Shown: piece by piece, positions 1-64,000 of the stretch
Layout: the number at the start of each line of letters is the position of its first letter
Position numbering within the stretch: position 1 is the stretch's first letter
NCBI RefSeq assembly: GCF_964355755.1
Contig: NC_092677.1
Coordinates: forward strand, 27,126,101-27,190,100
Origin: Antedon mediterranea
Lineage: Eukaryota; Echinodermata; Crinoidea; Comatulida; Antedonidae
DNA: 64,000 bases
Direction: 5' to 3'
Translations under genes and position numbers: made by a program
The notes under the pieces: generated by a model
What the model saw: the letters and a program-made list of their open reading frames with translations, nothing else
Told to the model about the DNA's origin: nothing
Database searches by the model: none

Positions 1-274
1 CGTTAATGATGTGTATTTAATAATCAGATTAAACACAAAGATGCAATCAGAGGCCCAATAACGCATATATGATTCAATTAGTTCATAATTAGAAAATATC
101 TAGGTCTATACACTTAACGCTAAACATACCAGCAGAGGCGCGCATAGCCTAACTGAAATACATGAAAAAGTTAATAATTATTAAATATTGGTTGGTCGCA
201 CTTTTTCGATGTTCAAACCGGGTATAAATTCATGGAACTATAAAATCATGTATAATATAATAACATTAACTCAC

Positions 275-483
275 TGTATATTCGGTAGATGCGGTGAGAT
301 CGCCTCTAGATGGCGTTTAGGACCAATCGGCTCGATCGGAAACTTTCGTGGCTGTAATTTCGGAGCTTTTGTGAGCTCAATCGACGCAATTTGACGAAAT
401 TTCTTTAATGGTGGAAAGATCTTTTTAAAACCGTAACTGCAATTGTACGTTGTAGCATTTTCGTTATCAAAATTAACATCCAT
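275..483 (-). CDS. Possible first coding exon of an unrecognised minus-strand gene (partial)
   Basis: On the minus strand an ATG at 483 opens 69 codons (starting MDVNFDNENATTY) that run to a GTGAGT splice donor at 274-269. The frame closes immediately inside the presumed intron, as expected for a real first exon. The peptide is basic and proline-rich (KIFPPLKKFRQ, then PRKFPIEPIGPKR). I do not recognise the family. The DNA just upstream in gene orientation (484-720) is richer in CpG than its surroundings, including a GCCGCGG palindrome, which would suit a promoter. The rest of the gene would lie to the left of the window. It could equally be a chance ORF; confidence is low. Confidence 0.3.
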
Positions 484-757
484 ATCAAAGAAACATTGTT
501 GGTTTTATCCACTCTAGTTAAATAAAATATCTTCCGCCGCGGAAGGAGGAGGCAATAGCAACGTACATAAGAGGTAGGTAGGTACGCATATCTGTCATAG
601 CAACACATAGGGAAGCGCATCTGGTGTTACGCGCTTCCGAAAGGACGTCGTGCGTCGTTTTCATATGCACGCGCGATAATACCGTAACCCATATTTCATG
701 TTGCGCTGCGCACTGTAAATGCTGAAATTTTACTTATCATATTTTATTAATTTTCTT
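484..757. other. CpG-richer non-coding stretch, possible promoter of the leftmost gene
   Basis: This stretch holds the short palindrome ttccgccgcggaa (near 531) and a cluster of CpG words (acgcgcttccg, ggacgtcgtgcgtcg, cacgcgcgat) between 600 and 690 in an otherwise CpG-poor, AT-rich window. No convincing ORF is present. A promoter role is inferred only from composition and from the candidate exon next to it. Confidence 0.25.
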
Positions 758-889
758 CAAATCTACACTATCAAAGTTTATGTGATGTGCCCATATATGG
801 ACACGATGACGACATATCACTACCAAATTTGGGCATATCACACTTTTTTTTGGTAAAACTTAAGTTTGATAGTGTAGACGGAGCTTTTA
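758..889 (+). mobile_element. MITE family A, copy 1
   Basis: The left end begins atctacactatcaaa and the right end finishes tttgatagtgtagacggagc, an imperfect terminal inverted repeat. The core has the family's cccatatatggac and ccaaatttgggc blocks. It lies upstream of the leftmost candidate gene. Confidence 0.8.
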
Positions 890-2105
890 AACTACAAACG
901 CAATAGTACATAGGCCTACAGTGTGTAAAAATTGACGGACATTTCAACATAAACTATTGAAAACGTGTATTTTTTAAAAGGAAGGAAGAGAGGGAGCCAG
1001 AAGGCAAATCAACTGGATAATTAATTGTTCCCATCATAACATCCAGCAAATTAATACAAAACAAAAAACAAACCAATAAAAAGTGCGTCAGTTGTGGTTT
1101 CATCAAGTTTTTCAAATAAACTTCTGTAGCATATTATGTGACTTGTTAATTCGGGGAAATCGAAATGGAACATGGAAATGATCATTGTAATTTGTAGGCT
1201 TGTAATAAATGGTACAAGTGTAGCCATTTTATTTGCAAAACACCAATTAATTAATTATTAACATTACTGTATATACAGTACTGTATGTTGATAATAAAGT
1301 TGTACTGTACAATTCACTTCACCGATGTTTAGCAAATTACATGGATCTTTCCAATACTTTACACACAAAGATAAATGAATAATCAATTTGGGTTAAGATC
1401 TCATTTTTTCACTTCATAAAATCAGCCCACGGTTCGTGCTTATTTCCTTATGGTTAATTAAAGTTAATTCCTTTTAGAAGTAAAAACAAAACACGTCTTT
1501 GATGGACAGATAAATTTAAATTTTAATTTATTTGAATACAAATAACCTAAAAATTAAAGTGTTACACATTAGTAAATTAAATTGACTTTTTACAAAATTG
1601 TTTACGTATATACAATAGATGTTGAATTACTCCAAATTGTCCACACCTAAAATATGAAAAAGAGCAAAGTGGTGTATGTGTTGTGAACACAGGACGTGTT
1701 GACGGTACAGTACATACAGGTACTGTTCAGACAAACCTAAGTTAAGATGATAAACAAAGATTTAAAGTTACCAAAAACAAAACATGTTGCTGTAAAATAA
1801 GAAATAATAATATTAATGCTGTAATCACATTAAAACATTAATGTTATCCATATCAAACCAAATGCTATACACAGAAAATAAAATTGACACACTACAAACA
1901 GAAAATATCTAAGCATGATTTTTGTTAATGAAATTGTAAATACGATTATGTTGGGTATCACTTTGGTCTTGGCCAACATGTCCATTAAAAAACCTTAAAA
2001 TATTTAATCACATTATAAGGATAGGTATTTGTTATTGCTATCAACATTAAAAAATTACAAATTATTGTGGTTAAATCGGTGTACAAGAATAAAAATCGAA
2101 ACATC
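890..2105. other. AT-rich intergenic DNA
   Basis: I see no convincing coding exon, RNA gene or tandem array here. It separates the leftmost candidate exon from the 3' end of TPX2. Short runs of a tactgtac word occur (for example near 1265-1310), as they do across the window. Confidence 0.5.
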
Positions 2106-2111
2106 TTTATT
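2106..2111 (-). terminator. Poly(A) signal of TPX2
   Basis: TTTATT on the plus strand reads AATAAA on the gene strand, about 19 nt after the TPX2 stop codon at 2132-2130. The very short 3' UTR this implies is plausible but not proven. Confidence 0.45.
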
Positions 2112-2129
2112 TACATGTATAGCAGATAT

Positions 2130-5100
2130 TTACAACACCGTTCTATTTTTAAACCTATCGCTAAAGTTTGGCGTTTTCGGTTTTGTTAATTTCTTGTCGC
2201 TGTGTTCAACTTCAACAGCTTTGTAATGGCGAATAGGATTTGATTTGTGTACCATAGCGGCTCGCATCTGCTCAATCTCCTTTTGTTCTTTTATTGCGTC
2301 TTGCCGTTCGATCTCAGCCTTGTGGAGGTTCAGTTCGTGTTCTCGCATTCTCTTCTGATCTTCGTATTGCTGTCGTTGTTCAGCTCGTTTGTCGGAGTTT
2401 AATGCAAAATCGTTTATCTCTGTTGATTTAAATAATTTATTGAAATTATGTAATGAACAATTTTGAATATAAAGCTCTGTCTACACTATCAAATTAGTTT
2501 GAAAAAAAAAAAGGGTGATGTGCCTAAATATGGTAGTGATATGACATCATCATGTCCATATATGGGTACATCACATTTTTGTTGTCACATAAAGTTTGAT
2601 AGTGTAGACAGAGCTTAAGTGTTTTTCTTTTCATCCTTGGTCCATTTAGGACGTTTGTAGTTTTGCCATTGGTACATACCTGTCAATGGCTTGTCTGATT
2701 TCTGAGGTACAAATGGCTTTTTGTAAAGAACGTTTGCTTCTCTGGCGTGGAAAGTCTGGTGTCTTTCTGCTTCCAACTCTTCTGCCATCTGTCAATTATA
2801 AACAAAGTATAATAAATATATGAAGTTGTTGTCAATGACTTTTAAAATGACAGGTTACACATATTTGAGTCCCTGAGTGTTTAAAGCTCTGTACTACCAA
2901 CCTTTTTGCTCCATTCTTCAGCCCTCTTTGCGCCAACGTCTTCGTGTGAAAGACCAAACGGTTTTAGAGTTGTTGTCTTCTTGGCTTTCTTCTCGGGCAA
3001 ACCAGAAACATTGTCAAATATTGGCATTAACTGTGCTTTGAACTCCCGCAACTAAATTGAGAAAAAAAAAAAAACATGTATTGCATTGTGTACTGCAGTA
3101 GAATAATTTTGGCATGATCCCTGACTTGTTGATACCATACTGTAATAACCCAATTGTAACAAAAACATGTCATAACATACCTTTTGTTCCTCTTTAAACA
3201 ATTGTTGTTTCTTCTCTTCTTTTTTTAGAGCAATGGCTTCATCTCTCTCAGCAAATGAGAATGGTGCGATCTCAGTTGTTTTGTGTGCCAAGTTTGGTAT
3301 AAAAGGAACGCCAGAATGTGGAACTGGACGTGCCTTTATTGGTTGCGGTATCTCTTCTTCCTCCTGATTTAAACAAAAGATACTTACAAAATAATATAAT
3401 AATTTTACCCGATTTACTTGAGCATGGAAAAGGTAATTAAACACACTATATGTTCACTGAACTTGAATTCAGTTGGTGGATAAAAAATAATGAAAAATTG
3501 GTATAGATCTGTTACTACTCATTCTGAATTTCGTACAAAACTTTCATGCGTGATCGACAAGAAATGAACAAACTTAGGGCTGAGTGTGAAACGTTTAACT
3601 TGAAAAGTACATACTGGTTTGATGTCAAAGTCAAACGTTCTTTTCCTGTTCTTGAGTGCAAATGCCGGTGACTTAGCACACGTTAATGGTAACTTCTTAG
3701 CATCAGGTAATCCCTATAAACAAAATTAAAATAATTTAGAATAAATGTATAACAATTTATTTATTATATGGACATGATAATGTCATATCACTACCATATT
3801 TGGGCACATCACATTTTTTTTGTCACATAACGTTTGATAGTGTAGACAGAGCTTAAGAGTATCCAACAAAATTAAGTAATCAATAAAATGACATATTTTT
3901 ACCGTTACACCCTGCAGTATTTTGGCAGGAACCGGTTTGGCGTGGAACTCAACCCTTTCTTCTTCCTCTTCCTTTGTATGGTCAACTTCCCGTTCTCGTC
4001 TAGTTGAGTGAAATGCAAAACCGATAGCCTTGGTTGGTTCCTTATGAACGGGCACTTTGATGCCGATGTTGAAGTTGCTCATTACTCGTGGATTCACAGG
4101 ATTTGCTTTGAACTTGTAACTGGTAAAGACAAAGTGAATTTATATAATTTTTTTTTTCTATATTCATAAATATTTATTAAAAAATGAAAGTCATCAAAAC
4201 AGAAAATGTTAAATAAATTGTACATTTAAACGATAAATAAGGTAAATAATACAGACTTTTTTAAAAACTTTTTAAGATCCCTCAATAAACATAAAAATCA
4301 TAAGCAAAAGCAACATCAAAATCATATTGTAAACCTACTTAACAATTTGAATTTCTTTTATACAGAAATATCTGTATACTTATTGAAAATATAATAATAA
4401 TGGGCAAAATGTAAAAAACTTTGTTTCAAGGTCTTCTAATTTAAACAATTTTAATTCAATTTACCAGATAATAGTTTATAATTTAATCAGAATAAATGTA
4501 TACATTTCTTATCATTAGATAGAGCACCTGTTGTGTGCTACAGGTCAAGGAATAGAAAAAAGTATAGTCAGGAAATTCAAGTTAGCAAAGGGTCATTTGA
4601 TATATTATTTAGAATCAACGGTATGAGTTTTCTTAAGCTCTGTCTATACTATCAAACTTTATGTGACAAAAAATGTGATGTGCCCATATATGGACATGAT
4701 GATGTCATATCACTACCATATTTAAGCATCACTACCATTTTTTGGTACATCACACTTTTTTGTCATATAAAGTTTGATAGTGCAGACAGAGCTAATTTTG
4801 GAAAACCTCCAACATTGCAAACAGCTGCAAGGTGGACATATTTATCAAATCATGTATAGTATTTGACTAATACGGCGTTATAACGCCCTATTACCTTTGT
4901 AATATATTATTCCTGCTATTTGAATTGACATAGTATTACCTTTTCATATCTTCAACTTCTTTATCTTCCTTATCCTTTGCACTAACTGCTGTGTTGGGTC
5001 GTTTTCGTTTTCTCGTCTCAAGAGCTGGTGTCTTAGGGCATGTTAACTTAGTTGGTAGAATAGACTGCATCACAGGTCCTGTAATTCAAACAGTTCATTA

Positions 5101-8100
5101 GTATCATGGTACTTGGTAAATTCAATTTTGTTTTAGAATAGATTAAACTTCAGCGGCTTGCTTACTTTCAAAATTTTCTTTCCACTGGTACAGTACAAAA
5201 GTATAGTACACGGCTTGCTTACTTTCACAATTTTCTTTCCACTGGTACAGTACAAAAGTATAGTACAAGTACAAAATCATAAATAAAAGTTAAAGTTTAA
5301 TAGTGCAGACATAGCTTTATATACCTTTATTTTGCTGCGCACGTTTCCATGTCTGGAATCTCTCTGGTGTCTTGACTTGGAAGGCTATAACCTGCTCTGC
5401 CATTGATTTGTATGCTTGATGAGAACTCCCAGCATCCTCTGCATAACCTGGCTTGTGTTGGCTTGCAGAGAAGTTGAATGGTTGCGGTATAGTTGGTCCT
5501 TTTGCTTTTTTTTGCTATAAAATAAATGTTTGCAGGATAGATTGGAAGTCATTATTGTTGCTTAAAACAAAACAAAAAATAAACTGTATATATTTTTTAA
5601 TAACTGCATTTTTTAAAATTTATCTTATGTTTTACTGAATGTAATTTTATTAAAGTTTTATACTATTCTAACTCCAATATACTATATCACTTGTAATCTT
5701 GTTCTTTTTCCTAATACTGTATACAGTTATTGAAAATGATTTTGACCAAATAAATGAAGGAAAAACAAAGAAACTTACAGGTTCTGCATGCTTTCGTAGC
5801 GAAGAGAAGAAATCCTTATCGTCACATTCAGAATTCGGTACAACCGATCTTGTGACTCTAGTATTGGTCTGAAATTCAAATTCCTTTGGTTGCGTTGCAG
5901 GTTTCTGAGATCTGACCGGCACATACTTGGTGGAACATTGCAATCTCTTGTACGACTCCTCCGCCATCTTTCTTGTATTTGCCGCTTGTTTCTGCAGCTC
6001 TTCTATCCTCTGCATCTCCAGTTCTTCCGTCTTCTTCTGTTTGTCTGTAAAGAAGTGCTTCTTGCGTCTAAGGAAAGTTGGTGTCTGCGGCATTGTTAGT
6101 TTTGGAATGGAAGTGTTTTTGTGGTTTGTTGTGATCGTCAAATCGGTACGTCGTCTTTTTGATGCTCGAAGATTTGAATCGGTTTGATTGGATTGCCGTG
6201 GTTTTACTCTGAGCGAGCGTCTTGGCCTCGTCATACTACGCGTGATTCGACTTTCTGCCTGGCTTTCACTACCTCTGTAAGAAACAAAAAAAACATAATT
6301 TGTATTAATGGAAAATAAAGTAGAGTAAAATAAAAAATATACCATATTTAAGCATACACTACCTTATTTGGGTACATCACACTTTTTTTGTCAAACTAGT
6401 TTGATAGTGTGGACAGAGCTTTAAAACCATGTCAAACAGTTAAAACTAGAGTCACTTGGATTAGTTTGTCTATAATTATACATAAAGTAACACTAGTACT
6501 ATACCTTCTCTTATGTAATGGTTTTTTAATTTGATTAACAGGTTTGATTTTGGATGATTCAGCATCAGAAGAGCTTGAAGTCCAGCTTGTAACTAAGTTC
6601 ACTGGTATGTATGGCTTAACAGCAACTGAAATGTAAGTAATTATTAATTTTCTTGTAAACTAAATGATAAGGCAATCATGTTAATTGAAATACTAAAGCT
6701 CTGTCTGCACTATCAAACTTTATGTGACAACAAATGTAATGTGCCCATATATTGACATAATGTCATACCTCCACCATATTTGGGCACATCACACTTTTTT
6801 TTGTCAAACTAGTTTGATAGTGCGGACAGAACTTTAGACTTACACTATGTGATACTTAAACAACTTGAAATGTTTATTCTTGAATTGTATGTGGGTTAGT
6901 ATTTTAATGACTTTTATACTTATTGTACTGATTTGCCCTGTCAAAGAATTCATTCAATCCTTCGGACTCAAGATATATTGGGATGTTAGTTAGTTGCCTG
7001 AGGGTTAGCTGTGCTTAATGTATTTTACTAAGGAATTGGATACAAACCTGATGGAACAATTGTTGAAGGAGGACTATATTCCTTCATCTTCTTATCGTCG
7101 TCTTCCATCACAACTGTTTGGCTAAACACTGGCAATGAGATGACAGGGGCTTCGATCAGAGCAGTGGCATCCACATTTTTCTGTTCAGCCTCCTCGTGAT
7201 ACGAACCTTCCAGGCTGTCCTCTGATATACTTGAGGTGACTATTCGATCACGATTTTCTGTTGTCACCACTACGGTAACGGCATCATTTGATATTGGTCC
7301 ATCATTCTTGTCTGATGAATCTGATGGTTGAAGTCCGTCTTCTGCAACTGCCTTCAAAGGTAAGGTATGTTCATCTCTGGTAACTGTCATCTTTGGTGAA
7401 CCATTTTCTGGCTTTGCTTTCTCCGTTTGTTCATCAACTGCCATCATTGGTGAATCATTTTCTGGCATTGCATTCTCCGTTTCTTCATCTACGACTTCAG
7501 TTGTCTTTGGCGGTGGTGGTACATCATCTTCACTGAATACTGGTGGCGGAGGAGCTGCAGAGTGCTCTGGTACTGATGTCATGTCGTTGTCACTTAATAC
7601 TGGTGACATAGGAGCTGTAGAGTGTACTGGTACTGACGGCAGGTCGTCTTCGGTCTCTGTTTCTCCTTTTGAATCTAAAAATAAACTTTAATTATTGAAT
7701 CATCACACGGATTACTAGCTGTAGATTTGCATGGCGATATTTTAATGTACTGAAATTACTACAGTACTTGCAGTGTAGTTGACTTTAGACAAGGTCATTT
7801 TGATTGAGGTGACCCTACCCACTTCAAGAACAATGCCAGGCTGCATTCCAAGTACTGTACCTGCCCAGTAGGATAATGGTTGGCTTTATGAGCATGGCTT
7901 TTAAAACAATGATTCACTCACAGTGTGGTACAGTATCTTATTAGAAGAACAATGGTAATATTTTAAAGATGAGGGCTACACTTGCAACTTTATTTGGTTA
8001 ATTACTGATTATTTATACAAACTGAAATAGTCGTATAGATCATATTTGTTCTGTAAGAAAAATACATAATATTAACACAACCTGAAGTAAAGTGAAATGT

Positions 8101-8765
8101 AGGTGCAGATATTTTCATCACTTCTAGGCCTATCCCAACTGATTCTTTCAGACATTCTTCTTGGTTACATGTGGTCTCCTCCTCAGAACTACTTGGTTTA
8201 GCCTCCTCTACCTCTGCTGCTGTATCCTGGGTCTCATTCACAGACAATGATGACTGTGTTTCAACAGTTGAGGATGGCGTTTCATCTAGGCCTATGTCTA
8301 CTGGGATGTTATTTTCATGATCAAAATCTGAAATAAGTTAATGTTATGCTTACATTAAGACTGAACTGAGGCTTAATTGATATTGTTTATAGACCTAACT
8401 AGCTAGGTCTTATATGAATATTTAATTATTATTATTTATTAATAAATATAATAAATATTATTATTTAATACAATAATTTAATATTCATTATTGTTGGACA
8501 TTATATAAATAAAATACCTGCCTTATAGGCCTAGGCTAAACCTTGCAGCAGAAATATGCTATAATAATAATGCATAAACAAAAATAACAACAGGCGCATA
8601 ATGTATACAAGGCTAGGCCCTTTTGCCCTTGCTATCAAACGAATTTAACTCACTGAAATACTCTTCTGGGTTGTCACCATCTTCAAAACTATCATCGACT
8701 GGTTTAGAAAAATCGACGAATTGTGGGGCTAAAAAATCCCAATTTTGATTTAGACTGTCATCCAT
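2130..8765 (-). CDS. TPX2: TPX2 spindle assembly factor (targeting protein for Xklp2)
   Basis: TPX2 is a microtubule nucleator that activates Aurora A and is released from importin by Ran-GTP during spindle assembly. Coding exons in gene order: 8765-8654, 8327-8082, 7674-7048, 6625-6505, 6274-5779, 5514-5325, 5078-4940, 4119-3903, 3713-3615, 3363-3181, 3051-2902, 2788-2680, 2419-2130. All phases join, giving 992 aa; human TPX2 has 747. Residues 1-37 hold an Aurora-A-binding-like segment (WDFLAPQFVDFS at 9-20). Residues about 38-330 are acidic and low complexity, unlike vertebrate TPX2, and account for most of the extra length. From residue about 350 family motifs follow in order: basic RSMTRPRRSLR, PQTPTFLRRK, YKFKANPVNPR, VEFHAKPVPAKIL, KSPAFALKNRKR, KARPVPHSGVPF, APFSFAERD, LKPFGLS, and the C-terminal coiled coil ending HKSNPIRHY and PNFSDRF. 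The C-terminal match to vertebrate TPX2 is decisive. Introns carry several MITE copies. Confidence 0.93.
2471..2617 (-). mobile_element. MITE family A, copy 2 (TPX2 last intron)
   Basis: A full-length element in reverse orientation: aaagctctgtctacactatc at the left, gatagtgtagacagagctta at the right. The core has atatggtagtgatatgaca. It lies in the intron between exons 2680-2788 and 2130-2419. Confidence 0.92.
3766..3856. mobile_element. MITE family A, copy 3 (truncated)
   Basis: Only the inner part and the right terminal repeat remain (tttgatagtgtagacagagc). The left arm is missing. It is intronic in TPX2. Confidence 0.8.
4634..4794 (+). mobile_element. MITE family A, copy 4
   Basis: Full-length copy with both ends (taagctctgtctatactatc and tagtgcagacagagct). 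One extra internal catcactaccat unit is present. Both arms carry the aaactttatgtgaca-type subterminal sequence, so this copy is more symmetrical than most. Confidence 0.9.
5154..5267. repeat. Two-copy 57-bp tandem duplication
   Basis: The segment starting cggcttgcttactttca at 5154 is repeated at 5211 with few changes, including the pair of tacagtacaaaagtatagta words. It is intronic in TPX2. Confidence 0.85.
5293..5320. mobile_element. MITE family A, copy 5 (terminal fragment)
   Basis: Only a terminal repeat remains (aagtttaatagtgcagacat followed by agcttta). It lies just downstream, in gene orientation, of the TPX2 splice donor at 5325. Confidence 0.65.
6339..6422 (+). mobile_element. MITE family A, copy 6 (right half)
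   Basis: Begins inside the core (taccatatttaagcat) and ends with the intact right terminus gatagtgtggacagagcttt. It is intronic in TPX2. Confidence 0.85.
6695..6835 (+). mobile_element. MITE family A, copy 7
   Basis: Full-length forward copy: aaagctctgtctgcactatc to tagtgcggacagaacttta. It is intronic in TPX2. Confidence 0.92.
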
Positions 8766-9833
8766 TTTCACAACAACTTGATGCACTAATCACTATTTTA
8801 CACCCTACCTCTGTTTTTATTCAATTTTGAATTCTTTAAAATTACGAATTTTAAGGTAAAAAACAACCAAACTGTAACACTAGAACTGGAAGGACTTTAT
8901 AATTCCCGGTGATGTTCGAATTGACCAATCACAGTCTTCAAATTCATTGAATCAATAGAGGGCGTTGTTTAAAAAAATGATTTCCAGACATATGAAGCGC
9001 CGAAGAAATGTTTTTCTCAGTGACGTATGGAAGTGGTATATTACATTGACAGTCGTTTGAAAATATTACTGCTAAAAAAATAAAAACTATGATTTTTTTA
9101 CGTGAAGTAAAATTAATTTATTCGTTTACGTTCACGTACCTAATAATACATAAATGTACAAAAGGCGCTAAAGACATTCCATACTTAAAATAAAGATCGT
9201 TGTAACGTTACGTCATAACACAAGTTTTCGCGACGACGATCCGAGGAGAGAGAGAGGCGAGAAGGGAGACGTAGTTAAACTGGTAATTTTCTTTATTTAA
9301 TATTCAACTATTTTATAAATAATATAAAGTGTATATTATTTCACTAGATAAAGTTTAAATTCGTGTATAAGTACTGTCATTATGAATCTGGTTAACAATT
9401 CTAGGCCTAGATTGTTTTTCTAGCTAGGCCCATCCATTTGTTGTAGAAGCAGAAAACTGCTATGTCATACGGTACATTTTGAAGATTTGACAATATGTTT
9501 TAATGTAAAGGAAGTGATCCCAGCCATTGTTTATACATAATATAAACATTACACAGTGTTTTTAAGGAGTCAGTAACTAATAGTAACATTTAAATTCTAC
9601 ATTTTAAACTAAACACTACATTGATTGTTTTACTTTTTTTAAAAATTAATTGTTTTTAAAATTTGAAATTAAACTAGGCCTATTAGTATTAGTATTTTAC
9701 TATTAGTTTAGGCCTAAAACTAACTAGCTAGCTAGGCCCAATACTAGTTGAATTAAAATGGAAACAGCCTTATTTATAGTGTAACATTATATATATTAAC
9801 TTTGTTGTAGACCTGTACAATTATCAGTAATTA
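8766..9833. promoter_or_regulatory. Head-to-head region between TPX2 and CIAPIN1
   Basis: About 1.07 kb separates the two start codons. On the TPX2 side, ttcgaa (8915-8920) lies 4 nt from a CCAAT pentamer (8925-8929), a pairing resembling the CHR and NF-Y sites of cell-cycle genes. On the CIAPIN1 side, a purine-rich stretch (gaggagagagagaggcgaga, about 9243) is followed by a consensus donor at 9283 (actg|gtaatt). The acceptor ttgttgtag ends at 9810, so the first CIAPIN1 exon is probably non-coding with a 5' UTR intron of about 0.53 kb. The rest is AT-rich with no other ORF. Confidence 0.45.
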
Positions 9834-12228
9834 ATGGAGAAGATTGAATTAACTGGACAACATGTTCTTGTCCTCTGGGCTACAGGACAAAATCCAGAGG
9901 ATGTAAAATCATTTGTTGATAAGTTGAATCTGTCAGTGAGTAAAGGTGGATCAGTAAAAGTGGAAAACATGCAACGCCTTCTGATATGTAAGTATTTTGA
10001 TGCCAAAGCGTTGATTTGATTGGTGGACTAAAGCTCTGTCTACACTATCAAACTTTATATGAAAATGTGATTTGCCCATATATATGGACATGATGTCATA
10101 GAACTACCATATTTGGGCATATCACATTTTTTTTCAAACAAATTTGATAGTGTAGACAGAGCTTTACAGTTTACACCATTGCTTAGTTCACACTATTAAA
10201 TTAAATTTAAGTTCACCAATTAATTATTTAATAACAAATTTCGGCTGGTTTGTTTTTGTTACAGCTGCATACCCAAGTTCAACGTTTGATGTGGCTCTCT
10301 TGGGCACGTCCGCTCCACATGTTACACATGGTCTTGATGTTCTTGGAGAGGTTATGAGAATTTTAAAACCAAATGGTACAATATTAATAAGAGAACCAAC
10401 ACAATCATCAGGTAAAGATTTTTTAGATTTTTCCATAAATTTGAAGAATAAATGATTTTTTAAAGTCTATGATGAAAAAAATCATGGCAATAAAAATAAA
10501 TGTCTTCATCATTATTTTGTTATCTTTTTATATAGATGATGCTACACAAATAGGAAGTACCTTGATTGGTACTCTTAAATTATCTGGATTTGTCGGTCTC
10601 TCTGAGGTTAGTGTTTTCAAAAAGGCATATTACTTTAAAATCATTTTTACACAAATCTAGCTATATAGTTATATAAACAAACTGCTATACTTTCAGTCGA
10701 AATAGATGTTTATTGATGTTAAAGAACATTAATGGTGCTATTTTTTTATTTCAGGCTTCAATGTTTGAAAATGGTTCAAAGAATGTTGTTGAAATTATAT
10801 GTAAAAAACCTTCCTTTGAAATGGGATCATCTGTAAGCTTACCATTATCTTTTGCAAAAAAATCACAAGGTTAGTTTGTCACTATTTAAATTCTCTTATA
10901 ATAGTTGTGTTTGCTCTTTAATTTGCATTTGACAAATATACAATCGCCTGAATATGACCAGAAGTGATTTAAATTTAAAATGAAGACTCCTCCACTGTAC
11001 TTTATTTTCTATGTTAATTGTAGGTGTCAAGAAGGTAGATTCAAATGTAGCTAAGGTGTGGTCTTTTTCGTCTAATGATATGATGGATGACGACTTGGTA
11101 AGTCCGTACTAATCACTTTTATATCTAAAATATACTTTTTTATTTGTAATTAAAAATTAGTCTGTATTACTAATATAAACAAATTTATAATATATTATGT
11201 GTGATTTTGAGACAAATTGCATGAATTTTAATTATGTACAGAGAAAAAAAATATTTAAAAAATAATTAAAAACTGGAAGATAATCATGTGAAAAGATGCA
11301 TTATAATTGTAAATTGTATAAAGCTCTGTCCACACTATCGAACTTTATGTGACAAAAAATGGGATGTGCCCATATATGGACATGATGTCATATCACTACC
11401 ATATTTGGGCACATCACACTTTTTTTTATAATTCTGTCAAACTAGTTGGTAGTGTATTTCTAAATTGTTATTTACAATACAGGACTTGATAGACTCTGAT
11501 GACCTATTACAAAAAGATGACCTTATAAGACCTACTGCTGAATCACTCAAAGGTCAGTGAACTTTTCATAAGCTAGAATAAGTAAGAATTTTAAAATAAG
11601 TGTAATGAAATACATACTAAATCTTTGATTCTAGCTAAAAAAATTATAATTTCATAATTTAAAATTGGATTATTGTTCTTACTACAGCACCAGAATGCGG
11701 ACCTTCATCAGGAAGAAAAAAAGCCTGTAAAAACTGGTGAGTACAATAAAAAAAATATAATTGATTATTGTGAAACAGCAAAGATGGAAAATCTATGACT
11801 TATTCATCAGCAATTTCTGCGGAAAATGTTTTGGTGACAAAACAGTTTTTTTCAATGACGGTATTCTATGTTCCTATATTCTTTCAGTTCATGTGGTTTA
11901 GCAGAAGAACTCGATGGAAATAGTGATGGTAATTCTAAACCCAGAGCTGCAACATCTGCATGTGGTAGTGTAAGTAGCATTTATTTCCTATTAAAGCCTA
12001 CTTAGCAAATTTGTCACAAAAAGTGACATTTGATAGCCAATCATACATACAAGAGTTTCTACATGGACTTAATAATAAATTCACGTTATTTATATTAAAT
12101 GTTTGTTTTTACAGTGTTACCTTGGAGATGCCTTTAGATGTGCAAGCTGCCCATATTTGGGAATGCCAGCATTTAAACCTGGAGAAAAAGTCAGTTTAAG
12201 TTCAAGACAGTTGAATGCTGATGCATAA
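9834..12228 (+). CDS. CIAPIN1: Anamorsin, cytosolic Fe-S cluster assembly factor (CIAPIN1/Dre2)
   Basis: Anamorsin accepts electrons from the diflavin reductase NDOR1 to support cytosolic Fe-S protein assembly. Exons: 9834-9987, 10265-10411, 10536-10606, 10755-10869, 11024-11097, 11483-11552, 11688-11736, 11888-11969, 12115-12228; 876 nt, 291 aa (human 312), all phases consistent. Residues about 1-170 are the degenerate methyltransferase-like domain ([16 protein letters not shown]). An acidic linker follows ([10 protein letters not shown], then [13 protein letters not shown]). The C-terminal Fe-S region is nearly invariant: [16 protein letters not shown] with cysteines 214, 224, 227 and 229 for the [2Fe-2S] site, and cysteines 252, 255, 263 and 266 in the twin CX2C site, with [20 protein letters not shown]. 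All eight cluster cysteines are present, so the protein should be functional. The start is the first ATG after the 5' UTR acceptor at 9810. Two introns hold MITE copies. Confidence 0.96.
10030..10166 (+). mobile_element. MITE family A, copy 8 (CIAPIN1 intron 1)
   Basis: Full-length forward copy with both terminal repeats (aaagctctgtctacactatc; gatagtgtagacagagcttt). It begins 43 bp after the exon 1 donor. Confidence 0.93.
11320..11457 (+). mobile_element. MITE family A, copy 9 (right end decayed)
   Basis: The left end is intact (aaagctctgtccacactatc). The right end stops at aaactagttggtagtgtat, having lost the last dozen bases, about 25 bp before the exon at 11483. Confidence 0.88.
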
Positions 12229-12706
12229 AGACTATAATCAATAGAAATCATTATAAAAATAACACACATACATGTCGCTGCACAAAGAATTGTAAAGCCA
12301 TTACTCAAAGTAAATTTAATATCATAAAAATATTTTTTAACATGAAATATCTGATACACTTCTGTATATTGCTGTGGTAGGATTCAGGGCTGTAGCCAGC
12401 ATGAGGCAGATGTCTCGTCTGAAATGTTCAATGTTCACCACCCACCCCAATTCCCCAGCACAGATCGTCATATTTTATATTAATAATTATATTATTTAAA
12501 CCATCTTTGCCTCATCTGTTTTTAGCCTCTCGCTACGGCCTTGGGATTAATCGTAATATTTGCTGTATCAATATTAATATTAAAGGATTAACCTCTGTCA
12601 ACCTTTTAAAACAATTTTTAATATTCAATATGAACGTAATAAATATATTTTGAGAGTCTGTAGTAAAGTTGTTTGTTTTGACATCGTGAGAAAACTCTCA
12701 CATCAA
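12229..12706. other. CIAPIN1 3' UTR and flank, with poly(A) signal and a decayed inverted-repeat element
   Basis: AATAAA occurs at 12638-12643, about 410 bp after the stop. Between 12387 and 12540 the sequence gggctgtagccagcatgagg is echoed in inverted orientation by cctcatctgtttttagcctc followed by tcgctacggcc. This suggests an old foldback element inside the 3' UTR. No other gene is seen. Confidence 0.5.
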
Positions 12707-12810
12707 CAGTTTTATTTTGGATTCCATTTTATCCAATCATCGTACATAAATGTTGTAGAGTCCATGTGGTCAATAAATAAATGACCATTGACGTGGTCAG
12801 CCTCGTGCTC
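12707..12810 (-). pseudogene. Degenerate tandem copy of the last PDF exon
   Basis: About 104 bp repeats the 3' half of the PDF terminal exon at a spacing of about 115 bp. On the minus strand it still reads HEADHVNGHLFIDHMDSTTF, then M-Y-DDWIKWNPK and a stop. The metal-site motif HEIDH has become HEADH, and the 5' half of the exon with its splice acceptor is not copied. It lies downstream of the real stop and so is probably 3' UTR or flank. Two AATAAA-type signals overlap the two stop regions. Confidence 0.8.
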
Positions 12811-12823
12811 TCATACCCCAGTT

Positions 12824-13844
12824 TTATTTTAGATTCCATTTTATCCAATCATCATCCATAAATGTTGTTGAGTCCATGTGGTCAATAAATAAATGACCAT
12901 TGACGTGGTCAATCTCATGCTGAAGAATCCTTGCTGGGTATCCAGATACCTGCCATTCAAAATCATTACCCTCTTGGTCTAAACCTAAAAAAAAGATTTA
13001 AAGAAAACTGCTGTTAACATTGTATTTTTGGATACCTTTTCCATTTTCAAACAAAATTACACTAACTATTATAACCACTCCATTCCAAACTTGGCTTAAC
13101 CATACTTGGCTCTATCTACACTATCAAACTTTATGTGGTGACAAACAGTGCACTCATATGGACATGATGACATCGTATGACTACCATATTTGGGTACATC
13201 ACTACCAAATCTGGACACATTACACTTTTTTTTATCAAACTAGTTTGATAGTATAGACAGAGCTAAAAAGTGGTTGTTGACAAATATTAAATCTTTTCAA
13301 TCTCACCTTTTACTTTAACCTCGTAGAACCGTGGTACATTAGCACGAAAGCCCTTTAGACTTAAACATCCCTCTGGCCACTCTATTTTGCGTTGGTCAAC
13401 AAATCTCAATTTTGGGTTGATAATCACAGTTAATGGGAATTCTTTAACCTCCCTCATCTTGCAAACCTCCGGTGGCCATTTTGCCGTGTGCTTAGACGTA
13501 AACTCCATTGCTACAATCTGCAATGCCGACCCAACCTGCGGAGCGGCAATTCCGACTGCTTTTTCTTTTCGCATAACATAAATCATATTTTTGATAACTT
13601 TCTTAACTTCATTTGATTTTATACTGCTTTTGGGCACAGGGTTGCTTTGCATTCGAAGCACTGGGTCCCCCACTTGGCATGCATGGTCGTATGGTGGGTT
13701 TTTGGAGATAGGAGCTTTATAAATGTTTCTTGCAGCTCGCCACAGTCTTGTGGTTAATGCTTCATTTGTAATTATTCTGCTTGCATAGCACCTTGAACAA
13801 GCCGGTTGAAGAGTTTTTATTACAGATTTCACAGTAAAAAACAT
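12824..13844 (-). CDS. PDF: Peptide deformylase, mitochondrial
   Basis: The enzyme removes the N-formyl group from newly made mitochondrial proteins, using a metal ion. Coding exons 13844-13307 and 12984-12824, joined inside a glycine codon, give 232 aa (human PDF 243). The first 50 residues are basic and rich in Arg, Ser, Ala and Thr (MFFTVKSVIKTLQPACSRCY), as for a mitochondrial presequence. All three catalytic motifs are intact: GIAAPQ at 98-103, EGCLS at 158-162 (metal-ligand Cys160) and HEIDH at 202-206 (two metal His and the general-base Glu203). The ATG at 13844 directly follows a good acceptor (ttttttcacttcag), implying a non-coding upstream exon; a longer in-frame start at 13883 would lie in that intron. 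A MITE copy fills the end of the single coding intron. Confidence 0.95.
13107..13266 (+). mobile_element. MITE family A, copy 10 (PDF intron)
   Basis: Forward copy with a diverged left end (ggctctatctacactatc) and right end gatagtatagacagagct. It contains two gggtacatcactacca-like internal units. It ends 40 bp from the exon at 13307. Confidence 0.88.
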
Positions 13845-14944
13845 CTGAAGTGAAAAAAGAACAAAATTAATTTGCTCAACCATACATCCATATGTTTATT
13901 ATTTAAAGTTTTCTAGGTCGTAGGGGCGGGCCTATAATATAATTATATAGGAACAGTGCGTGTAAATCATTGGGTATCTTTATCGGTATACCGATAGTAA
14001 ATATTTGGTGCAGAGACCATCAACAACAACAAATATTCATAGAAAATGAGCAGGCTGCATACAGTAGACTTCTTGTGCACATTCCGACCGTGTGTATAGA
14101 AAGTTACACCCACACACGGTTAACCGTGTAGATAGTCTTTTATTGTGATATAGAAACGTACGTACATGAAGCATGCAATTGTATATAAATAGTTTACTGT
14201 ACCTTCTAACTAATAAAAACACTATCTAAAAATAGGACTAGGTAAAAGTGCGATTTATTAAGGTTAGGTTTATTTTAAGAACATAATGTAGGTCTAATTA
14301 GTAATTATTTCTCACTTTGATTCGAATGCTGTAGACTTCCGACGTGTATATAAATAATAGGCCTAGCTAAACCATGCCTTTTCCTAGAGCTAATTTTGTG
14401 CGGTGGCGCTATTTATTAATCTATAATTGAATGTTTCAAAGCTATCTTGTTTCAAAACATTGGCCGAAAGTTCGATAGCAACAAAAAAACAATATGGCGG
14501 AATGCATCGGAAAAGTTATTTTACGGAGGTAGGCTAAACATTGACGGAATTTGGATGATTTAAAGCTATATATAATTATATAGATGTGGTTTATAGTTCC
14601 TCATTATCATTAGAACGTTATGCAATTATCAACTAATAAATTAGTATTTTACTTGCTGGGTTTAGGCTAGGCCTAGGGCCTAGGCATAGCCTAGATAATA
14701 ATTGCTTTGAACTTTTTAAAGTTCTACATAAGACTTAGCCTAATAATAGCCTAGGTAGTAGGCTTGGGGGACGGTTATGTGTAGTGGGAGTAGGTTGTTT
14801 TGGTTTGGGTGTTAAACTTACTGTTGTGTTAACTATAAAAAAAAACTCAAATAAAAAATGCTTCATATTGATATGATTTATGATGAACATCTACAAAATT
14901 AGAAAAAGTTATTATCTTGCATGTTATTAATTATTGTATAATTA
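13845..14944. promoter_or_regulatory. Head-to-head region between PDF and the dynein gene, with a likely 5' UTR exon
   Basis: Near 14470-14482 the sequence gttcgatagcaac contains a good half-site (agcaac) of the RFX X-box used by cilia genes. At 14494 atatggcgg resembles the YY1-type start-site motif. A consensus donor, acggag|gtaggc, follows at 14529, and the matching acceptor atttttttag-like site ends at 16656. The exon about 14480-14528 is therefore probably the non-coding first exon of the dynein gene. It would create a 22-codon upstream ORF (MAECIGKVILRR and on) that ends before the main ATG. The PDF promoter lies in the same interval. No other gene is seen. Confidence 0.45.
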
Positions 14945-16128
14945 TGAATGGGCTGTCTGCTGGGGGTGCCATGGGCTGTCTGCTGGGGGTGCCATGGGCT
15001 GTCTGCTGGGGGTGCCATGGGCTGTCTGCTGGGGGTGCCATGGGCTGTCTGCTGGGGGGTGCCATGGGCTGTCTGCTGGGGGTGCCATGGGCTGTCTGCT
15101 GGGGGTGCCATGGGCTGTCTGCTGGGGGGTGCCATGGGCTGTCTGCTGGGGGTGCCATGGGCTGTCTGCTGGGGGTGCCATGGGCTGTCTGCTGGGGGTG
15201 CCATGGGCTGTCTGCTGGGGGTGCCATGGGCTGTCTGCTGGGGGTGCCATGGGCTGTCTGCTGGGGGTGCTATGGGCTGTCTGCTGGGGGTGCCATGGGC
15301 TGTCTGCTGGGGGTGCCATGGGCTGTCTGCTGGGGGTGCCATGGGCTGTCTGCTGGGGGTGCCATGGGCTGTCTGCTGGGGTGCCATGGGCTGTCTGCTG
15401 GGGGTGCCATGGGCTGTCTGCTGGGGGCGCCATGGGGGCTGTCTGCTGGGGGTGCCATGGGGGGCTGTCTGCTGGGGGTGCCATGGGGGGCTGTCTGCTG
15501 GGGGTGCCATGGGCTGTCTGCTGGGGGTGCTATGGGCTGTCTGCTGGGGGTGCCATGGGCTGTCTGCTGGGGTGCCATGGGCTGTCTGCTGGGGGTGCCA
15601 TGGGCTGTCTGCTGGGGGTGCCATGGGCTGTCTGCTGGGGGTGCCATGGGCTGTCTGCTGGGGGGTGCCATGGGATGGGCTGTCTGCTGGGGTGCCATGG
15701 GCTGTCTGCTGGGGTGCCATGGGCTGTCTGCTGGGGTGCCATGGGCTGTCTGCTGGGGGTGCCATGGGCTGTCTGCTGGGGGTGCCATGGGCTGTCTGCT
15801 GGGGGGTGCCATGGGCTGTCTGCTGGGGGTGCCATGGGCTGTCTGCTGGGGGTGCCATGGGCTGTCTGCTGGGGGTGCCATGGGCTGTCTGCTGGGGGTG
15901 CCATGGGCTGTCTGCTGGGGGTGCCATGGGCTGTCTGCTGGGGGTGCCATGGGCTGTCTGCTGGGGGTGCCATGGGCTGTCTGCTGGGGGTGCCATGGGC
16001 TGTCTGCTGGGGTGCCATGGGCTGTCTGCTGGGGGTGCCATGGGCTGTCTGCTGGGGGTGCCATGGGGGCTGTCTGCTGGGGGTGCCATGGGCTGTCTGC
16101 TGGGGGTGCCATGGGCTGTCTGCTGGGG
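14945..16128 (+). repeat. G-rich minisatellite, 23-bp unit, about 51 copies
   Basis: The unit is ATGGGCTGTCTGCTGGGGGT plus GCC. Variants differ mainly in the G-run length (4, 5 or 6), with rare one-base changes (gtgctatggg at 15270 and 15530; gcgccatggg at 15427) and inserted G runs (15436-15490). Because 23 is not a multiple of 3, all three frames on the plus strand and others on the minus strand stay open for 390-414 codons of repeat peptide, which should not be read as genes. Each unit contains CCATGG and two G runs, so the plus strand could form G-quadruplexes. It probably lies in the first (5' UTR) intron of the dynein gene. Confidence 0.97.
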
Positions 16129-16306
16129 GTAATAATAATAATAATAATAAGCTTTATTTAATCACGGATACTTAACTCAACTAAAAGTTGTTTTTCAGTA
16201 AGACCGTGCTCAAAGGAAAACACCAACAAAAATAAATGTAAAAAGCAAAAATCAAATCAAGTAATAAAACAATTACAGAAGCAAAAAAAAACAAAAGCAG
16301 ATGGTG
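16129..16306 (-). mobile_element. Retroposon 3' end inserted inside the minisatellite
   Basis: It starts with an (ATA)n tract and ctttatttaatcacgg, which matches in reverse orientation the element at 46906-46990 (ccgtgattaaataaag). The segment gtttttcagtaagaccgt also corresponds to acggccttgtcgaaaaacac there, allowing for mismatches. Read on the minus strand it ends in a simple-repeat tail, as 3' ends of LINEs or SINEs do. It splits the 23-bp array into two blocks. Confidence 0.6.
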
Positions 16307-16517
16307 CTATGCTGTCTGCTGGGGGTGCCATGGGCTGTCTGCTGGGGGTGCCATGGGCTGTCTGCTGGGGGGTGCCATGGGATGGGCTGTCTGCTGGGGT
16401 GCCATGGGCTGTCTGCTGGGGTGCCATGGGCTGTCTGCTGGGGTGCCATGGGCTGTCTGCTGGGGTGCCATGGGCTGTCTGCTGGGGTGCCATGGGCTGT
16501 CTGCTGGGGTGCCATGG
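16307..16517 (+). repeat. Second block of the 23-bp minisatellite, about 9 copies
   Basis: Same unit as the first block. The order of variants here (G5, G5, G6 with an inserted ATGGG, then a series of G4 units) matches 15600-15740 in the first block. This block therefore looks like a copy or displaced piece of that part of the array. Confidence 0.95.
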
Positions 16518-16702
16518 GGGCCTAGTATTCATGTGGTTTCATTCTGATGTTCCATGACAGCGCTAATTATTATAAGAATAATTTTTTGGTATACTGTATA
16601 ATTTTGAAAAGCATAACTTTGTCATTTTTAAATATTTAAAGAATCTTATTTTTTAGATCAAAACATTTCTATAATTGTGGAAGCCAGTAAACAAAACTGA
16701 AG

Positions 16703-19700
16703 ATGGAAATAGATGAAAGACTTCGCTGGTTTGAAGTCCATATAACATCAAGTTTACGGCCAAGGAACGATGACCTAAAAACATTATTTAATAGTGATGA
16801 ATATAGGTATAAATGCTAATTATTATTATATTATTTTTAATATTATAATTATTTACTTTTTTACAAAAACAAAATGAAAAACAAAATAACAAAAAAGAAA
16901 TCAGTTGAGTTTCTAATATAATAATAATAATAAAGAACATTTATGATTTTCCTTAAAAAATGATCACTAACAACATAAATAAAACCATCATAGGTGTCTT
17001 AATGTGATTTTTGAATGACATGATCTATTTCCTTTTAGGTTATGTATAAATATAAACACTACAAAAATAATGAATATTTTAAGATTTCTTTTTACTGGTA
17101 TTTGTTTATATGTAAAAAAATCTTTATTTAATTTCAGACAAGTTTTTATGGAATTTTGCAATAATGAGGACATACGACGTCTGTTTGTGTACTGCAAAGA
17201 GCCAAAGTCCACACTTGTCGTTTCACTTCACCCACCTATTAAATTGCTTGGCAAGGCCATGTTCTTCCTCAAAACAAACCAGGCTTCCAAGTTAACAAAG
17301 GACAATATCAGAGAGGATGTGGTGTATACAGACTGTAATGCTGTAGCCCTTAACCAGATTGATCTTCTTGCTAGAGAGGTAATTTAACCGTGGATCAGTA
17401 GCGTAACGCAGAGGCCTGAGGCCACGTGTTTAGAAACCCTAAGTGGCGATGGAGGCCTCGGGCGTTTTTAGCCCTTTTTAACATATTTTTATGTTGTAAT
17501 TTTGTACATTGACATTATTATAAATGTGTAGTTTTGTAATGAAACTCAAAACGAAATGTGTTGGCTATAGAGTATCACGGTGCTGACGTCACGACAGTGG
17601 GTGGTGCTGCGTGGTTGAGCGCAACCAAAAATGCGTTCAACCTGCCTGAGTGACTCCAAAGCATCGAGATATCGCATATCACTGCTCCAAGGTCACCAAT
17701 GGTTTGGAATAGGCTTATTGAAGTAGTCATTTTAAAACATAATAATTTTCAATAAAAACAAACTAAAATTTCAAAAGATCACTAAATATTTGTTTTTAAT
17801 AATCTATTTACTCTTCAACTACAGTTTAAGTTAAAAAAAAAATCAAGCTAAGATACATAATTTGATAGAAATACAGATCTTTACAGTTTATCAACATAGT
17901 AGCGTTGAACGCATTTTTGGGTTGGCTAGCAACCATGCAGTGCTCTCTATCGTTGTGACGTCACAGCGTGATACTCTATAGTGAGAAAAGAACAAAAATA
18001 AAAATCAAGCTCTGATGATAATGATATTTCTTGATTCTCTATTCATAGGTTTACCTTCCATTACTTTGTACTGATGGGGTTCAGACCTATGGTAGTGTCA
18101 GTGCAGATAAGTTGCTTGATATTTTGCATAGGATGATGGGTATGGCTGAGGTCACTGAAGGTCATCTAGAGGTAATTGCAATATTATATCAAAATTGTTA
18201 GTCTTTAAATTTATCATAAAGTTTGATGACATGATGATATTTCAAATACAGAATTCAATATAACTTTTTGTATATAATAATAATATCATGGATTTTTAAA
18301 ATGTTTTTAAATTTTGTGAAACCACTAAGTGCTGTAAATATTATTACTCCCATAATGCAGCTAGTAATCAGCGCAAAGTTATGTCTTGACTTTACGGGTA
18401 TGTCTTTGTTATTTTTAGGGCACAATAACTCTTCCTTTACCATCCATTGAGGTGCTAGCTGAGGCTGCGAATCTTCCAACCAGACGTGCAGCAGTAATCC
18501 ATGTCTTGGAGTCTTCCGTTATTGGATGGATTAAACAAATACGAGTAAGAGATGGAAGATTAATTATTGTGTTTTATTTTATAGCTTTAGGTTGCGTCTA
18601 CCCCTGCCTTGCCCAAACAGACTTGTATCCCTTATATCCATTATATCCCTTATATCCCTTATATCCCTTATATCCCTTATATACATTATATCCCTTGTAT
18701 CCCTTGTATCCCTTGTATCCCTTGTATCCATTATATCCCTTATATCCCTTGTATCCCTTGTATCCCTTGTATCCATTATATCCCTTGTATCCCTTATATC
18801 CCTTGTATCCCTTTTATCCATTATATCCCTTATATCCCTTATATCCCTTGTATCCCTTATATCCCTTATATCCCTTATATCCCTTGTATCCCTTGTATCC
18901 CTTGTATCCCTTGTATCCCTTATATCCATTATATCCCTTGTATCCCTTATATCCATTATATCCCTTATATCCCTTATATCCCTTATATCCCTTATATCCC
19001 TTATATCCCTTATATCCCTTATATCCCTTATATCCATTATATCCATTATATCCATTATATCCCTTATATCCCTTATATCCCTTATATCCATTATATCCAT
19101 TATATCCCTTATATCCCTTATATCCATTATATCCCTTATATCCATTATATCCCTTATATCCCTTCCTTGTTCAACCTGCAAAATGAATGAATGTTACATT
19201 CTTATATTGTGGTTATCTACATCTGCATACCTACCATAAAGCTCTGTCCACACTATCAAACTTTATGTGAAAAATATGATGTGCCTGATACAATGATGTC
19301 ATATTACTGTACTACCCTATTTTAGCACATCACACTTTTTTGACAAACTAGTTTGATAGTGTAGACAGAGTTTTATATTGTACATTGCATAACAATGATA
19401 ACAATTTAATAAAATTTACATTTTCATCTATACACGACATAGTGCTTAACATGTTATGCATTTTCTTGCAGTTGGTGTTGAAACATGAGCCACTACAGGA
19501 GTTAGCAGATCAGTTTGGGACTCATCCAGGACCAATGGATGAGTTGGTGCTATGGAAACAACGTCAGGCTAAGCTGAGATCAATCGATGCTCAGCTAGAC
19601 TCAGCTGTAGCCAGTGACATACTGCTTAACTTGCATGAAGCTAATAGCACTTATTCACACTCATTTCATAATGTGAGAAAAGAGATCTCACAGGTAAGAT

Positions 19701-22700
19701 ACACACTGTTATTAAGATATTGGTGGCTGGTTGATAATGTTGACCATTTATTCATCGTCTCCTTTCCATCCTCATTCCTGCCTCCAAACGATTTCTTTTT
19801 CTTTATTCTTCTCTTTTTCTTCTCCCTCCTAATTATTCTTGTTTAATTCTCTTACCTTTTTCCCTTCCATAATTTTACTATCACCTCACATTGTTCTTTT
19901 CTGGTCATCTCCTCATCCTTCCTCCTCCTTTCATCCTTTTGATTCTCTTCATTTACTTTATATTGCAGGCTATTAGTGAAACATCAGAAAACCTAAGATA
20001 TCTGAAGACATTGCAACCATGGTTTGAACAGCTTCATATGGCTTACACCCCTGCAACGATGCTCAATATCTTCCCACCCCTGGTACACACGTTAATGCTA
20101 GTGTGGTCTCACTCAAGGTAAATCTAAGTGATGCTCAACATACTATTTTAATAAACTAAGATTACTACTTAATATGCTATGACAGCAAAGCTTCCACGTA
20201 AATGTATGAAGATACTTTAATATGCCGTTTTCACATCTTCTAGCAAAACGCCATAGTTAACACAGATTGGGATGTCAACTGTGGCATTTGTATGTTTTGA
20301 GTTCCTTTTCTTGCTCTTTTACTGGTATAAGGGCGTGTGGCGCAGTGTGTTGGACGTTGGACTACCGATCGTCAGACCTAGGTTTGAATCCAACTCTCGC
20401 CGCATTGCTTGTATCCGTAGGCAAGATACTTTACTTACGTTGCCTCTCTCCACCCAGGTGTATAAATGGGTACCCAGTTAGATCTAGACACAACTTTGCG
20501 CTGGTTACCGGCTGCATTATGGGAGTATGTTTCCATACGTGTTTGATCCCAAAAAATACTGGGGTAATAATGCTTGTAAAGCGCCTTTGAGCATGATTAC
20601 TCATGAAAAGGGCGCTATATAAATGTGGTATTATTATATTATTATTATATTATTATATTATTATTATATTATTATATTATTATTATTATCTTTCAAAAAC
20701 CAATTAATACTTTAATTGTAGTTAGGTACGTAACGTAAAGTACCCAAGGTTTTCTAATATTTAATACTACTTTTTTAGATATTATCATAATCCAAGCAAC
20801 TTCCACAATTTACTAAGACTCGTCTCTAATGAGGTGGTTGCTAGAGCTGAGAACTTGGTTGGAGATCACATCTTAAAAAACACTCTTGAGGTATGTTCTA
20901 TGGAATTGATATATTTTGATTTTCGTCAGTCACTAATATGCAAATTGGTTGAGGAACATGGTTAAAATAAATAAGTTCAACATAACATCGTAACATATTG
21001 ATTGATTGATTGAAATATATATTTATACTGGGTAACCTCTTCAGTCAAAGACTGGTCTCCCAGAGGGCCCAGTTGGTGATTAGTGGCTATGATGTACTAA
21101 TACACCGGGGTAACCCCCTACTCGTCTCGAAAGATGTACTATATTCTTTAAAGTGCACATGAGCTAGATGTGTACACTGGCCCTACGGTTTATAGTTGTT
21201 ATCCGAGAAGACTCGTTCTACCACCAGAACCATGGAGTGAGTGAGCCTCGAACCCCTGCCGATGTTATGGCTACGTTATTACGGTTCCACTGTCTTACCG
21301 CTCGACCACTCACATAGACATATAATATAACAATGGTTTTAACTTGATGATAACAATGATAATAGCAATGGTGTTTGTTTTGTTGTATTTAGTCGTACGC
21401 TGGTTTGAAGGATGCTTTACGTGTGAGCGCAGCTTTCCGGGGCACCTACCTTGACATGAAAGACAGAGCAGATGAAGTCAACATGGAACGTGTATCTGAG
21501 TCTACAGAAGCAATGTAAGTAACACAAAAGTCATTATACTCTGATGTTTACTGGAATCGTGCTAATATTCAATGTTGTTTAAAGCTCTGTCTACACTATC
21601 AAACTAGTTGATGTGCCCAAATATGGTAGTGATGTGCCCAAATATGGTAGTGATTTGACATCATCATGTCCACATATGGGCACATCACATTTTTTTGTTT
21701 GTCACATAATGTTTGATAGTGAAGACAGAGCTTTACAAATGTTTATGGCTTATCTGCACCTCTAAATTGATTTAACAAATGTTTTAATTCATAGGACAAT
21801 GAACCCACCAAAAGGTATGCTGTACAACACAAAGCTATATTCAACAGCAAGTCGCCGAAAGACACGCACACCGACAACGGATATGTTCCGGACTACCAGT
21901 GCGTTGAGTGTACTTGTGATACAGGAGGACGAGTGGATTGACTCACCTTGGCCACAGCGCAATGCGACCTGCTTCAATCTCATGAACAGCTTCATGGAAA
22001 GGTAAATTGCAAAGTTATTTTTATATTTATTATTTTAAATAGCATTTAAATTATTTATGCACCTAACAAATTAGTATAGATCAACTGGATTAAACATTGC
22101 TATTACCTTACTTAATGCAGTTTGTAAATTGTAATCTTTGTGTTTTCCTTAAATGTGGGAGTATAACATGTGTTTTTCAGCCTAACTAAGCTGAATTGCG
22201 CACAGGTTTGGATGACACATACAATACATTCTTGTCCCCTAAGGTCCATTCCCATCAAGTGCTGCCACCAAACATTCCCGTTTGTCTGTCAATAACATCT
22301 CTGGGCTTCATTTCATCATTGTTAATTGAAGGAACCAACCGATGCTAGTTGAAAATTAGAATGTTCTTTATTTGTATACTAATCTATAAACATCTGACCT
22401 CTACTAATCTTATTTCTATTTAGATGTAATGATCTTCTGGAATTGGTGCAGACCACAGGACATTTCAACCTATTGCAAAATGCAGCAGAAGTAGGAGGCG
22501 CTGGCACAAAAAGTCTTGATGCGTTAGTACGAGAGATCCATAAACAGTTCGCTGAAAGCATGGATTCTTTTAATAGTAACGTGGCAAACATCTTGGATTT
22601 GACAGCAACACAGGCATTTGAAAGAGCTTTCTTCCAGTTCAGAACTACAGTTAAGGTGAGTTTGAGTAAAGTAGTTTATAAATTAAGTACAGTAGTGGGT

Positions 22701-25700
22701 AAATTTAATTAAGCAGTCTTTAATTTAATCTTAAAAACTATATTTCACTTAAGCCTACAGTAGTCTACTGTAAACGTAACCAAAGTTTGCAAACAAAATG
22801 TTGGCAAAGTTTTCCAGTAGGTTTTAAATACAAACTGAAGTAAACAAAACGGATTAAACCATTAAAAAAATTCACAGGATCTTGAAAGGCAGTTGGCATT
22901 TGTCTTGCGACAAAGTTTTCAGCAGTGTCCAACAATTGGATCTCAGCTGCGTTTGCTGGAAGTTTTTGAAGGCATCAGTAGTCGTGAACTGGTGCAGAAG
23001 CACTTGAAAGACAAAGACAGTCAACTGGTGATGTCTTTTACCGCAGAATTGATCTCCGTAAGGAACATGTACTTCAGGTGGAGGAAGACGCCGCCTCAAC
23101 ATTCTAATTTCCCTCCAGTTGTCAGCAGACTTATATGGATCCGAGCACTGCGAAGAAGAATTCAGGTTAGTGGATTTTGGTTTTTATTTGATGCAGTTTG
23201 GTTACTATACATGTTAATTACAGTAAAAAATACAATCGAAGATAAGATTAAAAATTATCTTCTGTATACAGTACAGTAGGCCTCTTGGATCCAATGAAAA
23301 CAATAATTTGACAAATTGCTTATTTATAGGAGCCAATGGAGAAGTTGAAACGGATAAGTCCGCATTCTCTAGAGGGCGACACAGGCTGGCATCTTAGAGA
23401 TCAGTTTGCTGAAGCAATGAAAGAATTCACTGAATATGAGGAGAAAACAATTACTGATTGGCGAACAAACATACAATCTGAGCTGCATGATAGAGTCAAG
23501 CAGCCATTGCTGGTAAGTTTCAATCAATTATAATCTATTGTTTGTAATAGTTTTCTCTTTATTCTGTTGATCAAGTTGATCAATCAAAGATAAAAACACA
23601 GAAAAGTACAAAAAGCAACTTATTTTCACCTTAAATATTTTTTCTTCATTTTAATTTGGTGAAATATAATTAAAAACATGAATTTTTTTTCTCGTAAAGG
23701 TTGCTGATGAATTCAGCGATGATGTTGAAATGCGACCACAACTGGTTCATGTTAACTTAGACCCCGATCTTCTCCTACTCTTACGAGAAGTTCACTATTT
23801 ATCGCAAGAACCATTCAACATAAAATTACCGGACAATGTTCGCACAGTGCTGCGGCATATCAATGGTAACCTGCTGAGAACGAAGGGTGCCAGACTTGAG
23901 ACGATTGTCGCCAAGTATAATTCTGTTATGAAGTGCCTGGTAGACTTTGAGAGGCCTTTGTTTGAAAGAAAGTTGACAAAGATTGATCATGTAAGTACAA
24001 CTCAGAAAAATGTTACGGTTCATGATATAAATTGGGATACACCTATTCAAAGGACACTCCTGAACTTTCCTGTGAACTGAATGAGGAGCAGTATGTTATA
24101 TTCCATCGAACCACTATTCAGCGACATCCCAATGTACTGGTACTGGTTCAAGTGACCGTCTACATAGAGACATCTGGTAGCCATTGACATAAAGTTGGCA
24201 TATAGATTAATACTACTTTGAAGTGTACACAATATTTTGTGTTTTCTGAGAGTGAAATGCTACAGATATTGCAATAAATTACATAAAGTGGATCTTAATA
24301 GTCTTTCTTTAGAGGAGTTCTATTTTGTTGAAAGGAATGGTAAAGGAATGGTCAAGCAATAATGTAAATGAGGTGATTTTTTTCTCTCACAGATTTACTT
24401 ATTTGAATGTTTTACATGTTTCATTCTTTCACACTAGTTATTTGACCAAGGCTTGAACCACTACACATGGCAAATGACCGAGAGTGCCGATTTTATTGAA
24501 CTAGCTTCATCATTGGTCAGCCTTGACCTTCATCGGACATTGGCGGTAATACAGACCAACTGTCAAGAGATGGTGGACATTACACAGTGCTGGACATCTG
24601 CTGGTCTGGATGTGTTTACATCAAGAGATCCAGAGAAAAGCTACTCCATGGATAAACTTATCAAATGGCAAATGTTAGTAGTTTATTCACATTAATTTCA
24701 TAGAATACAATTTGAATTAATGACAGGAATTATTTAAGTAACTTTATCCAACAACTTTTATTCACTTAATATTTTAAATACTTTTCTTTCTAGAACACTG
24801 AACGAAGAGTTTGAACGTCAAGTGAAACCATCTGGGCAGAGAATCCATTCTCTTCTCATTAACTCATTCCAGGTAAAGCCCATCTTAAAGCTCTGTCTAC
24901 ACTATCAAACTAGTTTGACAAAAAAGTATGATGTGCCCAAATAAGTTAGTGATACTGTATTCCCAAATATGGTAGTGATATGACATCATCATGTCCTTAT
25001 ATGGGTACATCACCATTTTTTGTCACATAGCTTTAGTCTGTAGATCTATATTTTTCTTTTCAGTAGAATTAATAATAAATAGATGTTTAATGTTTAAAAT
25101 GTATGTTTTATAGGCTGTACAGATAAGTGCTGCGTCTCCAGCTTGGGAAGACTATGTGGAACACATTGATGCGCTCGTTTTGGATGGACTCAAAGAAGCT
25201 ACACTGAAATCATTGCGCAATATGCTTAATACGTTGGTACACTGTAACTTGGCAGAGGTAAACGCTTAGTTTATTTTATTTTGGTTATGTGTATTAATCA
25301 GTTTTAAACGATTGTATAGAATGCATATATTAAGGGGCTTTCATACCTGTTCTGGGGTGTTACTAGTCAGGCGCTGCCAAATCAAATCGAACCTCAATGT
25401 TTCGTTTTCACACGGCTATGAGTATACTGATTGGCACATAGCCACATAGAGCGTTGTGAAAATAAAACATTCAATTTTATTTGCTGGCGCCTAACCAGAA
25501 CTGGGTGGATAAAAGATGTGAAAGACCCTTCAGTTTAAACCAAGACTTAAATGGCTTAATTTCAACATGAATTCCATGACATCATTTCAACTTTGGTGTT
25601 AAGTTTTATAATGCTTTATCTTTCAGGAGGAGTCCATTCCAATTCTCACCATCCGCTTGGAACTGATAGAAAACGCTGTGTCATTCACGCCACCATTGGA

Positions 25701-28700
25701 TTTCAACACAGCTGTTACATGCGTGGAAGAAGAGGTTGAACGATGGCTTGACATGTACAAATCTCGCGGCTTATTAGTACCCATGCTTAATCCAGAAGCT
25801 GAGGTTTGTCACATCTTGATTTCTTTTTTATATTATTAGTAAACAATACTATATAGTGCAAAGTATAATAACAAGTGCTTAATGAATGATACTAGTGTAG
25901 TATCTGGTAAAATTCATGTTAGTATTAAGCTGCAAAAGTGTTTAAATTTCAGAAATATTTTATTTCTGGTACTGGTGAATTTAAGAAAGTGTATTGGTTG
26001 TTTTTCAGGGAGGTTACCAAGATTATATTTCATTAGATGAAGAAGTACTTAAACTGTCAGATGATATAACCATATTAGTGAGAGAAAACAGCTTTGATTG
26101 CAAGGTATTCAAATTTATTAGAATTTGTACAATTACATCTAGTTTAATTTATAATTATAAGCATTTTCTATTTTCCTGTTTTTAAATTTAAAATGTTTCT
26201 TGTGATAGAAACTGTTGGAGCTGTTTCAAAACTACACTTTCCTCTGGATGCAAGATATAAGCGAAACATTCGACGAATTTCTGTATGGACGTTTAAGCCC
26301 CACGCCAACAGGGTCACCAGATAAGAGTGCTCTCATGCGGTCGGTGGCTTCCGCTAGATCTGCAAAGTCTGCTCGCAGCGGAAGGTAGGTAATACTACTG
26401 TACAACTAGTGTAGCACTAGACTAGATATTAAATAGCATGCATGTTATACATTTCAGAATTTTTGTGAATAAATTGCAAGTTATTTTCATTAATATTAAT
26501 TATATAAATAAATAAAATTGTAAAAATATAATACACAGTTGCCTGTCTTTCTCTCTCTCTCAAACACAAAGGCAATGCATATGTCAACTTCAGTCAATGA
26601 CAGCCTTGGTCGAAAATTGCTAACCAAACAAGAACACATTATTTAACCTTTGATCGATTTCCTTTGATAGACCCAGTTCAACATTATTTAACCTTTGACC
26701 GATTTCCTTTGATAGAGCCAGTTCAGCCTCTAATAGCATCGGTAGAGCAGGATTGATGGGGACTGCAGAGAAGTCATTTCTGACACCAAAAGACTCGTCA
26801 GATGATAATATCAACGTGCCATCTCTTGACATGTTTGATGCAGAAATCGATGTTTACAGGGTATTTACTTCGTTTTCTAATTTTGTACTCTTTCGATTTA
26901 TGGCTTATGAGTTACTGGTAAAATATTTAGACTCACATTAACAAAGAATCAACAAATTGCCTTAAAGCGTGGTTCTGACTAGAGACGCAGTGCAATTCTT
27001 TCGATGTTGCCTGGCGTTGTTGCATATTTATTTGATTTCCCATAGCGATATTTGCAGCACTGTTATGTCATCGGTTCCCACATTATGCAATGCATCGATA
27101 TATCGTTGCGTTGCATTCTAGTGGGAACCTTGCTTTAGATAAAAAAATTAATTTTTACAGCGATCACGAGATGAGATTGGTAACATAATGGACTACACAG
27201 ATGTGGGCTGGCTACGAGTTGACATGACCCCAATCAAACAAGTGTTAACAACTTACACAAACAGGTGGATGTGGACGTTCATCAAATATCTATCGGACCA
27301 AGTAAAGACTATTTATACATTTATTAATAACCATTATATGTCAATAAAGTCTGGAGAGGAAATAGGCACCACTATGAGATATGCCTTATGCCTGTGTATT
27401 GTATCATGATGAGTACTACTACTGTATCTCATCAACTACGCCCCTACAATCATCATTGGACAACTAGAACTAGATAAAGTTATTAGAGAATGGGCCCAGT
27501 ATATGCATGCATTCCTGTGCATGTGTGTACTTCATGAGATAGGTTCTATCAGAAATAAGCTTTGAATAGTAATGCTTTATTACATACAGGATGTATCAGA
27601 TCCATGTTTTGCGGTTACATTTATTTTTGTATTATAAGGTTTATTGCAAATAGTTTGAGTGATGCATGATGGGAAGGAATTGGGAGAAACAGCGCCACCA
27701 CCAGTGCATAAAGTTGTTATATTGTAGCAATATTGCTCCCAAATCCTTGCGAAATCAAGCCATTTGTGATAAACCTTATTGTACAATACTTAGCTTTTTT
27801 TACAAATTTATTCTATTCCAAACTGTGTATTAGAGTACTGACTTAAACTACCAAATGCTGTAAACTAACTTTGTTAAACTTAACACAATTCACTTTCCAT
27901 TTGCATTGGCAGGTAACAGATATGCTTCAGGATTTAGATGATTTCCTTAAAAGAACTGAGCCAGAGATTGAGAGCATCACAGGTGAAGAGAGAGACACAG
28001 CTTCTTTTATGAAAATGATGAGGTTGTTTAATAAAGTGAGTTCTCATTCATTGTTATCTTCACTCAGATAAATTCAACCATGCATTAAGCTAAGCTATCA
28101 AACTTTATGTGGCAAATAAATATATGGACATGATGATGTGATATCACTACCAGATTTGGACATATCACTACCATATTTGGGCACATCACACTTTTTTTGT
28201 CAAACGAGTTTGATAGTGTAGACAGACCTCATTTATGAATAAGCTTCCATTCTAGAACAAATAATTTATTTTTGTTCATTGAACCGCCGGACATGTGCTT
28301 TAAATGCTACTTCTCTCCCTTTGAAAAGTCTTTACATTACCTCTTCATTACAAGTGTTTTTGGTTTTTTTAGGTTTCTGCTAAACAGCAAGAGATGGATG
28401 GTAAATTTACAGCGATGAATCGGACTGTCTTGTTGATAAAAAAGTACGGCCACACTCTGCCGCATACAACTCAGAAACTGTTTGAAGCTGCTCCCAGTCG
28501 CTGGAATAATCTTAAAACTAAGGTGTCATTAGCTAAGCAGCGATTGGGTCCTAGGATTCAAGAGGAATCTGCTAGGATCACAAAGGTTTGTATAGTCAAC
28601 TCTACCAATACCGGACTCTCTGAAAAACGAGAAACTCTCCCAAAATCAGATACTCTCCCAAAACCAGACTTTCTCCAAAAACAGACTTTTCTTGATGTCC

Positions 28701-31700
28701 AAAATGTCCCAAATTCATTTTTACCATTAAAAACATATTCCAACTTTCCAGAAAACCAGACAAATTGCTTGTGACCTTGCTGCTTAAGCTTGGTTCCCAC
28801 TAGAACATAACGCAAGGACGTTAACCAATGACAAGCGAAGTTATAGACAGTTAGCAATCACAAGCGAATAAGCCATCGCTTGTGATTGGTCAATTCACTT
28901 GCGTTGCGTTACGTCCTTGCGTTGCGTCGCTAGTGGGAACCACGCTTTACTAGGTGCTGCCTCATCATTTAAAAGCTTTTTATTTAGTAATAATAGAACA
29001 AATTGATTGTATTATTTTTCTCGATATACTAGTTAACTTATTTTTACCTGTTAGGATCTGGCTGCATTTGGAGAGCGTGTAGAAGAGTTGAGCCGATCTT
29101 TGAGGACATCAGATGTCTACTCCAGAGAATGTGGAATGGAGAATGCCTTTGGAATTATCAGTAGGTTCTTTGAACACCTGGACAAGCTGGAAAATGAAGC
29201 TCAGGTAATTTGCATATTTGAATAATTGATTATCTAAATTTACTGTACATACCTTGGTTTGAGTATAGTTTTGATAAATTAATTTAGAAAAGGTTATATT
29301 TTAAGATTATGGCATAAAATTACTACAAACGTAGTAAAGTAGTTTGTTATTAACGTTTTGTTTTTTGAATTCATTCATGTTTTGCCACCTCATGTAGTTC
29401 CTAGTTTTCCTTTCTCGTGGTAAGAATAATATATAACATTTAATTATTTGTTGGTTTTTCTGCTTTCTTTTGTACAAAGTATCCTTAAAGCAATATAACA
29501 AAGCACTACATTATATCACATTATTGTGTATGTTCTATAAAAGGCAAAGCTTGCATTTTTCTTACAGTATCAGTACTAGTATGTTATACCAGTACATACT
29601 GTACTATAACACTAGTAATTTATTCAATTATATATATTATATTATTATTGTTTTGAAAAGTTTGTGTAATATTAGATACTCCATAGTAAATTATTAGTTC
29701 TATGTTCAAGCTTAAATTTGAATGTACATAAAGCTCTGTCTACACTATCAAACTTTATGTGCCCATAGACATAATGATGTCATACATATTTAGGCATAAG
29801 ACTACCTACCATATTTGATCACATCACACTTTGTCAAACTAGTTTGATAGTTTAGACAGAGCTTTAGATCATGCATTTACTTCTTTGAATGTACAAGTCT
29901 GGTTTATTTACTTTCATTTTAATTTCAGGATTTAATTGAACTACAAGAGTTGCTAGAGACTGCTGTGGTGAACTTTTCAATCCTTCCAGAGTAAGTGTTA
30001 CCAACTAAGCACTGGCTACTGCTATTACAATCATTAATTTAACTTAAGTGTTACCAACTAAGCACTGACTACTGCTATTACAATCATTAATTTAACTTAA
30101 GTGTTACCAACTAAGCACTGACTACTGCTATTACAATCATTAATTTAACTTAAGTATTATAAGATAATAAACTGTTTTATGTTGATGCCATTTGTAAAAC
30201 CTGTCGATTTATTTCATTTCAGATGTCGTCATGAGCTGCGTAATCTCCAGCAGGTATGGGAGACGGTTCAAGAGGTCGACGACCAACAGGAGCAATGGAA
30301 GCAAGAGAGTTGGCAGAAAATGAACACAAAGTATCTAAGAGATGCGACAAATGACCAACTGAATATGGTGCGGTCACTTCCAGAGGATGTCCAGACATGG
30401 GACGTTTATTTACATATGCAGGAGTCTATTCTTGTCATTCAGGTACGTTTTGAGCAGAAAACATTTTTATGTTTTGTGGGATATCAAAAAAGCTCTGTCT
30501 ACACTGTCAAACTTTATGTGCCTGTATATGAACATATACTACCATATTTGGGTATATCACTACCATATTTGGACACATCACACTTTTTTTATAAACAGAG
30601 CTTAAGTAATAAAGAAAATAATAAAATAAATTGTTGTTGATTGTGACTTGTTTCTTGTAGGCTTGTCTACCTCTTATTGATGATCTTAGTAATCAAGCCA
30701 TGAGGACTCGGCACTGGAAACAACTAGTGAGGGTGACAGGTGGCATCTTGCAGATTGACAATGAGAGTCTCAAGAGAATGACACTTGGGCAACTTCTACA
30801 ACTTGGATTGCAAAGTAAACACTTATTTATTTTATTAGCAAAGAAAGAGTAACTTCCAACTTTGCTACTAAATTCAATTTATTTCCTCTTATGTAAACAC
30901 CACCTAGAACCAACCTTAAATCTTACCTAAGGGCTTCTTTGCTCAGGCACCAGAGATCTAGAACCAACCTTAAATCTTACCTAAGGGCTTCTTTGCTCAG
31001 GCACCAGAGATCTAGAACCAACCTTAAATCTTACCTAAGGGCTTCTTTGCTCAGGCACCAGAGATCTAGAACCAACCTTAAATCTTACCTAAGGGCTTCT
31101 TTGCTCAGGCACCAGAGATCTAGAACCAACCTTAAATCTTACCTAAGGGCTTCTTTGCTCAGGCACCAGAGATCTAGAACCAACCTTAAATCTTACCTAA
31201 GGGCTTCTTTGCTCAGGCACCAGAGATCTAGAACCAACCTTAAATCTTACCTAAGGGCTTCTTTGCTCAGGCACCAGAGATCTAGAACCAACCTTAAATC
31301 TTACCTAAGGGCTTCCTTGCTCAGGCACCAGAGATCTAGAACCAACCTTAAATCTTACCTAAGGGCTTCTTTGCTCAGGCACCAGAGATCTAGAACCAAC
31401 CTTAAATCTTACCTAAGGGCTTCTTTGCTCAGGCACCAGAGATCTAGAACCAACCTTAAATCTTACCTAAGGGCTTCTTTGCTCAGGCACCAGAGATCTA
31501 GAACCAACCTTAAATCTTACCTAAGGGCTTCCTTGCTCAGGCACCAGAGATCTAGAACCAACCTTAAATCTTACCTAAGGGCTTCCTTGCTCAGGCACCA
31601 GAGATCTAGAACCAACCTTAAATCTTACCTAAGGGCTTCTTTGCTCAGGCACCAGAGATCTAGAACCAAATTCCTTGTTCCATCCATTACACTCCATCCC

Positions 31701-34700
31701 CTTTTCAATTCAAATCTCTCCTGAAAACTCACCTATTTTAATAGTTATTCTTTTCATGTTGTGAGACTCCAGTAAAGAGCGCTTTAAAAAGTTTGATATT
31801 ATTATTACTTAAAAAAATTCAGAATACATGGAAGGAAGTAGTATGTTGTACATTTTTGTTATTTCAGATCATGTGGATGAGGTTCGAGCTATTGTGTATC
31901 GTGCTGTGAAAGACGTCTCAATAGAGAGCGCCCTCAAAACATATGAAGAGATCTGGTTGAGTAAGATCTTTGACTTAAAGACACATGTTCGTACTTCTGC
32001 TATTGCTGATCGTGTCGAAAAAGATGTGAGTCAAATTGTTGATGTTTTGTTTCTTGTGAACCAATAAATCTTGCAGTCTTTTGATGTTTTCCAAAAAAAA
32101 AAAAATATATAAAAAATGTATACTTTAATACCATTAAATTCTCTTTTCTTTTAGGATGACACCAAGAGCCAGTATTCAGAGTCTGATGCCGGTACAATGC
32201 GAGATGGAGCCCGGAGCTTGATTCTAGGCCGGCGAGCTCCCAGTCGAATGTCAAGTCAGACTATGGGTACAGGAGGAGCAAGGTTGAGGCGAGCTAGTGT
32301 GTCATCACTACCAGCCTCGCTACTCAATCTTGGCGAGGTATTTTTGATGAATCATCAGCCATTTGTGCCAATTAAATACAATCTTTTAATAGAAGTATAT
32401 TTATTCATTCATTCAATTCCTTTATTTCGGATAGTACATCCATACAAAATCTACAAAACAAAACAAAAACTAGGTAACTTCAGTAGCTTAACGTAGCCTA
32501 TTTTTAAAGCAAACTCTTCACTGAATTTACTCCATAGAGTCATACAATATACATAACTGACATTTCACTTTAACGCCTTTGATTAAATTTATTATTTGAT
32601 GATTTTCATTATATTTTAATCAGGATTCTGGAGTGTTAAATCTACTTTCTGATGTTGACCCAATCTTTGAGGAGCTAGAGTCACATCAAGTGGCTCTGCA
32701 GGGGATGCAGAGCAGCAGTGCCGCTGGCTCATTCCTTGACGAAGTTCTTAAATGGCAGAAAAGACTGCAAACTATTGAAGCAGTTCTGACAATATGGCTA
32801 GAGGTGCAAGTAAAATGGGTGGAGCTTGAAGAGGTAGGCTATGAATATTCATGGTGGCATATATGAATATTAATGAATAGAGTTATATTCTTGTTTACCA
32901 TTCCCAGGAGTTCTGTTTAACTTATTTTGACTCTAAACAGCACCATTGCAAAGTTTCATACAATACAGTTTTTATATGATTGAATGCACATAAAGCTCTG
33001 TCTACACTATCCAACTTTATGTGACAAAAAATGTGATGTGCCCATATATGGACATGATGATGTCATATCACTACCATATTTGAGAACATCACTACCATAT
33101 TTGGGCACATCACACTTTGCCAAACTAGGTTGAGTGTTTTTATTTATGATTAAAACTTAACTTATTATTTTATAGGTTTTTAGTGGTTTGGATATAAAGA
33201 GTTCTTTGTGCCATGAAGCAGGATTATTTGGTTCAGCTAACAGAGAGTTCAGGCTTCTAATGAGAGCCACAGAACGTAACCCAAATGTACTACAGTGCTG
33301 TCAGAGAAAAGGTATTTAATTCTTAGATTTTTAATAAAACTAACGTAACTTTAACGCAACTATAACTACAGTGCTGTCAGAGAAAAGGTATTGTGAATAA
33401 AACTCTTTTATGAATAGTCAGAAAGTTTTGTTTTATTCGTAGTAATTGTCAACCATAACAACTGGTAGCTGGCTTATTTACAGCCAACAAGCATTTTTCA
33501 TTTTTATATATTCGTTTTGCAGGCATATTATCATTACTGGAAAAGATGGATCACCATTTAGAACTCTGCCGTAAATCTCTACTAAATCATCTTGAGAAGA
33601 GGCGTCAGAAGTTTCCTCGATTTTATTTCCTGTCCATGGAAGACGTTCTTCACATTGTTTGCAATGGTAAGGTGTTTTTATTTTACAAAACTATTTATGA
33701 ATGTACTCCCAAATATGAAGACCTATGGATGCAAATGAATACCTTTTGTAACTAGATGTATGTTTTGTTTTCTAGGTTATGACTTGAATATGGCAAATCT
33801 TTACTTGCCTAAGTTGTTTGAAAATATGGGCCGACTAGAGTTTGAAGAAGCACCAGAAGATCTTGAGGCTCAGTTTCAAGTTACAGGTGTGCTCAGCAAC
33901 ATGGGAGAGAAACTTCCTCTGAAACAGGTAAATGGGGTCTAATTTTGAGCTCTTCTATTAGCTTACCAGTTTACTACTTTACCACTTGAAAACCTAGTTC
34001 ATTATTAAGCGTGGTTCCCACTAGCGACGCAACACAAGGACGTAACGCAACGCAAGTGAATTGACCAATCACAAGCGATGGCTTATTCGCTTGTGATTGC
34101 TAACTGTCTATAACTTCCCTTGTCATTGGTTAAAACGCTTGCGTTGCGTTTACGTCCTTGCGTTACGTTCTAGTGGGAACCAAGCTTTATATTACTATAA
34201 CATACATAGATGTAGTAGTTTCGTGTCTTTTACAAAAATTATATTTCATCATTTTTTAAATTGTTTTCTATTTTTACAGATGGTTGTATGTGATGGACCA
34301 ATTGAGAACTGGTTAGCTGTTCTTATACCAACCATCAAAGCTAGCTTACAACAGCAGTTGGTATCGGCTCTCAACCACCAAGCAGCGGAGGTCACTGGGG
34401 TCAAGAAGGTCAAAAGAGATATTCATAGTGCTGGAGCTAGAAGGGTTACAGTACTCAAAGATGATAATAAAGGTAGATACAGTATCTAATTTTGCTTAGG
34501 CGCTAATAATTTTGTTGCAAATTTTGGTCCGGGATATATTCTGATTAGCATTTTAGACTTAAATGCAAGCCCTCTTTTATCCTCCTAATTCAAATCTTAA
34601 ATCTTAAAATATGCATTCTACATGTGGAAATAAATAAAGAATTAGATTGAAAATTGATTTAAGTGAGGTTGAAATACTTAAGTAATCCTTATCTAACGAA

Positions 34701-37700
34701 TTTACTTGCCTTACTGTTGAAAGGTGCTCAAATCAGCCGTTCTGGTAGCCGCGCCGATAGTCGTAATGAAAAACCTGAAGTCCGTGAGAGTACAGAAACG
34801 TCCAGTAGATCTTGGATGTTGGACAATGCTGCAGAGGTCGTTCACCTTGCCACTCAGATTCAGATTACAGACCAGGTTGAGAAATGTCTGAAGGCAGTAG
34901 ATGGTGGCGACAAAGAAGCTATTAAGGTAAAAATATTATATTTAATTTTAAACATATTACCTAAATCGCAAATAAAGCTCTGTCTACACTATCAAACTAT
35001 AAAAGTATGTGATGTGCTCAAATATGGTGGTGATATGTCCAAATATGGTAGTGATATGACATCATCATGTCCATATATAAGCACATCACATTTGTTTGTC
35101 ACATAAAGTTTGATAGTGTTTCAAATGTAATATTTAAATGTTTAACAGGCATTAAAATGTTGTTACTTTAAAGTCTTTAAAAACTCCTTTATTTAATAGT
35201 AGGGATACTTTTTTATTTTGTAACATTTTACATAAGATATTCAGTTTTTGATTGAATAGGAAGCAATTGCAAAAGTGGATCAGAGTATTTTAGCAGCTGT
35301 TGTGATGATGAAAGGAATTGAACATGAAGAAGAACGAAAAGCAAGGATTAGGAGAAGGAGGGAATTACTGAATAAAGAAGGTAACATTTAATCACTTTTT
35401 AAAAATGTCTGTGTCCACATTTATCTATTTATTTATCTATATTGATCTGCTTTTGTATCAAGAACTTTTGCCATCAAGTCCACCACACAGATTATTATTA
35501 TTACAATGTTTAAATCCCAATTGGAATGCCTTTTTATGTACATTTTTCTCATCTTTATCAGACATACTTAGTTACATACCAGGTATATTTATTGTAAAAA
35601 AGGAGACGAATAATGCTACAAATAGCCGGAAGGCTGAAACCGTAACATTTTACAGTACAAAAAAAAAATATATGAATATATTATTTTCATTACTTTAAAT
35701 TTGTATATTTTGCAGCTGAAAAGCAACTGCAACGTGCAACCAGTGCATCAGATAACGCTGGCAGCCGAATGAGTGCTCATCACAGCAGTGTGCAATCACT
35801 GAGGGCTTCTAACTGGTCTCTGAATGACCAAGGGCCTGTTATGGACTTAGCTAGTGAGAGATCAGCACAACTAGATGGGGTAGCTGAAGACGATGAAGAA
35901 GGTATGATAATAAACATGCAGAAACGATATTACTGCTAAAGCTCTGTCTACACTATCAAAAGTTTGACAAGAAAAATGTGATGTGCCCAAATATGGTAGT
36001 AATATGACATCATCATGTCCATATTTTTTTTTTGTGACATAAAGTTTGATAGTGGAAAACGAGCTATAGAGATGCAACCAGTTTGATACAATTTCTTTTG
36101 TTTTGTTCAGGTGCGTCAGTGAATACAATGAAGGTAACGTTACCACCTGAAAGACGACATCACAAAGTGGTTGTAGAAGAACGAGTCGACCAAGCTGAAC
36201 TTAAACTAATGCTGTTTCCTGGACAAATTCAAAAGATTAGTAACCTTATTGCTCTTCTTGCCAACCAGCGAGAGGTATTAAAAAGGTAAACAAAAGTTAT
36301 TCCTAATATTAAACTTGACACCACCACTTTCTATGTCATTTAGCTGAACACTCAATATCTGTATGTTAAACCATTCAATAATACATACAAAAATAATTAT
36401 ATACAGATGGTTAATATAAAAACCAGATGAAAACATTTTTCAAAGAAATGAACACACAATATACGTTGTCTAGCCCTTATATTATAATGCATTAAACTAG
36501 AGACACGCACTAATACTGTAGGGGGATGATGAAATAAAATTTTACAAAAATAAAAAAAATGAGTTGTGAATGATCTGTTTTTAATATCAATGTGTTGTCT
36601 TGATAAAGATTTGAGGAACGGCAGACATCTGGTGAGACTGGCCTCACAGAAAGTTTTGAATGGCGGGCTCAGTTAAGATACAGCTGGACATCAGAGAACG
36701 CCACACTTACTGTCAAGGTAAGCACACTCTTAGACAAATGATGGCTTTATTTAGTCAATTTAATTAATCTTTATTGGCCTAATTCATATGAAAAAAAATA
36801 TCAGAATATTTGTTAATAAACTGCAGCAGCAGATAAAACAATGAAATACGTAAAAAAGTTAAAAACAAATTACTGTACAGTACAGTACAGTACTGTACTG
36901 TACAGTACAGTACAGTGCAGTATATTAAAGAAGTAAATAAAAAATTTAAAAAAAGTTATAAAATATAATTATTAGTATTATATACAATATTCAAATGTAG
37001 ACTGTGCGTTTGTTGATTTGAGAATACTCATTATTTGTAATACTTTACACAAATCTTGTTATTACTTTAAATCTCATTGTAGAGTTTAGCAAATGAGTTT
37101 GAGTATGGGTTTGAATACATGGGTTCAACATGTCGACTCGTACAAACACCTGTGACAGAGACAGCTTACGTTGGCCTCATCCAAGCTATCAAGGCACAAA
37201 TGGGAATAATGGGAGTTGGCACTAATGTAAGTTCATTTGTTTTTACATATTTATTTATTCCGAGTTTGAGTTTTGAGTTTGAGTTTTTATTGAAAACATA
37301 ATAAACCTTGGTAAATTTATTCCAAAAAGACAAATATTATTGTATACATGATTTTAATGTTATTTTTTGTTTCTTGCTTAGTGGAATAGTCGCATTGAGG
37401 TTATACGTGATTTAGCTAAAACTCTTGGCCAGCCACTTTATCTGTTTAACTGTTCCAAATCTATGGACTCCATCCTTTTAGCTGATGTGTTCAAAGGCCT
37501 AGCCAGTACAGGTAAATATTATGTTTTAACATGAACATTTCGTAGTAGAAACATCATTTTGAGTTTAGTTGCAGGCAGACATGTCATTGTTATTTAGAGC
37601 AGCAGCCATTATTCCTGTGATGTCATTGTTATTTAGAGCAGCAGCCATTATTCCTGTGATGTCATTGTTATTTAGAGCAGCAGCCATTATTCCTGTGATG

Positions 37701-40700
37701 TCATTGTTATTTAGAGCAGCAGCCATTATTCCTGTGATACAGTACAATTCTTGTGCTTTAAACTATGACATGTTTTTTATTCCTGCAAGAACAGAGTTGG
37801 GTAGCAGTATAGTTCTCTGGTTTCTCTTATTTTCACACTATAAAATTTTCAGACTCTATAGATAATTTTATTTGATCGAAAATTCAACATTTTTGTTTGT
37901 TTCTGTAGGATGCTGGGTTTGTTTCAACAACCTGAATCATATTTTACCAAATGTGCTGAGCATCTTCACTCAGTTCCTAACCCAGTACCTTGATGCAAAG
38001 AGAGCAGGCAAGTCAAGCCTTGCTATATTCAGTGAAGAAGTCGGTTTGAATTCAGCTGGTGCCTGCTTCGCTACAATGGACAGCGCTCTAGATTTGACTA
38101 CAAGCGCAGCAGAGAAAAGACTTATATTGAACTCGTCGGTTGCTCAGCTACCGCCCTCACTTGTGACATCGTTCCGTACAGTGTCTATTCAAAACCCTGA
38201 CTTTGGAATTGCGGTTGAAGTTTTACTTCTTAGTCAAGGTACTGTATGCATGCCTTCATTCTTCACTTTGTTTGTTAAACTCAACTAAAGCTCTCTCTAC
38301 ACTATCAAACTAGTTTGACAATAAAAGTGTGATGTGCCCAAATATGGTAGTGATATTCCCAAAATTTGGTAGTGATATGACATCATCATGTCCATATATG
38401 GAAACATCACATTTTTTTAAATCATAAATTTTAATAGTGTAGACAGAGCTTAAGATCTTGATTCTCAACTATGATGCTAAAACATTTTTTATTAATATGG
38501 ATTATATTTTTTAAAATAAATTGATCTTTTATGACAGGTTTTGTAAGGGCTACTGAATTAGCCAAGAAGCTTCTAACATTACGTGAAATGTACAACAAGA
38601 TGATCCCAGGTGAGGTGCGTAATGCAGACAAGATAAAGATTGGTAGCGACCCCCACGAGACGTCTCACGGCTGGAGTATTCAAAACCTACGAAACGTCAT
38701 CAATCAAGCTGGCTCCATTTTAGATGACATGCTAACGCAGAAAATACAGAATGTTACAATTCCTGGTAACTGTCCTACACGTTATATTTCAAAATTAACA
38801 ACTAAATAAAACTACACAACTTATCTTATTTACAGTACAAAACAAACCTACAGTGTAATTTGTGAGAGCCCTACCTGTATACAATCTACATATGCCATTA
38901 TTCCCAATATGGACATACCATATTTGGAATAATGGAATATGTACAGTGTATACATGTAATGTAGGTATCTCACTCATAGACTACAAACACCACTGTTGGT
39001 TTGTGTATATTTTTTCTTAAACCAAGAATGAGAGAAGAGAGTTGTACTTTATTTTTAATTTGTATTATTTACTTTTTCATATTAAGAACTGGACACTGTA
39101 AATGAAGATGACGAAACCAACGAGGAACCAACCATTGATTCGAACCCCGATTCCAATGTAGTAATTACTATACCAGATGAGTACATAACAGATGAACCAG
39201 AAGCATTGGTGTTGGCTCTAAGGGATATGTTTATGCCACGCCTTCATGGCAGTGATGCAGAGATGTTTATCACGCTGGTTGAGGATCTCTTCCCGTCTGT
39301 TAAGGTTGCTATGACTTTTGAAGGAGCGTCACAAGATGATGGTTTGTGCATTCTAGTTATTTTCAATTCATTTTAAGCCCCCTTCTGCTACCTCTCGTTA
39401 GTAATGGGTTCCTGTTTGTATAAACTACCATATAGTTCCCTAAATTGTTACATATGTGCTACAGCATACCAAACCAAATTTTCTGATCTTTGTAATTGTT
39501 TTCACACTATAGATATTTGTATGACAGTTGACACAAACATAGACTGAGCCTAATCTTCAAACTCAGTACTCATTATAGTGTAAAGATCTGTCTACACTAT
39601 CAAACTAGTTAGACAAATGTGATATGCCCAAATATGGTAGTGATATGCCTAAATATGGTAGTGATATGACATTATCATGTCCATATATATCACATTTTGT
39701 TGTCACATAAAGTTGGATAGTGTAGACAGAGCTAAGCCTAATCTTCAAACTCTGTACAAAGTACTCATTACAGTGTTGGTTTCATTGTTTTTCTATAACT
39801 TTAGATACTTTAGAGTTTAATACAGCTGTTGTAAGTCTGCAGTCAGATGGCAAACAAGTTCCCAATGTAAGCTCACAAGAGACCCAGCCTCTTGATAATC
39901 TAGATGCTGCTATAGCTGTAGCTACACACAGTCTGGGACTACTACCAGGTACTGCATTCCAAGCTAGAGTAGCTCAGCTAGCTCAACTAATGGAAACACA
40001 TCAAACAGTAAGATATATAATTCTTATTGTTGTTTCTGAATCAATATTTTGTTAACCAGTCTAAATTATACTACTGTACTTTAATACAGTAACTACAGTT
40101 GTTTTTATTGCCATCACGTGTGCTTTTAGTTTGTTGGTTATTTGAAATACAGTGTGTGATTACCCCTAAAAAATTAATAATTGCATAAACAGATTATGAG
40201 TAAACAAAATGTAATTGTTTGAAGGTTTGCATGGTGAAATCAAATGTTGATATAGAGTTTGCCGTACACCACATATACAGTATTAGTTCTAAAAAGAACT
40301 GTTGAGTTTTATTAGATTTGATTTTTAATCAATATGCTTTGATCGTCCTCATATTATTTTCATATCTTTCTATATGATATACAAATTTGTATGATTACCA
40401 GAATTTAATATGACTTTAGTATAGGTCCATTTAATGCATGACTGAACATGGTAGTTGGATTTGTAAGATATGATTGACACCTATTTGATTGACAGGTGGC
40501 TGTGGTTGGGCCTGCTGGTTGTGGCAAGAGTGAATGCATAAAGACATTGATTGGAACTCAACGTGGGCTAGGCCATGTGGTTAGTGTTCAACGACTCTAC
40601 TCACAGGCTGTAGAACCTCAGGAATTTCTTGGCTTTTATGATAACAATGGGTGAGAACATTTGTTTATTTATTTAAAATTTCAATTCACAATCAACAGCG

Positions 40701-43700
40701 GGGAGCTCCGCCATTTACAATGGAATTCATAAAACACAAGACAAAAGAACATCGATAAGGTCCACAAGAACCAATTACAAACAATTCTTAATTTTGGATT
40801 TAAATAAAGATAAACAATTAAAGAAAATATTAATAGTGGATTAAAAAAACACAAGTTTTAACACCTTTCACTTCAAATAACCAGCTAAGAAAAAGAAAAA
40901 AAAAGATACACTTTTTAAAGTTTCTTTTTTCAATTATATTTAGTGAATGGAGTGATGGTCTATTCAGCACATTGTTCAGAAAACACTGTTTGGTGTGTGA
41001 TGTGGACTTTGTCAACAACAAGCCACAAATTAAGCTTATTCATCTTGATGGACAGGTAAGACAGACCCAACAATGTGTCACTACATTAATTTAGTGTTGT
41101 TTTTAGGGTGTCTTGAAGGAGTGGTTTTACTGTAGTTATAAACATAATAATACTATACTGCTTACCACGTTGAAACACTGGTTCTCGTCAAGTCACCGAA
41201 GTTAAGCAACGTTGGGCCTGGTTAGAGACCATCTGGGTGCTGTATATGGAGCTGGGGTCCCATTAGTCATTTGAAATCAGCACTGCTGACTCTTATGGCA
41301 GCCCCTGCATCAGTACAGTTTTTGCCTCAGAAGTCCTTGATCAATGTTGGCACCAACCAATGTTCTTGGCTTAGTTTCATCCATCAGTCAATGAAGAAAT
41401 GCAATACTATACTGTAAAAAAGAACTCAAAACATAAACATTTTTGTATTGTTTTTATACAGGTTGATGCCAGTCAGATGGAAGTGTTTGGTTCGATCTTT
41501 CACAACGATGGTTCTTTGGTGTTGGCCAATAATGAGAGGATACACATCCCTCACCACGTCCGTATCTTGTGGGAGGTAAGTTAGTAATCAGGGTGTTATG
41601 TTATGTTATGTGTATGTTACTTATGTAATTTTAATTTTCTTCAATTCAAGTGCATCACAAATTTGTTCTAGGGGAAAAACCAAACCTTCAAACTTGACTC
41701 AATTTTAACCCAACTTTGGTAATACTGGCCTAATATGTCTAGTTTTTCAGAAAGTCTGGTGTTTGGAATGTGTTTTATTGATAAAAAAGAATTTGTGCCT
41801 TTTTGGTCCTCAAGAAAAGTTTCGTTTTGGGAGAGTTTCAGGTTTTCAAAGAGTCTGGTATTGGAAGAGTTGACTGAAATGAAATTTTAACCAAATGTTT
41901 TTCTGTCTACAGTTGGACTCTTTGACTCATATTAGTCCAGCAGTCCTTTCTCGAATTGGTCTTCTATCCATGGACAAGTCAGACGTCAGCTGGCGACTTT
42001 ACCTACATCGTTGGATCCAGAACCAGTCTGAGGGTGATCAGAAGCTGCTGTATACACTTACTGATCGATACATTGGTTCAGTCATAGACTACATGTCAGA
42101 AGCTACCAGACCTGCGCTCATTCCAGGTGGGAAGTTGAACGCACAACCAAAGTTAAAACGAATGATTGATGTTGGTGACATGAACATGGTTATGACATTC
42201 TGTAACTTACTGGAGGTGAATTAGCAATGCATATTTAACTTTTTTTTAAATTTGGAAATTTTCTTTCTGATTGAAGTTCTTTTTTTAAAATCCTCTGTTT
42301 TGTGTACTACTACTATACATTTTTTTAATCTAATTCAGTGAAATTATTTTTATTTTCAAAAAAAAATAGGTACTAGTAGCCCAAAATTCTCAGCTAAGTG
42401 AGTTACAATACGAAAACTATTTCAACTTTGCTGCAATCTGGGCGTTTGGAGGAACACTTGACGATAAGTCTCGTACAATGTTCAGTACTTGGTGGCGCTC
42501 TACATTCCAACAATACATTCAGTATCCAGAGGAGGGTGAGGTATGTACCCACTATAACAATAACATTTTGAATACTCTCAAACAATCGTAAAATCAAAAA
42601 GTATTCTTAAAAACACAAAATGTCTCATTTTCAATGTTATATAAATCAAAAATGAATAAAAAAAAAATTTAGTAAAGTAGATAATAAAAGTAGATCTCAA
42701 GTACACCAGCAGTGAAGTAAACTGATAACTAAGTATCTGTCAATGACGGCCATGTGTCTTTAGAAGAAGACGGCTTTGACATTCTGTAGTGAAATCAAAC
42801 AGTACTTTAAGACACAACATTTTGCTGTAAGTAAATAACAAATTGATCATGTTTGGATATTTTTTTGTTGTTCTCTTGTCTGCCAAGGTGTGGGATTACT
42901 TTGTGGATGGAGATACACAGAGCTTTATAGAATGGAATGAGGCTATTCCACCATATAGCATGCCTCCCCATGATGGTATACCAGCAGATGCATTTGTACG
43001 AACAAAAACATATGAGGTGAGTTTATCAGTAAAAATCAACACTGTGACTTTTTTTGGAGGTTATTAAGTGAGGTCTTGTTTTTCTCATCATAAAAAGTCA
43101 TATTTATTATTAATATTAACAATTTATTCCTATAATTTATTAATAATATTTTTATTTTTAGCAACTTTCTTACATCATGGGCTTATTGTCTGACAATGGC
43201 AAGCCAGTGATGTTGGCTGGTGAACCTGGTTGTGGTAAAACACTTATCTTCCAAGATCGCATGAAGACAGTGTGTTCTGGAGAAGTTGCTGAGGTCCTCG
43301 CTTTGAATGTCACCAGTAACAGGTAGGAAAGAATATTTACAAAATATTTCATAAATTACTATTTTATTTGTGCATGTGATGAAGAATACAAAATAAAAAA
43401 TAAACAATGTTTTATTTATCATTTAAGTAGTTTGAAAAAGTTATTTTAAAATTGGTTTAATTCATAATAGATTCACAACAAGTCGAGTCTTATGGCAGCG
43501 TCTTGAAGAGAAACTGGAATGGAAGCACGGCCGAACATATGTACCGAAAGGAAACAAAAAGCTCATGTGTCTTGTGGATGACTTGAACCTTGCCAATGTA
43601 AGTGTGCATGCTAAACTTTAAACTATTAATTGAGTTTGCATTTTGAGCCAAATAAATTTTTATAGAAAGTTCAAAAGCTTTTTGTAGTGCTTTGTAAGTT

Positions 43701-46700
43701 GTTTTTGGAAATTTAATGTTTTGACCTTTTCTTTATATGTTCCTATATTATTCAATTTTTAAAACTTTGATAATAATTGGATAACTTCAGGTGAATTCAA
43801 GTGGCTCCCAGTCGGCATGTGAGATGATACGTCAACACATGGACTCTGGCGGAGTCTACGAGCCTGATCTACAAGTTTTACGAGAGGTTAAGAACGTGAC
43901 CTACCTGACTACATTGAACCCCAACACACCTGCAAGCATGCCACCGTTGAGCCCTCGACTTCTGCGCCACTTTGGAATGTTTTCAATGCCATACCCAAGG
44001 TGAGCAAAAACTGTAATGAAGAAAATTGTCCAGATTTTTACATTAGTCAAAATCTGTAGAAGATTCAATCAAGTTTGAGTGAAGTTGTGGCTTGATGGTT
44101 ATGATGCTTGGCTACCAATCCAAGGGTCCTGGTTCAAGCCCTGTCATATGTCAGGATTTTTTCTCCCACTCCCAAAGACGTGTAATTAGACTTATGTAGA
44201 GCATCTTGCATGTATGTTTGTCTTGTGAACAGGATTGCCACCTTTAAGAAGGATAGTGAATGCATTTGCTTATGGTTATCCTTGGCAATATATATAAAAA
44301 CATTTATCTACCTTTTCTTTTTATAAGGGATGATGAACTACATACCATTTACACCACTCTACTTAACACTCACTTCTGCACTCCTTCAACTTCATCATTG
44401 ACTTCAAAAGATAAGGTAAGTCTGAAGCCCAAATATGGTAGTGATATGCTCAAATATAATAGTGATATGACATCATCATGTCCATATATAGCATAGATAG
44501 GATAAGTGAATAATCCAGTATTTTTGAAAAGAAAATATTTTGAAAATGTGATTACTATCACCAACTTGATAATAAAATGTAAATATTCTGAAAATATTAG
44601 TAGCCATTATGATTTGTTTTAGCGACCTTTAAATCTTGTGGACAAAGAAGAAGAGAAGATGAAAGAACTGATGTCGATGATGGTCAATGTAACTCTAGAA
44701 GTCCAGGGTCGCATGAGGTCAATGTTCTTGACCACTGCCGAACGATGCCATTACATGTTTAATGTCCGAGAACTAACAAGAGTGTTTAAGTAAGTAATTT
44801 ATATAATTTTAATATATATTATTTTTTTTGTTATGTACTGGAGGTTGAAGTTTGAATGGCCACACCATGATTCTCATGGTATCTCTAATCTTGACCCTCT
44901 TCTCATGATGATGAGAACCATGATGATGATAACAAAGATTTAGATTATGATAATGATATAATCTCTCTCTGTTAGGAACATATGTCTTTCACTAAGACCT
45001 GGCGCCGATCTTGAAACCCTTCTTCTAATCTGGCGCCATGAGTGTGAGTGGGTTTACAGCAAAAGACTAGTGAGTGCTGTAGATGTTGAACGCTACCAGC
45101 AAGTCTTTGTCACGGCAGCTAAGAAGGAATTCACAAGTGAAGAATTTGTAAGTGAAATTCCACAAATGCCTAGTTAAATTCCACTAATTCATAGTGAAAT
45201 TCCACAAATACCCTTGTTTTGCTAAATAACTGGCAATAGAATTCAATTTATGCTTACTTAGTGTGTTTTGCTCTTTAGTTTTAAACTAAATCTTAATGTG
45301 TTGTAGTGGTATAACCTTTGCTTAGATTAAACTTTGACTGTACTTTAGTTTAGTGATAGAATATTTTGTTTTTTCTACTAGTTGATAATAATTGCTTTTA
45401 GCAAATTCTCTTTTAAGCTATACTTTTTGTAGTTGTCTATTTATGTGTTATGCTAACATATTGCTTTTAATACATTTTACTATGAAAGGAGCAAGAAAAG
45501 CAGTTACCAACAGATATCAGAGGCAAAATGGTATGAAATGTTTGTCATTCTAATGATAATATTACATGTTTATACTGGCAAATCTCTTATTTAGAACAAG
45601 TACAATATCAAGTTTATTTTATAAATACCATGTACATTCAATGGAGACGGTGTGAGGTTATTGAGATTCACAAGTCGAATGTATAAATGCAGTAAAAAGA
45701 AAGTATCCATTTGTATGCAGTGGTGTACATTCATTTTTCTTCCAATTATTTTCTTAGTTAAAGCTTGTTATCGACCTGAAACAGCCATTATTCAGCAACC
45801 TAGTTGAACAAGACAGTGGTATTGTAACAGCTGGTGGATACAAGGTATCATCAACAACAAGCAGTATGGTAGCAGACGACGAAAGGACCGACCAGTACAA
45901 GCCGTGTTACAATGTAGATCAAGTTCGTTTGCTTACACAAGACGCTGTAGAGGAATACAACAAGGGGCATCCACGGATTAAACTTGCTTTATATCGAGTG
46001 AGTACAAACATTTCCCTCCGTAATGTTACCCTTTACAAAGAAGTCAAAGAATGATGACATAAGCAATGTCAAAATCTCTTTTTAAATGCCATTTTAAGTT
46101 TACACCCTAAAAAGAAAATGGAACAGTCTAGATAAGAATTTTGTTGATGAAAACATAACATATACATTTTATTTGCAGGAGACAATTGAACGTGTATGCC
46201 GCTTAGCCCGGACCATTCAGTCCCCTCATGAGGTGGGCCACGCCCTCTTGGTGGTGGTGGGCAATCCAGGAATTGGTGACCTATTCCCACGCCTGGCAGC
46301 TCATCTATGTGGATTTATAATCTTTGAGGTGAATCCTTCACCAGTAGCTTCAACCAAGTCTTACAAACTAAGTCAGTTCAAGGCTGATCTAGTGACTGCT
46401 TACACTCGAGCTGGAGTTAAGGTAATGAAATTGATTTGTATTTTTGTTAAGAGTTAGGGAGACATGCCCTTTAATGATAATGATGATAGCTCCATTTTGA
46501 TGTTTCACTGAAATGAATAAAAGAAAATGTAATACTAAATAGTAGTAACATTTACTTAATTATCTACTTTGCTATATGCATTCATTTAAAAGTCACTATA
46601 CTATAACAATGTTAGAATTACATAGTCTTTTTGTTTTTATTTTTTAATTAGTATTACATAGTAATATTTACTTTCTTAATGTTAATCTTGGTTTTCACTC

Positions 46701-49700
46701 TTTTGTACGATTTGGATTTTACAAATTTTAAAATTCTAATTTGTTTTAATACTGTAATTTAATATTAATGTGTAAATTAAGATTTTCAGTTTTTGGTTAA
46801 ATCCTTATTAATAATTTAATTAATATCTTTAGTATTAAGTGTCATTGTCATTGTCATTGTCAAGATAAACTCTTGTTGTTAATTGTTTAATTGCTAAATA
46901 GTGTATAATGTCTTACGGCCTTGTCGAAAAACACCATTGAGGTGAACAAGTGTTACCGTGATTAAATAAAGTTTTTTTTATTATATTATAGTCAGTAACT
47001 CACCTTAGTATATGGTTACCTCAATGCATGATAGATAGGTTGATAGCCTACATTACTTATTCCTGTACATTAAATATAAAATGGTATGCTTTAAGGGTGA
47101 GAAAGTTTTGTTACTGCTAACAGAGGAGGAACTTCTAGATGAGGATTTTCTTGTGTACATTGGTGAGTTTGTTGTAACAGGCGCCATCACACATCTATTC
47201 ACCTCCGAGGAGCAAACATCAATCATCAACTCCATCAGAACAGACGTCACTGCTGCAGGGTTGACTTACACAAGAGATACTGCATGGGACTTTTTCCTGA
47301 AGTGAGAATCTTTTATTTTAAACCCATTTATGTATTCATTTATTTAATTCTTTTTTTGTATTTGTTTATCCTCTATTTATTTAATTAATTCCACTTGGAT
47401 TGACAAGCAAAAGCTTTTTATTTAATCTGTTGTCACCAGCTAATCAGCTAATCAGCTAATCATTAAAATATAATAATAATGGTAGTCTAAAATAACTCCT
47501 AATAAAATGTTTCTAAGCGCTTTACACACAAAAATGATCCATTAAATATCCTAAGATAACCAACAAAGGAAGAAAAGCAGAGGAACCATTTACACTGCTC
47601 TCTTCTCCAGCACAATCTTAACAAAATATTTCTACATTTATAGGACTGTTCGCAATAATGTCCGCGTTGTTCTGGTTTCATCAACAAGTGGATCAGACTT
47701 TCAGAGACGTTGTCGGGAATATCCAGCTCTTACTGCTAACCTCAACTGCCATTGGTTCCAACACTGGGGCAGGGAGGACCTTGTTGACCATGCTACATTT
47801 CATCTTAAAGGTATCAAACTTTAGTTTAATTTGCTAGTCTTTATATGATAATATATACAAATGTATTAATTAAATTAAATCTAGTCTACATTAGCAACAT
47901 TTTGTTTTGCAAACAAAAGTTTTATAAAGCTTGGCTGTGAAGCTGTATCTTGGTGGTTAACATGCTTGCTTTCCAATCCTAAGGTCCAGGGTTCAATCCT
48001 GACCTTGTACCAGAGTTGTAACTCACGACTCTTTCAACTCCACTCCCTAAGCCTCAAATGAGACTAAGTTTATAAGCATGATAAATTATTAAATAGTTCC
48101 ATCCTGTAATTAGTGAGTTACTCACTGTTGGATGCTTATGAAATAAAAGAATAAACAAAACAAAGAGAGTGATTATTTAGCAACTTGTTTAGCAAACATG
48201 ATTTTGTTGTGTGTTATTCTTTTTTAACAATATTGTGGTGTTATTGTACAGAGTTTAAGGTTGTTACCAGCATTCAACGTGAGAACCTTGCCCATTTGTT
48301 GGCATCAATGCATCTAGCCATTAGACAACTTGATGGTAAAGAAACAAACACTGGCCAACACAATCATTTGACCAATACAACATTTGAGAAATTCATAGAA
48401 TGGTAAGAAATTTCTAATAAGGTTTTTCGCAAATAGCTTATGTGATGCATGGTGGGAATGGTTTGGAAGCAAACGTCACGACTCGTACGTACTGTGATTT
48501 GTTGTTTGTATGTATGCGTCATGACGTTTTCTTCAAAACCCTTTCCATCATGCATTGTCCAATGAGTATCCTTGCGGATTCAATCTATTTGCGATAAACC
48601 TTATATAATAGTATGTATTTTTTTGTTTTTATTTTAGCTTTGTGAGTATGATGTTTGAACGCAAGAGACATATTGAAACAGAACATGAGACAGTGACGAC
48701 AGCACTGCAGTACATCAACAGAGAGAACAAGCTGGCTACCAGGCTCAAGAAACAGCTAGAACATGAACTAGTGGTACTGGAAGAACGAAAAGATGTTAGT
48801 ATTTAATTTCTTACAAAATGTTAGTTTGAAATATTTTGACTATTTTGGTTTTAAGCCATTAACTTTAATCTTTAATACTGCATTGCAAGAGTTCTGCCGG
48901 CTAACACCAGCAAAACTGGTTCCAACGAGATGATTTGATTTGAAGAGTAGCCAAAGATAGAAGAAGAAGTCAACCCACTGGTCTAAATCTGAATTAAAGA
49001 TAGTTGAAATTACAGAAAAAAGGACCTCAATAGCTTAACGTAATATTACAACTTGTTATATCTTATTCACAGGGTACTATTAAACTTTTGAGTCAAATTG
49101 GTCAGGACACTGCAATCACTGAACAACAAGTGAAAACAGTGATGAAACAGATGGATAAGATTGACAAACTTAAACAGGTCAGTTGTTATTTAAATATTAT
49201 TGTATATTGAGACACTTACTATAAATATTGCCAGATAAATAAAATGAGAACTAATTCCCCACTTCCTATTGTTCTTGTTTGGCTAACCGTTCTTAATTTA
49301 GAACATCAGGCCGTCATTAACTGAAGTTGACATATGCATTGCCGTTGTGTGAGAAAGACCGGCAACTTATGTACTATACATATATGTACTACATTATACT
49401 ATCTTATTCTTTATGTTCATTTTCTTGTAGGCCTTGCCTCAATACTCTCTAGCTCATGAGAGAGCAGTGTATAAGACAGTAGCTGTGGTAGCAGACACTA
49501 AGAAGATAGTAGAGAACATCGATATCAACAGCTTACAAGAGTTGAGAGCAATGCAGAAGCCAGATGTTGATATAGAAGATCTCATGGGTTCCATCATTAT
49601 GATATGTAAGTACTGACTTAGGATAATCACTCACTTGTGCAAGCCCACTTACGTTTAAACACCTGTTCTTGCTTTTTGTGCATCAAAAGTGTTTTAAATG

Positions 49701-52700
49701 AATGATCAATCGTCAATATTATTTCAACATTTTACCTAATATATTTTTCCAAAGTAAAAAACCCGTCATCTGATTTAACATGGAGCAAAGGAGCCAAACG
49801 TCAGATGGCAAACTTAGAGAGATTCCTAGAGGAGCTAGCCAGCTTTGATGATACAGAGCTACCAGAGACAACCCTAACTCTTGTGGAACCATACCTGAAG
49901 AAGGCTTCCTTCCAACCTCAGAATATGCAGAGAAAGACAAGCAGTTCTGCTGCAGCTTCACTCTGTCGCTGGGTCAGAGGAGTTGTAAGGTGATTACTAA
50001 ATGCTTATCATTATATTTACAACTTTTAAATAGTATATATCAGCTGCTGCTTTTTACAGATTTTTTCAAGAACTTTTCCAACTTTCGTAAGTCCTTGATT
50101 GACACCGAAGTGTTTAAGTTGATATTGTGAATAATGTTGCCGAACTTCAACTATTGCTGAGTAATCTCCTTTCTTCAGATCATGGAAAATACAACTGAAA
50201 TATCAGCTGTCCTCTTCTTTCACTGAAAATCATTTTTTTGTTTTAGATATCACCGCTTAATGATATCCAGAGTGAAGCCACTTCATCAGAAAGTGGAAGA
50301 AACGACAAAAGAAGTTGAGATTGCCGAACACAAGTTGATGACATTGGAAAACAAACGCAGAGTATGTACATAGTTACTAGATTATCCCATTATTATATAG
50401 GGAATGTTTTCCAATTATAAAGATGGGAATCGAACTTACCCAAAATTAATTTTGGCCAAACATACAGTAGATGGCTCTTGACTGATGATTTAAGGCAATT
50501 AAAACAGACTAAAAAATATACATGATGATGTTTTTACAGGCGTTAGAGGAGAGACTTACTGACCTTGCAAGTTCTTTTGAAGAAGCTACTGTTGACAAAA
50601 ATGACCAAGAGACCATGTCCAGGACAATGACCAGGCAACTAGAGACTGCTGACAAGTTTAGGAAAGTAAGTATTTATGTGTACTATTCTACTCAAACTGA
50701 TTAGGTATTGCTTTAAGGTGTCCAGGATGAAAACTAATTCTAAACATATATTTATGATAACATTATCATGGAGGTACTATATCAAGATAGGGCTTGGTTC
50801 TCAGAGACACAATGACATAATGCAATATAATGGATTCAACTAATCACATAATATATTTGAACTTGTCATTGGTCAACTCGATTGCGTTGCGACCTAGTGG
50901 GAAGGGAACCAAGCTTTAATTGCTAAGATGCTTTTTTGTATAAAGATCTGTAAGAATCGTTTTTAAACTTTTTCTAGGCCCTTGCAACCGAGCATGAACA
51001 CTGTGTTCAGATCTGCCAGTCTCTACCTCAACGAATCATGGCAAGCCCAGGCAGTGTCTCTCTAGCTGCAGCCTTCGTAACCTACTTAGGCCCGTATGAC
51101 TTCAACATCCGCCACACGATGTTAACGCTTCACTGGCCAGTGTGCTTAAAAGAACGAGGCGTGCCATTGGTCATTGACTCCATTGATCCTATGAAAGGTA
51201 ACTGGTTACTGCATTTGTTGTTGAGAAATATTCAAGATTATTTGTATCTGTCTTTCCTCTAAATCTCTGTCTACACTATCAAACTATTTTGACAAAAAGT
51301 GTGATGTGCCCAAATATGGTAGTGATATGCTTAAATATAGTAGTGATATGACATTATCCATATATGGAAACATCACATTTGTTTGTAACATAAAGTTTGA
51401 TAGTGTAGACAGAGCTTAACAGGCTTGAATTTCAATGAAAACCTAATGGTTTATATGCCAAGAGTGTATGCATGTCAAGCAAAGGGGTTAAATTTTAAAT
51501 TTAAAGTTGTTGTTATGTATGTAGGATGGGTTGTTGATTGGGCCATTGACACGAGGTCACGAGCCACCACTGAAATGAGTTCAACACCAGACAACAGAAT
51601 CACTGAAAAGCATGAATTTGAATCTGCAACTGATGATGGCAGGTCAGAGGTCATCAAAGATGATGTGACTCCACGGCAACCTGATAATGGCGGTGATCAT
51701 GAGTTAAAGACAGACACAGGTACTGTTAAAACTGATTGTAAAACATTCTATTTTTAGTGCAATTTGATGATATGGAAGAGAATTGAATCAAACAAATAAA
51801 CAAACTATTTAATAAATGTTTATAGTAGTCTGTACAGTATCAGCTGCTCATTTTACAGATTTTTTTGACCTGTTGAAGGTGATGTCGTGAATAATGTTGC
51901 TGAATTTCCGACAGCATAATAAAATTATAATTTTGGTGTCAATCAAGGACTTAACAAAAGTTGTAAAAAGCAGCAGCAGCATAAACATAAACTCTTCAAA
52001 AAATTGCAAAACGTTTGGCATGTTTCCGAAATGTATAATGAAGGTTTATTCACAGATGATGATACTGAAAAGAAAGATGAAGAGAAGGAGAAGACAGATG
52101 ATGACAAAGATAACAACAAAGAAGAAGGAGAAGAGGATGAAAAATCAACATTTATTGCTCATGAGGATAAAATGATGGAAGCTGAGAGCCAGTTTGCTTA
52201 CTCTGCCGACACAGTGCCTCAGATATCACCAACAGATTACTCTTATTATATCCATTCACTTGTTAAACTGCTGGTTGGTGAGAACACCTTACAAGATTGG
52301 ATAACTAAAGGTATGGTTTTGGTGGTCTTCTGTTTTTAGCATTAAGTTTTATGCAAACTTCTCCCAGCGATATAGTCTGGCTTAATAGATGACAGAGGAA
52401 TTTAACATCCAAGGGAAAACTAAAGCTCTGTCTACACTATCGAACTAGTTTGACAAAAAAAGGTGTGATGTGCCTAAACATAGTAGTGATATGCCTAAAT
52501 ATACAGTAGTAGTGATATGCCCAAATATGGTAGTGATATGCCCAAATATGGTAGTGATATGCCCAAATATGGTAGTGATATGAAATCATTATGGCCATAT
52601 ATACTGTAGGCACAGCCATTGTTTCGTTACATAAAGTTTAGTGTTGAAAGAGCTTTATAGTGGGTGACAAACCAAGTGTTGTTATAGAATTCAATTTCCT

Positions 52701-55700
52701 ATTAACAATGTGATGATAGCGATTGGCTTATGAACATTTAACACAATGCTTCCTTTTTTCTTTCTTGTTTTTGGTATAACATAGTTTGTAAAGCAAAAAC
52801 TTTTAAATTTTACAGTACTCATTGTGTGTGTGTGTGTTAGCAGGGTCTCTCTATTTTAATTAATTTTTTTTTTTTCAGGACTCAGTTTACAACAAATTGA
52901 AAACGCAGCAATTGAGGAATCATCATGGCAACGACCTCCCTTCCTTGTTGACCCGAACATGACTGGTATCCAATGGGTGAGAAGCAAACTGAGAGGTCAA
53001 AGGTTATGCACAGTAGATATGCAAACTAGGTAGGTGTTCTTGTTATTACAAAGATTTAGTTAATTAAATATGTTTAATAATATTATATATAAAGAAGCAT
53101 AACAAATTTCTATACATAATTATCTATATAAATAAAAGACTGTTTTTTTTATTGTTGTTCTATTTTTACATATTATTTTTTGTTTCTTTTTCTTGTATTA
53201 ATTGTTACTGGATATACAGATGGTATGTATTTCATTTTCATTTCAACGCAACACAACTAAGTGTATTATTTATCTGCTTTTAATCCTATAAGGAGCATAA
53301 CACTCTGTGTGAAGTTGCTTATACTGATTTAGCATTATTATAATTCGTCAAAGTGACGAATTAAATTCTAGTTATACTAGTGTTTGGTGGTTTTTGAGAA
53401 AGAGAGTGAGTGGATTGCTGAGTGGTTAAGACAGTGGAACCGTAATTTCGTAGCCATAACATCGGCATGGGTTCAAGGCTCACTCGCTCCATGGTTCTGG
53501 TTGTAGAACAAGGCTTGTCGGATAAGGAAACCATAGGTCCAATTTACACATCTAGCTCTGGACACTTTAAAGAACCTAGTACACCTTTCGAGATGAGTAG
53601 GAGGTTACCCCTGATTAAAAATAAATAATAATAATTATGGTGTAACATGCTAGTGGAAAATGTCTAAAACCTTAAATTTAAATGACAGAACTTAAACTGG
53701 GTGTAGGCTACATGCCAATGACCACCCAGCTCCATGAGACTGTTAAATGTATTTGAAAGTGAGGTTGCTAGTAATAGTATTTCATTTTTAAGCATATTTT
53801 ATTGCTTACACAGGCGCCAACAACAAGTTCGTCTTTATTCCAAAGAAACATTTCAGTTGTAAGATCACATTATTACCCAGAATTCAACAGTTTACATGGC
53901 TTGCAGTGGTTTCATACACATTTTATAAAATACTTTATTTACTTTGTTTGTTTTTTGTTGATGTCTGTTTGGCTTGCAGAGGACTAAATTTATGTTTCAT
54001 TGTGTTTTTAATTTCATCTACAAGAATATCCAGTATTAATAATTATTACTTAACTTAATACCTAATTTATTAAATTAGTAATTATTGTACAGTACAGTAC
54101 AGTACTAATAAGTATACACTTAACTAACGGTCACATAGTTTTCAATTATCTTTATAATTATTGTTCATGCACAAAATATAACATAAACAATTGTACCATA
54201 ACAAATGATAATGTACAGTAGATGATGTAAGATGTGTCCACATCACCTTATATTGTACATGCACAAAATATAACATAAACAATTAGTACCATAACAAATT
54301 ATAATGTACAGTAGATGATGTAAGATGTGTCCACATCACCTTATATTGTACATGCACAAAATATAACATAAACAATTAGTACCATAACAAATGATAATGT
54401 ACAGTAGATGATGTAAGATGTGTCCACATCACCTTATATTGTACATGCACAAAATATAACATAAACAATTGTACCATAACAAATGATAATGTACAGTAGA
54501 TGATGTAAGATGTGTCCACGTCACCTTATATTGTACATGCACAAAATATAACATAAACAATTGTACCATAACAAATGATAATGTACAGTAGATGATGTAA
54601 GATGTGTCCATGTCACCTTATATTGTACATGCACAAAATATAACATAAACAATTAGTACCATAACAAATGATAATGTACAGTAGATGATGTAAGATGTGT
54701 CCATGTCACCTTATATTGTTCATGCACAAAATATAACAAGATAATAAACTATATATATAACAATTTGTGATCTACAGTGAAACATGTGTGATGGTGTGAC
54801 TTGCACTCTGTTGTCATAATAAATTAATTAAGTGTATAATTATGTGGATCTTGAGCACACTTACATGTATTCCATAATGTATGTACTTTATGATGTATGT
54901 AACACACTGTATAAAGTACAATTGTACAAATAATTGTAACTACTAAAAAATATGCCAATAGTGACTATAAAATACATTAATCACATTAATATCGATAATT
55001 TTAAATTGATAACATTTAAATAAAACATTGAAAATGTAACAGAATTTCATGAACTTTCACCAACCTCAAATATTTTTTTTCTCAACTTGATTTGCTTTCA
55101 ATCATGCAGCCGAATGGAAAATAAACTTGCGTAAGTCTATGTCATGTCTTGTACATCTGTGTACAATTTGTGGTTATTTTTGTTAAGATGAAGTAAAATT
55201 AAATTGGCTAAAATGTGTTGTATGTGCTTCTGTTTAATGTGTATTGCTTCACCATATTACAGATTTCTTCAAATAAGCCAGACAAAATCAAATCTATATT
55301 TAATATTTTGACATGTGTTTATAGGTTTTTCATCCAACATTTTAGATTTGTTTGTTTGTTTACAAAAATTCTTTTGCATTTACCATTCATAGTTAAAATG
55401 TTTTCTGTAATTATTTGTTTGTTTACTCTAAAGGTTTGATCCATCTATCATCGTTCAAATTGAGAAAACTATCTTGACGGGGATGCCACTCCTATTGATG
55501 AACTGTGAAGAGAACTTGGATAGTATGGTAACCCCTCTGATTCACCATGCTAACCATGGAAGTCAAAAAGGACAACTTGAAGGTAATTACATTTTTTAAG
55601 CAAAGGATTTTTTTTAAAAATTTTATATACTGCTACTGACTGACCTAAAATCTGCTGCAAAATACTGAAAATTGATTTCTCTTTTTAAAAACAGAAGCAA

Positions 55701-58700
55701 GACTAATCAAGTATTCAGGACGACGGTTGCTATGCAGTAACAAATTCAGCTTACACCTGGCAACCGCTAACAGCCGAGCAAAGTTTGGTCCAAGAGTTGC
55801 TTCCACCACTACCATCATCAACTACAACAGCACACCAGAAACTCTGCAATATGAACTGCTATCACGGACATTTGAACGTGTCATGCCTCACCTGTATACA
55901 GAGAGAAAGCGTGTTTTGAGGACAATTCAACAGCATAGAGACACATTGCAGGTGAGAAAGAACATTCAATTCACAAGAACATTAATTTTATTCCTTTAAC
56001 ATAATATAAAATAGTAAACAAATAAGTAAGATGTTAAGAATATATTTTAAAATCACTATAAAAATTATGTTTTTGAATGATTAGGTATTAGAATCGGAGC
56101 TGTTGAATGTTCTAGAGAATGAGGGTAGTGGACACGATGATAAGGCCCATGCCAAGAGAGTGTTTCTGATTGTCGACGCCAAAGAAGAGGTCAGTAGAAA
56201 AACATGTGCTAGCTATTCCTGCAGAGTACAGTTAAAACAATTTTACGCAAGTCTTGGGTTATAGCTTCCTCTACATACTAAAGCTGATTTTCCACTAGGC
56301 AAAATTTGTTCACGCGAATCGAAAGCGTCAGCTTATATGCATGCGTAGAGTGGGATTTGGAAGATGTAAACATGGATACGCATGCGTAAAAGCTGACACT
56401 TTCGATTTGAACCAACAAATTCACTTAGTGGAAAATCGGCTTTGTTTTAAGTTTCAAAATTTTAAAAGAACCGGTAAAAGCAACATAAGTACATTTTTAT
56501 TCCAAAAAAACTCTTGAAAACAAAGATTATAATTATTTATAAACATTTTGTGCAAATCTTGAGTTAGCTTCCTGTACGTACCTTTTAGTTTCAGAAATTT
56601 GTTTTTTTTAAATTGATACAAATCATTATGGCAATGACGTAAATACAAAAAAACTATTAATCAATTGTTCTTTGTTTAGATTTACCAAAAGTTACTAGAA
56701 ACCGAAGATGTTCTTCAATCGTTAAACAAAATCTGTGACGAGCTGTCACCAATAGCCAAACGTGGTGCCATGCTGTTCTCTGTCATGTCCAGTCTGGAGG
56801 GTCTCAGGAGGGAATACCAGTTCTCTCTGCCATTCTTCTACTTGATGTTTGATAGAGCTGTAGGAGATGAGCCACCACTCACTGACAATGACGATAAACA
56901 TACCGAAGTAAGAGATCATTGTTGATCATTTTGTGTTTATAATTATCATGTTAAATTGAGTCCTCATAAAGCATGTGTGACTAAAAATGCCCAACAATAT
57001 GTAACACCTTCTACATGCAAAACATAATCTTGTAATAAGAATTTGTTTATGTATAGAGCATCTTGTGTATATGTTTGTCTTGTGAACCTCTAAGGGTCCC
57101 TAATGATCAGCAATAGCTGGATGGATCACCCTCATTAAATATGGTTTAAAAAAAAAAAAAAAAAACAACTAAAAATCTAATTTTATGTTATTCCTACTGA
57201 ATTATTGAAATTACATTGTTTATTATTTAGTAGTTTTTGATAATTTTATTATTTATGTTGCTTGTGTTTATCATCATGTTATTGTATTGTACTATGGAGA
57301 AGCCTATACACTATGTTCTTTCTACCAAATTATTGAAATTAAACTGCTTTATTATTTAGTTGATGAGTGAGTACAGCGGAAGGGCTGGTAGTAGAATGAT
57401 GACAAGAGGACTTAGTGCTGGTACTAGATACTCAGAGAAGACACCAACACCCGGTGAGACTGGAACCACAGATGATATAGAACCAACTGATAATGGTAAC
57501 ATGATGGGTTAATCCCATTTTCAAATAAATACTGTAGCATTAATATTAATAATAATAATTTATATAGCACACATATCCACTAACCTATAGGGTATAGATA
57601 TGGATATAGCAGCACCTCATACAATATTCTCTTAATAGTATGTGTGTAGAGGTGTGTATGCAGCATAATTCTCTATTTAAGAGTTGTGAAGTGAGAAAAG
57701 AGTAAAATACATACTGCCTTTCATCCAAAGTAGTTTAAAAAAGAATAAATTTACTTTCAGATATAATTGATGACGACGATAAAGACCTGACCCTTCCCAA
57801 GGTTCCGACATTCCCGACAGCAGGAGTGGAATACACCAGCTTCTCTGCTAATCAAATCAAACAGTTGGTGGACGCCCTCACACAAACATTATTCCAACAT
57901 GTTAGACAGTAAGTGATTTTAAATTGTATTGCTTGACTACAGTTTTGTGTAAAAAGAATGTGATGTGCCCATATATTGACATGATGATGTCATATCACTA
58001 CCATATTTAAGCATATCATTACCATACAGTATTTGAGCACATCACACTTTTTTTGTAAAACTAGTTTGATAGTGTAGACAGAGCTTACATTTTCTTTCTT
58101 TTTACAATGACATCTGTATTCTAGACATTCATCATTGAAGGGAACAACTTTCAATTATTGCTTTCTAGTGATAAATGAGTTTTCTGTTGGTTTTTACAGG
58201 TCTTTATATGAGGAACATCGACTTCTCTTTTCAACAATGATGTGCCTTAATATTCAGTTTGAGGGTGCTAATTATTTCAGTGAAGAGGAACTAGCTCTTT
58301 TATTGCAAGGTAGTGTACTGTCTGCAGACTAATTTATATAAATATTATCATCATCATCTTGCAACCTCATCAGAGCAATTGTTGGCCAAAGTGTGCATAA
58401 GACTTGTTTATTTTTCTTTCTTCTAATGGGTATATAATATGTAATAAGAAATATAAGACCTGTTAATTTTAAACATTTCTCTGAATTTACACACCAATTA
58501 TACTTTGCACAGGTAACCCAGGTTTTGGTGGAATGGAGTTAACCTTAAACGATTTTGACTGTAAAGCTAAGCCTCCTTCATTCCTACCTGAGGATAAGTG
58601 GGAAGACATGCTTGCCTTATCTGTGCTGCCTGGCCCCCTTGACAGTATGTGTGTGCACGTAGCTGAACACCCAGAGGCCTGGGAGGAATGGTATAAGCTT

Positions 58701-61700
58701 GCTACACCAGAAGATGAACCACTACCCATGAGACCAGAAACTGATGACACGCAAGGTAATCCTGATGTGTCCATATATGGACATGATAACATCATATCAC
58801 TACCATATTTGGGTATATCACAGTTGTCACTAGTTTGATAGTGTAGGCAGAGCTTTAGTTTTAGCTTAGTATTTCATTTTATTTCCTCGCCCAACATCAA
58901 TAATAGGATTAAGAAAAATGAAATATTATTATTGAAATGCGTCTTGTGTTGTAGCCAAACAAGATTCAGGGAACAGTAGCAGTCCAGATCTTGGCCCTCT
59001 GACAGATTTCCACCAGCTTCTGTTAATTAGACTTCTTCGTCCAGACCGTCTACCGATCGTGATGGCTCGTTACATCAGCAAGCACTTCACCAGCGTCAAG
59101 CCGTTCAAGTGTACTATTCCTGCTATATTGTCAAGCGCTACATTGTCACTCGGTGTTCTTATTTTAATGCCGCCCTCACCTAGCATGAACAACGAACATT
59201 TTCCAAGTTCATTGAAGATGAATAAGAGTCCAGTTGAGTTGCTCTGCTCTTATGCACAGGTTGGTTACTGCATTAGTCTACTAGAGTGTACTACTAGTTT
59301 GTTTTATACGTGTTTTGTTTTAATCTTATTATGAGTATCATTTTGCAAATAAAGAAAAGTAGTAACTAAGTAAAAATGTTGTTTTCAGCGGAAAGGCATC
59401 CATTTTAACTGCGTGATTGTTGGGGAAAATGCGGACACACAAATCTCAATGGCAGTTGACAATGCAGCTGATAAAGGAAGCTGGGTCATAGTTCAAGATA
59501 TGCATTTGGCGTCTGATTATCTTATGATGCAACTTCATCAGCAGTTTGTTCGAATTGGAAATACTGGAGGTAAGATTCTAAAAGCCTAGGTGTATTTACA
59601 CTCAGTGGTAGATAGGGGATGCTACAAATAACCCAGATTTGTGTCACAGACTCTTACTAAAAGCTTATAGAAGATGCCATTAGCGTGTGAAAAACGATAA
59701 TTTATGTTGGGTGCAAATTGAAATTATGCTTGGAAAATGATCACACAGTTGTTTTTTATTGTGACTTTTATATATCTCTTTATTTTTATGTATGTTTGAT
59801 TGCAAGCGCTTCTAATTTCTTTGGATTTATTAATTTAATAATTTCTCTACAGGACCATTGGGCCTTAACAGAATTGACAAAGAACATACAGGCTTCTGTA
59901 TCTGGATGACAAGTGAGCCTAATTGCCCTGGCCTAGCCGATACCTTCATCCAGTCATTGCGTGTTGTAGCCTGGGACATGATTGAGGAAAGTGTAGCGCA
60001 TGCTGGTGATGGTAGCCTAGAAGTAGAACAACCATTTCAGTCTAGTAGTATCAACGATTCTCTTAAGCTAGGTATTGTTTAAATTCTAATTAAATTTTAT
60101 TTTATTATTTAAACATTTGTTTAGAGATAATTCTTAATAATTCTATATTTTGTATTTGTACTTTTTATTGTAAGCTGATGTAATCAATCTCCTTCTCTTT
60201 TTGCCCCATGAGGGATGAATAAAGATATACAGTAAACTGATACTGAAAACATAAACACAATGAAAGCATTATTTTGGGTCTAAGGGCGCGTTTATACAAC
60301 ACGCTATTACACGCATATTTAACACGCCTACGAAAAGTGTGTTGTATAACATCGAAGAGATTCCGTGTAATGAGATTTTAATTGCAAAAAAGGCTACTTG
60401 GCTGAATCCTAAAATTTTGTGGATTCCCGGTTGCGATTGGCGTGTTGGAAGGGTATTGTTTTGACCTCTCGAATTTCAAAAGCAGATTTAAAAAATCAAT
60501 AATTGAATAAACTAAATTTTAAACGAAATCATCCTTTATTAAAATCTTAATATAAACTCATATTAATTCATAATGCATGCAAGTATATATACAACTTAGG
60601 ATTATGAACTACAGTATAACACGGTATTACGATTTCATGTGTAACTGCAAGGTTTTTGTGGGGTTGACCTCGGCCCGTGCAACACGCTAAAAATTAAAGA
60701 CCGATTCAACTTTAGGGTGTTGTATAAACACAGCCTTACCTAGAAGTGGATAAAATAATACAGTAGTTAACATGTTGTACTCTCTGTTGCTAAGAAAAAA
60801 GAAAGCTCACTATATTAAAATGATTATTTACTTGTTGTTTTCTTTAGCTGTCATATCAGCTGTTAACAGCATTCATCCTAGCAATATAAGCAAAGTGCGA
60901 GACCTCTCTCCTGTCCTACGTAACACAGTGTACGGTGTGTGCGTCATCCATGGGATGCTTATTGCGCGTCAGATCTTTGGTAGCCGAGGCATGTCTCAAT
61001 GGTATCTGCTTGATGAGGTGGTCATTAATGAAGCTGTTCAGGTCATTTTACAAGCTGTATCAGAGAGGGAGCCCTCCATATCTGTTCTCCACCATTTACT
61101 GACTGAGGTAATTATTATTTTTAGTGTTTTATTAGTTAATGTGTTAAGTGTCTATAAGTTATCAATAGCTGATACAGTATTTCAAAATTATTGTTTTCAT
61201 GAGTATCAGTGATAAGTGATCTTTCAGAATTCTGTTGATTTAAATCTATTAAATAATTGTGTTTAGATTGTGTATGGTAATATCATCACAAATGAATGGG
61301 ACAAGCGTTACTTAGCAACACTAATTATGCACATTTTGAAAGCCACTATGAGCCAATCAGGTTCCATCCAGCTTGGTACATTCAATCTACCTACTCCCCC
61401 TGCTAATGTTGATGTCAGTGACTTTGGAACATGGGCATCAAAGAAGTTGCCAGATGGAGGAAGTACAGTAATGACACTGTGTTTGGATGATGCTGTTAAG
61501 AAACAAGTTAACCAAATAAGGTAATTATAGTTGAAACTATTAGCTAAAACTGTTTGTTTGACTCAATTAAAATTAATTTAAAAACACATTTATATTGAAA
61601 ATTTCAGGATACAATGCGCTCATCTTTTTAGAATTGGTGCTATAAAAAGTTTGATTATTATTATGATTATTATTATGTTTGTTTGTGACTGAAAGGGCCT

Positions 61701-63962
61701 AATATTAGTAGTAAGAAGTGACAATAAAAACAGTAACACATATGAGCACTCACTGGCTAAAACCAAGTGCTCCAGAGCATGAGCCCAATGCAATTCACCA
61801 GCGTTAAAGGGCCTCTTAGGAGTGTTAAACCAGGAGCCTTTGCCCTTTGCATTCACCAGCGTTAAAGGGCCTCTTAGGAGTGTTAAACCAGGAGCCTTTG
61901 CCCTTTGCAATTCACCAGCGTTAAAGGGCCCCTTAGGAGTGTTAAACCAGGAGCCTTTGCCCTTTGCAATTGACCAGCGTTAAAGGGCCCCTTATGAGTG
62001 TTAAACCAGGAGCCTTTGCCCTTTGCAATTCACCAGCGTTAAAGGGCCCCTTATGAGTGTTAAACCAGGAGCCTTTGCCCTTTGCAATTCACCAGCGTTA
62101 AAGGGCCTCTTAGGAGTGTTAAACCAGGAGCCTTTGCCCTTTGCATTCACCACTGGATAGAAATGTATTTATTTCTTTTGTTTTGTAGTGGCAAAGAACT
62201 GTTAAAATCCCTTGACACTCTCTATGAACTTCAACATACACCAGTCACCGGTAACATAACACAGCTTCATACAAACTTGAACATGACAAGGCTGCAGTAT
62301 GCTATGACCATGGTTGTGGAGCAGCTTCCAGTGTTGCTAGAGCTAGGCGAGCTGCCATTGCATATCGTAAACCAAGCAGAGCACTACTCGTTCCCGTATC
62401 ATGCGCCCTCGCTCATGAGTCTGCTGAGTATGGCTAGTGTCGAGATGCCGCAATCCGTTGGATTTGTTCTACTTCAGGTAAAGAATAACTTATAGTTTAT
62501 TTGTTTTTAGTTCCAGAATTGTAATTGTTTGAAATTATTTATATTGTTTTTTCTCTCAGCCTGTTAGTGGAAAATCTTAATCTCTATTGGCTGTGAATTG
62601 AGTAAAAGAGAAATATATTTCTATATCTTTTACAGGAATGTCATTGGATGAACTCATTGGTGTGCCACATCAGACAAACCCTCCATGAGCTTTACCAGCA
62701 TGTTCTGGGTGGTCAGCATGCCATTCCTGAGGAGTTAAAGTCTACAGCAGCTGCTCTTCAGCAGGAGCATGTGCCGTTGTCATGGTTACATCCAAACAGA
62801 CAGCCTACTGATCACACACTTATCACATGGCTTCAAGGCAGGTTCTTTTGAATTTGTAAACCGTAGATTGAGGACACCCCAAACAGTTTGTTGTTTCCTA
62901 ATAGATGTTGTTCTGCACGTTAATGTGTTTGGCAACCTGTTAAGCTAATGTACAGTATGAAAGCAGCTTTCATTCTATAACAACAAGCTATGGAGAGATT
63001 GAAGTGGTGAAGAGGGCTTGTTTTTAATCTAAACACCTCATGTGATGTTTTCTTTATGCCTGTCATTTGTATTCTTCTGAGACTCTAACAATTTGTCTTT
63101 TTCTGTAGATTTATTGAAGCGACATGGCCAACTAAAGTCTTGGGTAAAAGAAGGGAAGGTACCGACACGAAGCAGAAACATAGAGTTTCCACATGGTCAC
63201 TTGATGTCAGTGTGGATGGGAGGCCTGGTCAATCCAATGGCGGTCATTACTGCTCTGTGTCATGAAAAGGCAGTTCTGCATGGTGGTCTCTTAACTGATG
63301 TAAAACTTATTGGATGTTTTGTTCGTTTTTAACTCCTTTTTTGTAGCTTTTGTGTGTAAATTGTACTTCAATCCGATCTCCCACAGATCTATGTATTATA
63401 GTTGATTTTAAAAACTGCATTAGCTTCCGCAAATTTCATTACTATCAGTTTATTTAGATTTCTTAAAATTCCTAAATCATTATCTTTAACAGGTTTGCCT
63501 TAACTGCAAAGTATCTACTTCCTTCGATGCTGACACCTTTGACATCTCACACGAGGGCGGTATGTACCTACAAGGCCTCTACATTGAGGGTGCATCATGG
63601 GATATTGAAAACAAGTGTTTAGATAACGCCAAGTAAGAAAATACTTTTAAAGACATGTTACAATCAGTTAAGAATATTTCTACTAGGCCTACAAATAGAT
63701 TTCACTTTTGTTTGAGTTTCTGAACAAGTGATATTTACCTTTATTTAGGACGGCATTGTCACCAATGCCTAGTGTATACATCCATCCTATGTTGAAAGGT
63801 GAACAGACTGATAACGAGGAGGAAGGTTATGGCATCTATGACTGTCCGGTCTTTATGAACAAATCTCGACAGTTGTGTACATTTACACTCAATTTGAGAT
63901 GTCCAGAACCAGTGGAGCAATGGATCTTGGCGGGAACTGGTCTTCTATTGGACCCAGGTTAG
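16703..63962 (+). CDS. DNHD1: Dynein heavy chain with inactive AAA1, DNHD1-like; complete gene of 91 exons
   Basis: The ATG at 16703 (MEIDERLRWFEVHITSSLRP) lies 46 nt after an acceptor at 16656. The stop at 63960-63962 follows VEQWILAGTGLLLDPG, the position where dynein heavy chains normally end (canonical form W-x-L-x-GVALLL). My 91-exon model gives 16,098 nt with every splice phase consistent: 5,365 aa, against 4,753 for human DNHD1 and about 4,000-4,600 for axonemal dyneins. Order: tail and linker (1-2162), AAA1 (2163-2439), spacer (2440-2592), AAA2 (2593-2920), AAA3 (2921-3322), AAA4 (3323-3527), stalk with microtubule-binding domain (3528-3955), AAA5 (3956-4155), AAA6 and C-terminal region (4156-5365). 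AAA1 lacks both Walker motifs. In vertebrates the heavy chain known for a degenerate ring is DNHD1, needed for sperm flagella, hence the name; the orthology is inference. The protein is certainly dynein-like. Exon lists are given with the domain entries. Confidence 0.8.
17565..17981. mobile_element. Non-autonomous DNA transposon, about 417 bp, long imperfect inverted repeats
   Basis: Left end ctatagagtatcacggtgct and right end gtgatactctatag are inverted copies. Further in, gcaaccaaaaatgcgttcaa on the left is mirrored by ttgaacgcatttttgggttg on the right. The middle (17700-17870) is AT-rich without an ORF. It is in intron 2 of the dynein gene. Confidence 0.85.
18325..18402 (-). mobile_element. 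Fragment of tRNA-derived SINE family 1, reverse orientation
   Basis: Read on the minus strand it matches the body of the SINE at 20330-20690 (compare acaactttgcgctggttacc and gctgcattatgggagta). It ends about 17 bp before the acceptor of exon 4. Confidence 0.8.
18627..19164 (+). repeat. 9-bp satellite (TATCCCTTA)n, about 60 copies
   Basis: The units are TATCCCTTA, TATCCCTTG and TATCCATTA in irregular order, with rare forms such as tatacatta and tatccctttta. The 9-bp period keeps all plus frames and one minus frame open (for example LYPLYPLYP, IPYIPYIPY), giving long spurious ORFs. It is in intron 4 of the dynein gene, 82 bp after the exon 4 donor. Confidence 0.97.
19238..19374 (+). mobile_element. 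MITE family A, copy 11 (dynein intron 4)
   Basis: Full-length forward copy: aaagctctgtccacactatc to gatagtgtagacagagtttt. It lies 70 bp downstream of the 9-bp satellite. Confidence 0.92.
20330..20690 (+). mobile_element. tRNA-derived SINE, family 1
   Basis: The head gggcgtgtggcgcagtgtgt contains an A-box-like tggcgcagtgtg (20337-20348). The B box is ggtttgaatcc (20381-20391), one base from the consensus. The body runs through acaactttgcgctggttacc. The tail gggcgctatataaatgtggt is followed by a (TTATTATA)n run, a 3' end shared with many aquatic-animal SINE/LINE pairs. The cloverleaf is not fully paired, so it is a retroposon, not a tRNA gene. Confidence 0.85.
20998..21314 (-). mobile_element. 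tRNA-derived SINE, family 2, reverse copy
   Basis: On the minus strand it begins gtgagtggtcgagcggtaag and includes a perfect-looking B box (gggttcgaggc), with a long variable arm as in tRNA-Ser or tRNA-Leu. The body (accatggttctgg etc.) matches the copy at 53406. The tail at the plus-strand left end is a TGAT-type simple repeat (attgattgattgattg). Confidence 0.85.
21581..21735 (-). mobile_element. MITE family A, copy 12 (dynein intron 8)
   Basis: Full-length reverse copy with a doubled internal unit (two successive cccaaatatggtagtgat units) and both ends intact apart from one base (gatagtgaagacagagcttt). Confidence 0.93.
24886..25035 (-). mobile_element. MITE family A, copy 13 (dynein intron 15)
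   Basis: Reverse copy that starts 14 bp after the exon 15 donor. The left end is intact; the right terminal repeat is truncated (tgtcacatagcttta). Confidence 0.88.
25332..25530. mobile_element. Palindromic MITE, family C
   Basis: Left arm aaggggctttcatacctgtt and right arm gatgtgaaagacccttc are inverted repeats. Inner parts also pair (caggcgctgccaaat with atttgctggcgcct). No ORF. It is in intron 16 of the dynein gene. Confidence 0.8.
26639..26728 (+). repeat. 45-bp tandem duplication of a splice acceptor
   Basis: The segment ttatttaacctttgatcgat to cagttcaaca occurs twice with period 45. The second copy supplies the acceptor of exon 20 (gatag|agcc at 26715). Use of the first copy's identical gatag site (26670) would introduce a stop codon within ten codons. 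Confidence 0.85.
26964..27137. mobile_element. Palindromic MITE, family B, diverged copy
   Basis: Ends aaagcgtggttctgactaga and tctagtgggaaccttgcttt are inverted repeats of the family best seen at 28786 and 34007. The interior is more diverged. Confidence 0.75.
27635..27780. mobile_element. Palindromic MITE, family D, copy 1
   Basis: Left end ataaggtttattgcaaatag and right end catttgtgataaaccttat are inverted repeats; gatgcatgatgggaa lies next to the left end, as in the copy at 48417. Confidence 0.8.
28086..28229 (+). mobile_element. MITE family A, copy 14 (dynein intron 22)
   Basis: Forward copy with a damaged left end (aagctaagctatcaaacttt); the right end gatagtgtagacagac is near intact. 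Two internal atatcactaccatatttg units. Confidence 0.88.
28786..28949. mobile_element. Palindromic MITE, family B, best copy
   Basis: Left arm aagcttggttcccactagaa and right arm ctagtgggaaccacgcttt. The body consists of acgcaaggacgt and cttgcgttgcgttacgtcct repeats and a gcgaataagcc-centred palindrome. It is in intron 23 of the dynein gene. The reverse copy at 34007 is closely similar. Confidence 0.9.
29730..29866 (+). mobile_element. MITE family A, copy 15 (dynein intron 24)
   Basis: Forward copy with both ends (aaagctctgtctacactatc; gatagtttagacagagcttt). Part of the left arm is deleted just after atgtgcccat. Confidence 0.92.
29991..30153 (+). repeat. 53-bp tandem repeat, 3 copies, starting at a splice donor
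   Basis: The unit gtgttaccaactaagcactg continues to attaatttaacttaa; copies start near 29995, 30048 and 30101. The first begins at the exon 25 donor (aga|gtaagtgtt). In the later copies the donor has become taagtgtt preceded by act, so only the first is a likely donor. Confidence 0.92.
30489..30605 (+). mobile_element. MITE family A, copy 16 (right terminus deleted)
   Basis: Left end intact (aaagctctgtctacactgtc). On the right the Tttgatagtgtag portion is missing and only acagagctta remains. Confidence 0.88.
30904..31670 (+). repeat. 54-bp minisatellite, about 14 copies
   Basis: The unit begins gaaccaaccttaaatcttac and ends caccagagatcta; copies are almost identical, differing mostly by cttctttgc versus cttccttgc. 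Because 54 is a multiple of 3, a single frame encodes an 18-residue repeat (RHQRSRTNLKSYLRASLL) for about 260 codons. It lies in intron 27 of the dynein gene, between good splice sites, so it is not part of the dynein ORF. Confidence 0.97.
31671..31810 (+). mobile_element. 3' end of a LINE, with simple-repeat tail
   Basis: One frame reads PFQFKSLLKTHLF and stops, the typical C-terminus of LINE ORF2 proteins. This is followed by gagcgctttaaaaagtttga and a TATTATTATT tail. The tail resembles that of SINE family 1 (gggcgctatataaatgt), suggesting a LINE/SINE partnership. The 54-bp array directly upstream replaces the rest of the LINE. Confidence 0.7.
32992..33136 (+). mobile_element. MITE family A, copy 17 (dynein intron 30)
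   Basis: Left end intact. The right terminal repeat is mostly lost after caaactaggttgagtg. Two accatatttg units are present. It ends 39 bp before exon 31. Confidence 0.88.
33289..33393 (+). repeat. Duplicated end of exon 31 including its splice donor
   Basis: The sequence actacagtgctgtcagagaa plus aaggtatt at 33289-33317 (exon end and donor) recurs at 33365-33393, 76 bp into the intron. Read-through to the second donor meets a stop (GGT ATT TAA), so it is a decoy or a route to decay. Confidence 0.88.
34007..34188. mobile_element. Palindromic MITE, family B, second good copy
   Basis: Left aagcgtggttcccactagcg, right tctagtgggaaccaagcttt. The whole body is the reverse complement of the copy at 28786. 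It is in intron 33 of the dynein gene. Confidence 0.9.
34974..35119 (-). mobile_element. MITE family A, copy 18 (dynein intron 35)
   Basis: Reverse copy: aaagctctgtctacactatc on the left; the right end stops after aaagtttgatagtgt, with the terminal gacagagct lost. Two aaatatggtggtgatatg-type units. Confidence 0.9.
35938..36066 (-). mobile_element. MITE family A, copy 19 (dynein intron 37)
   Basis: Reverse copy starting 36 bp after the exon 37 donor. The right end is altered (gatagtggaaaacgagcta). Confidence 0.9.
36877..36922. repeat. (GTACA)n palindromic microsatellite
   Basis: An array of gtaca and gtact pentamers that switches register in the middle (cagtactgtactgtac), so it is self-complementary. 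It is in intron 39 of the dynein gene. The same tactgtac word is scattered over the window. Confidence 0.85.
37580..37738 (+). repeat. 39-bp tandem repeat, 4 copies
   Basis: The unit atgtcattgttatttagagc continues agcagccattattcctgtg; four near-perfect copies in intron 41 of the dynein gene. With a 39-bp period both strands stay open, giving spurious 60-100 codon ORFs. Confidence 0.95.
38287..38453 (-). mobile_element. MITE family A, copy 20 (dynein intron 42)
   Basis: Reverse full-length copy: aaagctctctctacactatc to aatagtgtagacagagctta, with two internal ggtagtgatat units. Confidence 0.92.
39582..39736 (-). mobile_element. MITE family A, copy 21 (dynein intron 44)
   Basis: Reverse full-length copy: aaagatctgtctacactatc to gatagtgtagacagagct. 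Short direct copies of cctaatcttcaaactc flank it on both sides (39550 and 39738). Confidence 0.92.
40496..43016 (+). other. AAA2 module with intact P-loop (exons 46-51, residues 2593-2920)
   Basis: Exons: 40496-40650, 40944-41055, 41462-41575, 41913-42215, 42370-42540, 42888-43016. It opens VAVVGPAGCGKSECIKTL, a complete Walker A (GPAGCGKS, 2597-2604). The Walker B region reads IKLIHLDGQVDASQMEVF, matching the LDGxVDxxW block of other dyneins. LDSLTHISPAVLSRIGLL is the sensor I/arginine-finger region, and YFNFAAIWAFGGTL the usual AAA2 exit helix. AAA2 should bind nucleotide. Confidence 0.9.
41150..41400 (+). mobile_element. 5S rRNA-derived SINE (SINE3 type)
   Basis: Positions 41158-41246 resemble animal 5S rRNA: accgaagttaagcaacgttg continues ggcctggttag (compare 5S gaagctaagcagggtcgggc), then agaccatctgggtgctgta. 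About 12 bases of the C box (tacttggatggg) are cleanly missing between ggttag and agacc. The tail to about 41400 is not 5S-related. It is a retroposon in intron 47, not a working 5S gene. Confidence 0.8.
44083..44280 (+). mobile_element. tRNA-derived SINE, family 3, copy 1
   Basis: Head gtggcttgatggttatgatg with a B-box-like ctggttcaagccc (around 44131). The body agagcatcttgcatgtatgt recurs at 57055. It is in intron 54, ending about 50 bp before exon 55. Confidence 0.65.
44427..44489 (-). mobile_element. MITE family A, copy 22 (core fragment)
   Basis: Only two internal units (aaatatggtagtgatatg) and gacatcatcatgtccatata remain, starting 11 bp after the exon 55 donor. Both terminal repeats are missing. 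Confidence 0.85.
46179..47810 (+). other. AAA4 module with degenerate P-loop (exons 60-62, residues 3323-3527)
   Basis: Exons: 46179-46421, 47096-47301, 47644-47810. The canonical '[31 protein letters not shown]' region reads CRLARTIQSPHEVG then HALLVVVGNPGIGDLFPRLA. The phosphate-binding Lys/Arg and Ser/Thr are replaced (GNPGIGDL, 3350-3357). YKLSQFKADLVTAYTRAGVK and KVLLLLTEEELLDEDFLVYI match the following conserved AAA4 blocks, so the fold is kept but nucleotide binding is doubtful. Confidence 0.85.
46906..46990 (+). mobile_element. Retroposon 3' tail fragment
   Basis: The sequence cttacggccttgtcgaaaaa through ccgtgattaaataaag and a T-rich tail matches, in opposite orientation, the insert at 16129-16306. 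Confidence 0.6.
47930..48150 (+). mobile_element. tRNA-derived SINE, family 3 or a relative, copy 2
   Basis: Head ctgtatcttggtggttaaca then ccaatcctaaggtcc, with a good B box gggttcaatcc (about 47990-48000). The head resembles the copy at 44083, but the body (ctttcaactccactccctaa and on) differs. Confidence 0.65.
48417..48606. mobile_element. Palindromic MITE, family D, copy 2
   Basis: Left end ataaggtttttcgcaaatag, right end tatttgcgataaaccttata, with gatgcatggtgggaatggtt mirrored by ccctttccatcatgcattg. It starts 14 bp after the exon 63 donor. Confidence 0.85.
50038..50200. mobile_element. Inverted-repeat element, family E, copy 1
   Basis: It holds tatcagctgctgctttttac and, in the middle, gtccttgattgacacc and tgaataatgttgccgaactt. 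The same blocks appear, partly inverted, at 51837-51983. Confidence 0.6.
50789..50918. mobile_element. Palindromic MITE, family B, short copy
   Basis: Left end gggcttggttctcagagaca, right end gggaagggaaccaagcttt, with the family's attggtcaactcgattgcgt interior. It is in intron 69. Confidence 0.75.
51261..51418 (-). mobile_element. MITE family A, copy 23 (dynein intron 70)
   Basis: Reverse full-length copy: aaatctctgtctacactatc to gatagtgtagacagagctta, two internal units; it starts 64 bp after the exon 70 donor. Confidence 0.92.
51837..51983. mobile_element. Inverted-repeat element, family E, copy 2
   Basis: Left end tatcagctgctcattttaca is mirrored by gtaaaaagcagcagcagcat at the right. tgaataatgttgctgaattt and ggtgtcaatcaaggactt link it to the copy at 50038. 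Confidence 0.7.
52422..52657 (-). mobile_element. MITE family A, copy 24, with expanded internal units
   Basis: Reverse copy of about 236 bp, the longest in the window. The usual single or double unit is amplified to about five (cccaaatatggtagtgatat repeated, the last three identical). Terminal repeat intact at the left, decayed at the right (gtgttgaaagagcttta). It is in intron 72. Confidence 0.93.
53406..53636 (+). mobile_element. tRNA-derived SINE, family 2, forward copy
   Basis: The head gtgagtggattgctgagtgg continues ttaagacagtggaacc, then cataacatcggcatgggttc with a slightly mutated B box (gggttcaaggc). The body tccatggttctggttgtaga and an AATAATAAT tail follow. It is the same family as the reverse copy at 20998. 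It is in the long intron between exons 73 and 74. Confidence 0.85.
53814..53858 (+). other. Candidate 45-nt cassette exon of the dynein gene
   Basis: Acceptor tattgcttacacag ends at 53813 and a GTAAGA donor starts at 53859. The 45 nt are in phase with exons 73 and 74 and open, adding R-RQQQVRLYSKETFQ. The length of the neighbouring region fits other dyneins without it, so it would be optional. Confidence 0.35.
54161..54735 (+). repeat. About 92-bp tandem repeat, 6 copies plus a partial
   Basis: The unit starts catgcacaaaatataacata and runs through aatgtacagtagatgatgta to caccttatattgta. Copies differ by a few bases (aattgtacc versus aattagtacc; ccacatcacc, ccacgtcacc, ccatgtcacc). It is in intron 73. 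Confidence 0.95.
55110..55130 (+). other. Candidate 21-nt microexon of the dynein gene
   Basis: Twenty-one bases sit between a good acceptor (tttcaatcatgcag, ending 55109) and a perfect GTAAGT donor (55131). Spliced between exons 73 and 74 it keeps frame and adds S-RMENKLA before FDPSIIVQ. It can also follow the 45-nt candidate at 53814 in phase. Confidence 0.45.
56280..56443. mobile_element. Palindromic MITE, family F
   Basis: Left arm aaagctgattttccactagg, right arm ttagtggaaaatcggctttg. Further in, atcgaaagcgtcagctt pairs with aagctgacactttcgat, and gcatgcgta with tacgcatgc. It is in intron 76. Confidence 0.9.
57050..57165 (+). mobile_element. 5'-truncated SINE, family 3 body, with poly(A) tail
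   Basis: The sequence tagagcatcttgtgtatatg continuing tttgtcttgtgaac matches the body of the copy at 44083. It ends in a run of about 18 A. It is in intron 77. Confidence 0.65.
57950..58087 (+). mobile_element. MITE family A, copy 25 (left end missing)
   Basis: Starts inside the element (aaaaagaatgtgatgtgccc) and ends with an intact right terminus. It has two units with taccatacagtatttgagca in the second. Confidence 0.9.
58765..58857 (+). mobile_element. MITE family A, copy 26 (left end missing)
   Basis: Begins at gtgtccatatatggacatga only 9 bp after the exon 81 donor; the right terminus is near intact (gatagtgtaggcagagcttt). Confidence 0.88.
60282..60739. mobile_element. Non-autonomous DNA transposon, about 458 bp, short terminal inverted repeats
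   Basis: Left end taagggcgcgtttatacaac followed by acgctattacacg; right end gggtgttgtataaacacagc followed by ctta. The interior repeats the cgtgt/acacg theme but has no ORF. It is in intron 84. Confidence 0.85.
61790..62152 (+). repeat. 59-bp tandem repeat, 6 copies, abutting exon 87
   Basis: The unit is gcgttaaagggcctcttagg continuing agtgttaaaccaggagcctt and tgccctttgcaattcacca. Copies alternate between cctcttagg, ccccttagg and ccccttatg; two copies have lost one base. The array stops 36 bp before the acceptor of exon 87 (62188). Confidence 0.95.
62838..63108 (+). promoter_or_regulatory. GC-AG intron of the dynein gene
   Basis: Phase and the conserved 'WLxDLLKR' continuation require the upstream exon to end ctt caa g at 62837, so the intron begins GCAGGT and ends TGTAG at 63108. 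The nearby GT (62842) would shift frame and reach a stop in the next exon. Confidence 0.7.
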
Positions 63963-64000
63963 TTGAAATGTGTATTTTATTACTTTACTTAATATATCTT

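Follow-up and report, generated by a model that had tools for sequence, protein, structure and literature searches.

The dynein heavy chain gene that spans most of the 64,000-nucleotide stretch of Antedon mediterranea DNA analysed here (hereafter the window) probably encodes a pseudo-motor that is functional and split long ago from the other outer-arm β heavy chains (class DNAH9/11/17), as judged from its sequence. Tail and motor both assign the gene to this class—an affiliation absent from the original prediction, which had been made from the letters of the window. Moreover, key residues of the AAA1 nucleotide site are lost, so that the gene looks like an old motor frame retained for a non-pulling job. 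The features on which this reading is built are collected in Table 1.

The exon chain of the gene scored 817 on the plus strand versus 61 on the minus strand under a self-trained model (89 exons, 5,306 codons), while chains built on shuffled sequence scored 10.5 to 15 (n = 3) and at most 18.3 in a further 20 shuffles; because the model took its codon table from the window gene itself, the independent support for the gene comes from Pfam. A chain begun at position 18,000 (78 exons, 4,678 codons) was replaced by the 89-exon chain starting at 17148, and one acceptor was moved by eye from 50271 to 50247, guided by the β paralog, which gave the final 5,314 codons. A search with the β N-terminus as query revealed no further exon before 17148, although a divergent one could escape it. 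The Pfam scan, run on the protein as five pieces with two short stretches omitted, matched DHC_N1, DHC_N2, AAA_6, MT and Dynein_C at the E-values given in Table 1, together with AAA_7, AAA_8, AAA_9 and Dynein_heavy. With AAA2 recognised by alignment and the other domains by Pfam, the tail, linker, AAA1 to AAA6, stalk with microtubule-binding domain and C-terminal domain follow one another in order. The gene had been described as a full-length dynein heavy chain that keeps its linker, stalk and microtubule-binding tip, and this description is borne out by the ordered Pfam domains, by alignment and by the open frame. The long frame itself stands as well, although the figures shift slightly, from 5,365 codons to 5,314 and from exons 40–42 to exons 38–40. 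No in-frame stop was found across the codons and 88 introns of the model, nor was there a close live parent, the highest identity being 32%—in agreement with the earlier view that the locus is not a pseudogene.

Table 1. Features of the dynein heavy chain gene, in window coordinates.
Feature	Position	Strand	Basis or remark
Whole coding span	17148..63959	+	89 exons, ~5,314 codons; stop TAG 63960-63962; exon chain and Pfam order
N-terminal tail (DHC_N1), outer-arm β type	17148..23948	+	Pfam 3.2e-110; best solved-structure match Chlamydomonas outer-arm β, 377 bits
Pre-linker and linker (DHC_N2), Ser-rich inserts	26831..36717	+	Pfam 6.7e-103; inserts read in translation
AAA1 domain	37083..38602	+	Pfam AAA_6 4.2e-57
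Degenerate AAA1 Walker A, GTN/WNSRI	37218..37396	+	Split by intron 37227-37381
AAA1 Walker B, degenerate: CFNNLN (NN for DE)	37920..37937	+	
AAA1 sensor 1, TMD replacing TMN	38073..38081	+	14-residue insert follows
AAA2 Walker A, GPAGCGKS, intact	40508..40531	+	
AAA2 SRIGLL, Arg kept	41949..41966	+	
AAA3 Walker A, GEPGCGKT, intact	43219..43242	+	
AAA3 Walker B, LVDDLN	43571..43588	+	As in axonemal paralogs
AAA4 P-loop, VGNPGIGDL	46257..46283	+	Looks degenerate by alignment reading
Stalk (coiled coil) with microtubule-binding domain; length 305 residues	48401..50665	+	Pfam MT 1.1e-28; alignment; exon start 50247
AAA5 acidic low-complexity insert, ~105 residues	51551..52204	+	
C-terminal domain (Dynein_C)	61516..63959	+	Pfam 3.5e-46

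The degenerate Walker A GTNWNSRI and Walker B CFNNLNH of the original prediction were re-read directly in the window exons. The exon with the first part of the P-loop closes at 37226 with ...MGVGTN, the one from 37382 encodes WNSRIEVIRDLAKTLGQ, and the exon at 37909-38238 encodes GCWVCFNNLNH. The junction that splits the P-loop is as clean as had been claimed: its donor, AATGTAAGT, falls at the 99.6th percentile of all GT/GC sites in the window and its acceptor, TTGTTTCTTGCTTAG, at the 97.8th percentile of all AG sites. The P-loop glycines and Thr had further been described as gone, which applies to two glycines and to the Thr (now Ile); the first Gly, however, is retained. In addition, the P-loop Lys is replaced by Arg and the sensor-1 Asn by Asp. 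The AAA1 ATPase motifs of the working β class are absent, GTNWNSRI, CFNNLN and TMD standing in their place, and we infer from these changes that AAA1 would be biochemically inactive, although nucleotide binding does persist at some AAA+ sites with degenerate motifs. The modelled exons tile the AAA1 domain. A 39-bp tandem array lies in the 397-bp intron that separates the P-loop exon from the Walker B exon.

Conservation was also compared over near-invariant columns defined on 15 paralogs, with loci L009, L017 and L018 omitted. Within AAA1, 6 of 17 motif columns were kept against 36 of 61 non-motif columns (one-sided Fisher p 0.07)—a contrast that is only suggestive—and the motif columns of AAA2 and AAA3 together were kept in 9 of 10 cases versus the 6 of 17 in AAA1 (p 0.007), both contrasts having been picked post hoc, once the data had been seen. 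The remaining dyneins of the same genome offer a further comparison. Dynein loci were defined by an AAA_6 profile search in which at least 89 exon matches were grouped, dyneins lacking an AAA_6 match going uncounted. Among the matches listed, GxxxxGKT was present in AAA1 of all 18 other loci, and GPAGTGKT together with CFDEFN in 16 of them. This includes L017 on C1 and L018 on C7, long-branch dyneins whose divergence equals that of the window gene: both keep the AAA1 GxxxxGKT that the window gene lacks, while the Walker B of L017 is altered to EDVD.

Outside AAA1, the P-loops of AAA2 and AAA3 proved intact, as had been expected, and AAA2 also retains the Arg of SRIGLL, which we take to mark the position of the Arg finger facing AAA1. 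The AAA4 P-loop looks degenerate; since its sole near-invariant motif column is retained (1/1), this degeneracy rests on the alignment reading. Identity to the genome's own β chain is flat from AAA1 to AAA4, at 34.3, 33.2, 34.2 and 32.9% in one analysis and 33.5, 33.7, 32.3 and 29.6% in pairwise alignment, so that the AAA1 domain as a whole shows no faster decay than its neighbours. The lowest values were found for the stalk (22.1%) and the AAA6 lid (22.6%); 294 of 297 stalk residues nevertheless align to the own β chain, at nearly equal length. The many inserts of the protein could reflect relaxed constraint. Taken with the intact frame, the flat domain-wise conservation forms the basis for putative selection on the gene.

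The class assignment comes from both the tail and the motor. Tail matches to β-type chains scored 377, 314, 261, 248, 230 and 206 bits, against 143 for the next class, and the nine top matches among 27 matched sequences were all β or β-like chains; for the motor, the best matches were DNAH17 and DNAH9. In a tree without L013, L014, L017 and L018, the window gene is sister to the genome's own β chain (support 98/97). In a second tree, without L005, L006, L009, L011, L013, L014, L017 and L018, it is basal among β-type chains, a group that includes the third outer-arm heavy chain (100/98). An origin within the animal β lineage is not rejected (p-AU 0.124). The window branch is long, at 1.7 to 2.4 changes per site, and owing to such long branches the exact placement of the gene is unsure. 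The original prediction had named, as an outcome that would count against it, a recent decaying copy inside a class with active AAA1. The outer-arm β class, within or next to which the gene is placed, is such a class, but the copy is not recent. We ruled out such a copy from the highest identity of 32% and the position in the tree on this long branch, and a tail search of the genome found no second close copy, although divergent ones may be missed. Intron sharing is weak evidence of ancestry: the window gene and the own β chain have none of 24 positions in common (0.45 expected by chance), L016 shares two positions with the window gene and L011, L014 and L018 one each, and most different-class dynein pairs in the genome have only 0 to 4 in common.

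The prevailing view holds axonemal dyneins to be motors with an essential AAA1 cycle, and the role of AAA1 in dynein is treated in two reports (PMC12338079, PMC7215579). If the motifs are a guide, AAA1 of the window protein would be unable to bind or hydrolyse Mg-ATP, and ATP-driven release and the power stroke would consequently be absent. The tail would still allow pairing with a γ-type (DNAH5/8) chain and with the intermediate/light chain block, while in certain cilia or sperm the head might serve as a passive tether, brake, spacer or assembly subunit. Nucleotide at AAA2 and AAA3 could then exert structural or slow regulatory control. Far more tentatively, the gene may represent a distinct ancient class of β-derived pseudo-dyneins that split off before the diversification of the animal β chains, with outer-arm docking, an ATP-independent head—a static crossbridge or an assembly template—and AAA1 and AAA4 silenced while AAA2 and AAA3 were kept. 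If an outer-arm-class chain has indeed persisted at full length with a dead AAA1, the dynein frame has force-free uses, and the role of a passive head in an arm becomes directly testable.

Several other explanations were weighed against the pseudo-motor reading. An orphan duplicate whose motor decays slowly under weak selection and without specific function—a ghost gene, as has been published for DNHD1 (PMC8754002)—would fit the long branch (1.7 to 2.4), the many low-complexity inserts and the degeneracy of AAA1 and apparently of AAA4. An intact frame over ~5,314 codons and 88 introns, the old divergence, the flat domain conservation and the conserved stalk length speak against it, and we hold it to be unlikely. 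More doubtful still is a protein that remains ATP-driven, with hydrolysis shifted to AAA3 or with an AAA1 pocket that uses Arg for Lys: AAA3 does have an intact Walker A and LVDDLN, and the Arg-finger position of AAA2 is kept, but changes fall together on the two acids of Walker B, on the Lys, the Thr and two glycines of the P-loop and on the sensor-1 Asn, in a genome where the other 18 dynein loci, among the matches listed, have the AAA1 GxxxxGKT. An error of gene model or assembly, such that the real transcript has different AAA1 exons, appears very improbable. The tandem array in the 397-bp intron leaves some room for it, and an intron-split motif would escape a six-frame scan; yet that scan of 36,301-38,800 matched neither an unsplit Walker A nor an acidic Walker B, and the domain is tiled by the modelled exons. 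A hidden exon restoring GxxGxGKT or the DE pair in unsplit form, which had been named as the finding that would overturn the prediction, was rejected on this result.

The most serious competitor, quite possible if somewhat short of probable, is that the window gene is an invertebrate DNHD1 orthologue and so a member of a known family, in which the AAA1 state may be family-wide. Human DNHD1 is similar in size (4,753 aa), has a region named hydrolytic ATP binding site (residue 1997) and is required for human sperm flagella (PMC9916431); it has been termed an orphan and a ghost gene (PMC8754002), and zebrafish morphants also link it to cilia (PMC9749982). The name DNHD1 did not occur in the best 60 of 84 PDB motor matches or in the 27 tail matches, where some PDB names are wrong. 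TAF10, RRP8 and TPP1 are presumably the neighbours of human DNHD1; here the window lies on C8, TAF10 on C3 and RRP8 on C5, and no match was obtained for TPP1, although the neighbourhood result says little because TAF10 and RRP8 are themselves apart. L017 and L018 are, moreover, equally divergent rival candidates for DNHD1. For DNHD1 itself, an outer-arm β origin now stands as a concrete phylogenetic hypothesis.

Among known systems, DNHD1 (human 11p15.4), which PMC8754002 calls an orphan and a ghost gene, is a divergent dynein-like protein of similar size; the mammalian data on it in the cited work concern sperm flagella (PMC9916431). A literature search over the listed titles and abstract openings found no description of a full-length axonemal dynein with a dead AAA1, and such a statement may exist in print. 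The third outer-arm heavy chain (Chlamydomonas α, Tetrahymena γ) has, like the window gene, a motor paralogous to β, and an enlarged AAA5 loop is described for it in PMC12338079. The AAA5 insert of the window protein is also long and may or may not correspond to that loop. The N-terminus of the third chain is of β-propeller/Ig type; the window protein instead has a DHC_N1 tail, the sole Pfam family in its first 992 residues, and the second tree joins the third chain with the 9y6s chain and the animal β group, leaving the window gene outside (84/86). The closest counterparts are the outer-arm β chains (DNAH9/11/17; Chlamydomonas and Tetrahymena β), which gave the best matches and share the tail, linker, ring and stalk, but from which the window protein differs in lacking the AAA1 nucleotide motifs and in its altered AAA4 P-loop. 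Compared with the β chain of its own genome, it is ~22–34% identical by domain and carries extra inserts in the linker, AAA5 and AAA6.

The gene model of the window dynein, obtained as a self-trained exon chain, comprises 89 exons and 5,306 codons with 0 stops on the + strand, while a shorter run of the exon chain gave 78 exons. The chain scored 817 on the + strand versus 61 on the minus strand, with three shuffled sequences scoring 10.5-15 and another 20 no higher than 18.3—controls that are not independent, because the codon table was derived from the same gene. Independent support came from Pfam, run on five pieces covering all of the predicted protein except two short stretches. The matches, in N- to C-terminal order, were DHC_N1 (3.2e-110), DHC_N2 (6.7e-103), AAA_6 (4.2e-57), AAA_7, AAA_8, MT (1.1e-28), AAA_9, Dynein_heavy (2.7e-9) and Dynein_C (3.5e-46), with an additional match to the coiled-coil model of axonemal chains 2/5/8 (4.4e-7); this order bears out the originally predicted full-length dynein with linker, stalk and microtubule-binding tip. 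One acceptor was reset to 50247 by comparison with the beta paralog, yielding 5,314 codons; the change adds 8 residues at a 7-residue gap in the stalk alignment, and the alignment figures reported here predate it.

In AAA1, Walker A reads GTNWNSRI and Walker B CFNNLN, TMD replaces TMN, and a 14-residue insert follows. The splice sites of the AAA1 introns are ordinary, and neither an unsplit Walker A nor an acidic Walker B occurs at 36,301-38,800 in six frames, the interval checked for a hidden exon restoring the motifs. Direct reading and this site check provide good support for the degeneracy with clean splice sites described in the original prediction, which is correct.

A search of the genome with AAA_6 returned at least 89 exon matches, grouped by hand into the window gene and at least 18 other dynein loci. 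In the alignment of these 18 (P-loop pieces of loci L011, L013 and L017 being added from separately seen frames), AAA1 carries GPAGTGKT and CFDEFN in 16, the exceptions being L017 (GPTATGKT, LFEDVDN) and L018 (GGTGVGKT, CLDEFQ). AAA2 (GPAGCGKS) and AAA3 (GEPGCGKT, LVDDLN) of the window protein are intact; its AAA4 P-loop (VGNPGIGDL) is degenerate as read in the alignment. Among columns near-invariant across 15 paralogs, the window protein keeps 6/17 in the AAA1 motifs and 36/61 in the rest of that domain, compared with 5/6 and 17/32 for AAA2, 4/4 and 6/8 for AAA3, and 1/1 and 14/19 for AAA4. One-sided Fisher tests, on contrasts picked after seeing the data, gave p 0.07 for AAA1 motif versus non-motif columns and p 0.007 for AAA1 motifs versus those of AAA2 and AAA3. 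Identity to the genome's own outer-arm beta chain (L008) in the same column analysis is flat (AAA1 34.3%, AAA2 33.2%, AAA3 34.2%, AAA4 32.9%), so the AAA1 fold is kept as well as its neighbours. Pairwise alignment with the beta protein, predicted from four adjacent loci, gave 28.2% for tail N1, 24.7% for tail N2, 30.7% for the linker region, 33.5%, 33.7%, 32.3% and 29.6% for AAA1 to AAA4, 22.1% for stalk and tip, 29.6% for AAA5, 25.2% for the AAA6 region, 22.6% for the AAA6 lid and 32.7% for the C-terminus, with a stalk of about the same length in both proteins. An enlarged phosphorylated AAA5 loop is mentioned for the third outer-arm chain in passages of PMC12338079.

Features of the window and of related dynein loci in the same genome (G000)
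Feature	Position	Strand	Remark
TPX2-like gene (by eye)	~2.1-8.3 kb	-	single tested exon without a Pfam match
Anamorsin/CIAPIN1-matching exons	9831-12225	+	upstream of dynein gene
Polypeptide deformylase-matching exons	13290-13895	-	upstream of dynein gene
Minisatellites in or beside dynein gene	14948-16130, 16311-16518, 18622-19164, 30904-31669, 54159-54738, 61789-62152		units 23, 22, 9, 54, 93, 59 bp
21-bp unit GTGATATGCCCAAATATGGTA and variants	21609, 38329, 39619, 51301, 52465, others		recurs in numerous introns; may belong to a dispersed repeat
P-loop exon, 3' end	37226	+	encodes ...MGVGTN
Following exon, start	37382	+	starts WNSRIEVIRDLAKTLGQ
39-bp unit x4.1	37581-37738		100% matches; within AAA1 intron 37512-37908
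Walker B exon	37909-38238	+	encodes GCWVCFNNLNH
AAA5 acidic low-complexity insert	51551-52204		~105 residues, with 18 D and 18 E among 106
Single GC-AG intron	62838-63108	+
L008 and L009	C1:2.21 Mb, 2.60 Mb		near-identical outer-arm beta genes ~0.38 Mb apart; recent duplication or assembly artefact
L017	C1:11,254,900-11,264,800		very divergent dynein; Walker B DE swapped to ED; long AAA1 insert; possible second catalytic oddity
L018	C7:29,613,500-29,623,400		divergent dynein; AAA1 motifs intact; best matches DNAH5-type chains; minisatellite of ~2 kb inside

The tail matched beta chains best among solved structures (Chlamydomonas 377 bits, Tetrahymena 314, DNAH17 230, DNAH9 206), together with 9y6s_5c (261 bits) and 9e5c_7b (248 bits), which are named only 'putative' in the PDB and are read here as beta because of their ranks in the window-tail and L008 searches; the next class, the inner-arm I1 beta chain, reached 143 bits. 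DNAH17 and DNAH9 were best for the window motor among the matches listed, as they were for L008. Trees grouped the window gene with L008/L009 (support 94/98 with 19 rows, 98/97 with 15), and with PDB chains in the tree it fell among beta-type and third-chain sequences (100/98 for the whole group), as a branch basal to 9y6s, the third chain and animal beta (84/86). Placement beside animal beta was not rejected (p-AU 0.124), and because the branch is long (1.7 to 2.4) the exact position within the class is unsure. The window gene and L008 have 0/24 intron positions in common, compared with 17 common introns (out of 20 and 21) for L008 and L009; since different-class pairs in this genome mostly share 0 to 4, this value indicates an interclass distance only. 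A tail search of the genome found no second close copy. Of the scenario raised with the original prediction—a recent, decaying copy within an active class—the grouping with outer-arm beta chains held and the recent copying did not. Taken together, these sequence comparisons indicate an old lineage of outer-arm beta ancestry rather than a recent copy, unsure in its placement within the class; this ancestry and great age go beyond the original prediction.

AAA1 is presented as the driver of mechanochemistry, AAA3 and AAA4 as regulatory and AAA2 as holding ATP without hydrolysis in parts of PMC12338079 and PMC7215579. The window dynein is likely a pseudo-motor: its AAA1 is predicted to be unable to bind and hydrolyse Mg-ATP, in which case no ring closure, stalk sliding or linker stroke would be expected. 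From its beta-type tail, the protein is predicted to pair with a gamma-type chain, and the genome contains three DNAH5/8-like paralogs (L006, L007 and L014, classed by eye from motif context and tree). The head would then be passive, serving as a tether, a brake, a spacer or a piece for assembly.

Passages on DNHD1, the likeness originally proposed, describe an orphan, 'ghost' dynein that may be turning into a pseudogene (PMC8754002), flagellar defects upon its loss in humans (PMC9916431) and effects on cilia and laterality upon zebrafish knock-down (PMC9749982). It is absent from the main text of a recent mammalian axoneme structure paper (PMC11779644), and the passages of a 2007 dynein survey (PMC2239267) that match a few selected terms do not mention it. 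L017 and L018 are competing candidates for DNHD1 identity. Compared by description only, the nearest described kind to the window dynein is this orphan DNHD1, set aside by others as a ghost—and the window dynein is a clean example of an axonemal dynein that is dead, and one that lends itself to testing.
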